A stretch of 52,622 nt of DNA from Desulfotignum sp. (GTDB taxonomy: Bacteria > Desulfobacterota > Desulfobacteria > Desulfobacterales > Desulfobacteraceae), in assembly GCA_021737695.1 (NCBI GenBank), contig JAIPDL010000019.1:1-52622 (forward strand). The letters run 5' to 3'. Below the pieces are notes generated by a model, which saw only the letters and a list, made by a program, of their open reading frames with translations, was not told the DNA's origin and made no database searches. Each line of letters starts with the position of its first letter. Position 1 is the first letter of the stretch. A program made the translations under genes and the position numbers. Shown here piece after piece: positions 1-52,622 of this stretch.

Positions 1-453
1 GATCTGGCGCTTTTTGGCATCCACCTGTGCCGGTGTAAACGGAGAAAAACAGTTCTGATTGAACTTGAAATACAGGCGGTCATAAAAAACCGCCCGGATC
101 ACCGCCGCTTCATGATCGCTGCACAACGGGGGATCAAAGCAGAAAACCGTCATGGCGGGCAGGTCGATATTTTCAGATTCTTCGTGAAGAATTTCCCAGA
201 TGTCAAATATATCGATCTGTTCGGACAATTGCCCGCGGGTTTGGGCCGTGGTTTTTAACTGGTTGATCAGATGATTTCTGGGCTGGGTGACGTCCAGGCA
301 TACCTGTGAGACATGAAGCAGTCTTTTTTCAGAAAGACTGACTTCCCGGCTGTTTTCATTGAGTAACTTGAGCTTGTCTTTTTTTTCGCTTAATATTACT
401 GCTGTTATGATTTTCTGTTGATCAATATATTCAACAATGGTCCCAATTTTCAT
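1..453 (-). CDS. RNB-type ribonuclease, N-terminal part (runs off the window)
   Basis: This reading frame stays open from an ATG at 451-453 to the left edge, so only about the first 151 residues are present. The start reads MKIGTIVEYIDQQKIITAVI, followed by a small beta-rich region and charged helices. This resembles the N-terminus of the RNase II/R-like RNB ribonucleases found beside Rnf/Smr genes in sulfate reducers. The catalytic RNB domain lies outside the window, so the assignment rests on the N-terminus alone and could be wrong. It is divergent from the Smr gene. A sigma-70-like promoter (484-489 and 461-466) would start transcription almost at the ATG, which suggests a leaderless transcript. 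No Shine-Dalgarno sequence is visible. Confidence 0.6.
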   Translation of the reverse strand, partial: MKIGTIVEYIDQQKIITAVILSEKKDKLKLLNENSREVSLSEKRLLHVSQVCLDVTQPRNHLINQLKTTAQTRGQLSEQIDIFDIWEILHEESENIDLPAMTVFCFDPPLCSDHEAAVIRAVFYDRLYFKFNQNCFSPFTPAQVDAKKRQI

Positions 454-460
454 GAATCAG

Positions 461-489
461 ACAATAGCAGGAAGGGGGGCCAAAGTCAA
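461..489 (-). promoter_or_regulatory. Sigma-70 promoter for the ribonuclease gene
   Basis: On the minus strand, TTGACT (489-484) and TATTGT (466-461) are separated by exactly 17 bases. The predicted start point is about 454, next to the ATG at 453, so the message would be leaderless or nearly so. Confidence 0.5.
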
Positions 490-512
490 ATACAGAAACT
501 GAGGCCATTGTC

Positions 513-541
513 TTGAAAAATCGGCAAAATTGACATAATAT
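513..541 (+). promoter_or_regulatory. Sigma-70 promoter for the Smr gene
   Basis: TTGAAA (513-518), a 17-base spacer, and TATAAT-like TAATAT (536-541). The expected start point is near 548, leaving about 5 bases before the ATG at 553. No ribosome-binding site fits in that leader. Confidence 0.5.
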
Positions 542-552
542 CAAAGACCTGT

Positions 553-1164
553 ATGGGAAAGAAAAGAAAATACAAGCCGCGCCGGGTGGGGCCGGATGAA
601 GACCTGTTAAAGGCATTCACCCGAAAATCCGACACCCCTCGTTCGTTTGCGTGCAAAAATACCTCCTTGCCCGTGAACCGCCATGGCGTGCCTGTGGTGG
701 ACAAGAAGTTTTCCGATTCATATGCCGGAACAGGCGAAAAACCGTGCCCGCCAACAGCCGAAGATGGCCCTGCCCAGGATTTTACCGCATTGCTGGCATC
801 CTATCTGTCCAGACCCCGGCAAAAAATACAGTCCGCACCTCCCAAACCCATGCCGTACCATAAAAGAATCAAGCGCTATCCACCTCCGGAAAAAGACCTG
901 GACCTGCATGGATTCACGGCATTAGGCGCCCAGTTAAAAGCCCGGTCTTTTTTGATCACCTGCAAACGTCAGGGCTATTTTACCGTGCGGATCATTGTGG
1001 GAAAAGGGCTGCATTCCGATCTGGGACCCGTGCTGCCGGATGTCATTGAAGACCTGTTGCGCCGGTTAAAAACCCAGGATATTGTTCTGGGTTTTGCCTG
1101 GGAACGTAAAAAAAAATCCCGGTCCGGTTCCGTGATTGTGTATCTGCGCCAGTTCGACGATTAA
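553..1164 (+). CDS. Smr/MutS2 C-terminal domain protein
   Basis: A 203-residue soluble protein. The first 100 residues are basic and low in complexity. The C-terminal half (about 112-200) is an Smr domain, with the hallmark LDLHG at 116-120 and the second loop GKGLHS at 150-155. Smr domains nick or cut nucleic acids in MutS2 and in stand-alone proteins, and some act on collided ribosomes or mRNA; which activity applies here cannot be read from the sequence. The gene is alone on its strand, divergent from an RNase-like gene and convergent with mltG. The ATG at 553 is chosen because it follows a good promoter and keeps the basic N-terminus. There is no Shine-Dalgarno sequence. Confidence 0.85.
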   Translation: MGKKRKYKPRRVGPDEDLLKAFTRKSDTPRSFACKNTSLPVNRHGVPVVDKKFSDSYAGTGEKPCPPTAEDGPAQDFTALLASYLSRPRQKIQSAPPKPMPYHKRIKRYPPPEKDLDLHGFTALGAQLKARSFLITCKRQGYFTVRIIVGKGLHSDLGPVLPDVIEDLLRRLKTQDIVLGFAWERKKKSRSGSVIVYLRQFDD

Positions 1165-1222
1165 AGAGCCGGGTTGCCCGTAAAAAGACATGTCCCGGTT
1201 GCGGACAAATCGATAGTCAGGA

Positions 1223-2227
1223 TTATTGGGTGAGCTGGTATTTTCTGACGGCCCGGTTGTGTTCTGCCAGGGTTTTTGAGAAATAATGGGTTTTGTCATT
1301 TTTGGACACAAAAAACAGAAAATCACTTTCAGCCGGAAACAGGGCCGCTTCAATGGCTTTTGCCCCGGGATTGGCAATGGGACCTTTGGGAAGGCCGTGC
1401 ATCTGGTAGGTGTTGTATTCGGTTTTTCTGCGCAGATGCCGGGTCCGGATCCGGCCTTCAAATGCCGGGTCCCCGTATATGACGGTGGGATCACTTTGCA
1501 GGCGCATGCCTTTTTTCAACCGGTTGTGGAACACGGATGAGATCAACGGCTGTTCAGACGGCACACCGGCTTCTTTTTCAATCATGGAGGCCAGGGTGAC
1601 CACTTCTTTGAGGGTGAATCCCAGATCATCTGCTTTTTTCCCCCATTCTGGCGTGTATACGGAAAAAAACGTGGTCACCATTTTTTCGATGATTTGACGG
1701 CAGGTGGTGGTTTTGGGGAAGAAATAGGTCTCAGGAAACAAAAATCCCTCCAGGGTGTGGGAAGGGATGCCAAGGTCTGCGATGACGTCCGGATCCGGGC
1801 ACAGAGATAAAAAAATGTCCGGCTCACACATGCCGGTTTTCGCCACCACGGATGCGGTTTCTGCCATGTTCAGCCCTTCGGGAACAGTGAGGCGGTATAG
1901 TTTGATCCGGGCTTTTCGCAGTTGATCCAGGATTTGAGCGGGGGATGCCGGCGTAATCAGCCGGTGTTCACCGGCCTGAATGCGGGTGGCGGCTTTCTGA
2001 TACCGGGCATAGGCCCGGAAAACAAGCACGTTTTGAATCAGGCCTGAAGATTTAAGGTTTTCGGCAATCTGCTTTAGATGCTGCCCGGGTTCAATAACAA
2101 AAATGAACTCTTTGTCATCCACTTTTACAGGGGTGTGCAGTGTATGCCATACCCAGATGCCGGTGCCCAAACAAAATAATCCTGCCGGGATCAGGATTCC
2201 CAGCAGGATTTTTATACCGGTTTTCAA
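1223..2227 (-). CDS. mltG: Endolytic murein transglycosylase MltG (YceG family)
   Basis: 334 residues, the usual length for the family. One membrane segment at about 8-28 anchors the protein, with the rest in the periplasm. A LysM-like region (about 38-110) precedes the YceG catalytic domain. The conserved LASMIEKEAG places the catalytic glutamate at about Glu217, followed by the family motif FHNRL and then RLQSDPTVIYG. MltG cuts nascent glycan strands and so sets where peptidoglycan elongation ends. The start codon is TTG at 2225-2227; no in-frame ATG or GTG lies just upstream. It begins 28 bases after rnfA on the same strand, so it is probably co-transcribed with the Rnf operon, in the place where rnfB would be expected. 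Confidence 0.9.
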   Translation of the reverse strand: MKTGIKILLGILIPAGLFCLGTGIWVWHTLHTPVKVDDKEFIFVIEPGQHLKQIAENLKSSGLIQNVLVFRAYARYQKAATRIQAGEHRLITPASPAQILDQLRKARIKLYRLTVPEGLNMAETASVVAKTGMCEPDIFLSLCPDPDVIADLGIPSHTLEGFLFPETYFFPKTTTCRQIIEKMVTTFFSVYTPEWGKKADDLGFTLKEVVTLASMIEKEAGVPSEQPLISSVFHNRLKKGMRLQSDPTVIYGDPAFEGRIRTRHLRRKTEYNTYQMHGLPKGPIANPGAKAIEAALFPAESDFLFFVSKNDKTHYFSKTLAEHNRAVRKYQLTQ

Positions 2228-2255
2228 GGGCCTGGCACCATTTTTTGAAACTATT

Positions 2256-2828
2256 TTATACCATTCCCCTGAATGAGGTAAAGGTCAGAGCGATGATCCC
2301 TGCGGTGATCAGACCAATGGAAGTGTCCTGCAACGGTTTGGGTATCCGGCCCAGATTGATCCGTTCCCGGACCCCGGCAAACAGAATCAGGGCCAGGCCG
2401 AATCCTACGGCATAGGCAAAGGATGAGACCAGCGCTTTTGTAAATGAATATTCATTGCTGATATTCAGCAGGCAGGCACCCATGACCGCACAGTTGGTGG
2501 TGATCAACGGCAGAAAAATTCCTAAGCCCGCATACAGGCCGGGGATGCTTTTTTTCAGAAACATTTCCACAAACTGGACCAGAGAGGCAATGACCAGAAT
2601 GAATGACAGGGTTCTTAAATATTCCACATTCAGGGTCTTGAGCAGATAGGTGTCCAGACACCAGGTAATGACCCCTGCCATGACCAGTACAAATACCACG
2701 GCCATGGACATGCCCACGGCGGTTTCCATTTTTTTGGATGTGCCCAGAAAGGGGCAGTTGCCAAGAAACTGGGCAAGAAGGATATTGTTGATGAAAATAC
2801 AGCTGATGGCAATCTCAAAATATTCCAT
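2256..2828 (-). CDS. rnfA: Rnf complex membrane subunit RnfA
   Basis: 190 residues, almost entirely hydrophobic, with about six membrane spans. Typical RnfA/NqrE signatures are visible: NNILLAQFLGNCPFLG near the N-terminus and TTNCAVMGACLLN in the middle. In the RnfA/RnfE pair the conserved cysteines hold an intramembrane [2Fe-2S] centre that passes electrons across the membrane. A good Shine-Dalgarno sequence (AAGGAG) precedes the ATG. It follows rnfE by 12 bases and is the last rnf gene of the operon; mltG follows. Rnf couples ferredoxin oxidation and NAD+ reduction to Na+ or H+ transport. Confidence 0.95.
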   Translation of the reverse strand: MEYFEIAISCIFINNILLAQFLGNCPFLGTSKKMETAVGMSMAVVFVLVMAGVITWCLDTYLLKTLNVEYLRTLSFILVIASLVQFVEMFLKKSIPGLYAGLGIFLPLITTNCAVMGACLLNISNEYSFTKALVSSFAYAVGFGLALILFAGVRERINLGRIPKPLQDTSIGLITAGIIALTFTSFRGMV

Positions 2829-2840
2829 TGGGGAGGCTCC

Positions 2841-3449
2841 TTATTTGCTACCTATGAGGTTCATGCATGCCAGCATCAGTCCTAAGGCCACAAAAGCCCC
2901 AGGGGCTTCCACCATAAAGGAGAATGCCTGGAAGCTTTCCGGCATGGCAAACACCGGATTTCCACCCCAGATGGTAATGGTGCCGGCACCCAGAAACTCA
3001 CGCACTGCACCTAAGGCAGCAAGGGAAAGTGTAAAGCCGATACCGATACCCAGTCCGTCTGCAATGGCCATCACAGGATTGTTTTTGCTGGCAAAGGCTT
3101 CGGCTCTTCCCAGTACAATGCAGTTGACCACGATCAGGGGAATAAAAATTCCCAGTTTCAAAAACAAGGGATAGGTATAGGCCTGCATGACCAGCTCCAC
3201 AATGGTGACAAATGTGGCAATGATGACAATGTAGCAGGCAATCCGGACTTTGGGCGGGATGATGTTCCGCAGCAGCGACACCAGCAGATTGGAGAAAACC
3301 AGCACAAATGTGGTGGCCACTCCCATGCCGATGCCGTTTTCAACCGTCTTGGTCACTGCAAGCACCGGGCAGAGACCCAGCACAAGTCTGAAAGGAGGCA
3401 GTTCAGCCCACAGCCCTTTAGTAAATTCTTTTGCCAAAGATTGTGCCAT
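2841..3449 (-). CDS. rnfE: Rnf complex membrane subunit RnfE
   Basis: 202 residues with about six membrane spans. The motifs LVLGLCPVLAVTKTVENG and PLIVVNCIVLGRAEAFAS are characteristic of RnfE/NqrD; they carry the conserved cysteines that, with those of RnfA, bind the membrane iron-sulfur centre. An AAAGGAG ribosome-binding site lies 9 bases before the ATG. It sits between rnfG (24-base gap) and rnfA (12-base gap) in the usual C-D-G-E-A order. Nothing appears truncated. Confidence 0.95.
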   Translation of the reverse strand: MAQSLAKEFTKGLWAELPPFRLVLGLCPVLAVTKTVENGIGMGVATTFVLVFSNLLVSLLRNIIPPKVRIACYIVIIATFVTIVELVMQAYTYPLFLKLGIFIPLIVVNCIVLGRAEAFASKNNPVMAIADGLGIGIGFTLSLAALGAVREFLGAGTITIWGGNPVFAMPESFQAFSFMVEAPGAFVALGLMLACMNLIGSK

Positions 3450-3472
3450 GTTTTTGTATCTCCTTTATTGCC

Positions 3473-4057
3473 TTATGGCATCTGCTTTAAAATTTCGGGC
3501 TTCAGGTTTTTGTAAAGATTCTGGGCCTGGATGGCAGCCAGGGTCACAGCCCTGGATGTAATGGTGGCACCGGACATGGCATCAATGGACCCATTGTCTG
3601 ATTTCAGGGCCAGGTTGGTGTCCAGGGGTTTGTCTGTAAACTGGGAGACAAATGTTGGATCATCCTTTGCCCGGGCACCCAGTCCCGGCGTTTCCGCATG
3701 GGTTGTGACCCTGGCCGCCACAATCTGGTCATTGTCCAGTTTTATGCCGACCATCAGGCCGACATCTCCGCCATATCCGCCTTTGCCCTTGGTTTCAAAC
3801 GCAATAGCTCGTGATCCGTCCGCCATTTTTGCAGGAAATATCTGTACAGCGGAGTCCCCTGCCTGAAGATTGAACCGTTCCATGATCGGATCATTGGTGG
3901 CACCGGGAAAAATTTCCTCGATGGCCGGGGCTTTCTGGAATTTCAGCACCTGTTCTTCAATTTTGACCTCCGTGCCGGTTTTTACCGCAGCCAGAAGGCC
4001 GCCGGCAATGCCGGTCAAAGCGGTCAATACCACTATCATACTTATCATTTCACGCAT
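3473..4057 (-). CDS. rnfG: Rnf complex FMN-binding subunit RnfG
   Basis: 194 residues with one N-terminal membrane anchor (about 5-25) and an extracytoplasmic FMN-binding domain. The flavinylation motif SGATITS occupies 162-168, so Thr165 is the likely site of the phosphoester-linked FMN. The upstream THAETPGLGARA is another conserved piece of the NqrC/RnfG fold. The ATG overlaps the end of rnfD by 8 bases, which indicates coupled translation. In the complex RnfG relays electrons on the outer face; here it may exchange them with the periplasmic tetraheme cytochrome encoded at the head of the operon (inference). Confidence 0.95.
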   Translation of the reverse strand: MREMISMIVVLTALTGIAGGLLAAVKTGTEVKIEEQVLKFQKAPAIEEIFPGATNDPIMERFNLQAGDSAVQIFPAKMADGSRAIAFETKGKGGYGGDVGLMVGIKLDNDQIVAARVTTHAETPGLGARAKDDPTFVSQFTDKPLDTNLALKSDNGSIDAMSGATITSRAVTLAAIQAQNLYKNLKPEILKQMP

Positions 4058-5015
4058 TGTTTATTCCCCTTCCCAAAGCTTTCGGCCTGATATTGTCCAC
4101 CAGGGGGTTTGCAAGGTTGACCAGCAGAATGGCCAGGACTGTGCCGTCTGCATAGGCTCCCACATTCCTCATGAGGATAATCATGAATCCGCCGAGAAAC
4201 CCATAGATGAGCATGGGTATCCGGTTCACAGGCGATGATGAGTTTTCAGTGATCAGGAAAAAAGCCCCCAGCAGCGTGTAACCGGAGAAAAGGTGAAACA
4301 GGGGGCCGGCATAGTTATCCGGGCTGGACAGATAAAAAAGTGCCGCTGTGACCAGAATCCCGACTATAAACGATATGGAAAGTTCCCATCGGATATATCC
4401 CCGCAGTATCAGGTAAATTCCGCCGATGATCAGCCCCAGACCAAAAGTGGTGCCGGCACCGCCGAGTTCTCTGCCCCAGATCATGTCTGAAAGGGAAAAC
4501 AGATCAGCAACACCCGCCCCTTGGGATTTTACGGCTGCCAGAGGGGTCAGTGCGGGAAAATCAAAGATATAATTTACATAGGCCGTGTCAAAGTCAAAAA
4601 ACATTTTCCAGGAAAGCATGAGCACTGCCATGCCTACCAGGGCCGGATGAAAGGGGTTGGCGCCGATGCCGCCGAAAATTGATTTACCGATAACCACGGC
4701 CACAAACGTACCCACCACAATCAGCCACCAGGGTGTGACGGCCGGCAGCATCATGCCGAACAGCAGCCCGATGACCGCCGCATCCAGATCGCCGATGGTA
4801 AAAGATTGTTTGGAAACACGGTTTACCACAAGTTCCCAGAGCATGGCGCAGGAGGTTGACAGCGCCATAACACCAAGGGCCGGTGCCCCGAATTGGATGA
4901 TGCCGTATACTGCAGCCGGCAGCAGGGCCAGAATGATGTTCAGGTTCATTTGGAACAGGCTGTCTCCGTCATGCCAGAACGGTGCATGGGAAACGGTGAG
5001 TTTGGTATTATTCAT
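4050..5015 (-). CDS. rnfD: Rnf complex FMN-binding membrane subunit RnfD
   Basis: 321 residues with many membrane spans, in the NqrB/RnfD family. Recognisable family stretches include FGGIGANPFHPALVG and the C-terminal YADGTVLAILLVNLANPL. The region around GGAGTTFG (about residue 190) matches the place of the covalently bound FMN threonine, although the motif here is not the standard SGAT and needs alignment. The ATG is preceded by AAGGGAG. It lies 14 bases downstream of rnfC and overlaps rnfG. Confidence 0.92.
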   Translation of the reverse strand: MNNTKLTVSHAPFWHDGDSLFQMNLNIILALLPAAVYGIIQFGAPALGVMALSTSCAMLWELVVNRVSKQSFTIGDLDAAVIGLLFGMMLPAVTPWWLIVVGTFVAVVIGKSIFGGIGANPFHPALVGMAVLMLSWKMFFDFDTAYVNYIFDFPALTPLAAVKSQGAGVADLFSLSDMIWGRELGGAGTTFGLGLIIGGIYLILRGYIRWELSISFIVGILVTAALFYLSSPDNYAGPLFHLFSGYTLLGAFFLITENSSSPVNRIPMLIYGFLGGFMIILMRNVGAYADGTVLAILLVNLANPLVDNIRPKALGRGINNA

Positions 5016-5029
5016 GGGCAGTCTCCCTT

Positions 5030-6298
5030 TTAAACATCTGCTCGCAGTTTTTGCAGTTCATGTTTCCCCAGCCGGATATACTGGGACAATGCGATATGAG
5101 AGGTACAGACATAGGCACATAATCCACAGTCGATACAGGCCTCAAGATCACATTTATCAGCAGCGGCTTCATACTGCCCGGCCTGGAGAAACCGGACCAG
5201 CAGATTGACCGGTATGTCGGCCGGACAAACCTGGATGCATTTGCCGCAGTTGACACAGTTGTTGTCTGACAGCGGGGTAATGAATTGCCGGTCCTGGACC
5301 AGAATTGTGTCCATATCCGGTGTCACCGGGTGGTGAAGGGTGAATGTGGCAAAACCCTGCATGGGACCCCCGATGACAATGCGGTCCATTTCATTGATCT
5401 GAATGCCCAGCTGGCTGAAAATCTGGCCCAGCGGGGTACCGATCACCGCTTCCACCCGGTGGCGGGCCCCGGTTTTGTCAATCAGGGTGATACATTTTTC
5501 AAACACCGGGGCGTTGGTTTCAAAGGCCCGGGCCAGGGACACCACGGCTTCGGCCTGGATAAAACAGATGCCCATTTCCTCAGGGGTTGTGCCGGCCGGC
5601 AGAATTTTGTCCAGATGATTTTTCATGATCATGGCAGGCAGGGCTTCCGGATACTCCAAATCCACCGGCAACAGGGTCAGGCCGTCGAACCGGACACGGT
5701 CCTGGAGCATGTCCGGCAGGACCAGATATATCTTGGGCACCTTTGTGATCTGTTTGAGGATCTGTACCCCTTTTTGCAGGGTTGCGGCGTGGGTTGTGCC
5801 CATATACTGGGAAGTGGTGCTCAGCAGGTCTGTGTCTGATACCATGATGATCAGGGTATTGACAGGAACCTCGGTCCGGGCAAGACGGCCGAACGGGGGA
5901 GCCCCGGGCAGGTGATTCATATGCCCGGCCGCAAAGGACACCTCTTGTTTCATTTCCGGATATTCGATCCCGTCGGCTGCCTGGGTGTCCTTTTCTATGG
6001 CAATGCGGGTGCGCAGACCCCTGAAATCATCGGCCGTGAATGTATCAATGGATTTTATGGCGCCTGATACCGGTGAAACCGCATAATCAATGCTGTCTTC
6101 ATACAGCTGGAGTTTCTGCCCTTTTTTGACCGTATCACCTTTCTGGATCAAAGCGTCCCTTGAACCGTCAAGGGGTTCGGGTAATAGAAGTGTCAAAAGA
6201 GCGGGTACATCGATTTTTTGGGGCGCTTCAGGATCGGGTTCCAGCAGGTCACAGGTCAACCCGGGTTTGGACAGCGCAAAGAAAGATCGTTTAATCAT
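5030..6298 (-). CDS. rnfC: Rnf complex iron-sulfur/flavin subunit RnfC
   Basis: 422 residues, cytoplasmic peripheral subunit. The N-terminal part contains the biotinyl-like and FMN/NADH domains (about 30-330). The C-terminus carries two [4Fe-4S] motifs, CVNCGKCIQVCP and CIDCGLCAYVC, in the spacing typical of RnfC. It lacks the long alanine/lysine-rich tail of gamma-proteobacterial RnfC. RnfC contacts NAD(H) and is usually thought to receive electrons via RnfB, for which no gene is visible here. Ribosome-binding site AAGGACG. It follows the tetraheme cytochrome gene by 69 bases. Confidence 0.95.
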   Translation of the reverse strand: MIKRSFFALSKPGLTCDLLEPDPEAPQKIDVPALLTLLLPEPLDGSRDALIQKGDTVKKGQKLQLYEDSIDYAVSPVSGAIKSIDTFTADDFRGLRTRIAIEKDTQAADGIEYPEMKQEVSFAAGHMNHLPGAPPFGRLARTEVPVNTLIIMVSDTDLLSTTSQYMGTTHAATLQKGVQILKQITKVPKIYLVLPDMLQDRVRFDGLTLLPVDLEYPEALPAMIMKNHLDKILPAGTTPEEMGICFIQAEAVVSLARAFETNAPVFEKCITLIDKTGARHRVEAVIGTPLGQIFSQLGIQINEMDRIVIGGPMQGFATFTLHHPVTPDMDTILVQDRQFITPLSDNNCVNCGKCIQVCPADIPVNLLVRFLQAGQYEAAADKCDLEACIDCGLCAYVCTSHIALSQYIRLGKHELQKLRADV

Positions 6299-6367
6299 GA
6301 GTTACGTCCTTGTTTCAAAAAGCGGTTGTCATGACTGACGCAAGACAAAGGCGGCAGAATACCGGAT

Positions 6368-6733
6368 TTAAAGCACATGACATGCATTGCAATCGACCGG
6401 CCCTGCGCCGTAATCTGCATGGCATCCGATGCATGTCTCATGAAGGGCATCCGTCCTTGACGGCATGTAATCGTCTCCGGTCTCCTCATGGCAGTCACTG
6501 CAATTGTAGGTCTCGTCATCATCAATGTTGTGATGACAGTCCAGACAATCCAGGTAATAGTCCTCCGTGTGTGTCTGGTGGGTGAACAGGACTTTACCGG
6601 CATCAGTTTGAAACATAATGCGAACCGGATCCACCGGTGCAGGAGGGGAAAAGGCAGCGTAACAGACGATCCCTGTGATCAGCAAAACCGTCAAGATCAA
6701 GACCGCAAATTTCAGATGTGGTTGTGATGTCAT
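6368..6733 (-). CDS. Membrane-anchored tetraheme cytochrome c (class III-like), first gene of the rnf operon
   Basis: 121 residues. A hydrophobic segment at about 8-28 is a signal anchor or uncleaved signal peptide. Four CxxCH haem sites follow: CLDCH (63-67), CSDCH (78-82), CIGCH (101-105) and CNACH (115-119, close to the C-terminus). Histidines at 52 and 55 (THQTH) are probable distal ligands, as in cytochrome c3. Cytochrome genes also lead the rnf operons of several sulfate reducers and of Methanosarcina, where they link Rnf to periplasmic or membrane electron carriers. A sigma-70-like promoter lies just upstream. Confidence 0.9.
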   Translation of the reverse strand: MTSQPHLKFAVLILTVLLITGIVCYAAFSPPAPVDPVRIMFQTDAGKVLFTHQTHTEDYYLDCLDCHHNIDDDETYNCSDCHEETGDDYMPSRTDALHETCIGCHADYGAGPVDCNACHVL

Positions 6734-6792
6734 ATGTCAATCTTCCAGTCTAAGGGGTTAGCGTTTATGTGACAAACCCACAACTGGCAGCG

Positions 6793-6821
6793 TATATAGT
6801 ATATTGCTGCTGGGTTGGCAA
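6793..6821 (-). promoter_or_regulatory. Sigma-70-like promoter of the cytochrome-rnf operon
   Basis: On the minus strand, TTGCCA (6821-6816) and TATATA (6798-6793) are 17 bases apart. It lies just downstream of rseC and 60 bases before the cytochrome ATG. Confidence 0.45.
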
Positions 6822-6829
6822 GGAAAAAA

Positions 6830-7297
6830 TTATTTTGAAGACGGCTTGCAGGCGGGCGCTGTCACCGACTTTGTCTTGCGGATCAGCACGGGTTTGAATT
6901 CTGTTTTTTGATTCATTGCCGCCGATTTTTTGTGAAGAATGACAAAAGCGATGCCAAAAAAAGAAAACCCCAATACCATGGCGGCAAAAGACGCATTAAT
7001 CCGAAGTAAAGGGCCCAAGGCATCCCCGGTCAATGCACCGGCGACCAGGCAGAGAATCGGGACAACATATATCAGAAAGGTCAGCAGCAACGCGGATTTT
7101 GTCTGCATGCCGATCAGCACGGAATCTCCTGTTTCGACCCCTAATGTGTTGGGAACCTCCACAGTCATCTCTTTGCCCCGGTGGATGGTGCCGCAACTGT
7201 CTTTGGCCGTGCAGACCTCACAGGCTGCGGCCCGGTTGGTTTTAATCAGTGCCACATCCGGAGTGGCCCGGGTGACAATGCCCTGTTCAGTAATCAT
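6830..7297 (-). CDS. RseC/MucC-type positive regulator (SoxR-reducing system family)
   Basis: 155 residues from the ATG at 7295-7297, chosen because AGGA lies just before it and the family begins with a sequence like MITEQGIVTR; the frame is open further upstream. A short N-terminal soluble part has the family cysteines C26, C29 and C35 in CEVCTAKDSC. Two membrane spans follow (about 70-90 and 100-120), then a basic tail. In E. coli RseC is associated with the Rnf-like Rsx complex that reduces SoxR. Its position directly upstream of the rnf genes supports a role with Rnf here. Confidence 0.85.
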   Translation of the reverse strand: MITEQGIVTRATPDVALIKTNRAAACEVCTAKDSCGTIHRGKEMTVEVPNTLGVETGDSVLIGMQTKSALLLTFLIYVVPILCLVAGALTGDALGPLLRINASFAAMVLGFSFFGIAFVILHKKSAAMNQKTEFKPVLIRKTKSVTAPACKPSSK

Positions 7298-7358
7298 GGT
7301 GTGTCCTGTATCCTGGGTTGATATTAATGTGGTCGTGTCAGGCGCTAGATTCGGTGCA

Positions 7359-7387
7359 TTATTACCCTTTCCGAAAACCCCTGTCAA
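7359..7387 (-). promoter_or_regulatory. Sigma-70 promoter for rseC
   Basis: TTGACA (7387-7382) and TAATAA (7364-7359) on the minus strand, spacer 17. The start point near 7352 gives a leader of about 55 bases. It is divergent from and 18 bases away from the tRNA-Asn promoter. Confidence 0.55.
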
Positions 7388-7404
7388 ATTTTTGTTTTTT
7401 TATC

Positions 7405-7433
7405 TTGACAACCAGCGGGTGATCTTATATAAA
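7405..7433 (+). promoter_or_regulatory. Strong sigma-70 promoter for tRNA-Asn
   Basis: TTGACA (7405-7410), 17-base spacer, TATAAA (7428-7433), with the mature tRNA starting at 7459. Confidence 0.65.
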
Positions 7434-7458
7434 CGTCGAGTCTTGATTCAAGACATGC

Positions 7459-7534
7459 TCCCCAGTAGCTCAGTTGGCAGAGCAATTGGCTGTTAACCAA
7501 TGGGTCCGCGGTTCAAGTCCGTGCTGGGGAGCCA
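7459..7534 (+). tRNA. tRNA-Asn (anticodon GTT)
   Basis: The full cloverleaf can be folded by eye. The acceptor stem TCCCCAG (7459-7465) pairs with CTGGGGA (7524-7530), followed by discriminator G and an encoded CCA (7532-7534). The D arm contains AGCTCAGTTGGCAGAGC. The anticodon stem ATTGG/CCAAT encloses the loop CTGTTAA with anticodon GTT at 7492-7494. The T arm contains GGTTCAAGTCC. It is a single-gene unit between its own promoter and a strong terminator. Confidence 0.97.
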
Positions 7535-7550
7535 ACACTACCAACGATAT

Positions 7551-7579
7551 CCCGGTAAGGTAACTTACCGGGTTTTTTT
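7551..7579 (+). terminator. Rho-independent terminator after tRNA-Asn
   Basis: Perfect 9-bp stem CCCGGTAAG (7551-7559) and CTTACCGGG (7564-7572), loop GTAA, followed by seven T residues (7573-7579). Confidence 0.92.
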
Positions 7580-7656
7580 GTTTGTGGCTGATTTAATATA
7601 CATATAATACATTATCTTCATTGAACCCAAAAATAATATAATCAAGGAGAAAAATC

Positions 7657-8541
7657 ATGTCACAAGCAAATGTGAATGGGGTCCAAATTGAGTATGAGAC
7701 TTTTGGAGATAAATCTTCACCATCTGTATTATTAATTATGGGTTTGGCCGGTCAACTGATCCATTGGCAAAAAGAATTTTGTATGAAACTTTCAGACCAC
7801 GGGTATCATGTTATCAGATATGATAACAGGGACTCAGGGTTATCAACAAAATTCAGCGAGGTTCGTTTGACAGAAGCCATGGAAAAAATCGGTGCTCTTT
7901 TTATGGGAGAGAAAGTTCCGGTTCCTTATAGTATTGAGGATATGGCGAATGATGCAGCCGGACTTCTTGATTTATTGGATATTAAGCAAGCCCATATATG
8001 CGGTATGTCCATGGGAGGGTTTATTGCTCAAACTTTCGCAATAAATAATCCTAATCGTATCTTAAGTCTAACCTCCATATACAGCAGTTCCGGGAACAGG
8101 AAAGAATTTCAACCAACAAAAGAAGTAATGGAATTCATGCTGACACCAATACCCGAAGAACGTGACGCTTACATTGAATATACCATGAAATATTTTAAAT
8201 TAATTTCTGGAGCAGGCCTTCCATTCGGCGAAGATTTTCATCGAAACTTGGCAGCCCAGTCATATGACAGATCTTTTTGTCCAGAGGGTGTGGCAAGACA
8301 ATCCCTTGCTATTATGACTCAAAAAGATAGAGCTTCAGATCTTGAAAATTTAGCAATCCCTGCACTTGTTATACATGGGGATGATGATCCAGTGGTTCCA
8401 TTGGCGGCCGGGAAAGCCACCGCCGAAGCAATACCCAATTCAGAATTGAAAATAATCAAGGGAATGGGACATGCAATACCAAACTTACAGGCTTATTGGT
8501 CAGATATCTTGGATGCAATGATAAATCACATGGGCAGGTGA
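7657..8541 (+). CDS. Alpha/beta hydrolase (RdmC/aclacinomycin methylesterase-like)
   Basis: 294 residues, no signal peptide. The alpha/beta hydrolase fold is shown by the oxyanion-side LLIMGLAG (25-32), the nucleophile elbow GMSMGG with Ser118, an acidic residue at about Asp244 in HGDDDPVV, and a C-terminal catalytic His272 in GMGHAIP. The overall pattern (NRDSGLS near 57-63, SIEDMANDAAGLLD) matches small-molecule esterases and hydrolases of the RdmC group; the substrate is unknown. A clear AAGGAG ribosome-binding site precedes the ATG. The gene is much AT-richer than its neighbours and lies just after tRNA-Asn, which suggests lateral acquisition. A TATAAT (7603-7608) upstream may be its -10 box. 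Confidence 0.85.
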   Translation: MSQANVNGVQIEYETFGDKSSPSVLLIMGLAGQLIHWQKEFCMKLSDHGYHVIRYDNRDSGLSTKFSEVRLTEAMEKIGALFMGEKVPVPYSIEDMANDAAGLLDLLDIKQAHICGMSMGGFIAQTFAINNPNRILSLTSIYSSSGNRKEFQPTKEVMEFMLTPIPEERDAYIEYTMKYFKLISGAGLPFGEDFHRNLAAQSYDRSFCPEGVARQSLAIMTQKDRASDLENLAIPALVIHGDDDPVVPLAAGKATAEAIPNSELKIIKGMGHAIPNLQAYWSDILDAMINHMGR

Positions 8542-8565
8542 AGGACATGATCAAAAGGGTGATTC

Positions 8566-8780
8566 ATGGCTGATGAAGCTGTCCTGCATATCTATGGTGC
8601 CGATGCCTGGGGATGGTGTGGATGGTTTGCAATTCATACCTGGATCGCCGCCAAAAGAACCGGTGAAAATGAATATACAGTATATGATGTGACTGGCTGG
8701 CGTGGTTATCATGGCCAGTCTGTTCTCCGGATTGCCACAGATATACCTGACCGATACTGGTATGGTGCAGAGCCCCTTTT
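8566..8780 (+). pseudogene. Truncated DUF3750 gene remnant
   Basis: From the ATG at 8566 about 72 codons resemble DUF3750 proteins: a GWCGWFAIHTWIAAK core, then YTVYDVTGWRG and PDRYWYGAEPLL. The match stops at about 8780. From there the frame runs antisense through the 3' end of the convergent kinase gene (stop at 8779-8781) and yields unrelated arginine-rich sequence. The conserved C-terminal part of the family is missing, so this is most likely a gene cut by a rearrangement whose breakpoint is the kinase 3' end. The family's function is unknown. Confidence 0.6.
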
Positions 8781-9966
8781 AAGAACCCGCATTCCACAAT
8801 GCCTTCTTTTTCCGCGCCGGCGGTTCTTTCAGCAGCGGCAACAACACCTCAGCCATGGTTCCCTTCCCCGGCGTACTTTTGATTTTGATGAAACCGCCAT
8901 GCTCTTTGACGATGCCATGAACCACGGCCAGTCCCATGCCGAGCCCTTCATTTAATCCCTTTGTGGTAAAATAAGGATCGAAAAGGCGATGCATGATGGC
9001 CGGTTCAATGCCTTTTCCGGTGTCTTTGACCACCAGTCTGGCATAGTTTCCTGAATCCGGTCCGTCAAGACGGCTGGATGACGGTTGATTCAGTTCAATG
9101 GCTTCAAGGCTCACGGTCAACACCCCGGTCTGGTCGGACATGGCATGAACCGCATTGGTGAACAGATTCATCACCACCTGGTTGATCCCGACAGGATCCC
9201 CAGAGATCATTTCTGAGGAACAGCGGATGTCCTGACACATCTCAATCGAGCCGGGCAGGTCTTTTTGAATGAGATCCAGGACGTCTTTAATGGTTGGGCC
9301 GATGGCTATCGGTGTCCTGGATGCCCGCATTTTCTGGGCCACATTCAACAATTTTTGGACAACGTCTCTGGCGCGTAAAGCCGCGGCCCCAGCTTCTTCT
9401 AGATACACTTTGACCGGGTTTGACTCCGGAATCATATCGGCTGACAGTTCGATGTTTCCGGTAATCACAGTCAGGATATTGTTGAATTCATGGGCGATGC
9501 CGCCGGACAAGGAGCCCAGGGATTCCAGTTTGACCTGCCGGGTTGCCAGTTCCTGCCACTTTTTTCTTTCTATGGCGAACTTGATGGTCTTTATGAGCAT
9601 CAGCGGCTCATACTGCCCCTTGACAATATAGTCCTGGGCCCCTTTCTCGATGGCTGAAATCGACGTTTCAAAGTCATTCAGGCCGGTAATAACCACAACG
9701 GCCGTGTGGTTATGAACCCGGAGAAATTGTGCCAGTGTGTCAATGCCCGTGCTTTCAGGAAGACCTAAATCCAAAAGAACCACATCGAAGAATGAGGATT
9801 TCAGGACCTCAAACGCATGGGTCAGATTGTCACTGTGAACCAGTTCATAGGCAAACCCGGGGGCCTGAACCAGGGTTTCCTCCAGAATAAAAACCTCTGC
9901 AGGATCATCGTCAATGTAAAGTATCCGTAATTTTTTCTTTTCCATGGCCTTTTTTAAGTCACTCAT
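8779..9966 (-). CDS. Receiver-histidine kinase (REC-HisKA-HATPase)
   Basis: 395 residues, soluble. An N-terminal receiver (about 13-130) has the acidic pocket YIDDD and phospho-acceptor Asp66 in LLDLGLP. The kinase core follows: H-box SGGIAHEFNNIL with His159, N-box NLFTNAVHAM, G1 DTGKGIE, F-box FDPYFTTK, G2 GLGMGLAV. It has no sensor or membrane segment, so it probably takes its signal by phosphotransfer to its own receiver from the membrane kinase two genes upstream. The last residues (ALWNAGS) run up to the junction with the DUF3750 remnant and may not be native. An alternative start is an internal ATG about 7 codons in, which has AAGG before it. Confidence 0.9.
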   Translation of the reverse strand: MSDLKKAMEKKKLRILYIDDDPAEVFILEETLVQAPGFAYELVHSDNLTHAFEVLKSSFFDVVLLDLGLPESTGIDTLAQFLRVHNHTAVVVITGLNDFETSISAIEKGAQDYIVKGQYEPLMLIKTIKFAIERKKWQELATRQVKLESLGSLSGGIAHEFNNILTVITGNIELSADMIPESNPVKVYLEEAGAAALRARDVVQKLLNVAQKMRASRTPIAIGPTIKDVLDLIQKDLPGSIEMCQDIRCSSEMISGDPVGINQVVMNLFTNAVHAMSDQTGVLTVSLEAIELNQPSSSRLDGPDSGNYARLVVKDTGKGIEPAIMHRLFDPYFTTKGLNEGLGMGLAVVHGIVKEHGGFIKIKSTPGKGTMAEVLLPLLKEPPARKKKALWNAGS

Positions 9967-10013
9967 TTAAGTGGGTTGTCGGTTCGGGGCATGGTATTAA
10001 CCCGGCAGGGACG

Positions 10014-10451
10014 CTATCGTGTGGGTAATTTAACAATCGTGAACCAGAAATTTTCGATGGCAGCCACCACTTTTTGAAATTCACCCAAATCAACGGGTTT
10101 CTTGATATAACAGCTGGCCCCGGTGGCATAGCTTTTTGCGACATCGATGCTGGAATCGGACGTGGTCAGGATCACAACGGGAATGTGCCTGAGTGCCGTA
10201 TCCTGCTTGATTTCTTCCAGGGTTTCTCTGCCGTCTTTTCTGGGCATATTGAGGTCAAGCAGAATCAGGTCAGGGGTTGGGACGTGTGCGTATTCTCCCT
10301 GTTTTCTCAAGAATTCCAGGGCATACACCCCGTCTTGAACCGTATACAGATCCAGTTTGACCTTTGATTCTGCCAAAAGTTCCTCTGTGAGTTCCGTGTC
10401 AGCCGGATCATCATCCACCAGCAGAATCTTGATTCGTTCAATTGTTTCCAT
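10014..10451 (-). CDS. CheY-like single-domain response regulator (Rcp1 type)
   Basis: 145 residues consisting only of a receiver domain: acidic pair VDDDPAD near the N-terminus, phospho-acceptor in LLDLNMPRKDG, switch threonine in ILTTSD, and the KKPVD lysine. The DLNMPRKDGRE form and the insertion before it are typical of Rcp1-like regulators paired with phytochrome-type kinases. The ATG at 10449-10451 is preferred because GTGGAG before it is the ribosome-binding site; the in-frame GTG at 10463 is part of that site. It lies 14 bases after the membrane kinase and 47 bases before the REC-kinase, so it probably shuttles phosphate between them. Confidence 0.9.
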   Translation of the reverse strand: METIERIKILLVDDDPADTELTEELLAESKVKLDLYTVQDGVYALEFLRKQGEYAHVPTPDLILLDLNMPRKDGRETLEEIKQDTALRHIPVVILTTSDSSIDVAKSYATGASCYIKKPVDLGEFQKVVAAIENFWFTIVKLPTR

Positions 10452-10465
10452 CGGTTTCTCCACTT

Positions 10466-12001
10466 TTAAATTAATGGGGACTGCTCCAGTTCCATTGCCT
10501 TTTCAATCGTTGGTATTGTAAAAAAGAACTCTGTGCCGTTTCCCGGTTCAGAGGTCAATGAGATTTCTCCGCCGTGTCTTTTCAGGATCTGCTGGCATAT
10601 GGCCAGGCCGATGCCGGTGCCCTCATAGGCCTCTTTTGAATGCAGTCGCTGAAATATCACAAATATTCGGTCTTTGTATGCCTCGTCAATGCCGATCCCA
10701 TTGTCTTTTACCTTGAAGACCCAGTTGGCACCGGCCTTTTCGGCACGGATGGTTATTTCAGGGTCCACCCCTTTGTTTCTGAATTTAATCGCATTTCCCA
10801 CCAGATTCTGAAAAAGCTGTCTGATCTGAGACTCATCCCCATAGATATCCGGAAGGTCTTCGACAACGACCCTGCCATTGGTTTCCTTTAGTTGTGACGC
10901 GAACAGATCTTTGATGTCCTGAACAATTTCTGCTGTGTGTATTTTTTTAAACTCATCACCCCGGGTATTGATCCTTGAAAATTGAAGCAGGTCTGATATC
11001 AGCTGCTGCATTCGCAATGTGCCGTCTTTGATATAAAAAATATATTTCTGGCCTTTTTCATCCACCAGGTCATGATAGCGCCTTTCAAACAGCTGGGTGA
11101 AGCTGTTCACTTTTCTGAGGGGTTCCTGGAGATCATGAGACGCGACATAGGCAAACCGTTCCAGCTGTTCATTGGAATCTTTGAGTTCGGTGTTTTTTTG
11201 CTCAAACAAAAGGATGGCAGCACTTCTTTCTTTCATGGATCTGAAAAATTCCACCAGCAGATAGATGAGCAGGGATATATGTGCAAAAAGCCGTAACACA
11301 TGCCAGAACCACCAGTGATCTGTCCAGGCATGGGAGTAGTGAAATGTCAGCCCTGCCAGTGCGGAAAGCGTTGCCACAAAAATCAGAACGGTGATCCCGG
11401 GTATCCGGTGTCTGTAGTAGTCAGCCGTCAGTTTGACAGCGGTAATGAAAAACAGGATGCCGGCGGCAACATTGATAATATCCGCCGTCTTTGTAAACGC
11501 GCCGCCATCCCCGATCATCCGGGGAAGAGAATCTCTGAAAAGGATCGTGGAACCAGCGGCAGACACAAAGAAAACTGCTGTGAGAAAAAACACAAGGGCT
11601 TTTTTCCTGAGAATGCTTTCTCCGCCAGGAAAAATGGAAAAAAAGAAAAACAATCCCCCGCACCACAGCGCCAGGCTGTGGGTGAGGACAAATCCGTCTC
11701 CGGGCGAAACAATGGCGTGAAACATGTCCCATATGCCCATGGCCAGAAAGCCCAGAGAGATAAACACATAGGACGGGTTTATTTTTTCGGTGAAAATTTC
11801 AAGCGACAGAAAGGCCATTAGTATGGCTGATACAGCCCCAATGGTCTCGATGGTTGAATGCAGCGGGTAGTTGATGACAACCGAATGCTCCCAGAAGAAA
11901 TGGGGATCGATCAGTGTGATAATCGTCAATATTAGCAGCAATGCAAGACTTGAAAAAATACCGATGATCAGATATGGCTGGTACGTGTTCTTCTGGATCA
12001 T
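10466..12001 (-). CDS. Membrane histidine kinase with MASE3-like sensor
   Basis: 511 residues. Seven or so membrane spans (about 10-255) form an integral sensor resembling MASE3, with WDMFHAI near 91-97 and a conserved-looking FHYSHAWTDHWWF. A short coiled coil (258-285) leads to a phytochrome-type HisKA box FAYVASHDLQEPLRKV with His289. The HATPase domain (about 385-495) has NLVGNAIKF, DNGIGID and GTGIGLA. The ligand or stimulus is not known for this sensor type. It is the first gene of a kinase/Rcp1/REC-kinase cassette and diverges from selD. Confidence 0.88.
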   Translation of the reverse strand: MIQKNTYQPYLIIGIFSSLALLLILTIITLIDPHFFWEHSVVINYPLHSTIETIGAVSAILMAFLSLEIFTEKINPSYVFISLGFLAMGIWDMFHAIVSPGDGFVLTHSLALWCGGLFFFFSIFPGGESILRKKALVFFLTAVFFVSAAGSTILFRDSLPRMIGDGGAFTKTADIINVAAGILFFITAVKLTADYYRHRIPGITVLIFVATLSALAGLTFHYSHAWTDHWWFWHVLRLFAHISLLIYLLVEFFRSMKERSAAILLFEQKNTELKDSNEQLERFAYVASHDLQEPLRKVNSFTQLFERRYHDLVDEKGQKYIFYIKDGTLRMQQLISDLLQFSRINTRGDEFKKIHTAEIVQDIKDLFASQLKETNGRVVVEDLPDIYGDESQIRQLFQNLVGNAIKFRNKGVDPEITIRAEKAGANWVFKVKDNGIGIDEAYKDRIFVIFQRLHSKEAYEGTGIGLAICQQILKRHGGEISLTSEPGNGTEFFFTIPTIEKAMELEQSPLI

Positions 12002-12112
12002 TCCAGACGTTGATAAGGCTTTTCGAACAGCTTTTTCTTTTCCAAGGCCACGTGCCGCAGTGAATATTGATTTTATCTATGCATTTATATGCCGGCCACA
12101 GAAATTATGAAT

Positions 12113-12141
12113 TTGATTTGAGAACAGGAATAAGAAATAAT
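12113..12141 (+). promoter_or_regulatory. Possible sigma-70 promoter for selD
   Basis: TTGATT (12113-12118), 17 bases, AATAAT (12136-12141), about 60 bases before the selD ATG. The match is moderate. Confidence 0.3.
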
Positions 12142-12202
12142 AACCGTTTTGAACGGATTGACCGTGAATCGATCCGGTGGATTCAATTTTATGGGAGACG
12201 TG

Positions 12203-13267
12203 ATGAATCAGGCATTGAACAAGAAAATAGAATCGATCCGGCTGACCCAGTGTGTCAAAGGGGCCGGGTGAGCGGCCAAACTTCCGCCGGGGGACCTGGC
12301 GGCGGCGTTGGAAGGATTGACGGTTCCGACCAATGAGCATGTTCTGGTGGGAATGGGGACGGCCGATGATGCCGGGGTCTACCAGGTCAGTGATGACCTG
12401 GCGTTGATCCAGACCGTGGATTTTTTTACCCCCATTGTGGATGATCCCTATGATTTCGGCCGGATTGCCGCAGCCAATGCCCTGTCTGATGTCTATGCCA
12501 TGGGCGGCATCCCCAAAACCGCCATGAATCTGGTGGCGTTTCCTTTGGGTTCCATGGACATGGCGGTGTTGAGAAAAATTCTGGCCGGGGGGATCCGGGT
12601 ACTGGAAGAATCCCGTGCCGTGCTCCTGGGGGGGCACAGTGTGGAGGATGATGAACTCAAGTATGGATTGTCTGTCACGGGATTTGTTCACCCGGACCGG
12701 ATTCTGGCCAACCAGGGGCTGAGACCCGGAGACCGGCTGGTTCTTACCAAGCCCCTGGGCACGGGTGTCATGAACACGGCCGTGAAAGCCGGTCTGACTT
12801 CCCCGGATCAGGTCAAGGAGATTACCGAGCTGATGGCCACTTTGAACCGGGATGCGGCAGATGTCATGACCCGGTTTCCCATTTCCGCGTGTACGGATGT
12901 CACGGGATTCGGTTTTCTGGGGCACCTGGCGGAAATGGTATCTGGCACGCCGGCGGCAGTGCGTATTGTCAGTGATCAGGTGCCCCTGATCGCCGGGGCA
13001 CTGGCGTTTGCTGAAATGGGCCTGGTGCCGGGAGGGGCATTCCGGAACCGTCAGTTCCGGAGTCCCATGGTATCCCTGGCCGACCATATCCGCCCAGCCC
13101 TGCGGGATCTTCTGTTCGATCCCCAGACTTCGGGGGGCCTGCTCATGGGGTGTCCGGAAAAACAGGCCCCTGACCTTGTGGCGGCCCTGCACGACCAGGG
13201 CGTATCCAGTGCGTGCGTGATTGGAGAGGTGTCGGACCGGGAACCTGGAAAAATAGAGGTGGTCTGA
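12203..13267 (+). CDS. selD: Selenide, water dikinase SelD, itself a selenoprotein
   Basis: 354 residues when the in-frame UGA at 12269-12271 is read as selenocysteine (Sec23). The surrounding peptide TQCVKGAGU-AAKLPPGD is the normal SelD catalytic loop, which has Cys or Sec at this position followed by the essential lysine. Stopping at the UGA would leave a useless 22-residue peptide, while everything after it is a typical SelD (VGMGTADDAGVYQV, DFFTPIVDDPYDFG, LVAFPLG, GHSVEDDELKYG). SelD makes selenophosphate from selenide and ATP for Sec-tRNA synthesis and tRNA selenouridine. GGGAG at 12193-12197 sets the ATG at 12203. yedF follows 59 bases later. Confidence 0.95.
12269..12302 (+). promoter_or_regulatory. 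Sec UGA codon with candidate bacterial SECIS hairpin
   Basis: The UGA at 12269-12271 is followed 12 bases later by a hairpin, CCGCC (12284-12288) pairing with GGCGG (12298-12302) around the 9-base loop GGGGGACCT. The distance from UGA and the G-rich loop fit a bacterial SECIS read by SelB. Folding was done by eye only. Confidence 0.55.
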
Positions 13268-13326
13268 CAATTCAAAACGGAAATGCCGGACATAAATTAA
13301 CCATTCATAAATGAGAGAATAAAAAG

Positions 13327-13959
13327 ATGACAACCGATATCGATGCCCGGGGACAGGCCTGTCCCCAGCCCGTTCTGATGACCAAACAGGTGGTGGATAC
13401 CGAGCGGCCTTCCCGGTTGACCGTGCAGGTGGACAATGAAGCCGCAGTTGAAAACGTATCCCGGTTTCTGGGAACAAAGGGATACGAGGCTACCACATCC
13501 GCCCAGGGTGACGTTTTCACTGTTTCCGGGGTGGACATGCAAAAATCAGGAAATCGAAATGATCCGCCGCAAATCGATTCAGGCGTGCCCGGGGTTTCAG
13601 AATCAGATGACAAAGAAATGGGTCAGAAAATCCTGGTGGTCATTGCTTCGGATCGCATGGGGTTTGGGGACGATGACCTGGGCCGGAAACTGATGATCAG
13701 TTTCATCAAGACCCTGGGGGAAATGGGAGATGATCTGTGGCGGATCGTGCTTGTCAATAACGGGGTCAAGCTCACCATTGAGGGATCTGCGGTGCTGGAA
13801 ACGCTTCAGGCATATGAAAAGCAGAAGATTTCCATCTGGGTCTGCGGCACCTGCCTGACCCATTTTGATCTGCTGAATGAAAAACAGGTGGGAGAAACCA
13901 CCAATATGCTGGATATTGTCACGGCCATGCAGCTGGCTGCCAAAGTGATCACGCTTTGA
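13327..13959 (+). CDS. yedF: Selenium-metabolism protein YedF (TusA-like/DsrE-like fusion)
   Basis: 210 residues in two parts. The N-terminal TusA/SirA-like domain (1-72) has the active-site Cys12 in ARGQACPQPV. A 25-residue linker leads to a DsrE-like domain (about 100-210) with Cys173 and Cys176 in VCGTCLTHF. This combination is the selenium-associated YedF family that is usually encoded beside selD and is thought to handle or deliver reduced selenium. Its place directly after a Sec-containing SelD supports this. There is no strong ribosome-binding site, so translation may depend on selD. Confidence 0.88.
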   Translation: MTTDIDARGQACPQPVLMTKQVVDTERPSRLTVQVDNEAAVENVSRFLGTKGYEATTSAQGDVFTVSGVDMQKSGNRNDPPQIDSGVPGVSESDDKEMGQKILVVIASDRMGFGDDDLGRKLMISFIKTLGEMGDDLWRIVLVNNGVKLTIEGSAVLETLQAYEKQKISIWVCGTCLTHFDLLNEKQVGETTNMLDIVTAMQLAAKVITL

Positions 13960-13984
13960 ATCGGAATAAAAACACCGATTTTTT
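13959..13984 (+). terminator. Probable terminator after yedF
   Basis: AATCGG (13959-13964) pairs with CCGATT (13975-13980) across a 10-base A-rich loop; T residues continue to 13984. The stem is short (6 bp), so this is a weak candidate. Confidence 0.4.
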
Positions 13985-13987
13985 ACT

Positions 13988-14016
13988 TTAACCGCTGCCT
14001 GAAGCTGTGCTATAGA
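13988..14016 (+). promoter_or_regulatory. Possible promoter for cfa
   Basis: TTAACC (13988-13993), 17 bases, TATAGA (14011-14016), placed about 35 bases before the cfa ATG and just after the yedF terminator candidate. The -35 box is poor. Confidence 0.3.
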
Positions 14017-14051
14017 ATGCTGAGTTCACTCTTTTCAAAGGAGGCGGTAAC

Positions 14052-15173
14052 ATGAACCATGCATCTTCTCAACGACTGGCTACCGATCTGTTCGCCGCAG
14101 CAGGTGTGGAAATCAACGGGACAAATCCCTGGGATATTCAGGTGAATCAGGATCTTTTCTTCAAGCGGCTGGTGGCCGGCGGCTCCAGAGCGCTGGGTGA
14201 AAGTTATATGGACGGGTGGTGGGAATGCCCCAGACTGGACCAGTTTTTTGATAAAATTCTGCAGGCCCGGCTGGATGAACAGGCCATAAAATCCATACGT
14301 GCTGTGTGGTGCCGTGTCAAGGCGATGTTGACGGCATCTCCAGGAAAATTCAGAGCGTTTGAAATCGGCCGGCGGCATTATGATATCGGCAATGAACTGT
14401 TTTTGCTGATGCTGGACAACTCCATGAATTATTCCTGCGGGTACTGGAAAAAAGCCGACACCCTGGCAGCGGCCCAGGAAGCCAAAATGGAGTTGATCTG
14501 TCGAAAGTTGCAGCTGGCACCCGGTATGCGGGTGTTGGACATCGGTTGCGGATGGGGAGGATTGTCTGCATATATGGCACAAAAATATCAGGTGAGTGTG
14601 AAGGGTGTCACCGTGTCAAAAGAGCAGGTGACCCTGGCCACGGAACGGTGTCAGGGACTGCCTGTGGAGATCCGGCTCATGGATTACCGGGATCTGAATG
14701 ACCCCTTTGACCGGGTCGTGTCTGTGGGAATGTTCGAGCATGTGGGCAGGGCCCACTACAAAACCTTCATGGCCGTGGTTCACCGGTGCCTGAAGGATCG
14801 GGGACTTTTTCTGCTGCACACCATTGCGGGTAACCGGTCCGTGCGCAGCAGCGACCCCTGGGTGTCCAAATACATTTTTCCCAATTCCATGGTGCCGTCC
14901 GGGCGCCAGATCACGGAGGCGGCGGAAAAATTTTTCATTCTGGAAGACTGGCACAGTTTCGGTCCTGATTATGATCCCACTTTGATGGCCTGGTATGACA
15001 ATTTTGTGGCCAACTGGGACAGGATCAAGCACCGGTATGACAACCGGTTTTTCCGCATGTGGACCTATTACCTGCTGGCCTGTGCCGGCACCTTCAGGGC
15101 CCGGAGCAATCAATTGTGGCAGATTGTGTTCTCAAAAGGCGGTGTCCGGCCGACATATACCAGTGTGCGATGA
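14052..15173 (+). CDS. cfa: Cyclopropane-fatty-acyl-phospholipid synthase
   Basis: 373 residues, close to the 382 of E. coli Cfa. The N-terminal domain (1-105) is followed by FEIGRRHYDIGNELFLLMLD, then SAM-binding VLDIGCGWGGLS (about 164-175), the SVGMFEHVG motif, and the C-terminal signature YYLLACAGTFRARSNQLWQ that contains the functionally important cysteine. It transfers a methylene group from S-adenosylmethionine to the double bond of membrane phospholipid acyl chains. Strong AAAGGAGG ribosome-binding site. It ends only 8 bases from the end of the convergent LuxR-type regulator. Confidence 0.95.
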   Translation: MNHASSQRLATDLFAAAGVEINGTNPWDIQVNQDLFFKRLVAGGSRALGESYMDGWWECPRLDQFFDKILQARLDEQAIKSIRAVWCRVKAMLTASPGKFRAFEIGRRHYDIGNELFLLMLDNSMNYSCGYWKKADTLAAAQEAKMELICRKLQLAPGMRVLDIGCGWGGLSAYMAQKYQVSVKGVTVSKEQVTLATERCQGLPVEIRLMDYRDLNDPFDRVVSVGMFEHVGRAHYKTFMAVVHRCLKDRGLFLLHTIAGNRSVRSSDPWVSKYIFPNSMVPSGRQITEAAEKFFILEDWHSFGPDYDPTLMAWYDNFVANWDRIKHRYDNRFFRMWTYYLLACAGTFRARSNQLWQIVFSKGGVRPTYTSVR

Positions 15174-15181
15174 TTCAACGG

Positions 15182-15814
15182 CTATGGCCCCGGAGGGATC
15201 AGCCCTTTGGCCAGGGCATATCGGGTCAGTCCGGCAACGGTCCGGATCCCCAGTCTGGATTTAAGATTTCGGCGGTGGATATCGATGGTTTTCACGCTCA
15301 ATTGCATGCTTTCTGCGGCTTCCCTGGAACTACGGCCTTCGGCGATATGCACCAGTACCTGTTTTTCCCGTGGGGTCAGTCGGCTCAGGCGATCCGGTGA
15401 ATCCCCCACCAGCAGGTGAGTGATTTCCGGACTCACATATATATGGCCGGCCAGGGCTGCTTTGATGGCAGTCAACAATTCTTTGAAAGAGCAGGATTTG
15501 AGTACATACCCGGATGCCCCGGCATCAAGCATGCCTGTGACATAAATTTTTTCCGTATGCATGGACAGGGCGATAATGCGGATTTTCGGATGGATTCCCA
15601 GAATTCTTCGGGTGGCTTCCATGCCGTTGAGATCGGGCATGCTGATGTCCATGAGGATAAGATCCGGGACGGATTTTTCAGCTAAAGAAACCGCCTGAGC
15701 CCCGTTGTCGGCCCGGGCGGTGACAGTGAATTCACCCGTCGCTTCCAGGGCCTGACTGATGCCGTGGTGGAATACCCGGTGGTCATCCACGATGATGATG
15801 GTTTTTTTATTCAT
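15182..15814 (-). CDS. NarL/FixJ-type response regulator
   Basis: 210 residues. A receiver domain (4-120) has the acidic VDDHRVF, phospho-acceptor Asp56 in LMDISMPDLNG, and KSCSF as the lysine loop. A LuxR-type HTH (about 145-205) has LTPREKQVL and the recognition helix VKTIDIHRRNLKSRLGI. Its ATG overlaps the stop of the upstream kinase by 8 bases, so the pair is translated together. It is expected to bind DNA when phosphorylated by that kinase; its targets are not visible here. Confidence 0.93.
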   Translation of the reverse strand: MNKKTIIIVDDHRVFHHGISQALEATGEFTVTARADNGAQAVSLAEKSVPDLILMDISMPDLNGMEATRRILGIHPKIRIIALSMHTEKIYVTGMLDAGASGYVLKSCSFKELLTAIKAALAGHIYVSPEITHLLVGDSPDRLSRLTPREKQVLVHIAEGRSSREAAESMQLSVKTIDIHRRNLKSRLGIRTVAGLTRYALAKGLIPPGP

Positions 15815-17948
15815 GGAGTATTGATTCCCTTTGATTGACCGGCGCGGTCAGCAGAACGGTTGTTCCGTTGCCGGGGGTGGATGTGATGGTCAGGGTGCCG
15901 CCGAAATTCTGAATCCGTTCAGACAGGCTGTAAAGACCGAATCCACCGTCTTTGGAAGGTTTCAATGTCTGGATGTCCATGCCCGCGCCGGCATCTTCCA
16001 CCTGCAGGCAGATGTCCGGACCCGAAACCCACAACGTGATGGCAGCCTTTGGGGTACGGGCATGTTTTTGGATGTTGGTCAGCAATTCATTGACCGCCCG
16101 GTACAGGGTGACCTTCAGCGCATGGGGCACCGGAACGGGATCCGTGACCTGGTTGATATACCGGTATGCCGTCCCTTCCCGGGCATTGATCTCCTCGATC
16201 AGCGCCCCAATGGCGATATCAATGTCAAAGTCATCCAGGATCGGTGGAGACAGTTTGTAAATCAGTGTTCGGATCTCCCGAACCGCCTGTTCCAGAATGG
16301 CCTGAATCTCGTAGACCTGGTCCGGCCCGGGCGGATCATCAGATTCCACCAGATTTTTTGTCCGGGAAATGCCCATGGCCAGGGTCTGGACCACGCTGTC
16401 GTGCAGATCCGACGCCATCAATTTTCGTTCTGTTTCGTCCGAGTGAACCAGGTATTCATTGAGCTGTTTCAGCCGGGCTGCCTGATGAGACAGTGCTTGA
16501 ATATGGGTTTTTTCCCTTTGCTGGGACTGGTGCAGACGCTGGGTCATTTCATTGAAGGCCCGGGACAGATCCCCGATTTCATCATTGCGGTTTTCCGGGG
16601 CTTTTTCTGAATATTCCTCCCAGGATATCCGGTGTGTCAGACGGGTTAACTGCTGGAGAGGACGGACAAACCGTCTGACCCCTGAATAGCTGCACCCCAA
16701 GGCCACAAGAAATATGATACCGGCATAGATCATAAAGCTTTTCAGGATACCGGACAGGTTGTCATCCATGACCTTGCGTGTCTGTTCAATGGAGTGGAGC
16801 AGATTGGTTTCGTTATTCACCAGCACGATGTGCCAGTTGGTTTGATGGAGGCGGTGGGAGGCCAGAATATAGGACCGGTCCTGGATGGTGAGTGTGTCCT
16901 GGTAGGACGCGGCATTCAAAATCTGCCGCGTAATTTGTTTGATGACAGGCCGCCGGGATTGGGTGAGGTTCAGTGACAGAATGTCATCAGAATACTTGAA
17001 ATGGCTGATGTCCATGTCCAGGCCAAGCAGGGGCAGCAAATCAACGGGAAAAGAGATCAATCGACCCTGGGAATCCATGAGCAGCGCAAAAAAATCGCCG
17101 GGGGGGGCATCTGGATTCGAAAAAATCGGATGGTCTGTGTTCAGATCCTGAAACATGTCGGCCAGAGGGATATCCATACCCGTGACCCCTTTGAGCCGGC
17201 CGTTTTCATCCAGTATGGGGGCAACACCCGTCATCATCAGTCCGGGTGCCACATCGTCTTTGTAAGGCCGGGTCCACCGAAACCCGTAGTCCGCCTGGGG
17301 CTGCTGGGTAAACGTGGTCATGGGTTCACCGTTTCTAAGGTCGAAATCAGCCGGGTTCGGCAGGTTGAAACACGCGTTACGCATGTCCGGATTCAAGGTA
17401 TAGTATTTTCCGATTCCCGTCCGGGTGATGACATGGGCGGCCATGGCCCGGGGGGAATTTTTCTTGGCCATGACCAGATACAGATCCATTTCCGCCAGGG
17501 CCTGCAATTCCGATACAATGGGCAAAGACAGCGTCTTATCCCCCCAGAATGCCGTGATAAGCGGGTCGGATTCAGGGGTATACCATATGGCGTTTCCCGG
17601 ATGATATATCATGGCCGGAACCATGGAATGAAAGGCATGGCCGGCTGCCAGGCGGGTGTAGATTTCACTGGCTTTCATTCCCATAAATGTCACGGATGTT
17701 TGATAATGTAAAAACAGTTCATCGTATTTTCGGGCTTTTTCCCGGGCCATGGATGCCAGATATTGATTGGCCATCTGCTTGATTTGTCTGGTATTGGCCT
17801 TATTTGCAAATTGACCCAGGTCTTTCAGCGATTGATTGACCAGAAAAAACAACGGGATGGTAAAGATCAGTATGGATATGACAGAACTGCAGAACAGTTT
17901 GATGGAAAGAGGTATTTTAAAAAAAGAGGTCTTTCTTTTCACGGGCAT
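15807..17948 (-). CDS. Cache-HAMP-HisKA_3 sensor histidine kinase
   Basis: 713 residues. TM1 at about 17-38, a large periplasmic double-Cache sensor (about 45-400), TM2 at 404-424, HAMP (425-478), a coiled coil, a HisKA_3 dimerisation domain with His516 in ASDLHDSVVQ, and an HATPase (about 600-705) with NELLTNIQKHA, DAGAGMD and GGFGLYSLSER. This is a NarX/DegS-type kinase matched to the LuxR regulator next to it. Double-Cache domains commonly bind small metabolites such as amino or carboxylic acids; the ligand is unknown. The ATG overlaps the stop of the DUF547 gene by one base, so all three genes form one unit. Confidence 0.92.
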   Translation of the reverse strand: MPVKRKTSFFKIPLSIKLFCSSVISILIFTIPLFFLVNQSLKDLGQFANKANTRQIKQMANQYLASMAREKARKYDELFLHYQTSVTFMGMKASEIYTRLAAGHAFHSMVPAMIYHPGNAIWYTPESDPLITAFWGDKTLSLPIVSELQALAEMDLYLVMAKKNSPRAMAAHVITRTGIGKYYTLNPDMRNACFNLPNPADFDLRNGEPMTTFTQQPQADYGFRWTRPYKDDVAPGLMMTGVAPILDENGRLKGVTGMDIPLADMFQDLNTDHPIFSNPDAPPGDFFALLMDSQGRLISFPVDLLPLLGLDMDISHFKYSDDILSLNLTQSRRPVIKQITRQILNAASYQDTLTIQDRSYILASHRLHQTNWHIVLVNNETNLLHSIEQTRKVMDDNLSGILKSFMIYAGIIFLVALGCSYSGVRRFVRPLQQLTRLTHRISWEEYSEKAPENRNDEIGDLSRAFNEMTQRLHQSQQREKTHIQALSHQAARLKQLNEYLVHSDETERKLMASDLHDSVVQTLAMGISRTKNLVESDDPPGPDQVYEIQAILEQAVREIRTLIYKLSPPILDDFDIDIAIGALIEEINAREGTAYRYINQVTDPVPVPHALKVTLYRAVNELLTNIQKHARTPKAAITLWVSGPDICLQVEDAGAGMDIQTLKPSKDGGFGLYSLSERIQNFGGTLTITSTPGNGTTVLLTAPVNQRESILHE

Positions 17949-18715
17949 CAGCGATTCAACGTCCAGTCGTAATACAGATATTGGATAGGAATTTCGCCGG
18001 TGGCAGCGGTGTTATCCAGTGTCTGTTTCAAGGTATCATCCGCATACCGGCGGATGAACCCCAAAGGGTTGTCTGAAAAATCCGCTTCAAACCATTTAAA
18101 AATCCGGCTGATATAAAGGGTGCCGGCTTTTAAAAACGTGTTGCCCGGCTGGTTGATGAATCGCCGGGTCTGTTCATCCAGGCGGGATTCCAGGGTGTCG
18201 CCTTCATAGGGTTTGTTTAACAGCGGGGGACAGCTTTTTGCCGCACAATTGATGGCAAAATGCATTCGTGGATCTTTGAACCGGGGCCTGAGAATGTCAT
18301 GTTCAATATGGTCCAGATTCACGTTGAACCCGTTGAGGGGAATGAATTTTTTACCCCAGGGATTGGAAAAAAAACTGCCGGTCTCCTTGATGGAATTGAT
18401 GCCTGGATACCGGGTCAGAATCAGCTTGATGGTAAATGCATTGTAAGCGTTGATATAAAAAGCGAACTGGTGATTGTGAGATAAAATGCCCGGGTCGGTT
18501 GCGCTTAAAATGGCCAGATATCGATCCAGTTTGGCTTCATCCTGCTTGAACCCGTCATAATCCACCCGCCCGTTTTGGACATGGTCTTTAAGCAGTTCAG
18601 CCCACAACCGGTTGTCCACGGAATCTGAAGCAACGGAGAAATCAGGGCCGGTCAACCCCATTGATACGATGAATAGTGATACGATGAATAATATGAGAAA
18701 AACCGCAGGTTTCAT
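17948..18715 (-). CDS. Exported DUF547 protein
   Basis: 255 residues from the ATG at 18713-18715, preferred because it gives a clean signal peptide (MKPAVFLILFIVSLFIVSMG). In-frame starts further up (ATG at 18731-18733, GTG at 18749-18751) would add 6 or 12 residues. DUF547 hallmarks are NAYNAFTIKLIL, HFAINCAAKSCPPL and the C-terminal YADD region. The biochemical function of the family is unknown. Being co-translated with a Cache kinase, it may be a periplasmic partner that helps sense or bind the same stimulus (inference). Confidence 0.8.
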   Translation of the reverse strand: MKPAVFLILFIVSLFIVSMGLTGPDFSVASDSVDNRLWAELLKDHVQNGRVDYDGFKQDEAKLDRYLAILSATDPGILSHNHQFAFYINAYNAFTIKLILTRYPGINSIKETGSFFSNPWGKKFIPLNGFNVNLDHIEHDILRPRFKDPRMHFAINCAAKSCPPLLNKPYEGDTLESRLDEQTRRFINQPGNTFLKAGTLYISRIFKWFEADFSDNPLGFIRRYADDTLKQTLDNTAATGEIPIQYLYYDWTLNR

Positions 18716-18785
18716 TCTGCCAGTTAACCACATTTTTTCAGTAATTGCCACCGGATTTTACTATTCTCAGGGGTCATGGCCGGGG

Positions 18786-19985
18786 TTAAATCCTGCCGAT
18801 GCCGGCAGCCAGATTCAACCCGCCGTGGAAAAAAGGAAAGGGGGTGAGGTTGAGATGGTTGAGGTCACTGAATTGCTTTCCGGGAAAGATGAGTCCCGCG
18901 CGCCAGCCTTTAAAATCCAGTGCCAGCTTCCGGATAATTTCCCGGTAAAAAACCGTGGTATCCAGGTGATTTTTCAGGCGCCGGCCATAGGGCGGGTTGA
19001 GTACCACAACCCCTTTTTTGCGGGTGAACTGATCCGGACGTAGATCAAAAAAATTGTGTTCAAAGGCGTGCACCTGGGCCAGAAACGCATGGTCGGACAG
19101 ATTCCGGGCCAAGGCGGCCAGGGCATGAGGATCCACATCCGAGGCAAATATGGATGAGGCCGTTGAAAACTGCTGTGCCGCCTGGGACCGGACATGGGCA
19201 AAGCCCGCCGAACTGAAACCGGGCCAGGCCTCACAGGCTAATCTGCGATAGTACCCTGGTGGAATCCGGGCCTGAATCATGGCCCCTTCAATGGCAAAGG
19301 TGCCGGACCCGCACATGGGATCCATGAGCACGTCCTGTCCGGTGAATCCGGCTGTTTCCAGGATGGCAAAGGCCAGGTTTTCCCGCAGCGGGGCCGCGGC
19401 CACCTGTTTTTTAATGCCGCGCTTGAACAGCGGGGGGCCTGACATGTCCAGGGAGATTTCAAACCGGTTGTTTTCAGCCCGGATCATGACCGTCTGTGAC
19501 GGGATATCTTTTTGCGACGGGAGGTCTTTGCCGGAAACACAAGGGGCCGTGTCGCCGGGTTTGACGTCTAACGCAGCCCGGATGATGGGGCCGCACCTTT
19601 GGGCGATGGCATCGGAATGGTATAGCCGGGAAGTATGGGTGGTCACCTGGATGGACGGATCAGTGCCGGCGGGCAGAAACAGTTCCCAGTCAATGTCGGA
19701 CAGTTTTTTTTCCAGCAAAGAAAAATGGGTGGCCCTGAATCGGGCCAGGCGCAGGAGAATTCGGGATGGTGCACGCAGCCACAGGTTGGCCGGGCAGGCA
19801 TCGGCTAATTTGCCGGAAAAATTCACCCCGCCGGGCACCACCTGAATATCGTGAATCCCAAGGTTCAGGCGGGTGAGTTCTTTGGCACAGACCTGCCGGA
19901 GCCCGGGCGGGCATACGGCAAAAAAATCATGGACCCTGGCACTGACTCGTCGTTTGACCCGCCTGGCAAAGGCCGAATCCGTCAT
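18786..19985 (-). CDS. THUMP-domain class I RNA methyltransferase (RlmL N-half/YpsC-like)
   Basis: 399 residues from the ATG at 19983-19985, seven bases after the PocR gene stop. The frame is open further upstream but there it overlaps the PocR gene. A ferredoxin-like plus THUMP RNA-binding region (about 15-190) precedes the Rossmann methyltransferase domain, with MDPMCGSGTFAIEGAM (SAM and active-site region) and catalytic NPPYGRR. The family makes N2-methylguanosine in 23S rRNA or tRNA. At this length it matches the single-function proteins rather than the fused E. coli RlmKL. The exact target base is not determined. Confidence 0.88.
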   Translation of the reverse strand: MTDSAFARRVKRRVSARVHDFFAVCPPGLRQVCAKELTRLNLGIHDIQVVPGGVNFSGKLADACPANLWLRAPSRILLRLARFRATHFSLLEKKLSDIDWELFLPAGTDPSIQVTTHTSRLYHSDAIAQRCGPIIRAALDVKPGDTAPCVSGKDLPSQKDIPSQTVMIRAENNRFEISLDMSGPPLFKRGIKKQVAAAPLRENLAFAILETAGFTGQDVLMDPMCGSGTFAIEGAMIQARIPPGYYRRLACEAWPGFSSAGFAHVRSQAAQQFSTASSIFASDVDPHALAALARNLSDHAFLAQVHAFEHNFFDLRPDQFTRKKGVVVLNPPYGRRLKNHLDTTVFYREIIRKLALDFKGWRAGLIFPGKQFSDLNHLNLTPFPFFHGGLNLAAGIGRI

Positions 19986-19992
19986 AAACGTG

Positions 19993-20505
19993 TCAGCTGT
20001 CTGGGTCGCAGGCATCCAGAATCTGCTGGATCCGTTCCTGGATGAAATCGATGGCTGCCGCAATGGTGTCGGGTGAAACAGGCGGGACATCGGAAGCCAG
20101 GCGCTTGACTTTTGTTTCATCCATGTCAGCGATTTTTGATACGGCAAAACTGTCCACGGTTTCCCCCTCGGGCAGCAGACCGCATCCCCCCACCACGCCG
20201 AGAAATTCATCTTTAAGAAAAACAGGGACCACCAGTTTGGTCAAACCGGCGTCACATTCTTCCACCAGGGGTTCCCGGGATTTTTTCACCAGGGCATTCA
20301 TGGCCATGTGCGCCGCCGAGCAGATAAAGGTCTGGCCTTTTTCAATGGATTTGATGGCAGGGCAAAGCGGGTTGGAAAAATTTTTCACAGTGGTGATGCG
20401 GATCCCTTCGGGATTGAACACAGACCCCTGAAGGTTGAATTTTTCATACAGATCGGTTTCCAGCGCTTCCCATGTGTTTAAAGGGCAAAGATCTAAAAGG
20501 GTCAT
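19993..20505 (-). CDS. PocR-domain sensory protein
   Basis: 170 residues made almost wholly of a PocR ligand-binding domain. It includes cysteines in NPLCPAIKS, FICSAAHMAM and EECDAGLTKLVVPV, then GVVGGCGLLPEGE. PocR domains are PAS-like and bind small organic compounds, and sometimes metals through these cysteines. There is no attached DNA-binding or kinase domain. It precedes an rRNA-type methyltransferase under a consensus promoter. What it signals to is unclear. Confidence 0.82.
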   Translation of the reverse strand: MTLLDLCPLNTWEALETDLYEKFNLQGSVFNPEGIRITTVKNFSNPLCPAIKSIEKGQTFICSAAHMAMNALVKKSREPLVEECDAGLTKLVVPVFLKDEFLGVVGGCGLLPEGETVDSFAVSKIADMDETKVKRLASDVPPVSPDTIAAAIDFIQERIQQILDACDPDS

Positions 20506-20527
20506 ATCTGATTCCCAAAAAATTTAA

Positions 20528-20556
20528 ATTATATCCACGCATGATGTGAATGTCAA
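20528..20556 (-). promoter_or_regulatory. Full-consensus sigma-70 promoter for the PocR/methyltransferase unit
   Basis: TTGACA (20556-20551), 17 bases, TATAAT (20533-20528), all twelve positions matching. The start point near 20521 leaves a leader of about 16 bases. Confidence 0.75.
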
Positions 20557-20561
20557 ACATA

Positions 20562-20639
20562 TCTAAAACCCCGGGATGGTGACACCTTTTTTAAGGGGTA
20601 AGATAGGAGGGTAAGATGCCACCATCCCGGGGTTTTAGA
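20562..20639. repeat. 20-bp perfect inverted repeat with internal direct repeats; possible bidirectional terminator
   Basis: TCTAAAACCCCGGGATGGTG at 20562-20581 is exactly repeated in inverted form at 20620-20639. The 38-base interior holds two copies of GGGTAAGAT, 13 bases apart. Both strands show an A-run before and TTTT after the GC-rich stem, so it could terminate the orange-protein-like operon (minus strand). The long structured loop is unusual for a simple terminator and recalls a small mobile or REP-like element. Confidence 0.6.
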
Positions 20640-20695
20640 CAGTTTTTTGATGTTGGTTTGGCATGGGGCATGCATAGCCATGCCCGGCTTAAGCT

Positions 20696-21055
20696 CTACC
20701 AGTGACCTTCAGTATTGGCCGCAGTTGAAATCGTATATTCTCCCGCCTGGAACCGTTCCACGGCCGATTGAACCGTGCCGCTGACATCGTTGGCCACTTT
20801 GACGTTGGCGGCATCCAGTGTTTTAAACGCGTTGGGTCCGCAAAATCCGGTCAGCAGGACCTTCGCCCCTTTTTCGCTGACTGCGGCCGCCGCCTGAATA
20901 CCGGCCCCTTTAAAGGAGTCTCTGTTGGCGGCATTGTCGATGACTTCGACGTCCAGGGTTTCGGAATCCACCACCAGGATATAGGCGGCCCGGCCGAAAC
21001 GCGGGTCCACCTCGGCAGACAGATCCGTGCCCGTGGCTGTAATGGCAATCTTCAT
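20696..21055 (-). CDS. NifX/NifB-C-type (orange protein-like) cofactor-binding protein
   Basis: 119 residues, the size of Desulfovibrio orange protein. MKIAITATGTDLSAEVDPRFGRA at the start and LLTGFCGPNAFKTL in the middle are typical of the dinitrogenase iron-molybdenum cofactor family (PF02579). In Desulfovibrio the related ORP carries a Mo-Cu sulfide cluster and works with MinD-type ATPases. The same partners are found here, so an ORP-like role is likely although the metal is not known. Ribosome-binding site AAGGAGG. Last gene of the operon. Confidence 0.85.
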   Translation of the reverse strand: MKIAITATGTDLSAEVDPRFGRAAYILVVDSETLDVEVIDNAANRDSFKGAGIQAAAAVSEKGAKVLLTGFCGPNAFKTLDAANVKVANDVSGTVQSAVERFQAGEYTISTAANTEGHW

Positions 21056-21064
21056 GGCACCTCC

Positions 21065-21448
21065 TTATTGTCCGCCTCCGCCGCCGCAGACCTGGTCGTT
21101 GGTGATTTCCGGCAGTTTGCCGGCAATGAGATCCATGACCACAGGCTCGATGTCCGGCCGCTGGTCATCATGGAACACGTCAATGCCCACCTGGCGGAAT
21201 CCCATCAAAGGCCGCATGCCGATGCCGCCCACGATCAGGGCGTTGACCCGGTGTTCCGCCAGCAGATTCACCGGTACCATGCATCCGCCCTGAACATGTT
21301 CCTGGTTGTCCAGCGTGGAAACACCGGTAATTTTGCCGTCTTCCACATCCACAAAGGTAAACACGTCACAATGTCCGAAATGCCCGGATCGAGTTCCTTT
21401 GAGGCCTCCCTCACCATTGGAGGGAATCGCGATTCTTCCGTTTTTCAT
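21065..21448 (-). CDS. Second NifX/NifB-C-type protein with Cys-Gly-rich tail
   Basis: 127 residues of the same family as the next gene, with the metal-ligand-like motif SGHFGHCDVF and the core GGCMVPVNLLAEHRVNALIVGGIGMRPL. It ends in CGGGGGQ, a tail seen on some family members and possibly a metal or partner site. It follows the MinD gene and precedes the other NifX-like gene by 9 bases. Ribosome-binding site AAGGAGC. The two proteins may form a heteromer or act in sequence on a metal-sulfur cofactor (inference). Confidence 0.85.
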   Translation of the reverse strand: MKNGRIAIPSNGEGGLKGTRSGHFGHCDVFTFVDVEDGKITGVSTLDNQEHVQGGCMVPVNLLAEHRVNALIVGGIGMRPLMGFRQVGIDVFHDDQRPDIEPVVMDLIAGKLPEITNDQVCGGGGGQ

Positions 21449-21489
21449 ACAAGCTCCTTCAAACTGATATTTGGTTGTTCTTGGGTTTA

Positions 21490-22383
21490 TTACATCAATC
21501 GGTCTAATTTCATGGCAGGATGGGTCATCACTGTTTCCCAGATGTTTCTGACCGCTTTGGCAGCCGGGCAGGTATCATCATATTCCAACAGCGTCTGAAT
21601 CTGGATCATGGCTTTGGTAAAGACCGGATCAAACGGAATTTTCCCTGCCACCAGAATATCTTTTTCTCGGGCAATGGTTTCGATGGCCCGGGTCTGGTCC
21701 AGGTTCAGATCAAATTTATTGATGCACACCATGGCCGGGATCTTGAAGTGGGCGGCCAGTTCCCCCACCCGTTTCATGTCATGGATACCCGACACCGTGG
21801 GTTCTGCCACGATGAGAATGGCACTGGCCTGGCCGATGCTGGCAATGACCGGGCATCCGATGCCCGGAGGGCCGTCCGTGAGAATCAAATCAATATGTGC
21901 GTCTCTGGCCCGTTTTTTGGCCTGTTCCCTTACCAAGGCCACCAGCCGGCCGGAGTTTTCTTCGGCAATGCCTAACCGGGCGTGAACCATGGGACCGAAC
22001 CGGGTATGGGACACAAACCACTGGCCGCAGGTTTTCTGGGGAAAGTCAATGGCGGATTCCGGGCACATATCCACACAGACCCCGCAGCCCTCACAGTTCA
22101 AGGTATCCACGGTATATTCTCCCTGGGTTTCATCAATGGCATCGAACCGGCACAGTTCCAGACACGTGCCACAGCCCGTGCACCGGTCCGGGGCGATGAC
22201 GGCTTCGTTGCCGCCGACAAAATCATGGGTTTCCTGAACATCCGGGGCCATAATCAGGTGCAGGTCGGCTGCATCCACATCAGCATCACAGAGCATCAAT
22301 GAGGATTTAAGCCCTGCAAATGCGGCGGTCAGGCTGGTTTTGCCCGTGCCGCCTTTTCCACTCAATATCACCAGCTCTTTCAT
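21490..22383 (-). CDS. MinD/Mrp-type P-loop ATPase with inserted ferredoxin domain (second copy)
   Basis: 297 residues from the ATG at 22381-22383, which overlaps the upstream stop (ATGA); an in-frame GTG nine bases upstream is less likely. It has the deviant Walker A SGKGGTGKTSLT, an inserted two-cluster ferredoxin with CTGCGTCLELCRFDA and CEGCGVCVDMCPESA, then TDGPPGIGCPVIAS as Walker B region. Orthologues are encoded with orange protein in Desulfovibrio and form a complex with it. ATP hydrolysis probably drives metal-cluster transfer or assembly; the exact reaction is not known. Confidence 0.9.
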   Translation of the reverse strand: MKELVILSGKGGTGKTSLTAAFAGLKSSLMLCDADVDAADLHLIMAPDVQETHDFVGGNEAVIAPDRCTGCGTCLELCRFDAIDETQGEYTVDTLNCEGCGVCVDMCPESAIDFPQKTCGQWFVSHTRFGPMVHARLGIAEENSGRLVALVREQAKKRARDAHIDLILTDGPPGIGCPVIASIGQASAILIVAEPTVSGIHDMKRVGELAAHFKIPAMVCINKFDLNLDQTRAIETIAREKDILVAGKIPFDPVFTKAMIQIQTLLEYDDTCPAAKAVRNIWETVMTHPAMKLDRLM

Positions 22384-23243
22384 GGGGCACACTTTTTTTG
22401 ATCTGCCAGAAGACAGATTTTCTGATAAAGGGTTTGAAATTTTTCTTTGTAATCTTCCTGCTGGGCGATGATCAGATCGCCTTTGGAATAGGCCTGGGCA
22501 ATGGCCTTGTCATAGGGGATTTCCATGAGAACCGGCAGGTTTTTTTTTTCGGCATAGGCATATACGGCATCATCTCCCATGCCGGCCCGGTTGATGATCA
22601 GACCGTGGGGAATATTCAGCAGCCGCACGGTTTCCACGGCCAGTTTCAGGTCATTGAGTCCAAATGGGGTGGGTTCTGTGACCAGAACGACAAAATCCGT
22701 GTCTTTCATGGCCGCGATGACGGGACAGGATGTGCCGGGCGGGGCATCGATTAAAGTGATGCCTTGATCCGGAGCCCGGTGGGATTTGACCTGGCGGATC
22801 ACCGGCGGGACCATGACCTGGCCGATATCCAGCAATCCCTGGCCAAAATTCATGTCCGGCAGCGGCCCGGTGCCGGTTTCCACGGTGCCTAAAATCCGTT
22901 CTTTTTCCGTGACGGCATTTTCCGGACAGATGACCGTGCACCCGCCGCAGGAATGGCACAGTTCAGGAAACGTGACCACGGTGTTTGCAGTGACTGCAAT
23001 GGCATTGAACCGGCAGATATCCATACATTTTTTGCAGAATGTGCACCGGTCCAGATCGATTTTTGGCACGGGTGCAATCACTTTTTCCCGGGATTGGATT
23101 TCCGGGTGCAAAAATAAATGGAGGTTGGGTTCTTCCACATCACAATCCAGCACCGTGACCGGCTGATTCAATGAAGCGGCCAGATTGGCGGCCACCGTTG
23201 TCTTTCCGGTACCGCCTTTTCCGCTTGCAATGCTGATGATCAT
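22380..23243 (-). CDS. MinD/Mrp-type P-loop ATPase with inserted ferredoxin domain (first copy)
   Basis: 287 residues, a paralogue of the next gene: Walker A SGKGGTGKTTVA, ferredoxin motifs CTFCKKCMDICRFNA and CHSCGGCTVICPENA, then IDAPPGTSCPVIA. Tandem ferredoxin-bearing MinD genes are the standard core of orange-protein operons in anaerobes. AGAGGT precedes the ATG. Its stop overlaps the start of the second copy, so the pair is translated together and probably forms a heterodimer. Confidence 0.9.
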   Translation of the reverse strand: MIISIASGKGGTGKTTVAANLAASLNQPVTVLDCDVEEPNLHLFLHPEIQSREKVIAPVPKIDLDRCTFCKKCMDICRFNAIAVTANTVVTFPELCHSCGGCTVICPENAVTEKERILGTVETGTGPLPDMNFGQGLLDIGQVMVPPVIRQVKSHRAPDQGITLIDAPPGTSCPVIAAMKDTDFVVLVTEPTPFGLNDLKLAVETVRLLNIPHGLIINRAGMGDDAVYAYAEKKNLPVLMEIPYDKAIAQAYSKGDLIIAQQEDYKEKFQTLYQKICLLADQKKCAP

Positions 23244-23262
23244 TTATGATACCTCTTTTAAG

Positions 23263-23646
23263 TTACAATAGGTTCAGTTTTTTCAAGATGGCCACCAGTT
23301 TTTCTCCGGATTCAGCATCCGGGGCCGGTGGCAGCTGCATGAGTACGCCAAATCCTTCATACGTCTCATGAAATTCGTCTGCAGATAACGTGCTGACTGC
23401 GGCACAGCTGGTCATGGGACTTGTCATGATCACTTGCGCCAGCAGTTCCCGGCCGGTCATGTCTGCCAGGGTTTCGTCCGTGATCACCAGATCAATTTTT
23501 TCCTTTTTGTCCCCGGCCCGGGAGATACGTTCCAAAACGGATTTCCCCGTGTCGGTCCACTGAATATCCATTGGAGACTGCTGTAACACCCCTGCCATTT
23601 TTTCAAATGTCTGTTTGTCTTTTACCGCCAGTACCGCGTATATCAT
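23263..23646 (-). CDS. Degenerate receiver-like protein, first gene of the orange-protein-like operon
   Basis: 127 residues with the layout of a receiver domain. The candidate acceptor sits in LVITDETLADMTGREL, but the N-terminal acidic pair is replaced (VLAVKDKQ) and the conserved lysine loop reads LMQLPPAPDA. It is therefore unlikely to be phosphorylated normally and may be a pseudo-receiver that docks to a kinase or to the MinD proteins. AAGGA lies before the ATG. A sigma-54 promoter lies 70 bases upstream. Confidence 0.65.
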   Translation of the reverse strand: MIYAVLAVKDKQTFEKMAGVLQQSPMDIQWTDTGKSVLERISRAGDKKEKIDLVITDETLADMTGRELLAQVIMTSPMTSCAAVSTLSADEFHETYEGFGVLMQLPPAPDAESGEKLVAILKKLNLL

Positions 23647-23715
23647 GGTTTTTCCTTAAAGTTCTTTGTCCTGTTTTTGAACCATACCGGGTTCATTCAA
23701 CACCCATCCTCACAA

Positions 23716-23731
23716 AGCAAGGCCTGTGCCA
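23716..23731 (-). promoter_or_regulatory. Sigma-54 promoter for the orange-protein-like operon
   Basis: Minus strand TGGCAC-N5-TTGCT, the exact -24/-12 consensus, with GG and GC ten bases apart. The start point is expected near 23704, about 58 bases before the first ATG. Sigma-54 control is also known for the orange protein operons of Desulfovibrio vulgaris. Confidence 0.8.
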
Positions 23732-23971
23732 TTCAATGTATTTTTGTATATAAAACAGTGTTTGCCCGAGATATCAGGCTGTTGCCCGGCACGTTACCAT
23801 TTTTTGCCAGAGGATCGATGAAAAGATGCCGTGCCAAAGTTGCGGTTGTGCGACCTGGAGTGTCGTTTCTGAATCAGTGCAGGTGCCCCTATATCGGCAC
23901 GTATCCATATACACCCCCGTGGATCGCCTGAATACAGGATTCAACAAAGCATGTGTCAGATATAAATTTTT
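23732..23971. promoter_or_regulatory. Divergent intergenic region between two sigma-54 promoters; possible activator sites
   Basis: These 240 bases hold no plausible gene. An imperfectly spaced palindrome GTGCC-N8-GGCAC (23883-23900), and scattered relatives such as GCCCGGCAC near 23785, could be binding sites for a sigma-54 activator shared by both operons. No activator gene is in the window. The palindrome reading is by eye and tentative. Confidence 0.35.
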
Positions 23972-23987
23972 TGGCATAATGCTTGCT
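23972..23987 (+). promoter_or_regulatory. Sigma-54 promoter for the Hdr/kinase operon
   Basis: TGGCAT-N5-TTGCT, one mismatch from the -24 consensus, GG and GC ten bases apart. The start point is expected near 23998, about 50 bases before the kinase ATG. Confidence 0.7.
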
Positions 23988-24046
23988 TCAACCTAATAGT
24001 TCATTGTAACATATTTGATAGATCCTGAGCTAAGGGAGGTGTCTTG

Positions 24047-25345
24047 ATGTCAGATCCCAGCAAGCGTCCGGCGGATACGGGATCTGCCCGCGTCGGAACA
24101 CAGGAAAACAGGTCGCTGCACCCCAAAAAATCATGGACGATCCTGGTGATCGACGATGAACCCGATGTGCGGGATGTCATGGTCATCAGCCTTGAAGATG
24201 CCGGTTACAGGGCGCTTTCTGCGTCGGACGGTGAGTCCGGTCTTAAGCTGCTGGAAACCCGGGAACCTCAGATTCTCATCACGGACATCAAGATGCCGGG
24301 CATGAGCGGCCTGGAAGTGTTGAAAAAAGCCCACATGATTCGGCCTGAAACCCAGGTGATCGTCACCACGGGATTTGCAGACATCAAAAAAGCGATCACC
24401 GCGTTGCAGTACGATGCGTCCGATTTCATCACCAAACCCGTGGACGACACCACGTTGCACCTGGCCTTGAAACGGGCCATGGAGCGGTATGAAAATCAGA
24501 AGGAACTGGCGGATTATACCCGGCTTCTGGAACAGACCGTCCTGAATCAGGAAAAGATTCTGCACCAGGAAAAAATGATGTCTTTAGGCCGCCTGGCCGC
24601 CAGTATGGTCCATGAGATCAACAATCCGCTGTCCGGGATTCTGAATTATATCACGCTGATGATCCGGCTGGTGGAAAAACCGGGATGGGACGGTGCCGGT
24701 CAAAACCGGTTTAAAGAGTATCTGACCATTATTCACAAGGAAACCCGGCGCTGTGCCGACCTGGTTTCCGGACTCCTGCAGTTTTCCAGAAAATCCAGTC
24801 TTCAATTCGGGCCCGTGGATATCTGCGAGCTGATCGAGTACAGCCGGATGCTGTGCAATCACAGGCTGGAACTGGCCAATATTCTCCTGGAAATTACCTG
24901 TGATCCGACTATTCCCAAGGTGTCGGGCGATATCAATCAATTGCAGCAATGTGTGATCAATCTGATTTTCAATGCCATTGACGCGATTGAAGGAAAGCAT
25001 CCGGCAGCATTGGACAGTATGAAAGAATCGTCTCCCACGGCCCGGCCTCTGGGCCGGATCCGGATCAAGGCAGATATCGAGGATGCGGATCATCAGGTAT
25101 GTATCCGGGTGGAAGATGACGGCAAAGGCATCTTTCCCGGGGACCTGCCCCGCATTTTTGAGCCGTTTTTCACCACAAAACAGGACGGTCACGGTGTGGG
25201 CTTAGGCTTGTCCACGGTGTACGGCATCATCGAACACCACAACGGCATCATTGCCGTGGACAGTGAGCCGGGACAGGGCGCCTGTTTCACCATCCGATTG
25301 CCTGCGTCGGAAGAAACCACAAAAACAAAGGAATTAAATCCATGA
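24047..25345 (+). CDS. Receiver-histidine kinase, first gene of the Hdr operon
   Basis: 432 residues from the ATG at 24047, which follows the strong site AAGGGAGG; an in-frame TTG sits just before it. The receiver (30-150) has IDDEPD, phospho-acceptor Asp80 in LITDIKMPG, and Lys130. The kinase core has His189 in SMVHEINNPL, N-box LIFNAIDAI, DDGKGIF, FEPFFTTK and GVGLGLSTV. It is soluble with no sensor, so it is likely an intermediate in a phosphorelay. It overlaps the giant hdrA gene by 4 bases (ATGA). The receiver of the downstream HdrA is a candidate target (inference). Confidence 0.92.
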   Translation: MSDPSKRPADTGSARVGTQENRSLHPKKSWTILVIDDEPDVRDVMVISLEDAGYRALSASDGESGLKLLETREPQILITDIKMPGMSGLEVLKKAHMIRPETQVIVTTGFADIKKAITALQYDASDFITKPVDDTTLHLALKRAMERYENQKELADYTRLLEQTVLNQEKILHQEKMMSLGRLAASMVHEINNPLSGILNYITLMIRLVEKPGWDGAGQNRFKEYLTIIHKETRRCADLVSGLLQFSRKSSLQFGPVDICELIEYSRMLCNHRLELANILLEITCDPTIPKVSGDINQLQQCVINLIFNAIDAIEGKHPAALDSMKESSPTARPLGRIRIKADIEDADHQVCIRVEDDGKGIFPGDLPRIFEPFFTTKQDGHGVGLGLSTVYGIIEHHNGIIAVDSEPGQGACFTIRLPASEETTKTKELNP

Positions 25346-28300
25346 TACCTGACTATTTGCCGATACGTGTGGGGGTTTACATCTGTCACTGCGGCGTGAA
25401 TATTGCCGGAAAAGTGGATGTGGCGGATGTCAGTGAATGGGCCGGCTCCCTGCCCCATGTGGTCGTTTCCAGGGACTACAAATTCATGTGTTCCGAGCCG
25501 GGCCAGGCCATGATTGAAACAGACATCAAAGAATATGGACTGAACCGGGTGGTGGTGGCCTCCTGCTCCCCAAGGCTGCATGGGAAAACCTTTATGGAAA
25601 CCTGCCGGAGAGCCGGGATCAATCCGTATTATTTTAACATGGCTTCCGTCAGAGAACAGGTGTCCTGGGTGACCAAAGACGGGGACCGGGCCACCCGCAA
25701 GGCCCGGCGCCTGGTGGCGGCGGCCGTGAGCCGGGTGGCCTTTCATCAGCCGCTGACCACGGGCCTGTCCGAGGTGCATCCGGATGTGGCCGTCATCGGC
25801 GGGGGCATTGCCGGGATGCAGGCGGCCATCGATATCGGAAACGCCGGGCTTACGGTGCATCTCATTGAAAAAGACAGTACCATTGGCGGTCACATGCTCC
25901 AGTTTGACAAAACCTTTCCCACCCTGGACTGTGCCGCCTGCATCGGTACGCCCAAGATGGTGGAGGTGGCCCAGAACTCAAATATCGATCTGCACACCTT
26001 CAGCCGGGTGACGGAAGTGACCGGGTTTGTCGGCAATTACACGCTGGATATCACGGAAAAACCCCGGTATGTGAACCCGGATCTGTGCACGGGATGCGGG
26101 GAGTGCGCCACGGTATGTCCGGTGTCCATCCCCAGTGCCTGGGATATGGGCTTGTCGAACCGAAAAGCCATTGGCAGAAGTTTTCCCCAGGCCATTCCCA
26201 TCACGTTTCAGATCGAAAAAAATCAGACCGCCCCGTGTACCCGGACCTGTCCGGCCGGCATCAATGTGCAGGGATATGTGCAGCTGGCAAAACAGGAAAA
26301 ATATGATCAGGCCCTGGCATTGATCATGGAAAAAGCCCCGTTTCCCGGGGTCCTGGGCCGGGTATGCCCCCATCCCTGTGAAACCGCCTGTGCCCGGGGG
26401 GAAACAGACAAACCCGTGGCCATCCGCCTGCTCAAACGGTATGTATCTGACATGGCCGGGCCCGATGCCCGTCAGATTCCCGATATTGTTGATAAACAAG
26501 AAAAAATCGCGGTGATCGGGGCCGGACCGGCCGGACTGACTGCGGCCTATTTTCTGCGCCTCAAAGGATACGGGGTCACGGTGTTTGACGCATCAAGTCA
26601 GGCCGGGGGCATGCTTCGCACCGGGATTCCTGCGTATCGTCTGCCCAGGGATGTGCTGGATCAGGAAATCCAGCACATCCTGGACCATGGCATCGACCTG
26701 AAACTGAATGCCTGCCTGGGAAAAGAGGTGGACCTGCCAGGTCTGAAAGAACAGGGATTTCGGGCCGTGTACCTGGCTACCGGGGCCCATCGGTCCCTGA
26801 AGCTGGGTCTGGAAGAAGAAGACACTCTTTCCGGGGTCATGGATGCAGTCACGTTTCTAAGACAGATCAATTCAGGAGAACAGACTGCCTGTCACGGCAG
26901 CGTCCTGGTGGTGGGCGGCGGCAATGTGGCGATCGATGCGGCCCGGTGCGCCCGGCGGATTCCCGGATGTGAAGTCACCCTGGTCTACCGCCGCACCCGG
27001 GAACAGATGCCGGCCTATGCCGATGAAATTCAAGGGGCCCTTGAGGAGGGCATCACCCTCCTGGAGCTGGCCGGTCCGGTCCGGCTGGAAGAAGATCAGG
27101 GCACACTCACACAGGTGGTGTGCCTGAAAAATGAACTGGGACCGCCGGATGCTTCCGGACGGCGGCGGCCCGTGCCTGTGGAAGGATCGGAATTTGTCCT
27201 GCCCTGTGATACCTTGATCCCGGCCATCGGCCAGTATCCGGATGACCTGGGCATGGATGGACTGCCCGGGATCGAGATCACGGGCCGAAACCGGATCAAG
27301 GTGGATGGCATCACGTTTCAGACCGGGGAACCCGGGGTGTTTGCCGGCGGGGACCTGGTCCTGGGGCCGGCCACCGTGGTCCAGGCCATCGGCCATGGGC
27401 GGACCGCGGCTGACTATATCCATGAATTTATCCAAAATCCGGCCCGGTTTGACAAAGGGGCCGATACGGGCTTGGCAGATACGTCCGCTACCGGACCGGC
27501 AGACACCACTGGAGCTGACTGGCACACGGCTGACAAGGCAGCTTCTTTGTCTGAAAACAGATCCGAAAAAAGGGCTTTGAACGCGTTCACATCCGAGCCC
27601 CCGGGGGCCGTTCCCCGGGCCGAACCGGCCTGGATGGACCCGGATCAACGGATATCCGGGTTTGACGAGGTGGAAGCCTGCCTCACCCCGGATCAGGCCC
27701 TGGCAGAGGCGGGCCGGTGTCTCAACTGCGGGATCTGCTGCGAATGCAAAGCGTGTGTGGCCGCCTGTGAACGGGATGCCATCGACCATGACATGAAAGA
27801 AAAACACTATCAGATCCAGGTGGGCAGCATTATTCTGGCCACGGGGTATGACACCCTGGACCCGACGGCCATGACCCGGTTCGGTTACGGCCGGTACCCC
27901 AATGTGTATACGGCCCTGGAGTTCGAGCGATTAAGCAATGCCACGGGCCCCACGGGCGGACAGATCCTGATGCGGGACCATGACCGGACATTTACACGGC
28001 CTCCCAAATCCGTGGCCATTGTGCATTGTGTGGGGAGCCGGGATGTGAATTTCCATGAATACTGCTCCCGGGTCTGCTGCATGTACGCGTTGAAATACAC
28101 CCACCTGATCAAGGAGAAAGTGGGCCATGACACCCAGGTGTATGATTTTTATATTGATATGCGCTGTTTCGGCAAAGGGTATGAAGAGTTTTACAACCGG
28201 TGCCAGCAGGAAGGGACCGTTTTCATCCGGGGCAAGGTGGCGCAGATCACGCATCAGCCCGGAGTTGACGGGGAAACGGAGAAACTGGTGGCAGTAGCCG

Positions 28301-28836
28301 AAGATACCCTGATGGGAGAGGTGATTGAAGTGCCCGTGGACATGGTGGTGTTGTGTACAGCCATCCAGGCCCGGCATGATGCGGGAGAGATCGGCCATGT
28401 CCTGGGACTCAACCATGGGGCGGACGGATTTTTCCTGGAGGAACATCCCAAACTCGGGCCTGTGAATACGTCCACGGAAGGTGTGTTTTTGAGCGGGTGC
28501 TGCCAGAAACCCATGGACATCCCGGACACCGTGTCCCAGGCATCCGGGGCTGCGGCCAAGTCATTGTCCCTGGCGGCACGGGGCCAGGTGGAGATTTCTC
28601 CCACCGTGGCCAGCATTGATCCGGATATCTGTGCCGGATGTCAATTGTGTCTGGTGCTGTGCCCCTATGGGGCCATTGAATTTGATGAAGACCGGCAGGT
28701 GTCCGTGGTCAATGAAGCCGTGTGCAAAGGATGTGGTTCCTGTTCCGGGGCGTGCCCCAGCGGTGCGGCCGTGAGCCGTCATTTTACCCGAAAACAGATG
28801 TTTGCCGAAATCAGCGGTGTGCTGGCTCAGTTGTGA
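25342..28836 (+). CDS. Giant HdrA with inserted GltD/NfnB-like NAD(P)H oxidoreductase module
   Basis: 1164 residues. Order: HdrA N-terminal region with CHCG at 15-18; FAD site VIGGGIAG (151-158); TLDCAACIGTPKM (194-206); ferredoxin cysteines CTGCGECATVCP (249-260). Then a complete GltD-like module (about 295-700) with CTRTCPAGINVQGY, CPHPCETACARG, its own FAD site VIGAGPAGLT (391-400) and NAD(P)H site VVGGGNVAID (523-532). A proline/threonine-rich linker (705-765) follows, a cysteine cluster (793-809), the HdrA signature CVGSRD...YCSRVCCM, and two C-terminal [4Fe-4S] sites. HdrA carries the bifurcating flavin. The inserted module would let this one use NAD(P)H. Both parts are intact and in frame. 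Confidence 0.93.
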   Translation: MIPDYLPIRVGVYICHCGVNIAGKVDVADVSEWAGSLPHVVVSRDYKFMCSEPGQAMIETDIKEYGLNRVVVASCSPRLHGKTFMETCRRAGINPYYFNMASVREQVSWVTKDGDRATRKARRLVAAAVSRVAFHQPLTTGLSEVHPDVAVIGGGIAGMQAAIDIGNAGLTVHLIEKDSTIGGHMLQFDKTFPTLDCAACIGTPKMVEVAQNSNIDLHTFSRVTEVTGFVGNYTLDITEKPRYVNPDLCTGCGECATVCPVSIPSAWDMGLSNRKAIGRSFPQAIPITFQIEKNQTAPCTRTCPAGINVQGYVQLAKQEKYDQALALIMEKAPFPGVLGRVCPHPCETACARGETDKPVAIRLLKRYVSDMAGPDARQIPDIVDKQEKIAVIGAGPAGLTAAYFLRLKGYGVTVFDASSQAGGMLRTGIPAYRLPRDVLDQEIQHILDHGIDLKLNACLGKEVDLPGLKEQGFRAVYLATGAHRSLKLGLEEEDTLSGVMDAVTFLRQINSGEQTACHGSVLVVGGGNVAIDAARCARRIPGCEVTLVYRRTREQMPAYADEIQGALEEGITLLELAGPVRLEEDQGTLTQVVCLKNELGPPDASGRRRPVPVEGSEFVLPCDTLIPAIGQYPDDLGMDGLPGIEITGRNRIKVDGITFQTGEPGVFAGGDLVLGPATVVQAIGHGRTAADYIHEFIQNPARFDKGADTGLADTSATGPADTTGADWHTADKAASLSENRSEKRALNAFTSEPPGAVPRAEPAWMDPDQRISGFDEVEACLTPDQALAEAGRCLNCGICCECKACVAACERDAIDHDMKEKHYQIQVGSIILATGYDTLDPTAMTRFGYGRYPNVYTALEFERLSNATGPTGGQILMRDHDRTFTRPPKSVAIVHCVGSRDVNFHEYCSRVCCMYALKYTHLIKEKVGHDTQVYDFYIDMRCFGKGYEEFYNRCQQEGTVFIRGKVAQITHQPGVDGETEKLVAVAEDTLMGEVIEVPVDMVVLCTAIQARHDAGEIGHVLGLNHGADGFFLEEHPKLGPVNTSTEGVFLSGCCQKPMDIPDTVSQASGAAAKSLSLAARGQVEISPTVASIDPDICAGCQLCLVLCPYGAIEFDEDRQVSVVNEAVCKGCGSCSGACPSGAAVSRHFTRKQMFAEISGVLAQL

Positions 28837-28915
28837 ATCTGCCGGTATTCTTGCCAACGACCATTATAGACTGTTTGATTATTTGATTGTTTGACCTTTT
28901 CTACAGGAGGACCCC

Positions 28916-29398
28916 ATGACCCAGACCGTGATGGAACCATCACAGGCAACCCCCTCTAAAATCCCGTCTCTGACCGGAGAGGCATTCGAACCCGTGCTCA
29001 TTGCATTTGTGTGCAACTGGTGCACCTACACGGCCGCAGACCTGGCCGGCACCTCCCGCCTGTCCTATCCGGACAATGTCAGACTGGTGCGGGTCATGTG
29101 TACGGGCATGGTGGATCCCCAGTACGTGATCAAGGCGTTTCTGGAAGGGGCCGATGCCGTGCTGGTGTCCGGTTGTCACCCCGGAGACTGCCACTATATC
29201 AATGGGAATTATAAAGCCCGGCGCAGGATCCTGTTGCTGAAACAGATTCTGCCCCGGTTCGGCATTGACGCGAAAAGGCTTCGGCTGACCTGGATCGGGG
29301 CCAGCGACGGGATCGAATTTGCCCAGACCATGACAAGGTTTGTGAAAGATATCAAAGAGATAGGGCCGTGTCAGGCCCGGCAGCAACCGGTCATCTGA
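28916..29398 (+). CDS. mvhD: MvhD-type iron-sulfur subunit
   Basis: 160 residues. The MvhD/FlpD pattern is clear: FVCNWCTY (C33, C36), RVMCTGMVDPQ (C62) and SGCHPGDCHY (C87, C92), which bind a [2Fe-2S] cluster. In methanogens MvhD passes electrons from hydrogenase or formate dehydrogenase to HdrA; in sulfate reducers it links HdrA to NADH or formate modules. Strong AGGAGG site. It lies 79 bases after hdrA; that gap contains only AT-rich imperfect TTTGATT repeats and no terminator. Confidence 0.93.
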   Translation: MTQTVMEPSQATPSKIPSLTGEAFEPVLIAFVCNWCTYTAADLAGTSRLSYPDNVRLVRVMCTGMVDPQYVIKAFLEGADAVLVSGCHPGDCHYINGNYKARRRILLLKQILPRFGIDAKRLRLTWIGASDGIEFAQTMTRFVKDIKEIGPCQARQQPVI

Positions 29399-29436
29399 AC
29401 ACCAGGCACCCATTGTCCAATACCACAGGAGAAATT

Positions 29437-30597
29437 ATGATTGCATCCATTCAAACCAAAAACCAGTCCATCACCCGGACCCTTCAGGATTTTTTTGCCG
29501 ACCTGCTTAAAACCGGGGCCGTGGATGCCGTGCTGGTGCCGTCCCGGATTTCAGAATCCTTGTATGTCAAACCCTGCCTGATCACTTCTGCCGATCAGAT
29601 GGACCCGACCGTGCCTTTGGGGCCGGGCTTTTTTGTCAATGCCGGCCCCATGGTGTCCCGGCTGACCCGGACAAAGGCCGGTGCCACCATCGGGGTGTGG
29701 CTTCGTCCCTGTGAAGTCCGGGCCTTTGTGGAACTGACCAAACTCAGACAGGGGGGCAGAGAAGAGGTGGTCATTCTGAGCATGGACTGCCCCATGGCCC
29801 TGTCCCGCAAAGACTATGAAGACTGGGCCGCCCAGGGGGATGAGGGGCTCGGAGACGTGGATACATGGATTCACACCGTATATCAGAAACCCGTGACACA
29901 GGTGGATGCATGGCCCGTGGCCCGGGCATGTCAAGTGTGCGAAAGCCCATATCCCGTGAACGCGGATGTGTCTGTGATGCTTTATGGCGCAGACCTGGAC
30001 AAAGAGATTCCGGTGCGGGCCGATACGGAAAAAGGAGAAAAACTGCTGGCCGCCCTGGACCTGACAGACGGGGGTCAGGAACCGGAGCCGCGCAACGCCC
30101 TGCTGGCGAATCTGACGGCGGACCGCACGGCGGCATTTCAGGCCCTGGACGAGGAAATGCGCGTCCGGACCGGCAGCATTGATGCGTTGAACCGGTTTTT
30201 CAGCGCCTGCGTCAACTGCCACAACTGCCGGAGCGTGTGCCCGGCCTGTTACTGCAAGGAATGCGTGTTCAACACGGATGCAGTGGCATACGCCCCGACC
30301 CAGTACCTTTCCTGGGCCGATAAATGGGGTCAGGTTCCGATGCCCAATGATACCGTGTTTTTTCACCTGACCCGCCTGGCCCATATCGGGTGCACCTGTG
30401 TGGGGTGCGGCCAGTGTACCCTGGCCTGTCCCAGTCAGATTCCCGTGGCAGACCTGTTCATCAGTGTCACCCGGAACGTTCGGAATGCCTTTGACTATGT
30501 ACCGGGCAGGGATGATGCGGAACCGCTGCCCCTGTCAGTGTTTCAGGAATCGGAATTCACCGATATCGTGGGGATGGGAAACAAGGAGGTCACATGA
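29437..30597 (+). CDS. FrhB/FdhB-like iron-sulfur flavoprotein
   Basis: 386 residues from the ATG at 29437, after CAGGAGA; the open frame extends upstream into mvhD and is ignored. The N-terminal and middle parts (about 1-250) resemble the F420-type beta subunit family, with WLRPCEVRAFVELTKLRQG typical of it. The C-terminal third has two iron-sulfur motifs: a cluster of cysteines from CVNCHNC to CYCKEC (about 258-277) and CTCVGCGQCTLACPSQIP (about 319-336). Such FdhB-like proteins connect HdrA complexes to formate or another donor. No catalytic formate dehydrogenase subunit is encoded here. It overlaps the next gene by 4 bases. Confidence 0.85.
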   Translation: MIASIQTKNQSITRTLQDFFADLLKTGAVDAVLVPSRISESLYVKPCLITSADQMDPTVPLGPGFFVNAGPMVSRLTRTKAGATIGVWLRPCEVRAFVELTKLRQGGREEVVILSMDCPMALSRKDYEDWAAQGDEGLGDVDTWIHTVYQKPVTQVDAWPVARACQVCESPYPVNADVSVMLYGADLDKEIPVRADTEKGEKLLAALDLTDGGQEPEPRNALLANLTADRTAAFQALDEEMRVRTGSIDALNRFFSACVNCHNCRSVCPACYCKECVFNTDAVAYAPTQYLSWADKWGQVPMPNDTVFFHLTRLAHIGCTCVGCGQCTLACPSQIPVADLFISVTRNVRNAFDYVPGRDDAEPLPLSVFQESEFTDIVGMGNKEVT

Positions 30598-33467
30598 CAG
30601 ATCAAATCGGCAGAACCCTGGTGATCGGCGGCGGTATTTCAGGGATCCGGGCATCCCTGGATCTGGCCCAGTCAGGTTTTCAGGTCCTGTTGCTGGAACA
30701 ATCGGACCGGGTGGGGGGACTCTTGTCCCAGCTGGACACCCAGTTTCCCACCTCCACCTGTGGCATGTGCCGGATGCTGCCCATGATGGACCGGGATCAT
30801 GGGGACCCCCAGTGCCTGCGCCGGGGGCTTGCCCATGACAACATCGAGATCTGTGTGTCCACGGACCTGATCTCCCTGACAGGGGAGCCGGGTAATTTTA
30901 CGGTGTCTTTCATCGATCAAACGGATGGGGGCCGGCAGGAATGTCCCGTGCTGGTGGTGGATGATGAAAAAATCGTCAGAGATTCCATGAAAGAATGGCT
31001 CATGGAAGAAGGGTATCCCGTTCAGACGGCAGCGTCAGCTGCCAAGGCCCTGGAACTTCTGGAAACAGGGGATTTCAAGGCAATGCTCACGGATATCAAA
31101 ATGCCGGGTATGGACGGGGTGACCCTGTTGACCCGGGCCAGAGAGATCCAGCCGGACCTGGCCGTGGTGATGATGACTGCGTATGCGGCAGTGGACACGG
31201 CCGTGGAAGCCATGAAACAGGGGGCGCTTGATTATCTGGTCAAACCCTTTGATCCGGATGCAGTGCTTTTGATGGTGGACCGCATCTACAAAGATGCCGT
31301 GGCCAAAAATGCCCGGACCGATACGGTGGATGCCGTGATACTGGCAACGGGGGCCACTTTTTTTCACCCGGACCAGGGTATCAACGCGTATGGATACGGC
31401 CGGATTCCCGGCGTGGTCACGAACCTGGAATTTGAACGCATGCTCAGCCATGCCGGCCCGGGGGGCATGGATTTGACGCATCCTGTCACGGGCCGGCCCG
31501 TGACCCGGATCGCCTGGTTTCAATGTGTGGGGTCCAGAGATATCCAGACCGGTACCCCGTTTTGTTCTTCCACCTGCTGCATGATTGCCGTCAAGCAGAG
31601 CCTGCTGGCGAAAACCATGTACCCCCAGGTGACTGAGGCCTGTGTGTTTTATATGGATCTGCGCACATGGGGCAAGGCATCGGATGCATATGCCCGGCAG
31701 GCGGAAACAGCGGGGGTCCGGTTTGTTCGGGCCCGGGTCCATTCACTGGCCCCGGGCTCAAAAGAAACGGACGGGGCCATTCCTGTGGTGTGGATGGACC
31801 CGTCCGGAGAACGGAACCAATCTTTGTTCGATCTGGTGGTCCTGGCCCCGGGACAGCATCCGGATGCGTTTTTGACGGGGTTTGTCAAAGACCAGGAACT
31901 GGCTGCGGATGACTGGGGATTTGTCCGGCCGGAACCTTTTTTACCCGCACACACCAGCCGGCCGGGGATTTTTGCCTGCGGCAGTGCCACGGGCCCCAAA
32001 GACATTCACGATTCCGTGACCGGGGCCACGGCGGCGGCCCTGTCCGCCATGCAGGTGATGGCCGGGGCCGGCCGGCATCTGGTTCAGAATTCAGAACCAG
32101 CGGAGTCACCGGACCAGCAGGCGGCCGGCATATCTCTTTTCCCCGGAGCCCTGGTCATCGGCGGAGGAATCGCCGGCATGACCGCAGCGTTGGCCATTGC
32201 GGATCAGGGGTTTGAGGTGGATCTGGTGGAAAAAACCGATCAGCTCGGGGGGAATCTGGTGTGGCTACAGAACGGCATCCAGGGGGCGGACGATTTTCTG
32301 GAACAGCAGATGGCCGCGGTCCAGGCCCATGACCGGATCCGGGTTCACACCCGCACCTGTGTGGCAGAAACAACGGGCCGCCCCGGTCGATGGGTCACCC
32401 GGCTGACACCGGTTGCGGACGCTGGGAAGATCACGGATGCCCAAATCCTGGAACAGGAGTCTGGCCCATCGCCTGAAGACAGATCGGCCAGACAGTCCGC
32501 CGGAGTCCCGGTCCGGCACGGGGTGGTGGTGCTGGCCGTGGGCGGGGCTGAAGCCGGGTCTGACACGGATGGACTGGATCAGAAATCCGGCATCTATACC
32601 CAGCAGCAGTTTCAGCTCCTCTTGGACGGCAATGACATCGATTCAGGTTCGCCCCTTCAGGTGGCCTTGTTTCAATGCCACGGCAGCCGGGAACCCGGCC
32701 GGGAATACTGTTCCCGGGTCTGCTGCCCCCGGTCTCTGGACCAGGCCCTGCGGTTGAAAACCCTGAATCCGGACACCCGGGTGGTGATTTTCTACCGGGA
32801 CATGATGACCCCGGGCCTGACCGAGGCCGATTATACGGAAGCCAGAAAAAAAGGGGTGGTGTTTGTGCCCTATGAGCCCGGTAACGCGCCAAACCTGGCT
32901 GCGGATGATACCGGGTGCCAAGTGACCTGGACAGACCCGATTTTGGGGCGGGCCATGGAGATGGATGCAGATTACGTGGTGTTGGCCAAAGGCATCCGGT
33001 CCAGCCTGTCCAAGGATCTGGCACGCATGTTCGGGGCCGACGTGGACGGGTCCGGATTCTTTGACCAGGCCGATATCAAGTGGCGGCCCGTGGAAGCCAT
33101 GGATCCCCGGGTCCTGGCCTGCGGCATCTGTCTGGAACCCGGAAGCCTGGCCCTGACGCTGGCCTCGGCCCGGGCCGCCGCAGCCAAGGCTGTATCCCTG
33201 CTGGGCCGGCAGACCTTTTTCCCGGGTCAGGACACTGCCCGGGTCAGGAGTGCCTTCTGCAGCCTGTGTCAGATCTGTATTGACGCGTGTCCGTTCAATG
33301 CCCGGTTCATTGATCCGGAAACCCGCACACTGAAGGTGGATCCTCTGGCCTGTCAGGGCTGCGGCATCTGTGCGGCTGCCTGTCCGTCCGGGGCTGCCGT
33401 GGTGGCGGGCCGGTCCCTGGCACCCATGATGAAAACCATTCATGCCGCGTTAAACACGCCGTTATAA
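30594..33467 (+). CDS. Tandem HdrA with an inserted response-regulator receiver domain
   Basis: 957 residues. The first HdrA unit begins with FAD site VIGGGISG (10-17) and STCGMCRMLP (54-63). At about 118-235 (30945-31299) a complete receiver domain is inserted: VVDDEK (121-126), phospho-acceptor Asp167 in LTDIKMPGMDG (codon 31092-31094), switch Thr195, and Lys217 in VKPFD. All catalytic residues are present. HdrA sequence resumes with VILATGATFFHP and QCVGSRD...STCCM. A second HdrA unit starts near 516 (VIGGGIAGMTAAL) with QCHGSRE...SRVCCP, then two C-terminal [4Fe-4S] motifs, CSLCQICIDACP and CQGCGICAAACP. The receiver occupies the place where HdrA usually holds a ferredoxin insert. Phosphorylation would be expected to change electron transfer (inference). 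Confidence 0.93.
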   Translation: MTDQIGRTLVIGGGISGIRASLDLAQSGFQVLLLEQSDRVGGLLSQLDTQFPTSTCGMCRMLPMMDRDHGDPQCLRRGLAHDNIEICVSTDLISLTGEPGNFTVSFIDQTDGGRQECPVLVVDDEKIVRDSMKEWLMEEGYPVQTAASAAKALELLETGDFKAMLTDIKMPGMDGVTLLTRAREIQPDLAVVMMTAYAAVDTAVEAMKQGALDYLVKPFDPDAVLLMVDRIYKDAVAKNARTDTVDAVILATGATFFHPDQGINAYGYGRIPGVVTNLEFERMLSHAGPGGMDLTHPVTGRPVTRIAWFQCVGSRDIQTGTPFCSSTCCMIAVKQSLLAKTMYPQVTEACVFYMDLRTWGKASDAYARQAETAGVRFVRARVHSLAPGSKETDGAIPVVWMDPSGERNQSLFDLVVLAPGQHPDAFLTGFVKDQELAADDWGFVRPEPFLPAHTSRPGIFACGSATGPKDIHDSVTGATAAALSAMQVMAGAGRHLVQNSEPAESPDQQAAGISLFPGALVIGGGIAGMTAALAIADQGFEVDLVEKTDQLGGNLVWLQNGIQGADDFLEQQMAAVQAHDRIRVHTRTCVAETTGRPGRWVTRLTPVADAGKITDAQILEQESGPSPEDRSARQSAGVPVRHGVVVLAVGGAEAGSDTDGLDQKSGIYTQQQFQLLLDGNDIDSGSPLQVALFQCHGSREPGREYCSRVCCPRSLDQALRLKTLNPDTRVVIFYRDMMTPGLTEADYTEARKKGVVFVPYEPGNAPNLAADDTGCQVTWTDPILGRAMEMDADYVVLAKGIRSSLSKDLARMFGADVDGSGFFDQADIKWRPVEAMDPRVLACGICLEPGSLALTLASARAAAAKAVSLLGRQTFFPGQDTARVRSAFCSLCQICIDACPFNARFIDPETRTLKVDPLACQGCGICAAACPSGAAVVAGRSLAPMMKTIHAALNTPL

Positions 33468-33477
33468 AGGAGTGAGT

Positions 33478-34047
33478 ATGCACCTGACAGACATACGCGA
33501 AAAACTGGCGGACCGGCCGGACCTGACCCGGCACCTGGCACAGGTCAAGGAGCAGATGGCCACCTGCATTCAGTGCGGGACCTGTTCAGGCTCCTGTCCC
33601 AATGCCGGATTCATGGATATGACGCCCCGGCGCATGTGGCGGGCCGTGCTGGCCGACCGGTTGGACCTGGTGTTTTCCAGCCAGACATTCATGCTGTGTG
33701 CCAGCTGTTATGTGTGTACCCTGCGCTGCCCCCGGGGACTGCCTTTGACCGATGCCATGGCCGCACTCAAGCAGGTGGCGTTTGCCCTGGATCTGGACCG
33801 GTTCAAGCGGTCCACACGGTTCTACCGGGCATTTATGGACAATATCCGTCAATACGGCCGGGTCCGGGAAACCGAACTGATGGCCCGGTATTTTCTGGCC
33901 GTCAAAGACCCCCGGGTGCCCATGTCATACACGGGCATGGGCATCAAACTCATGGCAAAACATAAACTGCACCCGCATTTTCCCACCCTGGGACCGGGCC
34001 GGCTGGGGCCGCTGTTTGAACGGGCAACGCAACAACAGGAGCAATGA
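33478..34047 (+). CDS. hdrC: Heterodisulfide reductase subunit C-like protein
   Basis: 189 residues from the ATG at 33478; AAAGGAG ends just before it and an in-frame GTG at 33472 is part of that site. Two [4Fe-4S] motifs are present: CIQCGTCSGSC (C30, C33, C36, C40) and CASCYVCTLRC (C74, C77, C80, C84). The length and helical C-terminus match HdrC, which carries electrons from HdrA to HdrB. No membrane spans. hdrB follows directly. Confidence 0.93.
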   Translation: MHLTDIREKLADRPDLTRHLAQVKEQMATCIQCGTCSGSCPNAGFMDMTPRRMWRAVLADRLDLVFSSQTFMLCASCYVCTLRCPRGLPLTDAMAALKQVAFALDLDRFKRSTRFYRAFMDNIRQYGRVRETELMARYFLAVKDPRVPMSYTGMGIKLMAKHKLHPHFPTLGPGRLGPLFERATQQQEQ

Positions 34048-34048
34048 C

Positions 34049-34891
34049 ATGGACTATCTGTATTATCCGGGCTGCTCCCTGGAAGGCACAGCCAGCGAAT
34101 ATGACCTTTCCTGCCGGGAACTGTTCAAGACCCTGGGAGACCATCTCACAGACATCCCGGACTGGACCTGCTGCGGTGCCACGGCAGCCCAGTGCGTGGA
34201 CGCGTTTCTTTCCGTGGTGCTGCCGGCCCGGAATCTGGCCCTGGCGGAAAAAACAGATACCGGCCTGGATGTGCTGGTGCCTTGCAGCGCCTGTTACCTG
34301 AACCTGAAAAAAGCCCGGCAGGATCTGCTGGAAAACAGTGCCCTGCAGGCTCGGGTGAACCAGGTTCTGAAGCCGGACGAACTGGCGGTTAACGCCGCCG
34401 TGCGGGTCCGGCATCTCCTGGATGTGCTGAGCCGGGATGGGGCCGTGGGCCGGGTGGCTGAACTGGCGGAAAATCGCATGAAAGGATTCGTGGTTGCGCC
34501 ATATTACGGATGTCAGTGTCTGCGGCCTTTTGCGGAGTTCGATGATCCGGAACAGCCCCGGTCCATGGATGCCCTGATCCGGGCCACGGGGGCGGAGGTG
34601 CTGGCATGGGATATGGGAGGGGTTTGCTGCGGGGCTTCCACGGCCACCACCAAACCGGAAGTGGGGAAAAAACTGGTGGGCCGGATTCTGGATCAGGCAA
34701 AAGATGCCCATGCCGTGGTGACCGTATGCCCCATGTGCCAGATGAACCTGGAGCGGTTCCAGCCCCGGCCCGTGCCGGTCCTGTATCTGCCGCAGTTTCT
34801 GGGGCTGGCCCTGGGACTGTCCGGCAAGTCTCTGGGCTGCAATATGAATCTGTCCGATATCAAATCGGTCCTGTCCCGGGTGGCTTCATGA
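34049..34891 (+). CDS. hdrB: Heterodisulfide reductase subunit B-like protein
   Basis: 280 residues from the ATG at 34049, one base after the hdrC stop. Two CCG domains are complete: C9, C41-C42-Gly, C79, C82 in the first; C155, C157, C193-C194-Gly, C227, C230 in the second. In methanogen HdrB these bind two noncubane [4Fe-4S] clusters that reduce the disulfide. In a sulfate reducer the substrate is not CoM-S-S-CoB and may be the DsrC trisulfide or another thiol pair (inference). Its stop overlaps the start of the haem kinase gene (ATGA). Confidence 0.93.
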   Translation: MDYLYYPGCSLEGTASEYDLSCRELFKTLGDHLTDIPDWTCCGATAAQCVDAFLSVVLPARNLALAEKTDTGLDVLVPCSACYLNLKKARQDLLENSALQARVNQVLKPDELAVNAAVRVRHLLDVLSRDGAVGRVAELAENRMKGFVVAPYYGCQCLRPFAEFDDPEQPRSMDALIRATGAEVLAWDMGGVCCGASTATTKPEVGKKLVGRILDQAKDAHAVVTVCPMCQMNLERFQPRPVPVLYLPQFLGLALGLSGKSLGCNMNLSDIKSVLSRVAS

Positions 34892-37188
34892 ACCGTTTGT
34901 TGGATTATTTCCGGCACAGCCTGGTGTTCCGGCTCATTTTCATTGTCAGCCTGACAGTGGTTCTGTCCATTTCGTTGTGGGCCTTTGTCAATGTCAGAAA
35001 TTTCAAGGCCCGGAACATGGAAACCCATATCGCTTCCACAGACCGGCTGAGCAATTCCATCAAACTGGGAACCCATTATGCCATGATGCTCAATTCCCGG
35101 GACGACATCAATCAGATCATCAACAATATCGCCCGCCAGCCCGGAATTGAAAACATCCGCATCTACAACAAGGAAGGCCAGATCAAATTCACCAACCAGC
35201 CCCATGAGGTGGAGCAGTATGTGGATATCAAGGCCGTGGCCTGTGATATCTGCCATAAAATGGATCCGGCCCCCTCAAAAATTTCGCTGGAGGAACGGAC
35301 CCGAATCTTTCAGTCTCCAGACGGCCACCGGCTTTTAGGCGTTGTGCAGCCCATCCGCAATGACCCGGGGTGCGCCACCAGCGACTGCCATTTTCATTCC
35401 GAAGATCAGACCATTTTAGGCGCCCTGGATGTGGTGGTGTCCTTGAAAGAAACGGATGCCCAGGTGGTGAAAATGGAGCAGGGGGTTTTCAGCCTGGCGT
35501 TTTTCACGATCCTGATCACCTCGGTCATCATTTTTCTCACCACATTGTTTTTTGTGAAAAAACCCATCATCAAGCTGGTGGAAGGCACCCGCCGCATTGC
35601 CAGCGGTGATTACGAGGCAGATATCGATATCGGCCGGGCCCATGAAATTCAACCCTTAGGCAAAGCAATCCAGCAGATGGGCAAGAAAATCGGGGCCCAT
35701 CAGGCGGCGCTTAAAAAACAGAAAAACGAATACCAGGCATTGTTTGACAATGCGCCCTGCATGATCGCCGTGCAGGATAAAAATTTCCGGCTGATCCAGT
35801 ACAACCGGGCGTTCAAGGAAAGGTTTGATCCCCGGCCCGGGGATTACTGCTATTCGGTCTACAAAGGACTGGACCATCAATGCCCGGACTGTCCCGTGGA
35901 AAAAACCTTTGCCGACGGCCGGTCCCACTATGGGGAGACGGAAGGGGTCGGCCGCAAGGGTCAGAAAAAGCACTGGATCTTCATCACTGCGCCCATGTTC
36001 GATGAAAACGGGGACATTGTGGCAGGCATGGAAATGAGTATCGATATCACCCAGCGCAGACACCTGGAACAGGATTTGAAAAAATCGGAAGAAAAATACC
36101 ATGCTATTTTCAACAATATTTTCAATCCTGTGTTTGTGGTGGATCAGGAGACGCTTAACATTCTGGATTGCAATATCAAAGCCATGGACCTGTATCATAC
36201 GGGCGGAAACACCCTGGCGGGAAAATTGTTCAGCGATTTTTTCCCCCGGGAGGATCAGGCGGATATGATCCGGCAGGTGAAATCCAGAAAAGAGATCTCC
36301 AAGGTCCAGCATATCAAGGCGGACGGCAGAAAAATCGATGTGGACATGTGGGTGGCCCCGGCCCAGTACTCGGGTCAGAACGTGTTTCTGATCACCATCA
36401 ATGACATCACCCAGCGTCTGGAAACCGAGCAGCACCTGCTCCATGCCAGCAAAATGGCCACGTTGGGCGAAATGTCCACGGGCATCGCCCATGAATTGAA
36501 CCAGCCCTTGTCCGTGATTAAATCTTCGGCCAGTTTCTGCCTGCGAAAGATCCATAATCAGGAACCTGTTTCAGAAGAGATTTTCCACAAACTGATCGGA
36601 AAAATCGACATTAATGTGGACCGGGCCGATAAAATCATCCAGCACATGCGCCAGTTTGCCAGAAAATCCGATATTAAGCTGGTGAGAACCCGGATCAATG
36701 ACGTGATCCAGCAGACCTTTGATATGCTCAATCAGCAGTTGAAAATCCGGGGAATCCAGGTATTATGGGAGAAAAAAGATGGGTTGCCCGAGATTCTGGC
36801 GGACCCGGACCGCCTGGAACAGGTGTTCATCAACCTGGTGATGAATGCCAAGGATGCCATTGAAGCCAAATGGGAAGCCCGGGGAAGCGAAGATGACGGC
36901 AAAGACCGGATTGTCATCCACACGTTTGTGGCCAATGACAAGGTGGTTGTTCAGGTGAGCGACACGGGCATCGGCATCCGGAAAGAGGCAAAAGACCGTT
37001 TGTTTGAACCGTTTTTCACCACCAAGGAAGTGGGCAAGGGCACGGGCCTGGGCCTGTCCATCTCCTATGGGATCGTCAAAGACTGCAAGGGAGATATTCA
37101 GGTGGCCACCCCCCCGGACGGCGGCGCAAAATTCACCCTGATATTTCCGGTTCCCGAAGAAACAAACGAAGATATCGAATATGCCTGA
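34888..37188 (+). CDS. Membrane histidine kinase with periplasmic c-type haem motifs
   Basis: 766 residues from the ATG at 34888, translationally coupled to hdrB; the frame is open upstream but overlaps hdrB. TM1 (about 12-34), a periplasmic domain (35-200), TM2 (202-223), HAMP, two PAS domains (about 280-392 and 400-512), HisKA with His535 in STGIAHELNQPL, and HATPase (about 640-755). The periplasmic domain has CDICH at 119-123, a standard haem c site, and CATSDCH at 162-168, a CX4CH site. The first PAS has cysteines 321, 332 and 335. It looks like a redox-sensing kinase fed by periplasmic cytochromes, placed in the same operon as the Hdr complex. Confidence 0.92.
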   Translation: MNRLLDYFRHSLVFRLIFIVSLTVVLSISLWAFVNVRNFKARNMETHIASTDRLSNSIKLGTHYAMMLNSRDDINQIINNIARQPGIENIRIYNKEGQIKFTNQPHEVEQYVDIKAVACDICHKMDPAPSKISLEERTRIFQSPDGHRLLGVVQPIRNDPGCATSDCHFHSEDQTILGALDVVVSLKETDAQVVKMEQGVFSLAFFTILITSVIIFLTTLFFVKKPIIKLVEGTRRIASGDYEADIDIGRAHEIQPLGKAIQQMGKKIGAHQAALKKQKNEYQALFDNAPCMIAVQDKNFRLIQYNRAFKERFDPRPGDYCYSVYKGLDHQCPDCPVEKTFADGRSHYGETEGVGRKGQKKHWIFITAPMFDENGDIVAGMEMSIDITQRRHLEQDLKKSEEKYHAIFNNIFNPVFVVDQETLNILDCNIKAMDLYHTGGNTLAGKLFSDFFPREDQADMIRQVKSRKEISKVQHIKADGRKIDVDMWVAPAQYSGQNVFLITINDITQRLETEQHLLHASKMATLGEMSTGIAHELNQPLSVIKSSASFCLRKIHNQEPVSEEIFHKLIGKIDINVDRADKIIQHMRQFARKSDIKLVRTRINDVIQQTFDMLNQQLKIRGIQVLWEKKDGLPEILADPDRLEQVFINLVMNAKDAIEAKWEARGSEDDGKDRIVIHTFVANDKVVVQVSDTGIGIRKEAKDRLFEPFFTTKEVGKGTGLGLSISYGIVKDCKGDIQVATPPDGGAKFTLIFPVPEETNEDIEYA

Positions 37189-37200
37189 AAGGAGGCGTTC

Positions 37201-38328
37201 ATGGACAAGACACCCTTCACCATTCTGATCGTGGACGATGAAGAAGATATCAGAGAGGTGCTTGAGATCGCGCTCATGGACATGGGGCATCAGGTGCTTT
37301 TGGCCCCGGACGGAAAAAAAGCCCTGGCACTGTTTGACGAGCACCATCCCGACATTGTGATCACGGATATCAAAATGCCGGTCATGGGCGGTATTGAACT
37401 GCTCAAACAGGTGAAACGCCGGTCTCCGGACACTCAGGTGATCATGATCACGGGACACGGGGACATGGATCTCACCATTGACAGCCTGAAATTCGGGGCC
37501 ACGGATTTCATTACCAAACCCGTGAACGTGGACATCCTGGAAATCGCTGTGACCAAGGCCGTGGATCAGCTCATTGCCCAGCAGAAACTGGTGGAATATA
37601 CCCAGAAACTGGAACTGCTGGTGCTGGAAAAATCCAAACTCACGGATCATTTATCCTCTTTGGGCCTGATGCTGGGCACGGTATCCCATAACATTAAAGG
37701 TTTGCTCACCAACCTGGACGGCGGGTTGTTCATCGCCCGGTCCGGCCTGGAAAAAAAGAATTTTGACGATATTGCCGAGGGCATGGATCTGCTGTCCCAG
37801 GCCGTGGAAAAAATCAAGCAGCTGATCATGGATATTCTGCTGTATTCCAAGGAACGGTCCATGGATATTCAGCCCGTGCCCCTGGATTCGTTTATCCAAG
37901 ACATTCAGGAAACCATGAAAATGAAACTGGCCAGCCATCCCATCGATTTTCAGGTGGTTTCCGACAACGCCCCGGCCACCCTGAACCTGGACCCGTCTTC
38001 CATGATGTCCGCGCTGGTGAATATGCTGGATAATGCCGTGGATGCCTGTGTGGAAGACAAAGACCCGGCCGGTCACGTCATTTGCCTGACCATCGAAGAA
38101 AAGGGCGATCACCTGGTGATCAAGGTTCAGGATGACGGGTGCGGCATGGACGTTGAAACCAAGTCCAGGATCTTTGACCTGTTTTTTTCTTCCAAACAGG
38201 TCAAGGGCACGGGATTCGGCCTGTTCATCGCCCGAAACATCATCGCCCAGCACAAGGGGACCATCACCGTGGAATCCGTCAAACGCCGGGGCACGACCTT
38301 CACGATTTTTCTGCCGCTGACTCCGTGA
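37201..38328 (+). CDS. Receiver-histidine kinase, last gene of the Hdr operon
   Basis: 375 residues after a strong AAAGGAGG site, 12 bases downstream of the haem kinase. The receiver (5-125) has VDDEED, phospho-acceptor Asp56 in VITDIKMPVMGG, and Lys106. The kinase part has an unusual H-box GTVSHNIKGLLTNL with His163, N-box MLDNAVDACV, DDGCGMD and GTGFGLFIA. It is soluble, like the first gene of the operon, and could receive phosphate from the haem kinase and pass it on. The operon seems to end here, since the next gene is convergent; no terminator is clear in the 74-base gap. Confidence 0.92.
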   Translation: MDKTPFTILIVDDEEDIREVLEIALMDMGHQVLLAPDGKKALALFDEHHPDIVITDIKMPVMGGIELLKQVKRRSPDTQVIMITGHGDMDLTIDSLKFGATDFITKPVNVDILEIAVTKAVDQLIAQQKLVEYTQKLELLVLEKSKLTDHLSSLGLMLGTVSHNIKGLLTNLDGGLFIARSGLEKKNFDDIAEGMDLLSQAVEKIKQLIMDILLYSKERSMDIQPVPLDSFIQDIQETMKMKLASHPIDFQVVSDNAPATLNLDPSSMMSALVNMLDNAVDACVEDKDPAGHVICLTIEEKGDHLVIKVQDDGCGMDVETKSRIFDLFFSSKQVKGTGFGLFIARNIIAQHKGTITVESVKRRGTTFTIFLPLTP

Positions 38329-38402
38329 TTTTGCATTTCCGGCAGAGATCATATACCCCAGCCAGATGATCAAGGACTTGGAAAACTCATGAAGCGGATA
38401 AT

Positions 38403-41348
38403 TTATACTTGAGTTTCATCTGAGGCTTTATCCAAAACTTCCCGCACCTTTTCAGCCAGTTCATTGATTGAAAATGGTTTCTGAAGAAAAGCAACCCCGT
38501 CCTTGAGCATTCCTTGATGGACAATGACATTGGCTGTGTAGCCGGACATGAATAACAGTTCGATTTCCGGAAACAGGTCTTTCACCTGTTCAGCCAGGTC
38601 CCGGCCGTTCATTTTCGGCATGATGACGTCCGTTATGAGAAGATGTATCCGGTCTGTTCGGGCACGGGCTATCTGAATTGCAACTGCCGGGGATGCGGCG
38701 GATAAAACCGAATATCCTTTTTGTTCAAGCATTGTTCGGGTCATTTCCAGAATCTCGGGTTCATCCTCTACCAGCAAAATGGTTTCATTGCCGGGGGGAA
38801 TCGACATTTCTGAATGGGCGACTGAAACTGTTTTTTCAGCGGACGAATGTTGCCGGGGCAGGTAAATTTTAAAGGTGGAACCCAGGCCGGATTCGCTGTA
38901 TACGTTGATGAACCCGTTGTTCTGTTTCACGATACCATAAATGGTGGCCAGACCGAGACCCGTGCCTTTACCGATTTCCTTGGTGGTGAAAAACGGTTCA
39001 AACAGATTTTCCAGAATTTCCTGATCCATGCCGCAGCCGTTGTCACTGACCGCCAGCATGACAAAGTCCCCGGGGATGAAGCCGGGATGATCTGCACAAT
39101 AGGCCGGATCAAAGGTTTTCATTCCGGTTTCAATGGTGAGGTTGCCTACCCCGGCAATGGCATCCCGGGCATTCACGCACAGATTGGCCAGAATCTGGTC
39201 GACCTGGGTCGGGTCCATTTTGACGGGCCACAATTTCAGGGCCGGCACCCAGGACAGTTCAATGTCTTCACCGATCAATCGTCTGAGCATGCTGAGCATT
39301 TTTTCAACCGTATGATTCAGATCCAGCCGTTTCGGCTCGATGATCTGTTTTCTGGCAAATGCCAGCAATTGTTTTGTCAGATCCGCCGACCGCCGGGCCG
39401 CGGTTTGAATTTTTTCAAGATTTGAGCCCGGGTCTTGTTTGTACCGGGCTTTTTGCAGGGCCAGTTCCGCATGCCCCAGGATCACGCCCAGCATGTTGTT
39501 GAAATCATGGGCCACACCACCCGCCAGTCTACCCACGGATTCCATCTTCTGGGCCTGGGTAAGCTGGGTTTGGAGTTTTTCGCGTTCCATTTCGGCCTGC
39601 TTGTCCTGTGTGATGTCACGGACAATCCCCCGGAACCCGGTGGAGATTCCTTTTGAATCCCTGAGAAGAGACGCGTAAAATTCCAGGGTCCGCCTTTCTC
39701 CGTCCTTTCGCAGGATGTCCCATTCACAGCTTTGAATCGGTACCCCTGTCCGAAAGGTCTCGTTATAGATACGATAAATTCTTTTTGCAATGGCCTCGTC
39801 TGCAGCATAGCGGCTGAAATGGGTCCCCAGCATTTCATCCCTGCTGTAACCGAACAGGTTGAGAAACGCCTCGTTGAAAAAAGTGAAGTTCCCGGCCAGA
39901 TCCACCTCATGATACCCTTCCGACATTTCATCGAGAATCGTCCGGTAACGCTCCTCACTTTCCCGGAGCGCCTTTTCCACATGTTTACGTTCGGTGATAT
40001 CCTCCAGAAGTCCATCAAAATGGTGAATGTCGCCTGACTCATCCCTGACGGCCCTGGCCTTGAGGCTGGCCCATATAGGGGAACCGTCCCGTTTACGCAG
40101 CTGCACTTCAAAGTCGCTGGTTCCTCCGTCGGTCTCCATAATCCGCTGAAAGGTCTTTCGGTCTTCAGGATTCAGGTAATGTTGTTTTCCGATATCCTGT
40201 AATTGTTCAATAAGCTCGCTGGCGGAATTAAATCCCAGAATTCTGGCCAGCGATGGGTTGGCGGAAAGGAAACGGCCATCCGGAGTTGTCTGGAAAACAC
40301 CTTCAACCGCATTATTGAAAAGCCGGCGGTATTTTTTTTCACTTTCTTTTAAACCGGCAATGTTCTGATTCAGACGTCTTTTAAGGAAAATGGTGATGCC
40401 GGTCAGCCCTGCTATCATCAGAACACTGAAGATAGCTGTCAAGATAATATTGCGCCGGGTTGTCGGGTCCATTTTGAAATCAACCTCCATGGCAATCCAT
40501 TTTTTGCGAATGGCCGTCATTTCATCGGCGGAAATCTGTTCCAGAGCTTTGTTTATGGCACTGAAAAGCAGCGGATATTCCCGGCTGACTCCGATACACC
40601 ATGCAAACTGGTAATCCGTGGTACCGGCGACCCGCAGGGTGGGAATGCCTTCCAGTTCAATATGATAGGCTGCCACGGCCAGGTTTTCCACAAACGCATC
40701 GATCTGGCCAAAAGCGGTACGCCGCAGCCCTTCGGAAACATTGGCAACCGTGACCAGTTCGAACCGGTCCGGCACGTTTTTTTTTCGAACATATGTTTCA
40801 GTGGCATATCCGGAAACAACCCCCACGCGCCGGCCCGCCAGATCATCCAGGGTGATTTTTGCCGATGGGGAGCGGGGTGTGATGACAACCACCGGTACTG
40901 TGGCGTAGGGTTGGGTGAAAAATGCGTACGTTTCCCGTTCATTGGTACGGACAATGGTTGGGGCAATGGCACATTCTCCGCTTTTCAAGGCGGCCAGGTG
41001 CCTGTTCCAGTCATCCAGGGGGATTTTTACGAAATCGATACCCAGGAAAGATTCGATGCGGGCGATGACATCCGCTCCCATGCCGGTGAATGAACCGGAG
41101 CCAGATATGAATTCAATGGGCGGAAATTCCGTATTGAAAAACAGGGTGAGTTTCTCAGGATGGGCCTTCAGCCAGGCACTCTCTTGGTCAGTAAGACGAA
41201 CAGCACCGGAAAATGGGGCTGTATTGTCGCGTGCGATGGCAAAGTCGGTAACAGGGATCATATACAGGATAAAAGCAATATACCCGCACACAACCCACCA
41301 GGTTTTCAGTGTATCTGTTGTTTTCGATTTCCGGGATACGGTATTCAT
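38403..41348 (-). CDS. Hybrid histidine kinase: SBP_bac_3-PAS-PAS-HisKA-HATPase-REC
   Basis: 981 residues. A signal anchor (about 18-36) leads to a periplasmic solute-binding domain of family 3 (about 50-290), TM2 (about 303-323), PAS1 (about 335-455), PAS2 (about 460-585), an H-box GRLAGGVAHDFNNMLGVILG (His near 625), an HATPase with DNGCGMD and GTGLGLATIYG, and a C-terminal receiver with ITDVIMPKMNGRDLAEQ and KPFS. BvgS/EvgS-like architecture: an amino acid or similar ligand probably binds outside. The kinase and receiver parts are very similar to the genes at 41.4-44.1 and 49.9-52.4 kb, so these are recent paralogues with different sensors. Confidence 0.92.
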   Translation of the reverse strand: MNTVSRKSKTTDTLKTWWVVCGYIAFILYMIPVTDFAIARDNTAPFSGAVRLTDQESAWLKAHPEKLTLFFNTEFPPIEFISGSGSFTGMGADVIARIESFLGIDFVKIPLDDWNRHLAALKSGECAIAPTIVRTNERETYAFFTQPYATVPVVVITPRSPSAKITLDDLAGRRVGVVSGYATETYVRKKNVPDRFELVTVANVSEGLRRTAFGQIDAFVENLAVAAYHIELEGIPTLRVAGTTDYQFAWCIGVSREYPLLFSAINKALEQISADEMTAIRKKWIAMEVDFKMDPTTRRNIILTAIFSVLMIAGLTGITIFLKRRLNQNIAGLKESEKKYRRLFNNAVEGVFQTTPDGRFLSANPSLARILGFNSASELIEQLQDIGKQHYLNPEDRKTFQRIMETDGGTSDFEVQLRKRDGSPIWASLKARAVRDESGDIHHFDGLLEDITERKHVEKALRESEERYRTILDEMSEGYHEVDLAGNFTFFNEAFLNLFGYSRDEMLGTHFSRYAADEAIAKRIYRIYNETFRTGVPIQSCEWDILRKDGERRTLEFYASLLRDSKGISTGFRGIVRDITQDKQAEMEREKLQTQLTQAQKMESVGRLAGGVAHDFNNMLGVILGHAELALQKARYKQDPGSNLEKIQTAARRSADLTKQLLAFARKQIIEPKRLDLNHTVEKMLSMLRRLIGEDIELSWVPALKLWPVKMDPTQVDQILANLCVNARDAIAGVGNLTIETGMKTFDPAYCADHPGFIPGDFVMLAVSDNGCGMDQEILENLFEPFFTTKEIGKGTGLGLATIYGIVKQNNGFINVYSESGLGSTFKIYLPRQHSSAEKTVSVAHSEMSIPPGNETILLVEDEPEILEMTRTMLEQKGYSVLSAASPAVAIQIARARTDRIHLLITDVIMPKMNGRDLAEQVKDLFPEIELLFMSGYTANVIVHQGMLKDGVAFLQKPFSINELAEKVREVLDKASDETQV

Positions 41349-41393
41349 GGCTTTGTATCATTTCTCATGAGAAAAAATTTTGGCATGGGATAC

Positions 41394-44102
41394 TTAATTT
41401 TTATCCGAGGCAGAATCCAAAACCTCCCACAGTTTTTCTGCCAGATCGACCATTGAAAACGGCTTCTGAATAAACGACACCTCGTCATCCAGGACCCCAT
41501 GATGGGCAATGATGTTGGCGGTATAACCGGACATGAACAAAAGCCGAATGCCGGGATAAAGTGCTGTGATTTGATCAGCCAGGTCCCTTCCATTCATCTC
41601 CGGCATGATCACGTCGGTCATGAGCAGATCAATAGAACCGGAATGGTTTTTTGCTTTTTCCATGGCTTCAGTCGGTGTGGCTGCGGACAGCACGGTATAT
41701 CCTTTTTTTTCCAGCATCATCCGGGTCATCCTGAGAATAGACGGTTCATCTTCAACCAGCAGGATGGTTTCTGTCTCCCCTGCGGCTGCTTTTTTATCAG
41801 GGACGGCCTTTTCGGTGTCTTTATCGGCAGCGAACCGGGGCAGGTAAATTTTGAAGGTGGATCCCTGGCCGGGTTCGCTGTATACATTGATAAAACCGTT
41901 GTTCTGTTTGACAATGCCGAAGATTGTTGCAAGCCCTAAACCGGTGCCTTTGCCGACATCTTTGGTGGTGAAAAAAGGCTCGAACAGGTTATCCAGTATC
42001 TCTTTATCCATGCCGCAACCATTGTCACTGACCGCCAGCAAAACAAAATCACCGGGGATGAAACCTGGGTGTTCACAGCAATATTCCTCGTTAAATGATT
42101 TTTTTCCCGTTTCTATGGTGAGTTTACCCACGCCGGTAATGGCATCTCGTCCATTGATACACAGATTGACAAGGATCTGGTCGATCTGGGAGGGGTCCAT
42201 TTTCACCGTCCATGGATGGGCAGCAGGTTTCCATACCAGGTCGATGTCTTCACCGATGAGCCGGCGCAGCATATTGAGCATACTTTCCACAGTATCGTTC
42301 AAATCCAATTGTCTGGGAGAAATGACCTGTTTTCTGGCAAAAGCCAGCAGCTGCTTTGTGATGTCCGCTGACCGTTTTGCCGCTTTCTGAATTTCTTTGA
42401 GATCACCATGCAGCTCATGATGTTCATCTGCCTGCAACAGGGCCAGTTCCGTGTGCCCCAGAATCACCCCCAGCATGTTATTGAAGTCATGAGCCACACC
42501 GCCGGCCAGCCGGCCCACGGATTCCATTTTCTGGGCCTGGAGTAAAATTCGTTCCAGATTTTTTTCCTGTGTTAAATCTCTCATTATGGCTGCGTAGTTA
42601 ACAATTTTTCCATCCGGTTTTTTTACAGGTAAAATGGTTGCATCTTCTTCTTTGATATTTCCGTTTTTTCGCTCATTTGTTAAATGACCACTCCATACTT
42701 TTCCGCTTTTTAGGGTTTTCCATATATCTCTGTATAAGCCTTCCTGCTGTCTGTCAGTAATATAATGAATTAAATCTTTGCCCATGATCTCATCTTTTGA
42801 ATATCCTGTATTTGACTCAAAAGCTTGATTGGCATATTGGACACACCCCTCTTGATCAGTTATTAAAATGGGTTGATGAGATTGTTCGATAACTTCAGCT
42901 AATAATCCATGTCTTTGTTCTGCTTTTTTTCGCACCCTTATCTCTGAAACTAATTTCTGTCGATATGATTCCAGTCTGTCCATAAAACGGTTAAAGCTTG
43001 CTGAAAGTTTACCGATTTCGTCTTTTCTTTTATGGTCCAGCCTTGAGGACCAATCATCCGGATGCCTGTTTTCTATCTGTCGGATGAATTCAAGCAGAGG
43101 CTTTGTGATGGTAGTGCTTACGAACAGAGTGACACCACCTGTGACCAAAAACACTAAAGCTAATATCACAAGGAAGGCTTTCTGTATCTCATATAACGAA
43201 GAAAACACTTCTTTTGTATAGGAGGAGGAAACAACGATCCAGTCAAAGGCAGGAATATAATCAAATGCTATGAATTTTTCCTTGGGATGAGTTTCTGAAG
43301 GATTTTGCCACCAATAAGTTAAATAGCCTTTTTTTAGTCTCACCATTTCTCTGGCAATGGGGAATCCTTTAGCTCCTTTCAGGTCAATAACATTACCGGA
43401 TAATTCAGGGTGTATGACAATATCCCCTTGGGAATTAAGGATAAAAGAATATCCGGTTTCTCCAAAAGTTAGACTAGAGATTCTATCTTTAAAATCATTG
43501 ATATTTATGAGATTGATAAACTCGGATTTATATGAAGATGCGGAAATAATCCAGTCCCAAGAATCAAAATAGCTCATGTACAATGCTTTTGACCTTTCCT
43601 GGGTCTCGTCTGGATTTTTCCATTGATATTCCAGATACCCTTCTTTTTTCGAGATTTGCTTCTGGATAAACTTTCTATATGAAAAATCTTTTCCTATTAC
43701 CCCTGTCTGGGGGTGAACAACGGCAACTCCTCTGCTGTTGATACAGTATAGATATCCAGTATCTCCCACAGTTTGGCTCAACAAGATCTTAACGGCTTTG
43801 ACCTTGGCATCAGATTCAGTGATTTGTCCATCCTGAAATTGATTAAAAAAATGGGCTGAAATTTCCTTGTTTTTTTCTGCGATCGCCTTTAAATGATTTT
43901 TTATTGAAACAGTTGCGGCTGTTTCGACCATGTCTGAAATTGTCTTGTTGGACTGGTTCAGTTCTTGTCTGATCCGATCTTCCAGATTCCACTTTATCTG
44001 AAAAAATAGAAGGGAAAAACTTATCGTCAGTATTAGCACGAATACGAAAGAATAGAGTATAAAAAGTTTAAGCTTGATCGATAAATTTTTTATAAGCTGC
44101 AT
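41394..44102 (-). CDS. Hybrid histidine kinase: dCache-HAMP-PAS-HisKA-HATPase-REC
   Basis: 902 residues from the ATG at 44100-44102; an in-frame TTG at 44133-44135 would add 11. TM1 (about 7-30), a periplasmic region with two Cache-like repeats, each with a GDTGYLYCINSRG or GETGYSFILNSQG core and a WDWII or FDWIV strand, TM2 (about 320-340), HAMP, one PAS, and then the kinase/receiver half shared with its paralogues (GGVAHDFNNMLGVILGHTEL, ITDVIMPEMNGRDLADQ in form). The sensor half is clearly AT-rich and the kinase half GC-rich, with the change near 42570, so the gene looks like a mosaic. No strong ribosome-binding site is seen. Confidence 0.9.
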   Translation of the reverse strand: MQLIKNLSIKLKLFILYSFVFVLILTISFSLLFFQIKWNLEDRIRQELNQSNKTISDMVETAATVSIKNHLKAIAEKNKEISAHFFNQFQDGQITESDAKVKAVKILLSQTVGDTGYLYCINSRGVAVVHPQTGVIGKDFSYRKFIQKQISKKEGYLEYQWKNPDETQERSKALYMSYFDSWDWIISASSYKSEFINLININDFKDRISSLTFGETGYSFILNSQGDIVIHPELSGNVIDLKGAKGFPIAREMVRLKKGYLTYWWQNPSETHPKEKFIAFDYIPAFDWIVVSSSYTKEVFSSLYEIQKAFLVILALVFLVTGGVTLFVSTTITKPLLEFIRQIENRHPDDWSSRLDHKRKDEIGKLSASFNRFMDRLESYRQKLVSEIRVRKKAEQRHGLLAEVIEQSHQPILITDQEGCVQYANQAFESNTGYSKDEIMGKDLIHYITDRQQEGLYRDIWKTLKSGKVWSGHLTNERKNGNIKEEDATILPVKKPDGKIVNYAAIMRDLTQEKNLERILLQAQKMESVGRLAGGVAHDFNNMLGVILGHTELALLQADEHHELHGDLKEIQKAAKRSADITKQLLAFARKQVISPRQLDLNDTVESMLNMLRRLIGEDIDLVWKPAAHPWTVKMDPSQIDQILVNLCINGRDAITGVGKLTIETGKKSFNEEYCCEHPGFIPGDFVLLAVSDNGCGMDKEILDNLFEPFFTTKDVGKGTGLGLATIFGIVKQNNGFINVYSEPGQGSTFKIYLPRFAADKDTEKAVPDKKAAAGETETILLVEDEPSILRMTRMMLEKKGYTVLSAATPTEAMEKAKNHSGSIDLLMTDVIMPEMNGRDLADQITALYPGIRLLFMSGYTANIIAHHGVLDDEVSFIQKPFSMVDLAEKLWEVLDSASDKN

Positions 44103-44127
44103 AAAGGCGATAGACCCATTAAAAAGT

Positions 44128-44522
44128 TTACCCAATCTGATTGTCAGAAAAGCCTTCTTGACGGCATATCAGTAGTCTGAATTTTGTATATGGTTGCCAT
44201 TTCGAAAAAAACAATGATCGAATAGGACCAAAAATGTCTGCCTTTGTAATTAAGATGTTAATATAACTGCCAATCCTCATACTTGGGCTTTTCCAAATTT
44301 TACCATAATTGCTACAAGTCTTAACTCCCTTAAATCTCAACCATCGTTTCGTTATCATGAATGCCTTATCAATGAAATGCCTGCATGTCAATTGTTTTGG
44401 CCCAGGACAATCACATATCTGCTGCTCACACCCAGTATGCCTTTTTTTCAGCATGGCAGCAACCACGACCGAGCTGAAGCGCAGGGGCGAATGGGCGCCT
44501 GGATGACGAGGGTATGATACCA
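44128..44522. other. Unassigned sequence between kinase and HTH remnant
   Basis: About 395 bases upstream of the dCache hybrid kinase. The minus-strand frame is open but its peptide (cysteine- and lysine-rich, with CDCPGPKQLTCRHFIDKAF) resembles nothing I recognise, and I see no second supporting signal. It may contain the promoter of the kinase gene. Confidence 0.4.
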
Positions 44523-44712
44523 TCCCGTTCTTTTCAGCTAACTGTGCAACGGTAAATTCCAGGGACAAATCGGCTTTTGCCGAATTTGGCAACGCTGCCA
44601 TTTTCGGCAAATGGTATTGAAACGATGTCCGGGCCAGGCCCAGTCTCTTTGCAATCCGGTCCTGGGGGATGCCAAGTCCGTGCATGCGGAATATCTTTAT
44701 GTCGAGATCCAT
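44523..44712 (-). pseudogene. HTH gene remnant 1
   Basis: Sixty-three codons starting from the ATG at 44710-44712 encode a helix-turn-helix segment, with DRIAKRLGLARTSFQYHLPK, ADLSLEFTVAQLAEKNG. It recalls the middle of ParB/methylase-associated HTH proteins, but I cannot name the family with certainty. The homology-like part ends at about 44523. The frame then continues to 44128 through sequence I do not recognise. It looks like the start of a larger gene cut off by other DNA. A second, more degraded copy is at 46731-46806. Confidence 0.45.
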
Positions 44713-44871
44713 GCATCCCTATCCCGCAGGGACAGCCCGGTCATCTGATAGGTAACGGCCCTGCGGCTCAAGTCATGACTGCCTTTATGGATTCCCAAAG
44801 CGGAACTGCCGGATACGATCAGCCGGAGGTCCGGAAATCATGGAAAACCGGTTTTCAAGGCGATGCTTTGA

Positions 44872-45771
44872 CAGAAAATACCGTTTGAAGGAACGGTTGG
44901 TCGTGCGCAGGATGGTGCGGTGGTGATGGATCAGTGTGTCAATCAGCGGCTGGCGGAAATGCTGGGATATCCGTCTGAACAGATCATCGGAAAACGCTGG
45001 TTGGAGATGGTGCCGCCTGAACAGCAGGCCATTGCTCAGGCGGCGGAAGCCAGGCGTGCCCAGGGGTATACCGACCGGTATGAAATTTTTCTGCGCCACA
45101 AACAATGTCGTGAACTTCCAGTGGTGATCGGGGCAGGCCCGAGGTTTGACAAAAACAGCGGTGAATTTATCGGCACCATGGGGGTAGTGACGGACATCAC
45201 CGAGCGCCGGCAGGCAACTTCAAATTCATCGGTCCCTCTCACAGTATCCTGGGACATGATCCGGATTCACTTGTCGGCAGGAATGTGATGGAATTTGTTC
45301 ATCCCGATGATTGTCAGGCCATTGCAGCTGCTTTTTCAGAATTTCTGGCCAACAGAGAGGACGGTCGGAAGGTCGAGTACAGATACTGCTGTGCAGATGG
45401 AGATTATCTCTGGTTGGAGACGGTCGGCAAGTTTCATTTTGATGATGCAGGCAAACCAAAGGATATACTGTATTGTCCGCTGCCACGCCGGCAGAAGCCA
45501 TAAAACAGGCGCAAATCCGTTCCAATGCCATTGATTTGCTGTTGAGCGACGTGGTACTGCCGGAGATGAGCGGCCGGGATCTGGCCGGGCAAATCATGGG
45601 CCTTTGTCCCGGTATCCGGGTGCTGTTCATGTCCGGATATACGGCCGATGTCATCGCCCATCAGGGGGTCCTGGACGGCGGGGTGGCGTTTATCCAGAAG
45701 CCTTTTTCAATGAACCAATGAACGATCTGGCAGAAAAGGTGCGGGGATTCCTGGATATGGCCTCGGAATAA
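44872..45771 (+). pseudogene. Broken hybrid histidine kinase (PAS-PAS-REC remnants)
   Basis: Three pieces of one former gene lie in order on the plus strand. PAS 1 (about 44900-45210) has NQRLAEMLGYPSEQIIGKRW and ends in VVTDITERRQ. PAS 2 in another frame (45216-45460) has HDPDSLVGRNVMEFVHPDDC. The second half of a receiver (45461-45771) has GYTVLSAATPAEAIKQA, LLLSDVVLPEMSGRDL and AFIQKPFSMN. The HisKA and HATPase domains are deleted at the 45461 junction. An exact 8-base duplication CAATGAAC (45708-45723) shifts the last codons, and the true tail NDLAEKVRGFLDMASE reads on in another frame to 45771. The receiver closely resembles those of the neighbouring intact hybrid kinases. Confidence 0.85.
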
Positions 45772-45835
45772 AGGGTCATGCCCTGCCGGGCACTACTCTT
45801 TGTTATTTCTGCTATTGAATAGGGTTCTGCCCGTA

Positions 45836-46324
45836 TCATAACGAGAGATCTCCCTGGGCCTTGAGACCTGCGAACCTATGCTGCCGCATGACCTCATAAC
45901 TTAAAATGGCAACGGCATTGGCCAGGTTCAAGGATCTTGAACAAGCGGATATGGGCACCCTTACGCAGGTGTCTTTGTTTTCCAGGAGTAAGTGTTCAGG
46001 CAGGCCCACGGATTCTTTTCCAAAGATCAGATAGACCGTATTTGAATAAGGTAAGCGGTCGCACCGCACCCTGGCTTTTTTTGAAAGAAACACTTTCTGA
46101 CCCTGGGGGTTCTGGGCAAGGAACTGTCCATAATCTTTGTATGTCTTGACGTTGATGTTTTTCCAATAATCAAGGCCGGCACGTTTTAAATACTTATCCT
46201 CAATGGAGAATCCTAAGGGCTCGATCAGGTGCAGCGATGACCCCATGGCATTGCAGATTCTGCCGATATTCCCGGTATTCTGGGGTATTTCAGGTTCCAA
46301 CAGGACAATGTTCAATTCAACCAT
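45836..46324 (-). CDS. trmL: tRNA (cytidine/uridine-2'-O-)-methyltransferase TrmL
   Basis: 162 residues from the ATG at 46322-46324, preceded by AAAAAGGGATGA; an in-frame GTG 21 bases earlier is less likely. SPOUT-fold motifs are complete: EPEIPQNTGNIGRICNAMGSSLHLIEPLGF, then KRAGLDYWKN, LIFGKESVGLPEHLL (knot loop), RVPISACSRSLNLANAVAILSYE. TrmL methylates the ribose of the wobble base in tRNA-Leu. The length matches the family. It is an intact housekeeping gene surrounded by gene remnants, with its own unit on the minus strand. Confidence 0.95.
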   Translation of the reverse strand: MVELNIVLLEPEIPQNTGNIGRICNAMGSSLHLIEPLGFSIEDKYLKRAGLDYWKNINVKTYKDYGQFLAQNPQGQKVFLSKKARVRCDRLPYSNTVYLIFGKESVGLPEHLLLENKDTCVRVPISACSRSLNLANAVAILSYEVMRQHRFAGLKAQGDLSL

Positions 46325-46401
46325 GCAGTCATCCCTTTTTGACACTCAGGTGCATGAGACGGTTTCGGAGCTTCTCCTTCGTCTATCCATTTTTTGACTT
46401 T

Positions 46402-46429
46402 GGGGGACACAGCAACCCCCTCTTTTTTT
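46402..46429 (+). terminator. Terminator-like hairpin with T run
   Basis: GGGGG (46402-46406), loop ACACAGCAA, CCCCC (46416-46420), then TCTTTTTTT. It points along the plus strand, where no intact gene lies upstream, so it may be a leftover of the degraded locus. The rest of the 46325-46494 gap shows nothing else. Confidence 0.4.
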
Positions 46430-46494
46430 CCTTTTCCGGGTTTAGGTAGATCCTTAAGCCTGGTATCAAACCAGAAAAAAGGCGGGATGTCACC

Positions 46495-46806
46495 CTAAAA
46501 ATTGTGCTGATGATGCCCACCTTTCAGCAGGAACATGTCCGGCCTCATGATCTGCGAAGGCATGACTGACACATATGCATCGTGGTCCGGCTCTTTCACC
46601 CAGGATTCATGGGAATGTATAATCTCCCACCCATCTTTGCCTTTCTTCCATACGGTGGATGTTATCGCTTGAACCCAGTCACTTTGCCTAGCGAAAAATA
46701 TGCCTTCTGCAATGGCGGAAACAAACTCATTTAGGGAATTTGCCAGTATTGGCATTTTGCCTAAATGAGGATGAATTGTTTTTTGATCCAGGCCGAGCCG
46801 CCTCAA
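46495..46806 (-). pseudogene. Chimeric remnant: HTH fragment fused to a SnoaL-like fragment
   Basis: A 103-codon frame from a TTG at 46804-46806. Its first 25 codons (RLGLDQKTIHPHLGKMPILANSL) match the HTH of the remnant at 44523-44712. The rest (about 46495-46731) reads like the C-terminal half of a SnoaL/DUF4440-type protein: WVQAITSTVWKKGKDGWEIIHSHESW. Neither half is complete, so this is most likely two gene fragments joined by deletion. Its start overlaps the 3' end of the adjacent kinase gene. Confidence 0.5.
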
Positions 46807-49784
46807 TTTTTTACTCTATTCCTGGATTTTTTTACCGTCATATTTTCACTTTTCGCCTCATCCAGAACCATTCTGATTGTTTTGGCCAGTTTTGCTTTCT
46901 TAAATGGTTTATTCACAATTGCTTTGATGCCGATATCTGTGGTCGATTCATCAAAAATCTTTTTGCTGAAGCCGGTGCACAAGATCACAGGAATGTCCGG
47001 TCTGATACCCATCACCTCTGAAGCAAGGACATCACCCGTCATGCGGGGCATTGTCATATCAGTAATAACCAGATCGAAATCGTTGGGTTTGGATCTGAAA
47101 AGCTCAAGAGCATCCAGACTGTCTGTTCTTGTCTCAATAGAATAACCTATCTGCTCAAGCATTCGTTTCCCCATTTTAGCAATGGCGGCTTCATCATCAA
47201 CATAAAGGATCTTTTCCGACCCGGCTGGCAGTTCTTCAGGCTTGTAAACATGATCCAGGTGGCGTTTTTTTGTAATCGGCAAATATATTGTGAATGTTGA
47301 CCCCTTGCCAGGTGTGCTGTCAGCTGTGATTTTTCCGCCATAGGTTTCAACAATGCCATGAACGACGGAAAGACCCATTCCCGTTCCCTCACCAGGCTTT
47401 TTTGTGGTGAAATAGGGATCGAAAATCGAGTTGATAATTTTGTCAGGAATGCCTGTCCCCGTATCTGACACCTTGATCTGGATATAATCTCCCGGTTTCA
47501 AATCAACGGTTTCTTTTTTGGAACCGGGGTCAAAAAAGAGGTCTTGAATGCTGAGTTCAAGTACGCCGCCATGATCCTCCATGGCATGGGCGGCATTGGT
47601 GCAGAGATTCATCAGTATCTGGTGAATCTGGGTCGGGTTGCCCATTATGAAAGAGTCACTGTGAATGGTCTGCCTGATTTCGATTGACGTGGGAATAGAT
47701 GACCGCAGAAATTTTGAGATCTCTTTTATGATGATACCCGGCTGCAGCGGCTTGGTTTTCTCTTCTGATTTTCGGGCAAAAGTCAGGATCTGCTTGACAA
47801 GGTCTCTGGCACGGTTTCCAGCTGTCAGGATTTCCTGGAGGTCATCTTCCAGTTCTGTATTTTTTTCAACTTTTTCAAGCGCCAGCTGGCTGAATCCAAG
47901 GATGGATGAGAGGATATTGTTAAAGTCGTGGGCAATGCCGCCGGCAAGTGTGCCGATGGCTTCCATCTTTTGGGACTGATGCAGTTTCTGCTGGAGTTCC
48001 ACGTGTTCTTTTTCAAGCCGGCGCTGTTCAGTGATGTCGCGGCAAATGCCGCCGATGGCCCACAGCTGGTCATCCCGATAAATCGGGTACAGGGTGTCGT
48101 GGTGATATAGCAACCCTGTGGGAGTATTCATTTCATGTTCAAAATCAACGGGTGTTTCTTGGGTAACCACCTGGTTGAGTTTGCTCTGATAAAAAAGTGC
48201 CACCGATGGTTCATATACTTCTTTCAGCGATTTTCCCACAAGATTTTTACCTGACTGGATATCAAACGCATCTATCCGATCATTGCTTGTAATATAGATG
48301 CCTTCAAGATTCAGCATGAATATATGGTCCGATGAATACTCAATCAGGGAGCGGTATTTTTTTTCGTTTTCTTTAATGATTTTTTGAGATTCTCTGCGCC
48401 TGGAGTCATCCTGGAACACCAGCACAACACCGGCGATCTGCCCGTCATCCATAATAATGGGTGCACCGCTGTCCAAAATTGGAAATTCCCGGCCATCTTT
48501 ATTGATGAGAAGGGTATGGTTGGTCAGTTCCACCACTTTTTTTTCTTTGAGGACCTTTTCCACAGGATCGTCAATGGGTTGGCGTGTCTTTTCATCGATG
48601 ATATGAAATATTTTGTTCAGGTCCTTTCCTTTTGCTTCCCATTGATGCCAGCCGGTGAGCGTTTCAGCTACGGGGTTCATCAATTCCACATGACCTTTGT
48701 CGTCAGTGGTAATCACCGCATCTCCAATAGAGTGCAGGGTTATCCGGTGAAGATTGAGGGCTTTATTCAAAGTAACGGCTGCTTGATACCGCTCTTTGAA
48801 ATGGGTTTTGAGATTTCGCTGCCAAATCAAAAGACCTGTCGCTACTATGAGAACCATCATACCCAGAATAAACACCAGAATAATAATCGAGCGAAAGTGC
48901 CATTCGGCAAAAGCCTCCGAAGCATCCACCTTGGAAACCATAAACCATGGAGAATCCGGGACCGGAAGAATGGCGGCAATGACTTCCACCCCCCGGTAAT
49001 CTTTTCCTTTAACAATTCCAGTGGTCCCTTTTACCACTTTGGCCGCAGGCAGGTCTTTTCGGGATAAAGGGATACGGAGTTTCAACGCCGTATCTTTTTG
49101 ATGACGCAGATCGTTCAAAAAGAGCACATCGGTTCCATCTTGACGGACCAGAAGCGTTTCCGCTGTGTCACTTGGTATCGGCCAGGATTGAATCAGCGGG
49201 TAAAGGAACTGGGCAGCGTCACTGACCAGTACAAGGGCGCCTATCGGATTCCTGGAACCTTTGTCGTCCAGCAAAGGAACAATCACCGATGCATGGGGAA
49301 ACAAGTAATCATGGGTGCTGTGCAACGGCGTCCACAAAGGACGGCGTTGTTTGAGGGCATCATCCAACACTTGAGCATGTTCCGGACACAGTCCCACGTC
49401 GGATCCCAAGCTGAGAACCACCTGTTTTTCAAGATTGACAACCAGAATATCTTCGAAGTTGTACCATTTTTTGACAGATCGCAGACGTCGGAAAATTTGA
49501 GCCCTTTCCTGTTCAGTTGGATAAGAGAAATAGCGCTTTATGGAATCAACGAGGCCAATTCGCCCCATAATAATTTCTGCGTCAGAAAGCCTTTCCATCC
49601 GCCAGTCAGCAATCTGGCTGGCCTTGAGGCGGGCAATGGACAAGAGGTTTGATTCAACAGACGTGTGTTGTTGTTTCTCTTGGGCCTTAAAAAACAAAAA
49701 CCCACAAATTAAAGAAAAAAGTAGAATTGCACCCATGGCCAATGCTACCCATCTATGGAAATGGTTGTTAGTTGTATGTTTCAT
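46803..49784 (-). CDS. Hybrid histidine kinase with periplasmic sensor, two PAS domains and receiver
   Basis: 993 residues. TM1 (about 11-32), a periplasmic sensor (33-300) with DGTDVLFLNDLRHQ and PVPDSPWFMVSKVDASEAF, which recalls Cache-type or GAPES-type folds, TM2 (about 302-325), PAS1 (about 350-475), PAS2 (about 480-595), an H-box AIGTLAGGIAHDFNNILSSILGFSQL, HATPase with DTGTGIP and GTGMGLSVVHG, and a C-terminal receiver (ITDMTMPRMTGDVLASEVMG). It differs more from the other three hybrid kinases here than they do from one another. The ATG at 49782-49784 is chosen for the clean signal anchor; the ligand is unknown. Confidence 0.9.
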   Translation of the reverse strand: MKHTTNNHFHRWVALAMGAILLFSLICGFLFFKAQEKQQHTSVESNLLSIARLKASQIADWRMERLSDAEIIMGRIGLVDSIKRYFSYPTEQERAQIFRRLRSVKKWYNFEDILVVNLEKQVVLSLGSDVGLCPEHAQVLDDALKQRRPLWTPLHSTHDYLFPHASVIVPLLDDKGSRNPIGALVLVSDAAQFLYPLIQSWPIPSDTAETLLVRQDGTDVLFLNDLRHQKDTALKLRIPLSRKDLPAAKVVKGTTGIVKGKDYRGVEVIAAILPVPDSPWFMVSKVDASEAFAEWHFRSIIILVFILGMMVLIVATGLLIWQRNLKTHFKERYQAAVTLNKALNLHRITLHSIGDAVITTDDKGHVELMNPVAETLTGWHQWEAKGKDLNKIFHIIDEKTRQPIDDPVEKVLKEKKVVELTNHTLLINKDGREFPILDSGAPIIMDDGQIAGVVLVFQDDSRRRESQKIIKENEKKYRSLIEYSSDHIFMLNLEGIYITSNDRIDAFDIQSGKNLVGKSLKEVYEPSVALFYQSKLNQVVTQETPVDFEHEMNTPTGLLYHHDTLYPIYRDDQLWAIGGICRDITEQRRLEKEHVELQQKLHQSQKMEAIGTLAGGIAHDFNNILSSILGFSQLALEKVEKNTELEDDLQEILTAGNRARDLVKQILTFARKSEEKTKPLQPGIIIKEISKFLRSSIPTSIEIRQTIHSDSFIMGNPTQIHQILMNLCTNAAHAMEDHGGVLELSIQDLFFDPGSKKETVDLKPGDYIQIKVSDTGTGIPDKIINSIFDPYFTTKKPGEGTGMGLSVVHGIVETYGGKITADSTPGKGSTFTIYLPITKKRHLDHVYKPEELPAGSEKILYVDDEAAIAKMGKRMLEQIGYSIETRTDSLDALELFRSKPNDFDLVITDMTMPRMTGDVLASEVMGIRPDIPVILCTGFSKKIFDESTTDIGIKAIVNKPFKKAKLAKTIRMVLDEAKSENMTVKKSRNRVKN

Positions 49785-49860
49785 AATTGCCCATAGTTTT
49801 GGTATTCGCTATTTTTCCAGGCCTCAATCAATCACGCAGCGGATAATTTATGTGCCGGGT

Positions 49861-52407
49861 TTAGCTTTTGGCCTCATCCAAAGCCTCTCTGATCTTAACA
49901 GCCATGTCCTTTTTGGAAAACGGTTTTGACATGAAATTTACGCCGTCTTCAAGTACGCCGCGGTGGGCAATTACGTTAGCCGTGTAACCGGACATGAAAA
50001 GAGTTTTGAGATCAGGGCAAAGCGTTCGGAGTTGCTCGGACAGCTCGCGACCATTCATTTCGGGCATCACCACATCCGTTATTAGAAGGTTTATCACGCT
50101 AGCATTTTCTTCAGCCAGCTTGATTGCCTTGCCTGGACTGTTGGCGGACAGCACAACATACCCCAGGTTTTTGAGTATTCTTTCCCCGAGTTTCAGGATA
50201 GATCCATCGTCTTCAACCAGCAATACCGTCTCGCCCTGGCCTAAAGGAATGTCTAATGTTTTTTCACTATGTGCTTCAACTGCCTGGCCAGTATGCCTGG
50301 ACAGGTATATCTTGATGGTCGTTCCTTTTTCCGGTTCACTGTATACGTTTATGAACCCGTCGTTCTGTTTGACAATGCCGTAAACGGTGGACAACCCCAA
50401 TCCCGTTCCCTGGTCCAGGCCCTTGGTGGTGAAAAAAGGTTCAAAAATCTTGTCCAGTGCCTCCGGTGCGATTCCACAGCCATCGTCACTTACAGCGAGC
50501 ATTACATAATCACCGGGAACAAAACCGGCATGATTGGCACAGTATTCCTCATCAAATCGTTTGTTGCGCGTTTCGATCGTCACCCTGCCCACATCGACTA
50601 TGGCATCCCGGGCGTTAACGCAAAGATTGGCGAAAATCTGATCAACCTGGGAGGGATCAATTTTAACCGGCCACACGTCAGCTCCAGGCAGCCAGGCAAG
50701 ATCAATGTCTTCACCGATCAGACGTCGAAGCATTTTTAACATGGTTTCTATGGTGGCGTTCAGGTCAAGCACTTCAGGCGCAATGGTTTGTTGCCGGGCA
50801 AAAGCCAGTAACTGCCGGGTAATGTCTGTCGAACGATTTGCCGCGTTATAAATTTCCATGAGATCGTCATGTACAGGGTCATCTTGCTCTACTTTTTCCA
50901 GAGCCAATTCCGAAAAACCGATGATGATACTGGATATATTGTTGTAGTCGTGTGCGACGCCGCCAGCCAATCGACCCACGGATTCCATCTTCTGGGCTTG
51001 CATTAACTCCTGTTCCAATTTTGCTTTTTCTTGTCCGGCTCGTTTTTGGTCCGTGATGTCATGAATCACTCCCAAGACTTTTAACGGTGCACCAGAGTCA
51101 TCCTTAATGATTTCAGCAGTGGATCGAATCGTTCTTGTTTTAGAGCCGGAAACCGGATGAATATCAAACTCAAGATTATATGGTTTGTCTTTTTCGATCA
51201 GGTCGATGAGTGCCTGATGGACCCTTTCTTTCTCCGGGATACAATTTTCTACTTCATCGGTCGTAAAATGTTTGCTGCCTGGGTCAAACCCATAGATTCT
51301 CTTTGCCTGGTCAGATCCCCAGAATGTTTCGGTGACAAGATCATATTCCCAGTTCCCTACTTTCCCCATTCGCTGGGCGCTTTTATATCTATATTCATTT
51401 TGCGCAAAGGCATCTTCAGATTTTTTCCGGAGAACAACCTCTGTTTTAAGTCGTTTGTTCCAGATCAAAACAAACGCGATTATTAAAAAAGCAAGCCCGG
51501 CAACACTTAAAACCCATTTTAATACATAAATTTTATCTATACCGTACTCATATCTGATAGAGAGCCATTTATTCCGAATGGCAGCATGTTCATCCGGGGT
51601 CATAAACACCAGCGTCTTGTCAATGATACCGGCAAGCTCCGGCCAGTCATCGCGGATGGCCATGGCCTGGTTATGATCCTCAAGAGGGGTGGGGGCCGCA
51701 ACTTTTACATTGTTGAGATTGTTTTTTTGGATAATATACGAGCCAATAGTTAAATTCCCAATGTAGGCGTCCGCTTTTCCGAAAGCCACTGCTTCGAGGG
51801 CCACTTCGGACGTATTCGTCTCTAAAAAATTAATATCAGGGTAATGCGTTGCCAAATAACTGGAAAGAGCATATGCACTCTCAATGGAAATTGTTTTATG
51901 CCTCAAATCTTCCATTCTACTTATGAAATCGGTATCGATTCTGGAAAAAATTACCAGCGGCATAAATAGATAATTTTTGGTAAACACCATGTTTTTGCGG
52001 CGTTCTGCCGTAATTTTAGCGGTTAGCAGTATGTCGATTTTTTCATGGTTTTTTATGTCATTTAGCGCCTTTGGCCAGGGGATCCCGGTCTCATAACGGA
52101 CCTGGAAGCCTGCATGCGACGCGATGGTGTTTAGATAATCGACCGAAATACCTTTGAAGGTCCCTTCAAAAAAATGAAGAGGAGGCGCATTACCGACCCT
52201 GGCAACAACGACCGGATGATTTTCAATCCATTGTTTTTCCTCTGCGCTGAATGACTGATAAAGTTCATTTGAAGCGTTCGCCCCAGGTTTTTCCGTTCTA
52301 ACTTCGGCCAGAACCGGCAGTTCTATAGAAATCGCCAGCACCGAAGCCGAAATCAATATCATAACGGCTAATATTGCTTTTGGATACACATTTTTAACCA
52401 TGCCCAT
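49861..52407 (-). CDS. Hybrid histidine kinase: SBP_bac_3-PAS-HisKA-HATPase-REC
   Basis: 848 residues. A signal anchor (about 8-28) precedes a solute-binding family 3 domain (about 55-295), TM2 (about 300-320), one PAS (about 335-460, with PAC ending in GVIHDITDQKRAG), an H-box GRLAGGVAHDYNNISSIIIGFSEL, HATPase with DDGCGIA and GTGLGLSTVYG, and a receiver with ITDVVMPEMNGRELSEQ. The second residue pair before the H-box core is altered (DYNN for DFNN) but the histidine is kept. It is closely related to the kinase at 38403 but has one PAS less. Two starts are possible, ATG at 52405-52407 or 52399-52401. Confidence 0.9.
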   Translation of the reverse strand: MGMVKNVYPKAILAVMILISASVLAISIELPVLAEVRTEKPGANASNELYQSFSAEEKQWIENHPVVVARVGNAPPLHFFEGTFKGISVDYLNTIASHAGFQVRYETGIPWPKALNDIKNHEKIDILLTAKITAERRKNMVFTKNYLFMPLVIFSRIDTDFISRMEDLRHKTISIESAYALSSYLATHYPDINFLETNTSEVALEAVAFGKADAYIGNLTIGSYIIQKNNLNNVKVAAPTPLEDHNQAMAIRDDWPELAGIIDKTLVFMTPDEHAAIRNKWLSIRYEYGIDKIYVLKWVLSVAGLAFLIIAFVLIWNKRLKTEVVLRKKSEDAFAQNEYRYKSAQRMGKVGNWEYDLVTETFWGSDQAKRIYGFDPGSKHFTTDEVENCIPEKERVHQALIDLIEKDKPYNLEFDIHPVSGSKTRTIRSTAEIIKDDSGAPLKVLGVIHDITDQKRAGQEKAKLEQELMQAQKMESVGRLAGGVAHDYNNISSIIIGFSELALEKVEQDDPVHDDLMEIYNAANRSTDITRQLLAFARQQTIAPEVLDLNATIETMLKMLRRLIGEDIDLAWLPGADVWPVKIDPSQVDQIFANLCVNARDAIVDVGRVTIETRNKRFDEEYCANHAGFVPGDYVMLAVSDDGCGIAPEALDKIFEPFFTTKGLDQGTGLGLSTVYGIVKQNDGFINVYSEPEKGTTIKIYLSRHTGQAVEAHSEKTLDIPLGQGETVLLVEDDGSILKLGERILKNLGYVVLSANSPGKAIKLAEENASVINLLITDVVMPEMNGRELSEQLRTLCPDLKTLFMSGYTANVIAHRGVLEDGVNFMSKPFSKKDMAVKIREALDEAKS

Positions 52408-52418
52408 TACCTGTTCAG

Positions 52419-52448
52419 TTTATATGGAATTGTACTTACTTGTATCAA
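52419..52448 (-). promoter_or_regulatory. Possible promoter for the last kinase gene
   Basis: TTGATA (52448-52443), 18 bases, TATAAA (52424-52419), in AT-rich DNA immediately upstream of the kinase start. If it is real, the leader is only a few bases long. Confidence 0.3.
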
Positions 52449-52604
52449 TATTACACCTAAAACCCAATGATACCATGTTTTGTATTGTATTGGTTATGCA
52501 GTGTGTTTAATTATGCTGTGGGATTTTATTCCTTTATTATTCAAAAAAGATTATCAAATCTTTCTTTTTATTCGTATAATTCGAAATTAAAACCTTAAAA
52601 TAGC

Positions 52605-52622
52605 CCGGAGTTGCAGCTCCGG
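52605..52622. other. Hairpin at the right edge
   Basis: CCGGAG (52605-52610), loop TTGCAG, CTCCGG (52617-52622). It is cut by the window edge and may be part of a terminator for a gene to the right. The 180 bases before it are AT-rich and hold no gene. Confidence 0.35.

Follow-up and report, generated by a model that had tools for sequence, protein, structure and literature searches.

A complete receiver domain within the flavoprotein core of a tandem HdrA-type protein from Desulfotignum, encoded beside three histidine kinases

The HdrA-REC operon

The window (the whole 52,622-nucleotide stretch of Desulfotignum DNA that was analysed) contains a tight operon, in which the gene for HdrA-REC, a tandem HdrA-type flavoprotein, lies alongside three histidine kinases (Table 1). 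ATGA overlaps join K0 to hdrL and the fdhB-like gene to hdrA-REC, and in the same way the start of K1 lies inside the hdrB stop. The start of K0 is listed as TTG, with an ATG one codon downstream, and the true start of the fdhB-like gene is probably the ATG near 29437. A motif check indicates that HdrL retains the Glu/Lys bifurcation pair. No DNA-binding regulator was identified by Pfam in the operon itself.

Table 1. Features of the HdrA-REC operon, numbered as in the window
Feature	Position	Strand	Evidence
K0, cytosolic receiver-histidine kinase (REC + HisKA + HATPase_c)	24044..25345	+	Pfam
HdrL, HdrA with GltD-like NAD(P)H module inside its own ferredoxin insert	25342..28836	+	Pfam/NCBIfam
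MvhD/FlpD electron-transfer subunit	28916..29398	+	FlpD E 2.5e-52
FdhB/FrhB-like iron-sulfur protein	29368..30597	+	FrhB_FdhB_C match weak, below cut-off; syntenic in relatives
HdrA-REC, tandem HdrA-type flavoprotein, receiver inserted in unit I	30594..33467	+	Pfam, model, fold match
Receiver domain, residues 118-235	30945..31298	+	Pfam, model, fold match
Receiver acceptor D167	31092-31094	+	Sequence position
E281	31434..31436	+	Aligned with E356 of M. thermolithotrophicus HdrA (5odc)
Unit I cluster motif C311...C324...C328C329	31524..31580	+	Invariant, 47-sequence alignment
K334	31593..31595	+	Aligned with K409 of M. thermolithotrophicus HdrA
Unit II cluster motif C695...C706...C710C711	32676..32726	+	Invariant, 47-sequence alignment
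C-terminal ferredoxin cysteines C889-C930, two 4Fe-4S motifs	33258..33383	+	Fer4_7; invariant, 47-sequence alignment
HdrC	33472..34047	+	TIGR03290 E 4e-19, below its cut-off
HdrB, two CCG domains	34016..34891	+	CCG E 5e-20, two stretches
K1, membrane sensor histidine kinase, 766 aa	34888..37188	+	Start, motifs, Pfam, model helices
Two K1 c-haem motifs	35242..35391	+	CDICH 35242-35256; CATSDCH 35371-35391
K2, receiver-histidine kinase, 375 aa	37201..38328	+	Pfam REC + HATPase_c

K0 and K2 each have an N-terminal receiver. K0 carries REC motifs and an H-box in the motif check, and its orthologue is located upstream of hdrL in several relatives, while K2 has no HisKA match in Pfam, its SHNIKG being an H-box-like motif. 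The layout of K1 is TM-sensor-TM-HAMP-PAS-PAS-HisKA-HATPase. Its sensor contains CxxCH and scores 17.2 bits against PF21563, which is below the cut-off of 27; the fold matches are Cache-like (WalK sCache, 4ywz, and more weakly GSU0935, 3b42).

Structure and conservation of HdrA-REC

HdrA-REC has 957 residues in two flavoprotein units, and contains a thioredoxin-reductase-like FAD domain. The original prediction placed a complete receiver in the flavoprotein core, at the position of the ferredoxin insert, and this is what is found, at about residues 117-238: the insertion point is the site of the ferredoxin insert in solved HdrA chains, and all five phosphorylation residues are present, namely the acidic pair (D123, D124), the acceptor Asp (D167), the Thr (T195) and the Lys (K217). 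Pfam PF00072 (Response_reg) matches residues 119-228 with an E value of 9e-30 and 103.5 bits against a cut-off of 30.2, which together with the fold match leads us to reject chance similarity. The receiver is complete and folded in the predicted model, and its last helix leads directly into the strand of the flavin domain that follows.

The signature cysteines of both units had also been reported as kept, and the Cx10-12Cx3CC cluster motif present in each of them is indeed invariant in the 47-sequence alignment. The Glu/Lys pair at FAD N5 is found in unit I (E281, K334), where it is retained in 58/58 sequences in the motif check, but is absent from unit II, which has Q674 and D716 instead. The N-terminal cluster domain of HdrA is absent, HdrA-REC starting at the FAD domain, and HdrA-REC falls short of the curated NCBIfam cut-off for HdrA/HdrA2 (NF040770, 449.6 bits vs 1100). 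HdrA is the flavin/bifurcation subunit of HdrABC, and disulfide reduction is the job of HdrB; the earlier description of HdrA-REC as the catalytic subunit was therefore loose.

Purifying selection acts strongly on the receiver. Its dN/dS is lower than that of the rest of unit I, and lower than that of unit II, in 6/6 comparisons (5 genomes). The five phosphorylation residues are intact in 119/119 receiver-bearing sequences (118 homologues and the window), and also at all 39 loci of the intact clade used in the neighbour comparison below. Within this clade (780 pairs) the median identity of the receiver is 0.62, about equal to that of the N-terminal FAD segment (0.64), compared to 0.50 for the HdrA segment that follows and 0.52 for unit II.

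Distribution of receiver-bearing HdrA proteins

A search for other HdrA proteins with receiver inserts, which the original prediction proposed, was made with a junction profile, which finds matches in 161 of the 389 home-class genomes (E <= 1e-75 in 143). An assembly or sequencing artefact can be dismissed as having a negligible probability, because the same architecture recurs across many independent genomes and nothing was found in its favour. The fusion is annotated in databases, though no description of it was found in the literature searched.

Most relatives are of a long form, in which the ferredoxin insert, carrying two motifs, is kept and the receiver is added behind it. The short forms in the window's genus (the window and L129) have lost the ferredoxin insert, and keep the receiver and the kinases; on a reading of the sequence, HdrA-REC also lacks the middle segment of N-terminal type that the long forms have. 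The idea that the receiver replaces the ferredoxin by design was rejected, because the long relatives retain both.

Contrast with Desulfovibrionaceae and linkage to kinases

The Desulfovibrionaceae, a related clade, keep the Hdr operon, but the receiver is degenerate at 18/18 loci. The Thr is lost in all 18, while 13/18 still have Asp in the acceptor column and 10/18 keep the Lys. Of the four segments, the receiver shows the lowest conservation in this clade, with a median identity of 0.37 against 0.75, 0.58 and 0.62 (153 pairs). Since these pseudo-receivers are retained as domains, they have some role that does not need the standard phosphorylation site.

In the sequence stretch fetched around each locus (about 10 kb on either side), and with kinase classes K0, K1 and K2 assigned by score thresholds that we set, K1/K2-type kinases are found near 29/39 intact loci, the other 10 being without them in that stretch, and near 0/18 pseudo-receiver loci. 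These counts exclude the window, L192 and L012 (junction not complete in a single frame), and L193, L203 and L125 (same contigs as L001, L006 and L008), and include both of the near-duplicates L009 and L022. The intact loci L190 and L191, where no upstream hdr genes were recognised, perhaps because of frameshifts, were counted as lacking kinases, and L126 was counted as lacking K1, though a K1 N-terminal piece lies at the contig edge. The wider survey of 86 loci includes repeated views of the same genome.

At 13/18 pseudo-receiver loci the upstream region holds a different kinase, dissimilar to these and in most cases accompanied by an NtrC-type gene. As a linkage test, the presence of K1 in the genome as a whole did not separate the clades, full-length K1-like kinases being found elsewhere in 10/18 pseudo-receiver genomes, and we therefore claim only local linkage.

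On the HdrA tree the pseudo-receivers form one monophyletic group, and the joint absence of phosphorylation site and kinases is therefore in effect one event. The receiver-only tree did not recover this group. Midpoint rooting nests it among the intact sequences, whereas outgroup rooting makes it sister to all of them (ingroup support 0.86). Of the two possible directions of change, the simpler is that a working receiver decayed.

Probable phosphorylation control and its alternatives

The original prediction was that the activity of the enzyme is switched by phosphorylation. This is the best-supported reading, given the intact sites in all 119 sequences, the kinase linkage and the clade whose site is degenerate and whose operons lack these kinases, although it now applies to a widespread family rather than to a single oddity. 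It is likely, with a probability of a little under 0.6, that the operon kinases phosphorylate Asp167 of HdrA-REC and so switch electron flow through the unit I flavin. Our confidence is tempered because the pseudo-receiver loci keep the Asp column, and have another kinase, in 13/18 cases each.

The phosphorylation state would be set by K1, predicted to be a c-haem sensor of periplasmic redox state, together with the receiver-kinases K0 and K2. The resulting shift in the receiver would be passed through its last helix into the flavin domain, and may there gate the entry or exit of electrons at the E281/K334 flavin. In the long forms the receiver may guard the low-potential (ferredoxin) port. 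The clusters of this port are gone from the short form in the window, and its receiver is therefore assigned another putative target, either the flavin or the contacts with HdrL, MvhD and HdrCB. Phosphorylation would control catalysis rather than docking. The operon kinases could, however, act on other receivers, and in this kinase-rich genome kinases are also nearby at 3/7 of the HdrA loci without a receiver (L111, L113, L115).

The main alternative, which we regard as unlikely, is that the receiver serves for docking, assembly or localisation (or as a phosphate sink), so that phosphorylation alters partners or location and not catalysis. The receiver-like domain that the Desulfovibrionaceae keep with a degenerate site does imply that the fold itself has a role; however, the receiver sits inside the flavin domain and not at a terminus, and the strong purifying selection on it also argues against this.

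The direction of signalling could also be reversed, with the Hdr complex as the sensor: redox state or electron flux would alter the receiver, which would dock on the kinases and report to them, giving an output elsewhere. K0 and K2 have receivers of their own, the operon lacks a DNA-binding regulator by Pfam, NtrC-type regulators are nearby in several relatives, and the receiver of a second protein, USP-REC-USP, is as close to that of the window as are the HdrA receivers of those relatives' loci. Against this, the conserved Asp, Thr and Lys imply that phosphorylation matters, and enzyme-linked receivers, such as that of CheB, normally act as outputs. We regard the reversed direction as quite improbable.

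It is very improbable that this is an ordinary fusion and neighbourhood, with a receiver that came along as an evolutionary passenger and kinases that control the operon's transcription. In its favour, the genome has a great many two-component genes (164 matches to HdrA-REC, mostly to the receiver among those listed). A passenger does not fit a phosphorylation site that is fully conserved in the intact clade and decayed in one clade only.

Phosphorylation control of electron flow may be part of a wider scheme, which we put forward tentatively. The ferredoxin insertion point of HdrA would be a socket for modules, filled by the GltD NAD(P)H module in HdrL and by the receiver in HdrA, its partner. 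Many sulfate reducers would have a phosphorelay that is driven by a periplasmic haem-sensing kinase and whose direct output is a bifurcating flavin and not transcription. Such a redox-to-redox circuit would act within seconds, and a single loss of it would have taken place, in the Desulfovibrionaceae, with decay of the receiver.

HdrA-type complexes work at the energetic limit of anaerobic life, where they split or merge electrons in a direction that the cell decides. If phosphorylation control is correct, signalling would act directly on electron flow in these bacteria, in addition to any control by way of gene expression. A receiver in the flavin unit that is kinase-linked in most sampled loci (home class and allies) and degenerate in a related family provides a natural contrast, and would make post-translational control of flavin-based bifurcation directly testable.

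Comparison with known systems

HdrA of methanogen HdrABC-MvhAGD (5odc, 8rvu) shares with HdrA-REC the FAD domains, the Cx10-12Cx3CC motif, the C-terminal ferredoxin and the Glu/Lys pair of unit I. HdrA-REC differs in having tandem units, a receiver instead of the inserted ferredoxin, and no N-terminal cluster domain. The presence of HdrB, HdrC and MvhD genes beside that of HdrA-REC is a further shared feature.

Fusions of receivers to enzymes are known, for example CheB and the 'fused response regulator/thioredoxin-disulfide reductase', the second of which has a related flavoprotein fold. In both of these fusions the receiver is terminal, whereas that of HdrA-REC lies within the flavin domain of a bifurcating-type iron-sulfur enzyme.

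Archaeal type II HdrA resembles HdrA-REC in having two thioredoxin-reductase domains, and archaeal type III HdrA resembles HdrL in that its ferredoxin site holds an inserted GltD module (PMC12054007); the available part of that account mentions no receiver, and the term 'response regulator' is absent from it. HdrA4 from locus VIII of Desulfobacterium autotrophicum HRM2 (PMC2702500, main text, in which 'receiver' does not appear) belongs to the same family as HdrA-REC. We infer from the matching gene content that our locus L201, whose receiver is intact, is this locus VIII. HdlA5 of Desulfobacula toluolica (P0042; Response_reg E 1e-30) is also of this family, and both HdrA4 and HdlA5 differ from the window protein in being long forms with the ferredoxin insert.

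K1 shares CxxCH and Cache-like fold matches with the sCache_heme sensors (PMC12889525), and differs in its second Cx3-4CH motif and its Pfam match below cut-off. Bifurcating-type [FeFe]-hydrogenases with PAS or histidine kinase domains also exist (PMC11406978). Their added domains are sensors and kinases, and 'receiver' and 'response regulator' are absent from the available text of that source, but like HdrA-REC they carry signalling domains on subunits tied to bifurcation.

Receiver-bearing HdrA proteins form a family

A protein search with HdrA-REC, the window's tandem HdrA flavoprotein with a receiver inserted in unit I, scored 7995 candidates and gave 5849 matches at E ≤ 0.001. Only the first 500 residues of the query supply the search words, which favours receiver-bearing relatives. 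Among the best 120 of these matches plus the window protein, 119 of 121 sequences contain the receiver, the other two being fragments without it. The original prediction that the phospho-residues of the window receiver are intact holds well beyond this protein: Asp123, Asp124, Asp167 (the acceptor), Thr195 and Lys217 are kept in all 119.

Other HdrA proteins with receiver inserts were also found in genome searches, made with a ten-row junction profile at cut-offs of E ≤ 1e-50 (genus, phylum) or E ≤ 1e-45 (class). Within the genus, 9 of 13 genomes have a match to the profile; so do 161 of 389 in the home class (71 of 148 genera) and 14 of 395 in a phylum sample. By count from the listing, 143 of the 161 class matches reach E ≤ 1e-75; some of the remaining 18 are only partial or belong to USP-receiver proteins. 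Receiver-bearing HdrA is a family, and the window protein is no singleton.

Typical members have about 1150 residues, and two ferredoxin motifs lie immediately N-terminal of the receiver in 103 of 119. The window protein is a short form without these motifs; full-length short proteins among the best 120 of the 5849 matches have 936-972 residues. Short loci occur in six genomes of the window's genus and long ones in three (L103, L109, L110), and since typical relatives are long, the ferredoxin insert has probably been lost in this genus and the receiver retained.

HdrA-REC was aligned with HdrA of M. thermolithotrophicus (5odc), with positions counted by hand. E356 and K409 of the latter have been put forward as residues that distinguish bifurcating proteins from non-bifurcating ones (PMC12054007, accessible part). 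They correspond to E281 and K334 in unit I, kept in 58/58 aligned HdrA-REC proteins, pseudo-receiver ones among them, which on this alignment places the receiver in the unit retaining the bifurcation residues. In unit II, of 38 long forms with an intact receiver phospho-site, 32 keep the Glu and 35 the Lys; the window and locus L129 have Gln and Asp at these positions.

The operon and its kinases

The operon (see table) has ATGA overlaps at the K0/hdrL, fdhB-like/hdrA and hdrB/K1 junctions. K0 and K2 are receiver-histidine kinases and K1 is a membrane sensor histidine kinase, classes that were set by score thresholds.

Features of the window and of other loci
Location	Strand	Feature
4050-6298	-	RnfD/RnfC-like genes near left end; partial Rnf cluster
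20696-23646	-	divergent; two dinitrogenase-cofactor-like proteins, two MinD-type ATPases with ferredoxin domains, short receiver-like protein (127 aa, just under Pfam cut-off)
24044-38328		operon: K0 - HdrL - MvhD - FdhB-like - HdrA-REC - HdrC - HdrB - K1 - K2
34888-37188		K1 (likely start 34888)
38403-52407	-	four large hybrid sensor kinases, convergent to operon; inputs PAS, Cache or SBP_bac_3
L113:7273-10386	-	another HdrA locus of the window's genome; split by in-frame TGA, probably selenocysteine
L003:15166-16485	-	USP-receiver-USP protein
L007:2843-4033		USP-receiver-USP protein
L123:14207-15520		USP-receiver-USP protein

Short matches similar to the 127-residue protein lie upstream of the operon at L129 and L130.

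The K1 sensor region contains CxxCH and Cx4CH, two c-haem motifs. Both CxxCH and Cx3-4CH occur in 17 of 20 kinases matching the K1 N-terminus at ≥ 90 bits (a set in which L008 and L125 represent one contig), and three shorter kinases lack these motifs. A model of moderate quality (pLDDT 78, pTM 0.58) suggests a fold like WalK sCache, with weaker likeness to the haem sensor GSU0935. The two conserved c-haem motifs make K1 a candidate di-haem redox sensor kinase. Receiver motifs and H-box-like motifs are present in K0 and K2 (Thr read from the sequence).

Co-occurrence with kinases, raised by the original prediction, was found at most but not all loci with an intact phospho-site. Within the fetched stretches, K1 and/or K2 are present in 29/39 such loci and any of K0, K1 and K2 in 33/39, against 0/18 in f50, the pseudo-receiver clade; the Fisher value of 4e-8 is descriptive only, because the f50 loci are one clade. 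A long-contig sample gave 20 intact loci, 19 with the full junction and 17 after dropping two already-seen contigs, of which 12 have K1/K2 and 14 any kinase class.

Ten of the 39 have neither K1 nor K2 in the stretch. Of these, L195 has K1/K2 about 11 kb downstream (L214), and L126, counted as lacking them, has a K1 piece at the contig edge. At L119 (genome G135) and L120 (G349) a K1-like kinase lies upstream, then a K2-type kinase; the pair is on the same contig as L120 in G349, and in G135 on a contig whose end appears to be the missing part of hdrL. The pair is elsewhere in the genome for L190 (G679), L191 (G705) and L201 (G611), and several genomes have K1 paired with a K2-type kinase at a distance from hdr genes. 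L188 (G622) and L003 each have a K0-type kinase but neither of the other two classes, and the L010 stretch has none of the three.

Selection on the receiver and the pseudo-receiver clade

Receiver dN/dS is 0.08-0.19 in within-genus pairs from five genomes, lower than in the rest of unit I and in unit II in 6/6 comparisons. Across 780 pairs of the intact clade, median identity is 0.62 for the receiver, about equal to the N-terminal FAD segment (0.64), and 0.50 and 0.52 for the following HdrA segment and unit II. In f50 the receiver is the lowest of four segments (0.37 vs 0.58, 0.62 and 0.75; 153 pairs), while in 232 intact pairs matched on post-receiver segment identity it is still 0.67.

The f50 loci (L128, L167-L183) are inferred to be Desulfovibrionaceae. 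The receiver Thr is lost in 18/18, and the second acidic residue is non-acidic in 17/18; the exception, L182, has Glu there but no longer the first acidic residue. Asp still stands in the acceptor column in 13/18, and Lys in the Lys column in 10/18. Hdr core gene order is unchanged relative to the home class, with a universal stress protein gene after HdrB, at the home-class kinase position. Another kinase lies upstream in 13/18, mostly with an NtrC-type gene.

Is HdrA-REC controlled by phosphorylation?

We propose that the operon kinases phosphorylate the HdrA-REC receiver and would thereby control electron flow at the unit I flavin, a reading slightly favoured on the gene and residue patterns (probability roughly 0.57). 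Several points stand against it. K1-like kinases occur elsewhere in 10/18 Desulfovibrionaceae genomes, separate from the Hdr operon in all six inspected. Pseudo-receivers are kept as domains, and the acceptor Asp is present in many of them. Two-component genes also neighbour receiver-less HdrA loci of the window's genome, with kinases at 3/7. Finally, midpoint and outgroup rooting of the HdrA-REC tree disagree on where f50 falls, and a tree of the receiver alone does not group f50 as a clade.

A stand-alone receiver lies beside the L113 HdrA locus, together with a kinase and an NtrC-type regulator. The USP-receiver-USP protein adjoins some HdrA-REC operons, and its receiver is as near to the window receiver as are the HdrA receivers of the same loci; it may be a further target of the operon kinases.

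Comparison with published systems

In public records these proteins bear the labels 'response regulator' or 'Response regulator receiver protein', so the architecture is already annotated; as far as searched, it is undiscussed in the literature. No published account of a receiver in HdrA was found in a literature search covering titles, the openings of abstracts and the accessible text of selected papers. The accessible parts of PMC4046663 (Desulfotignum phosphitoxidans), PMC6085437, PMC4053972 and PMC11406978 do not mention one. HdlA5BC of D. toluolica, also among the closest published cases, was undetected by proteomics (PMC5109826, accessible part).

Among the closest published cases is HRM2 locus VIII, whose HdrA gene is hdrA4 and which, from its gene content in the accessible part of PMC2702500, appears to be this operon. 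By sequence and domain matches, HdrL is an HdrA whose own ferredoxin insert contains a GltD-like NAD(P)H module, the same arrangement that the part of PMC12054007 available to us names type III HdrA in archaea.
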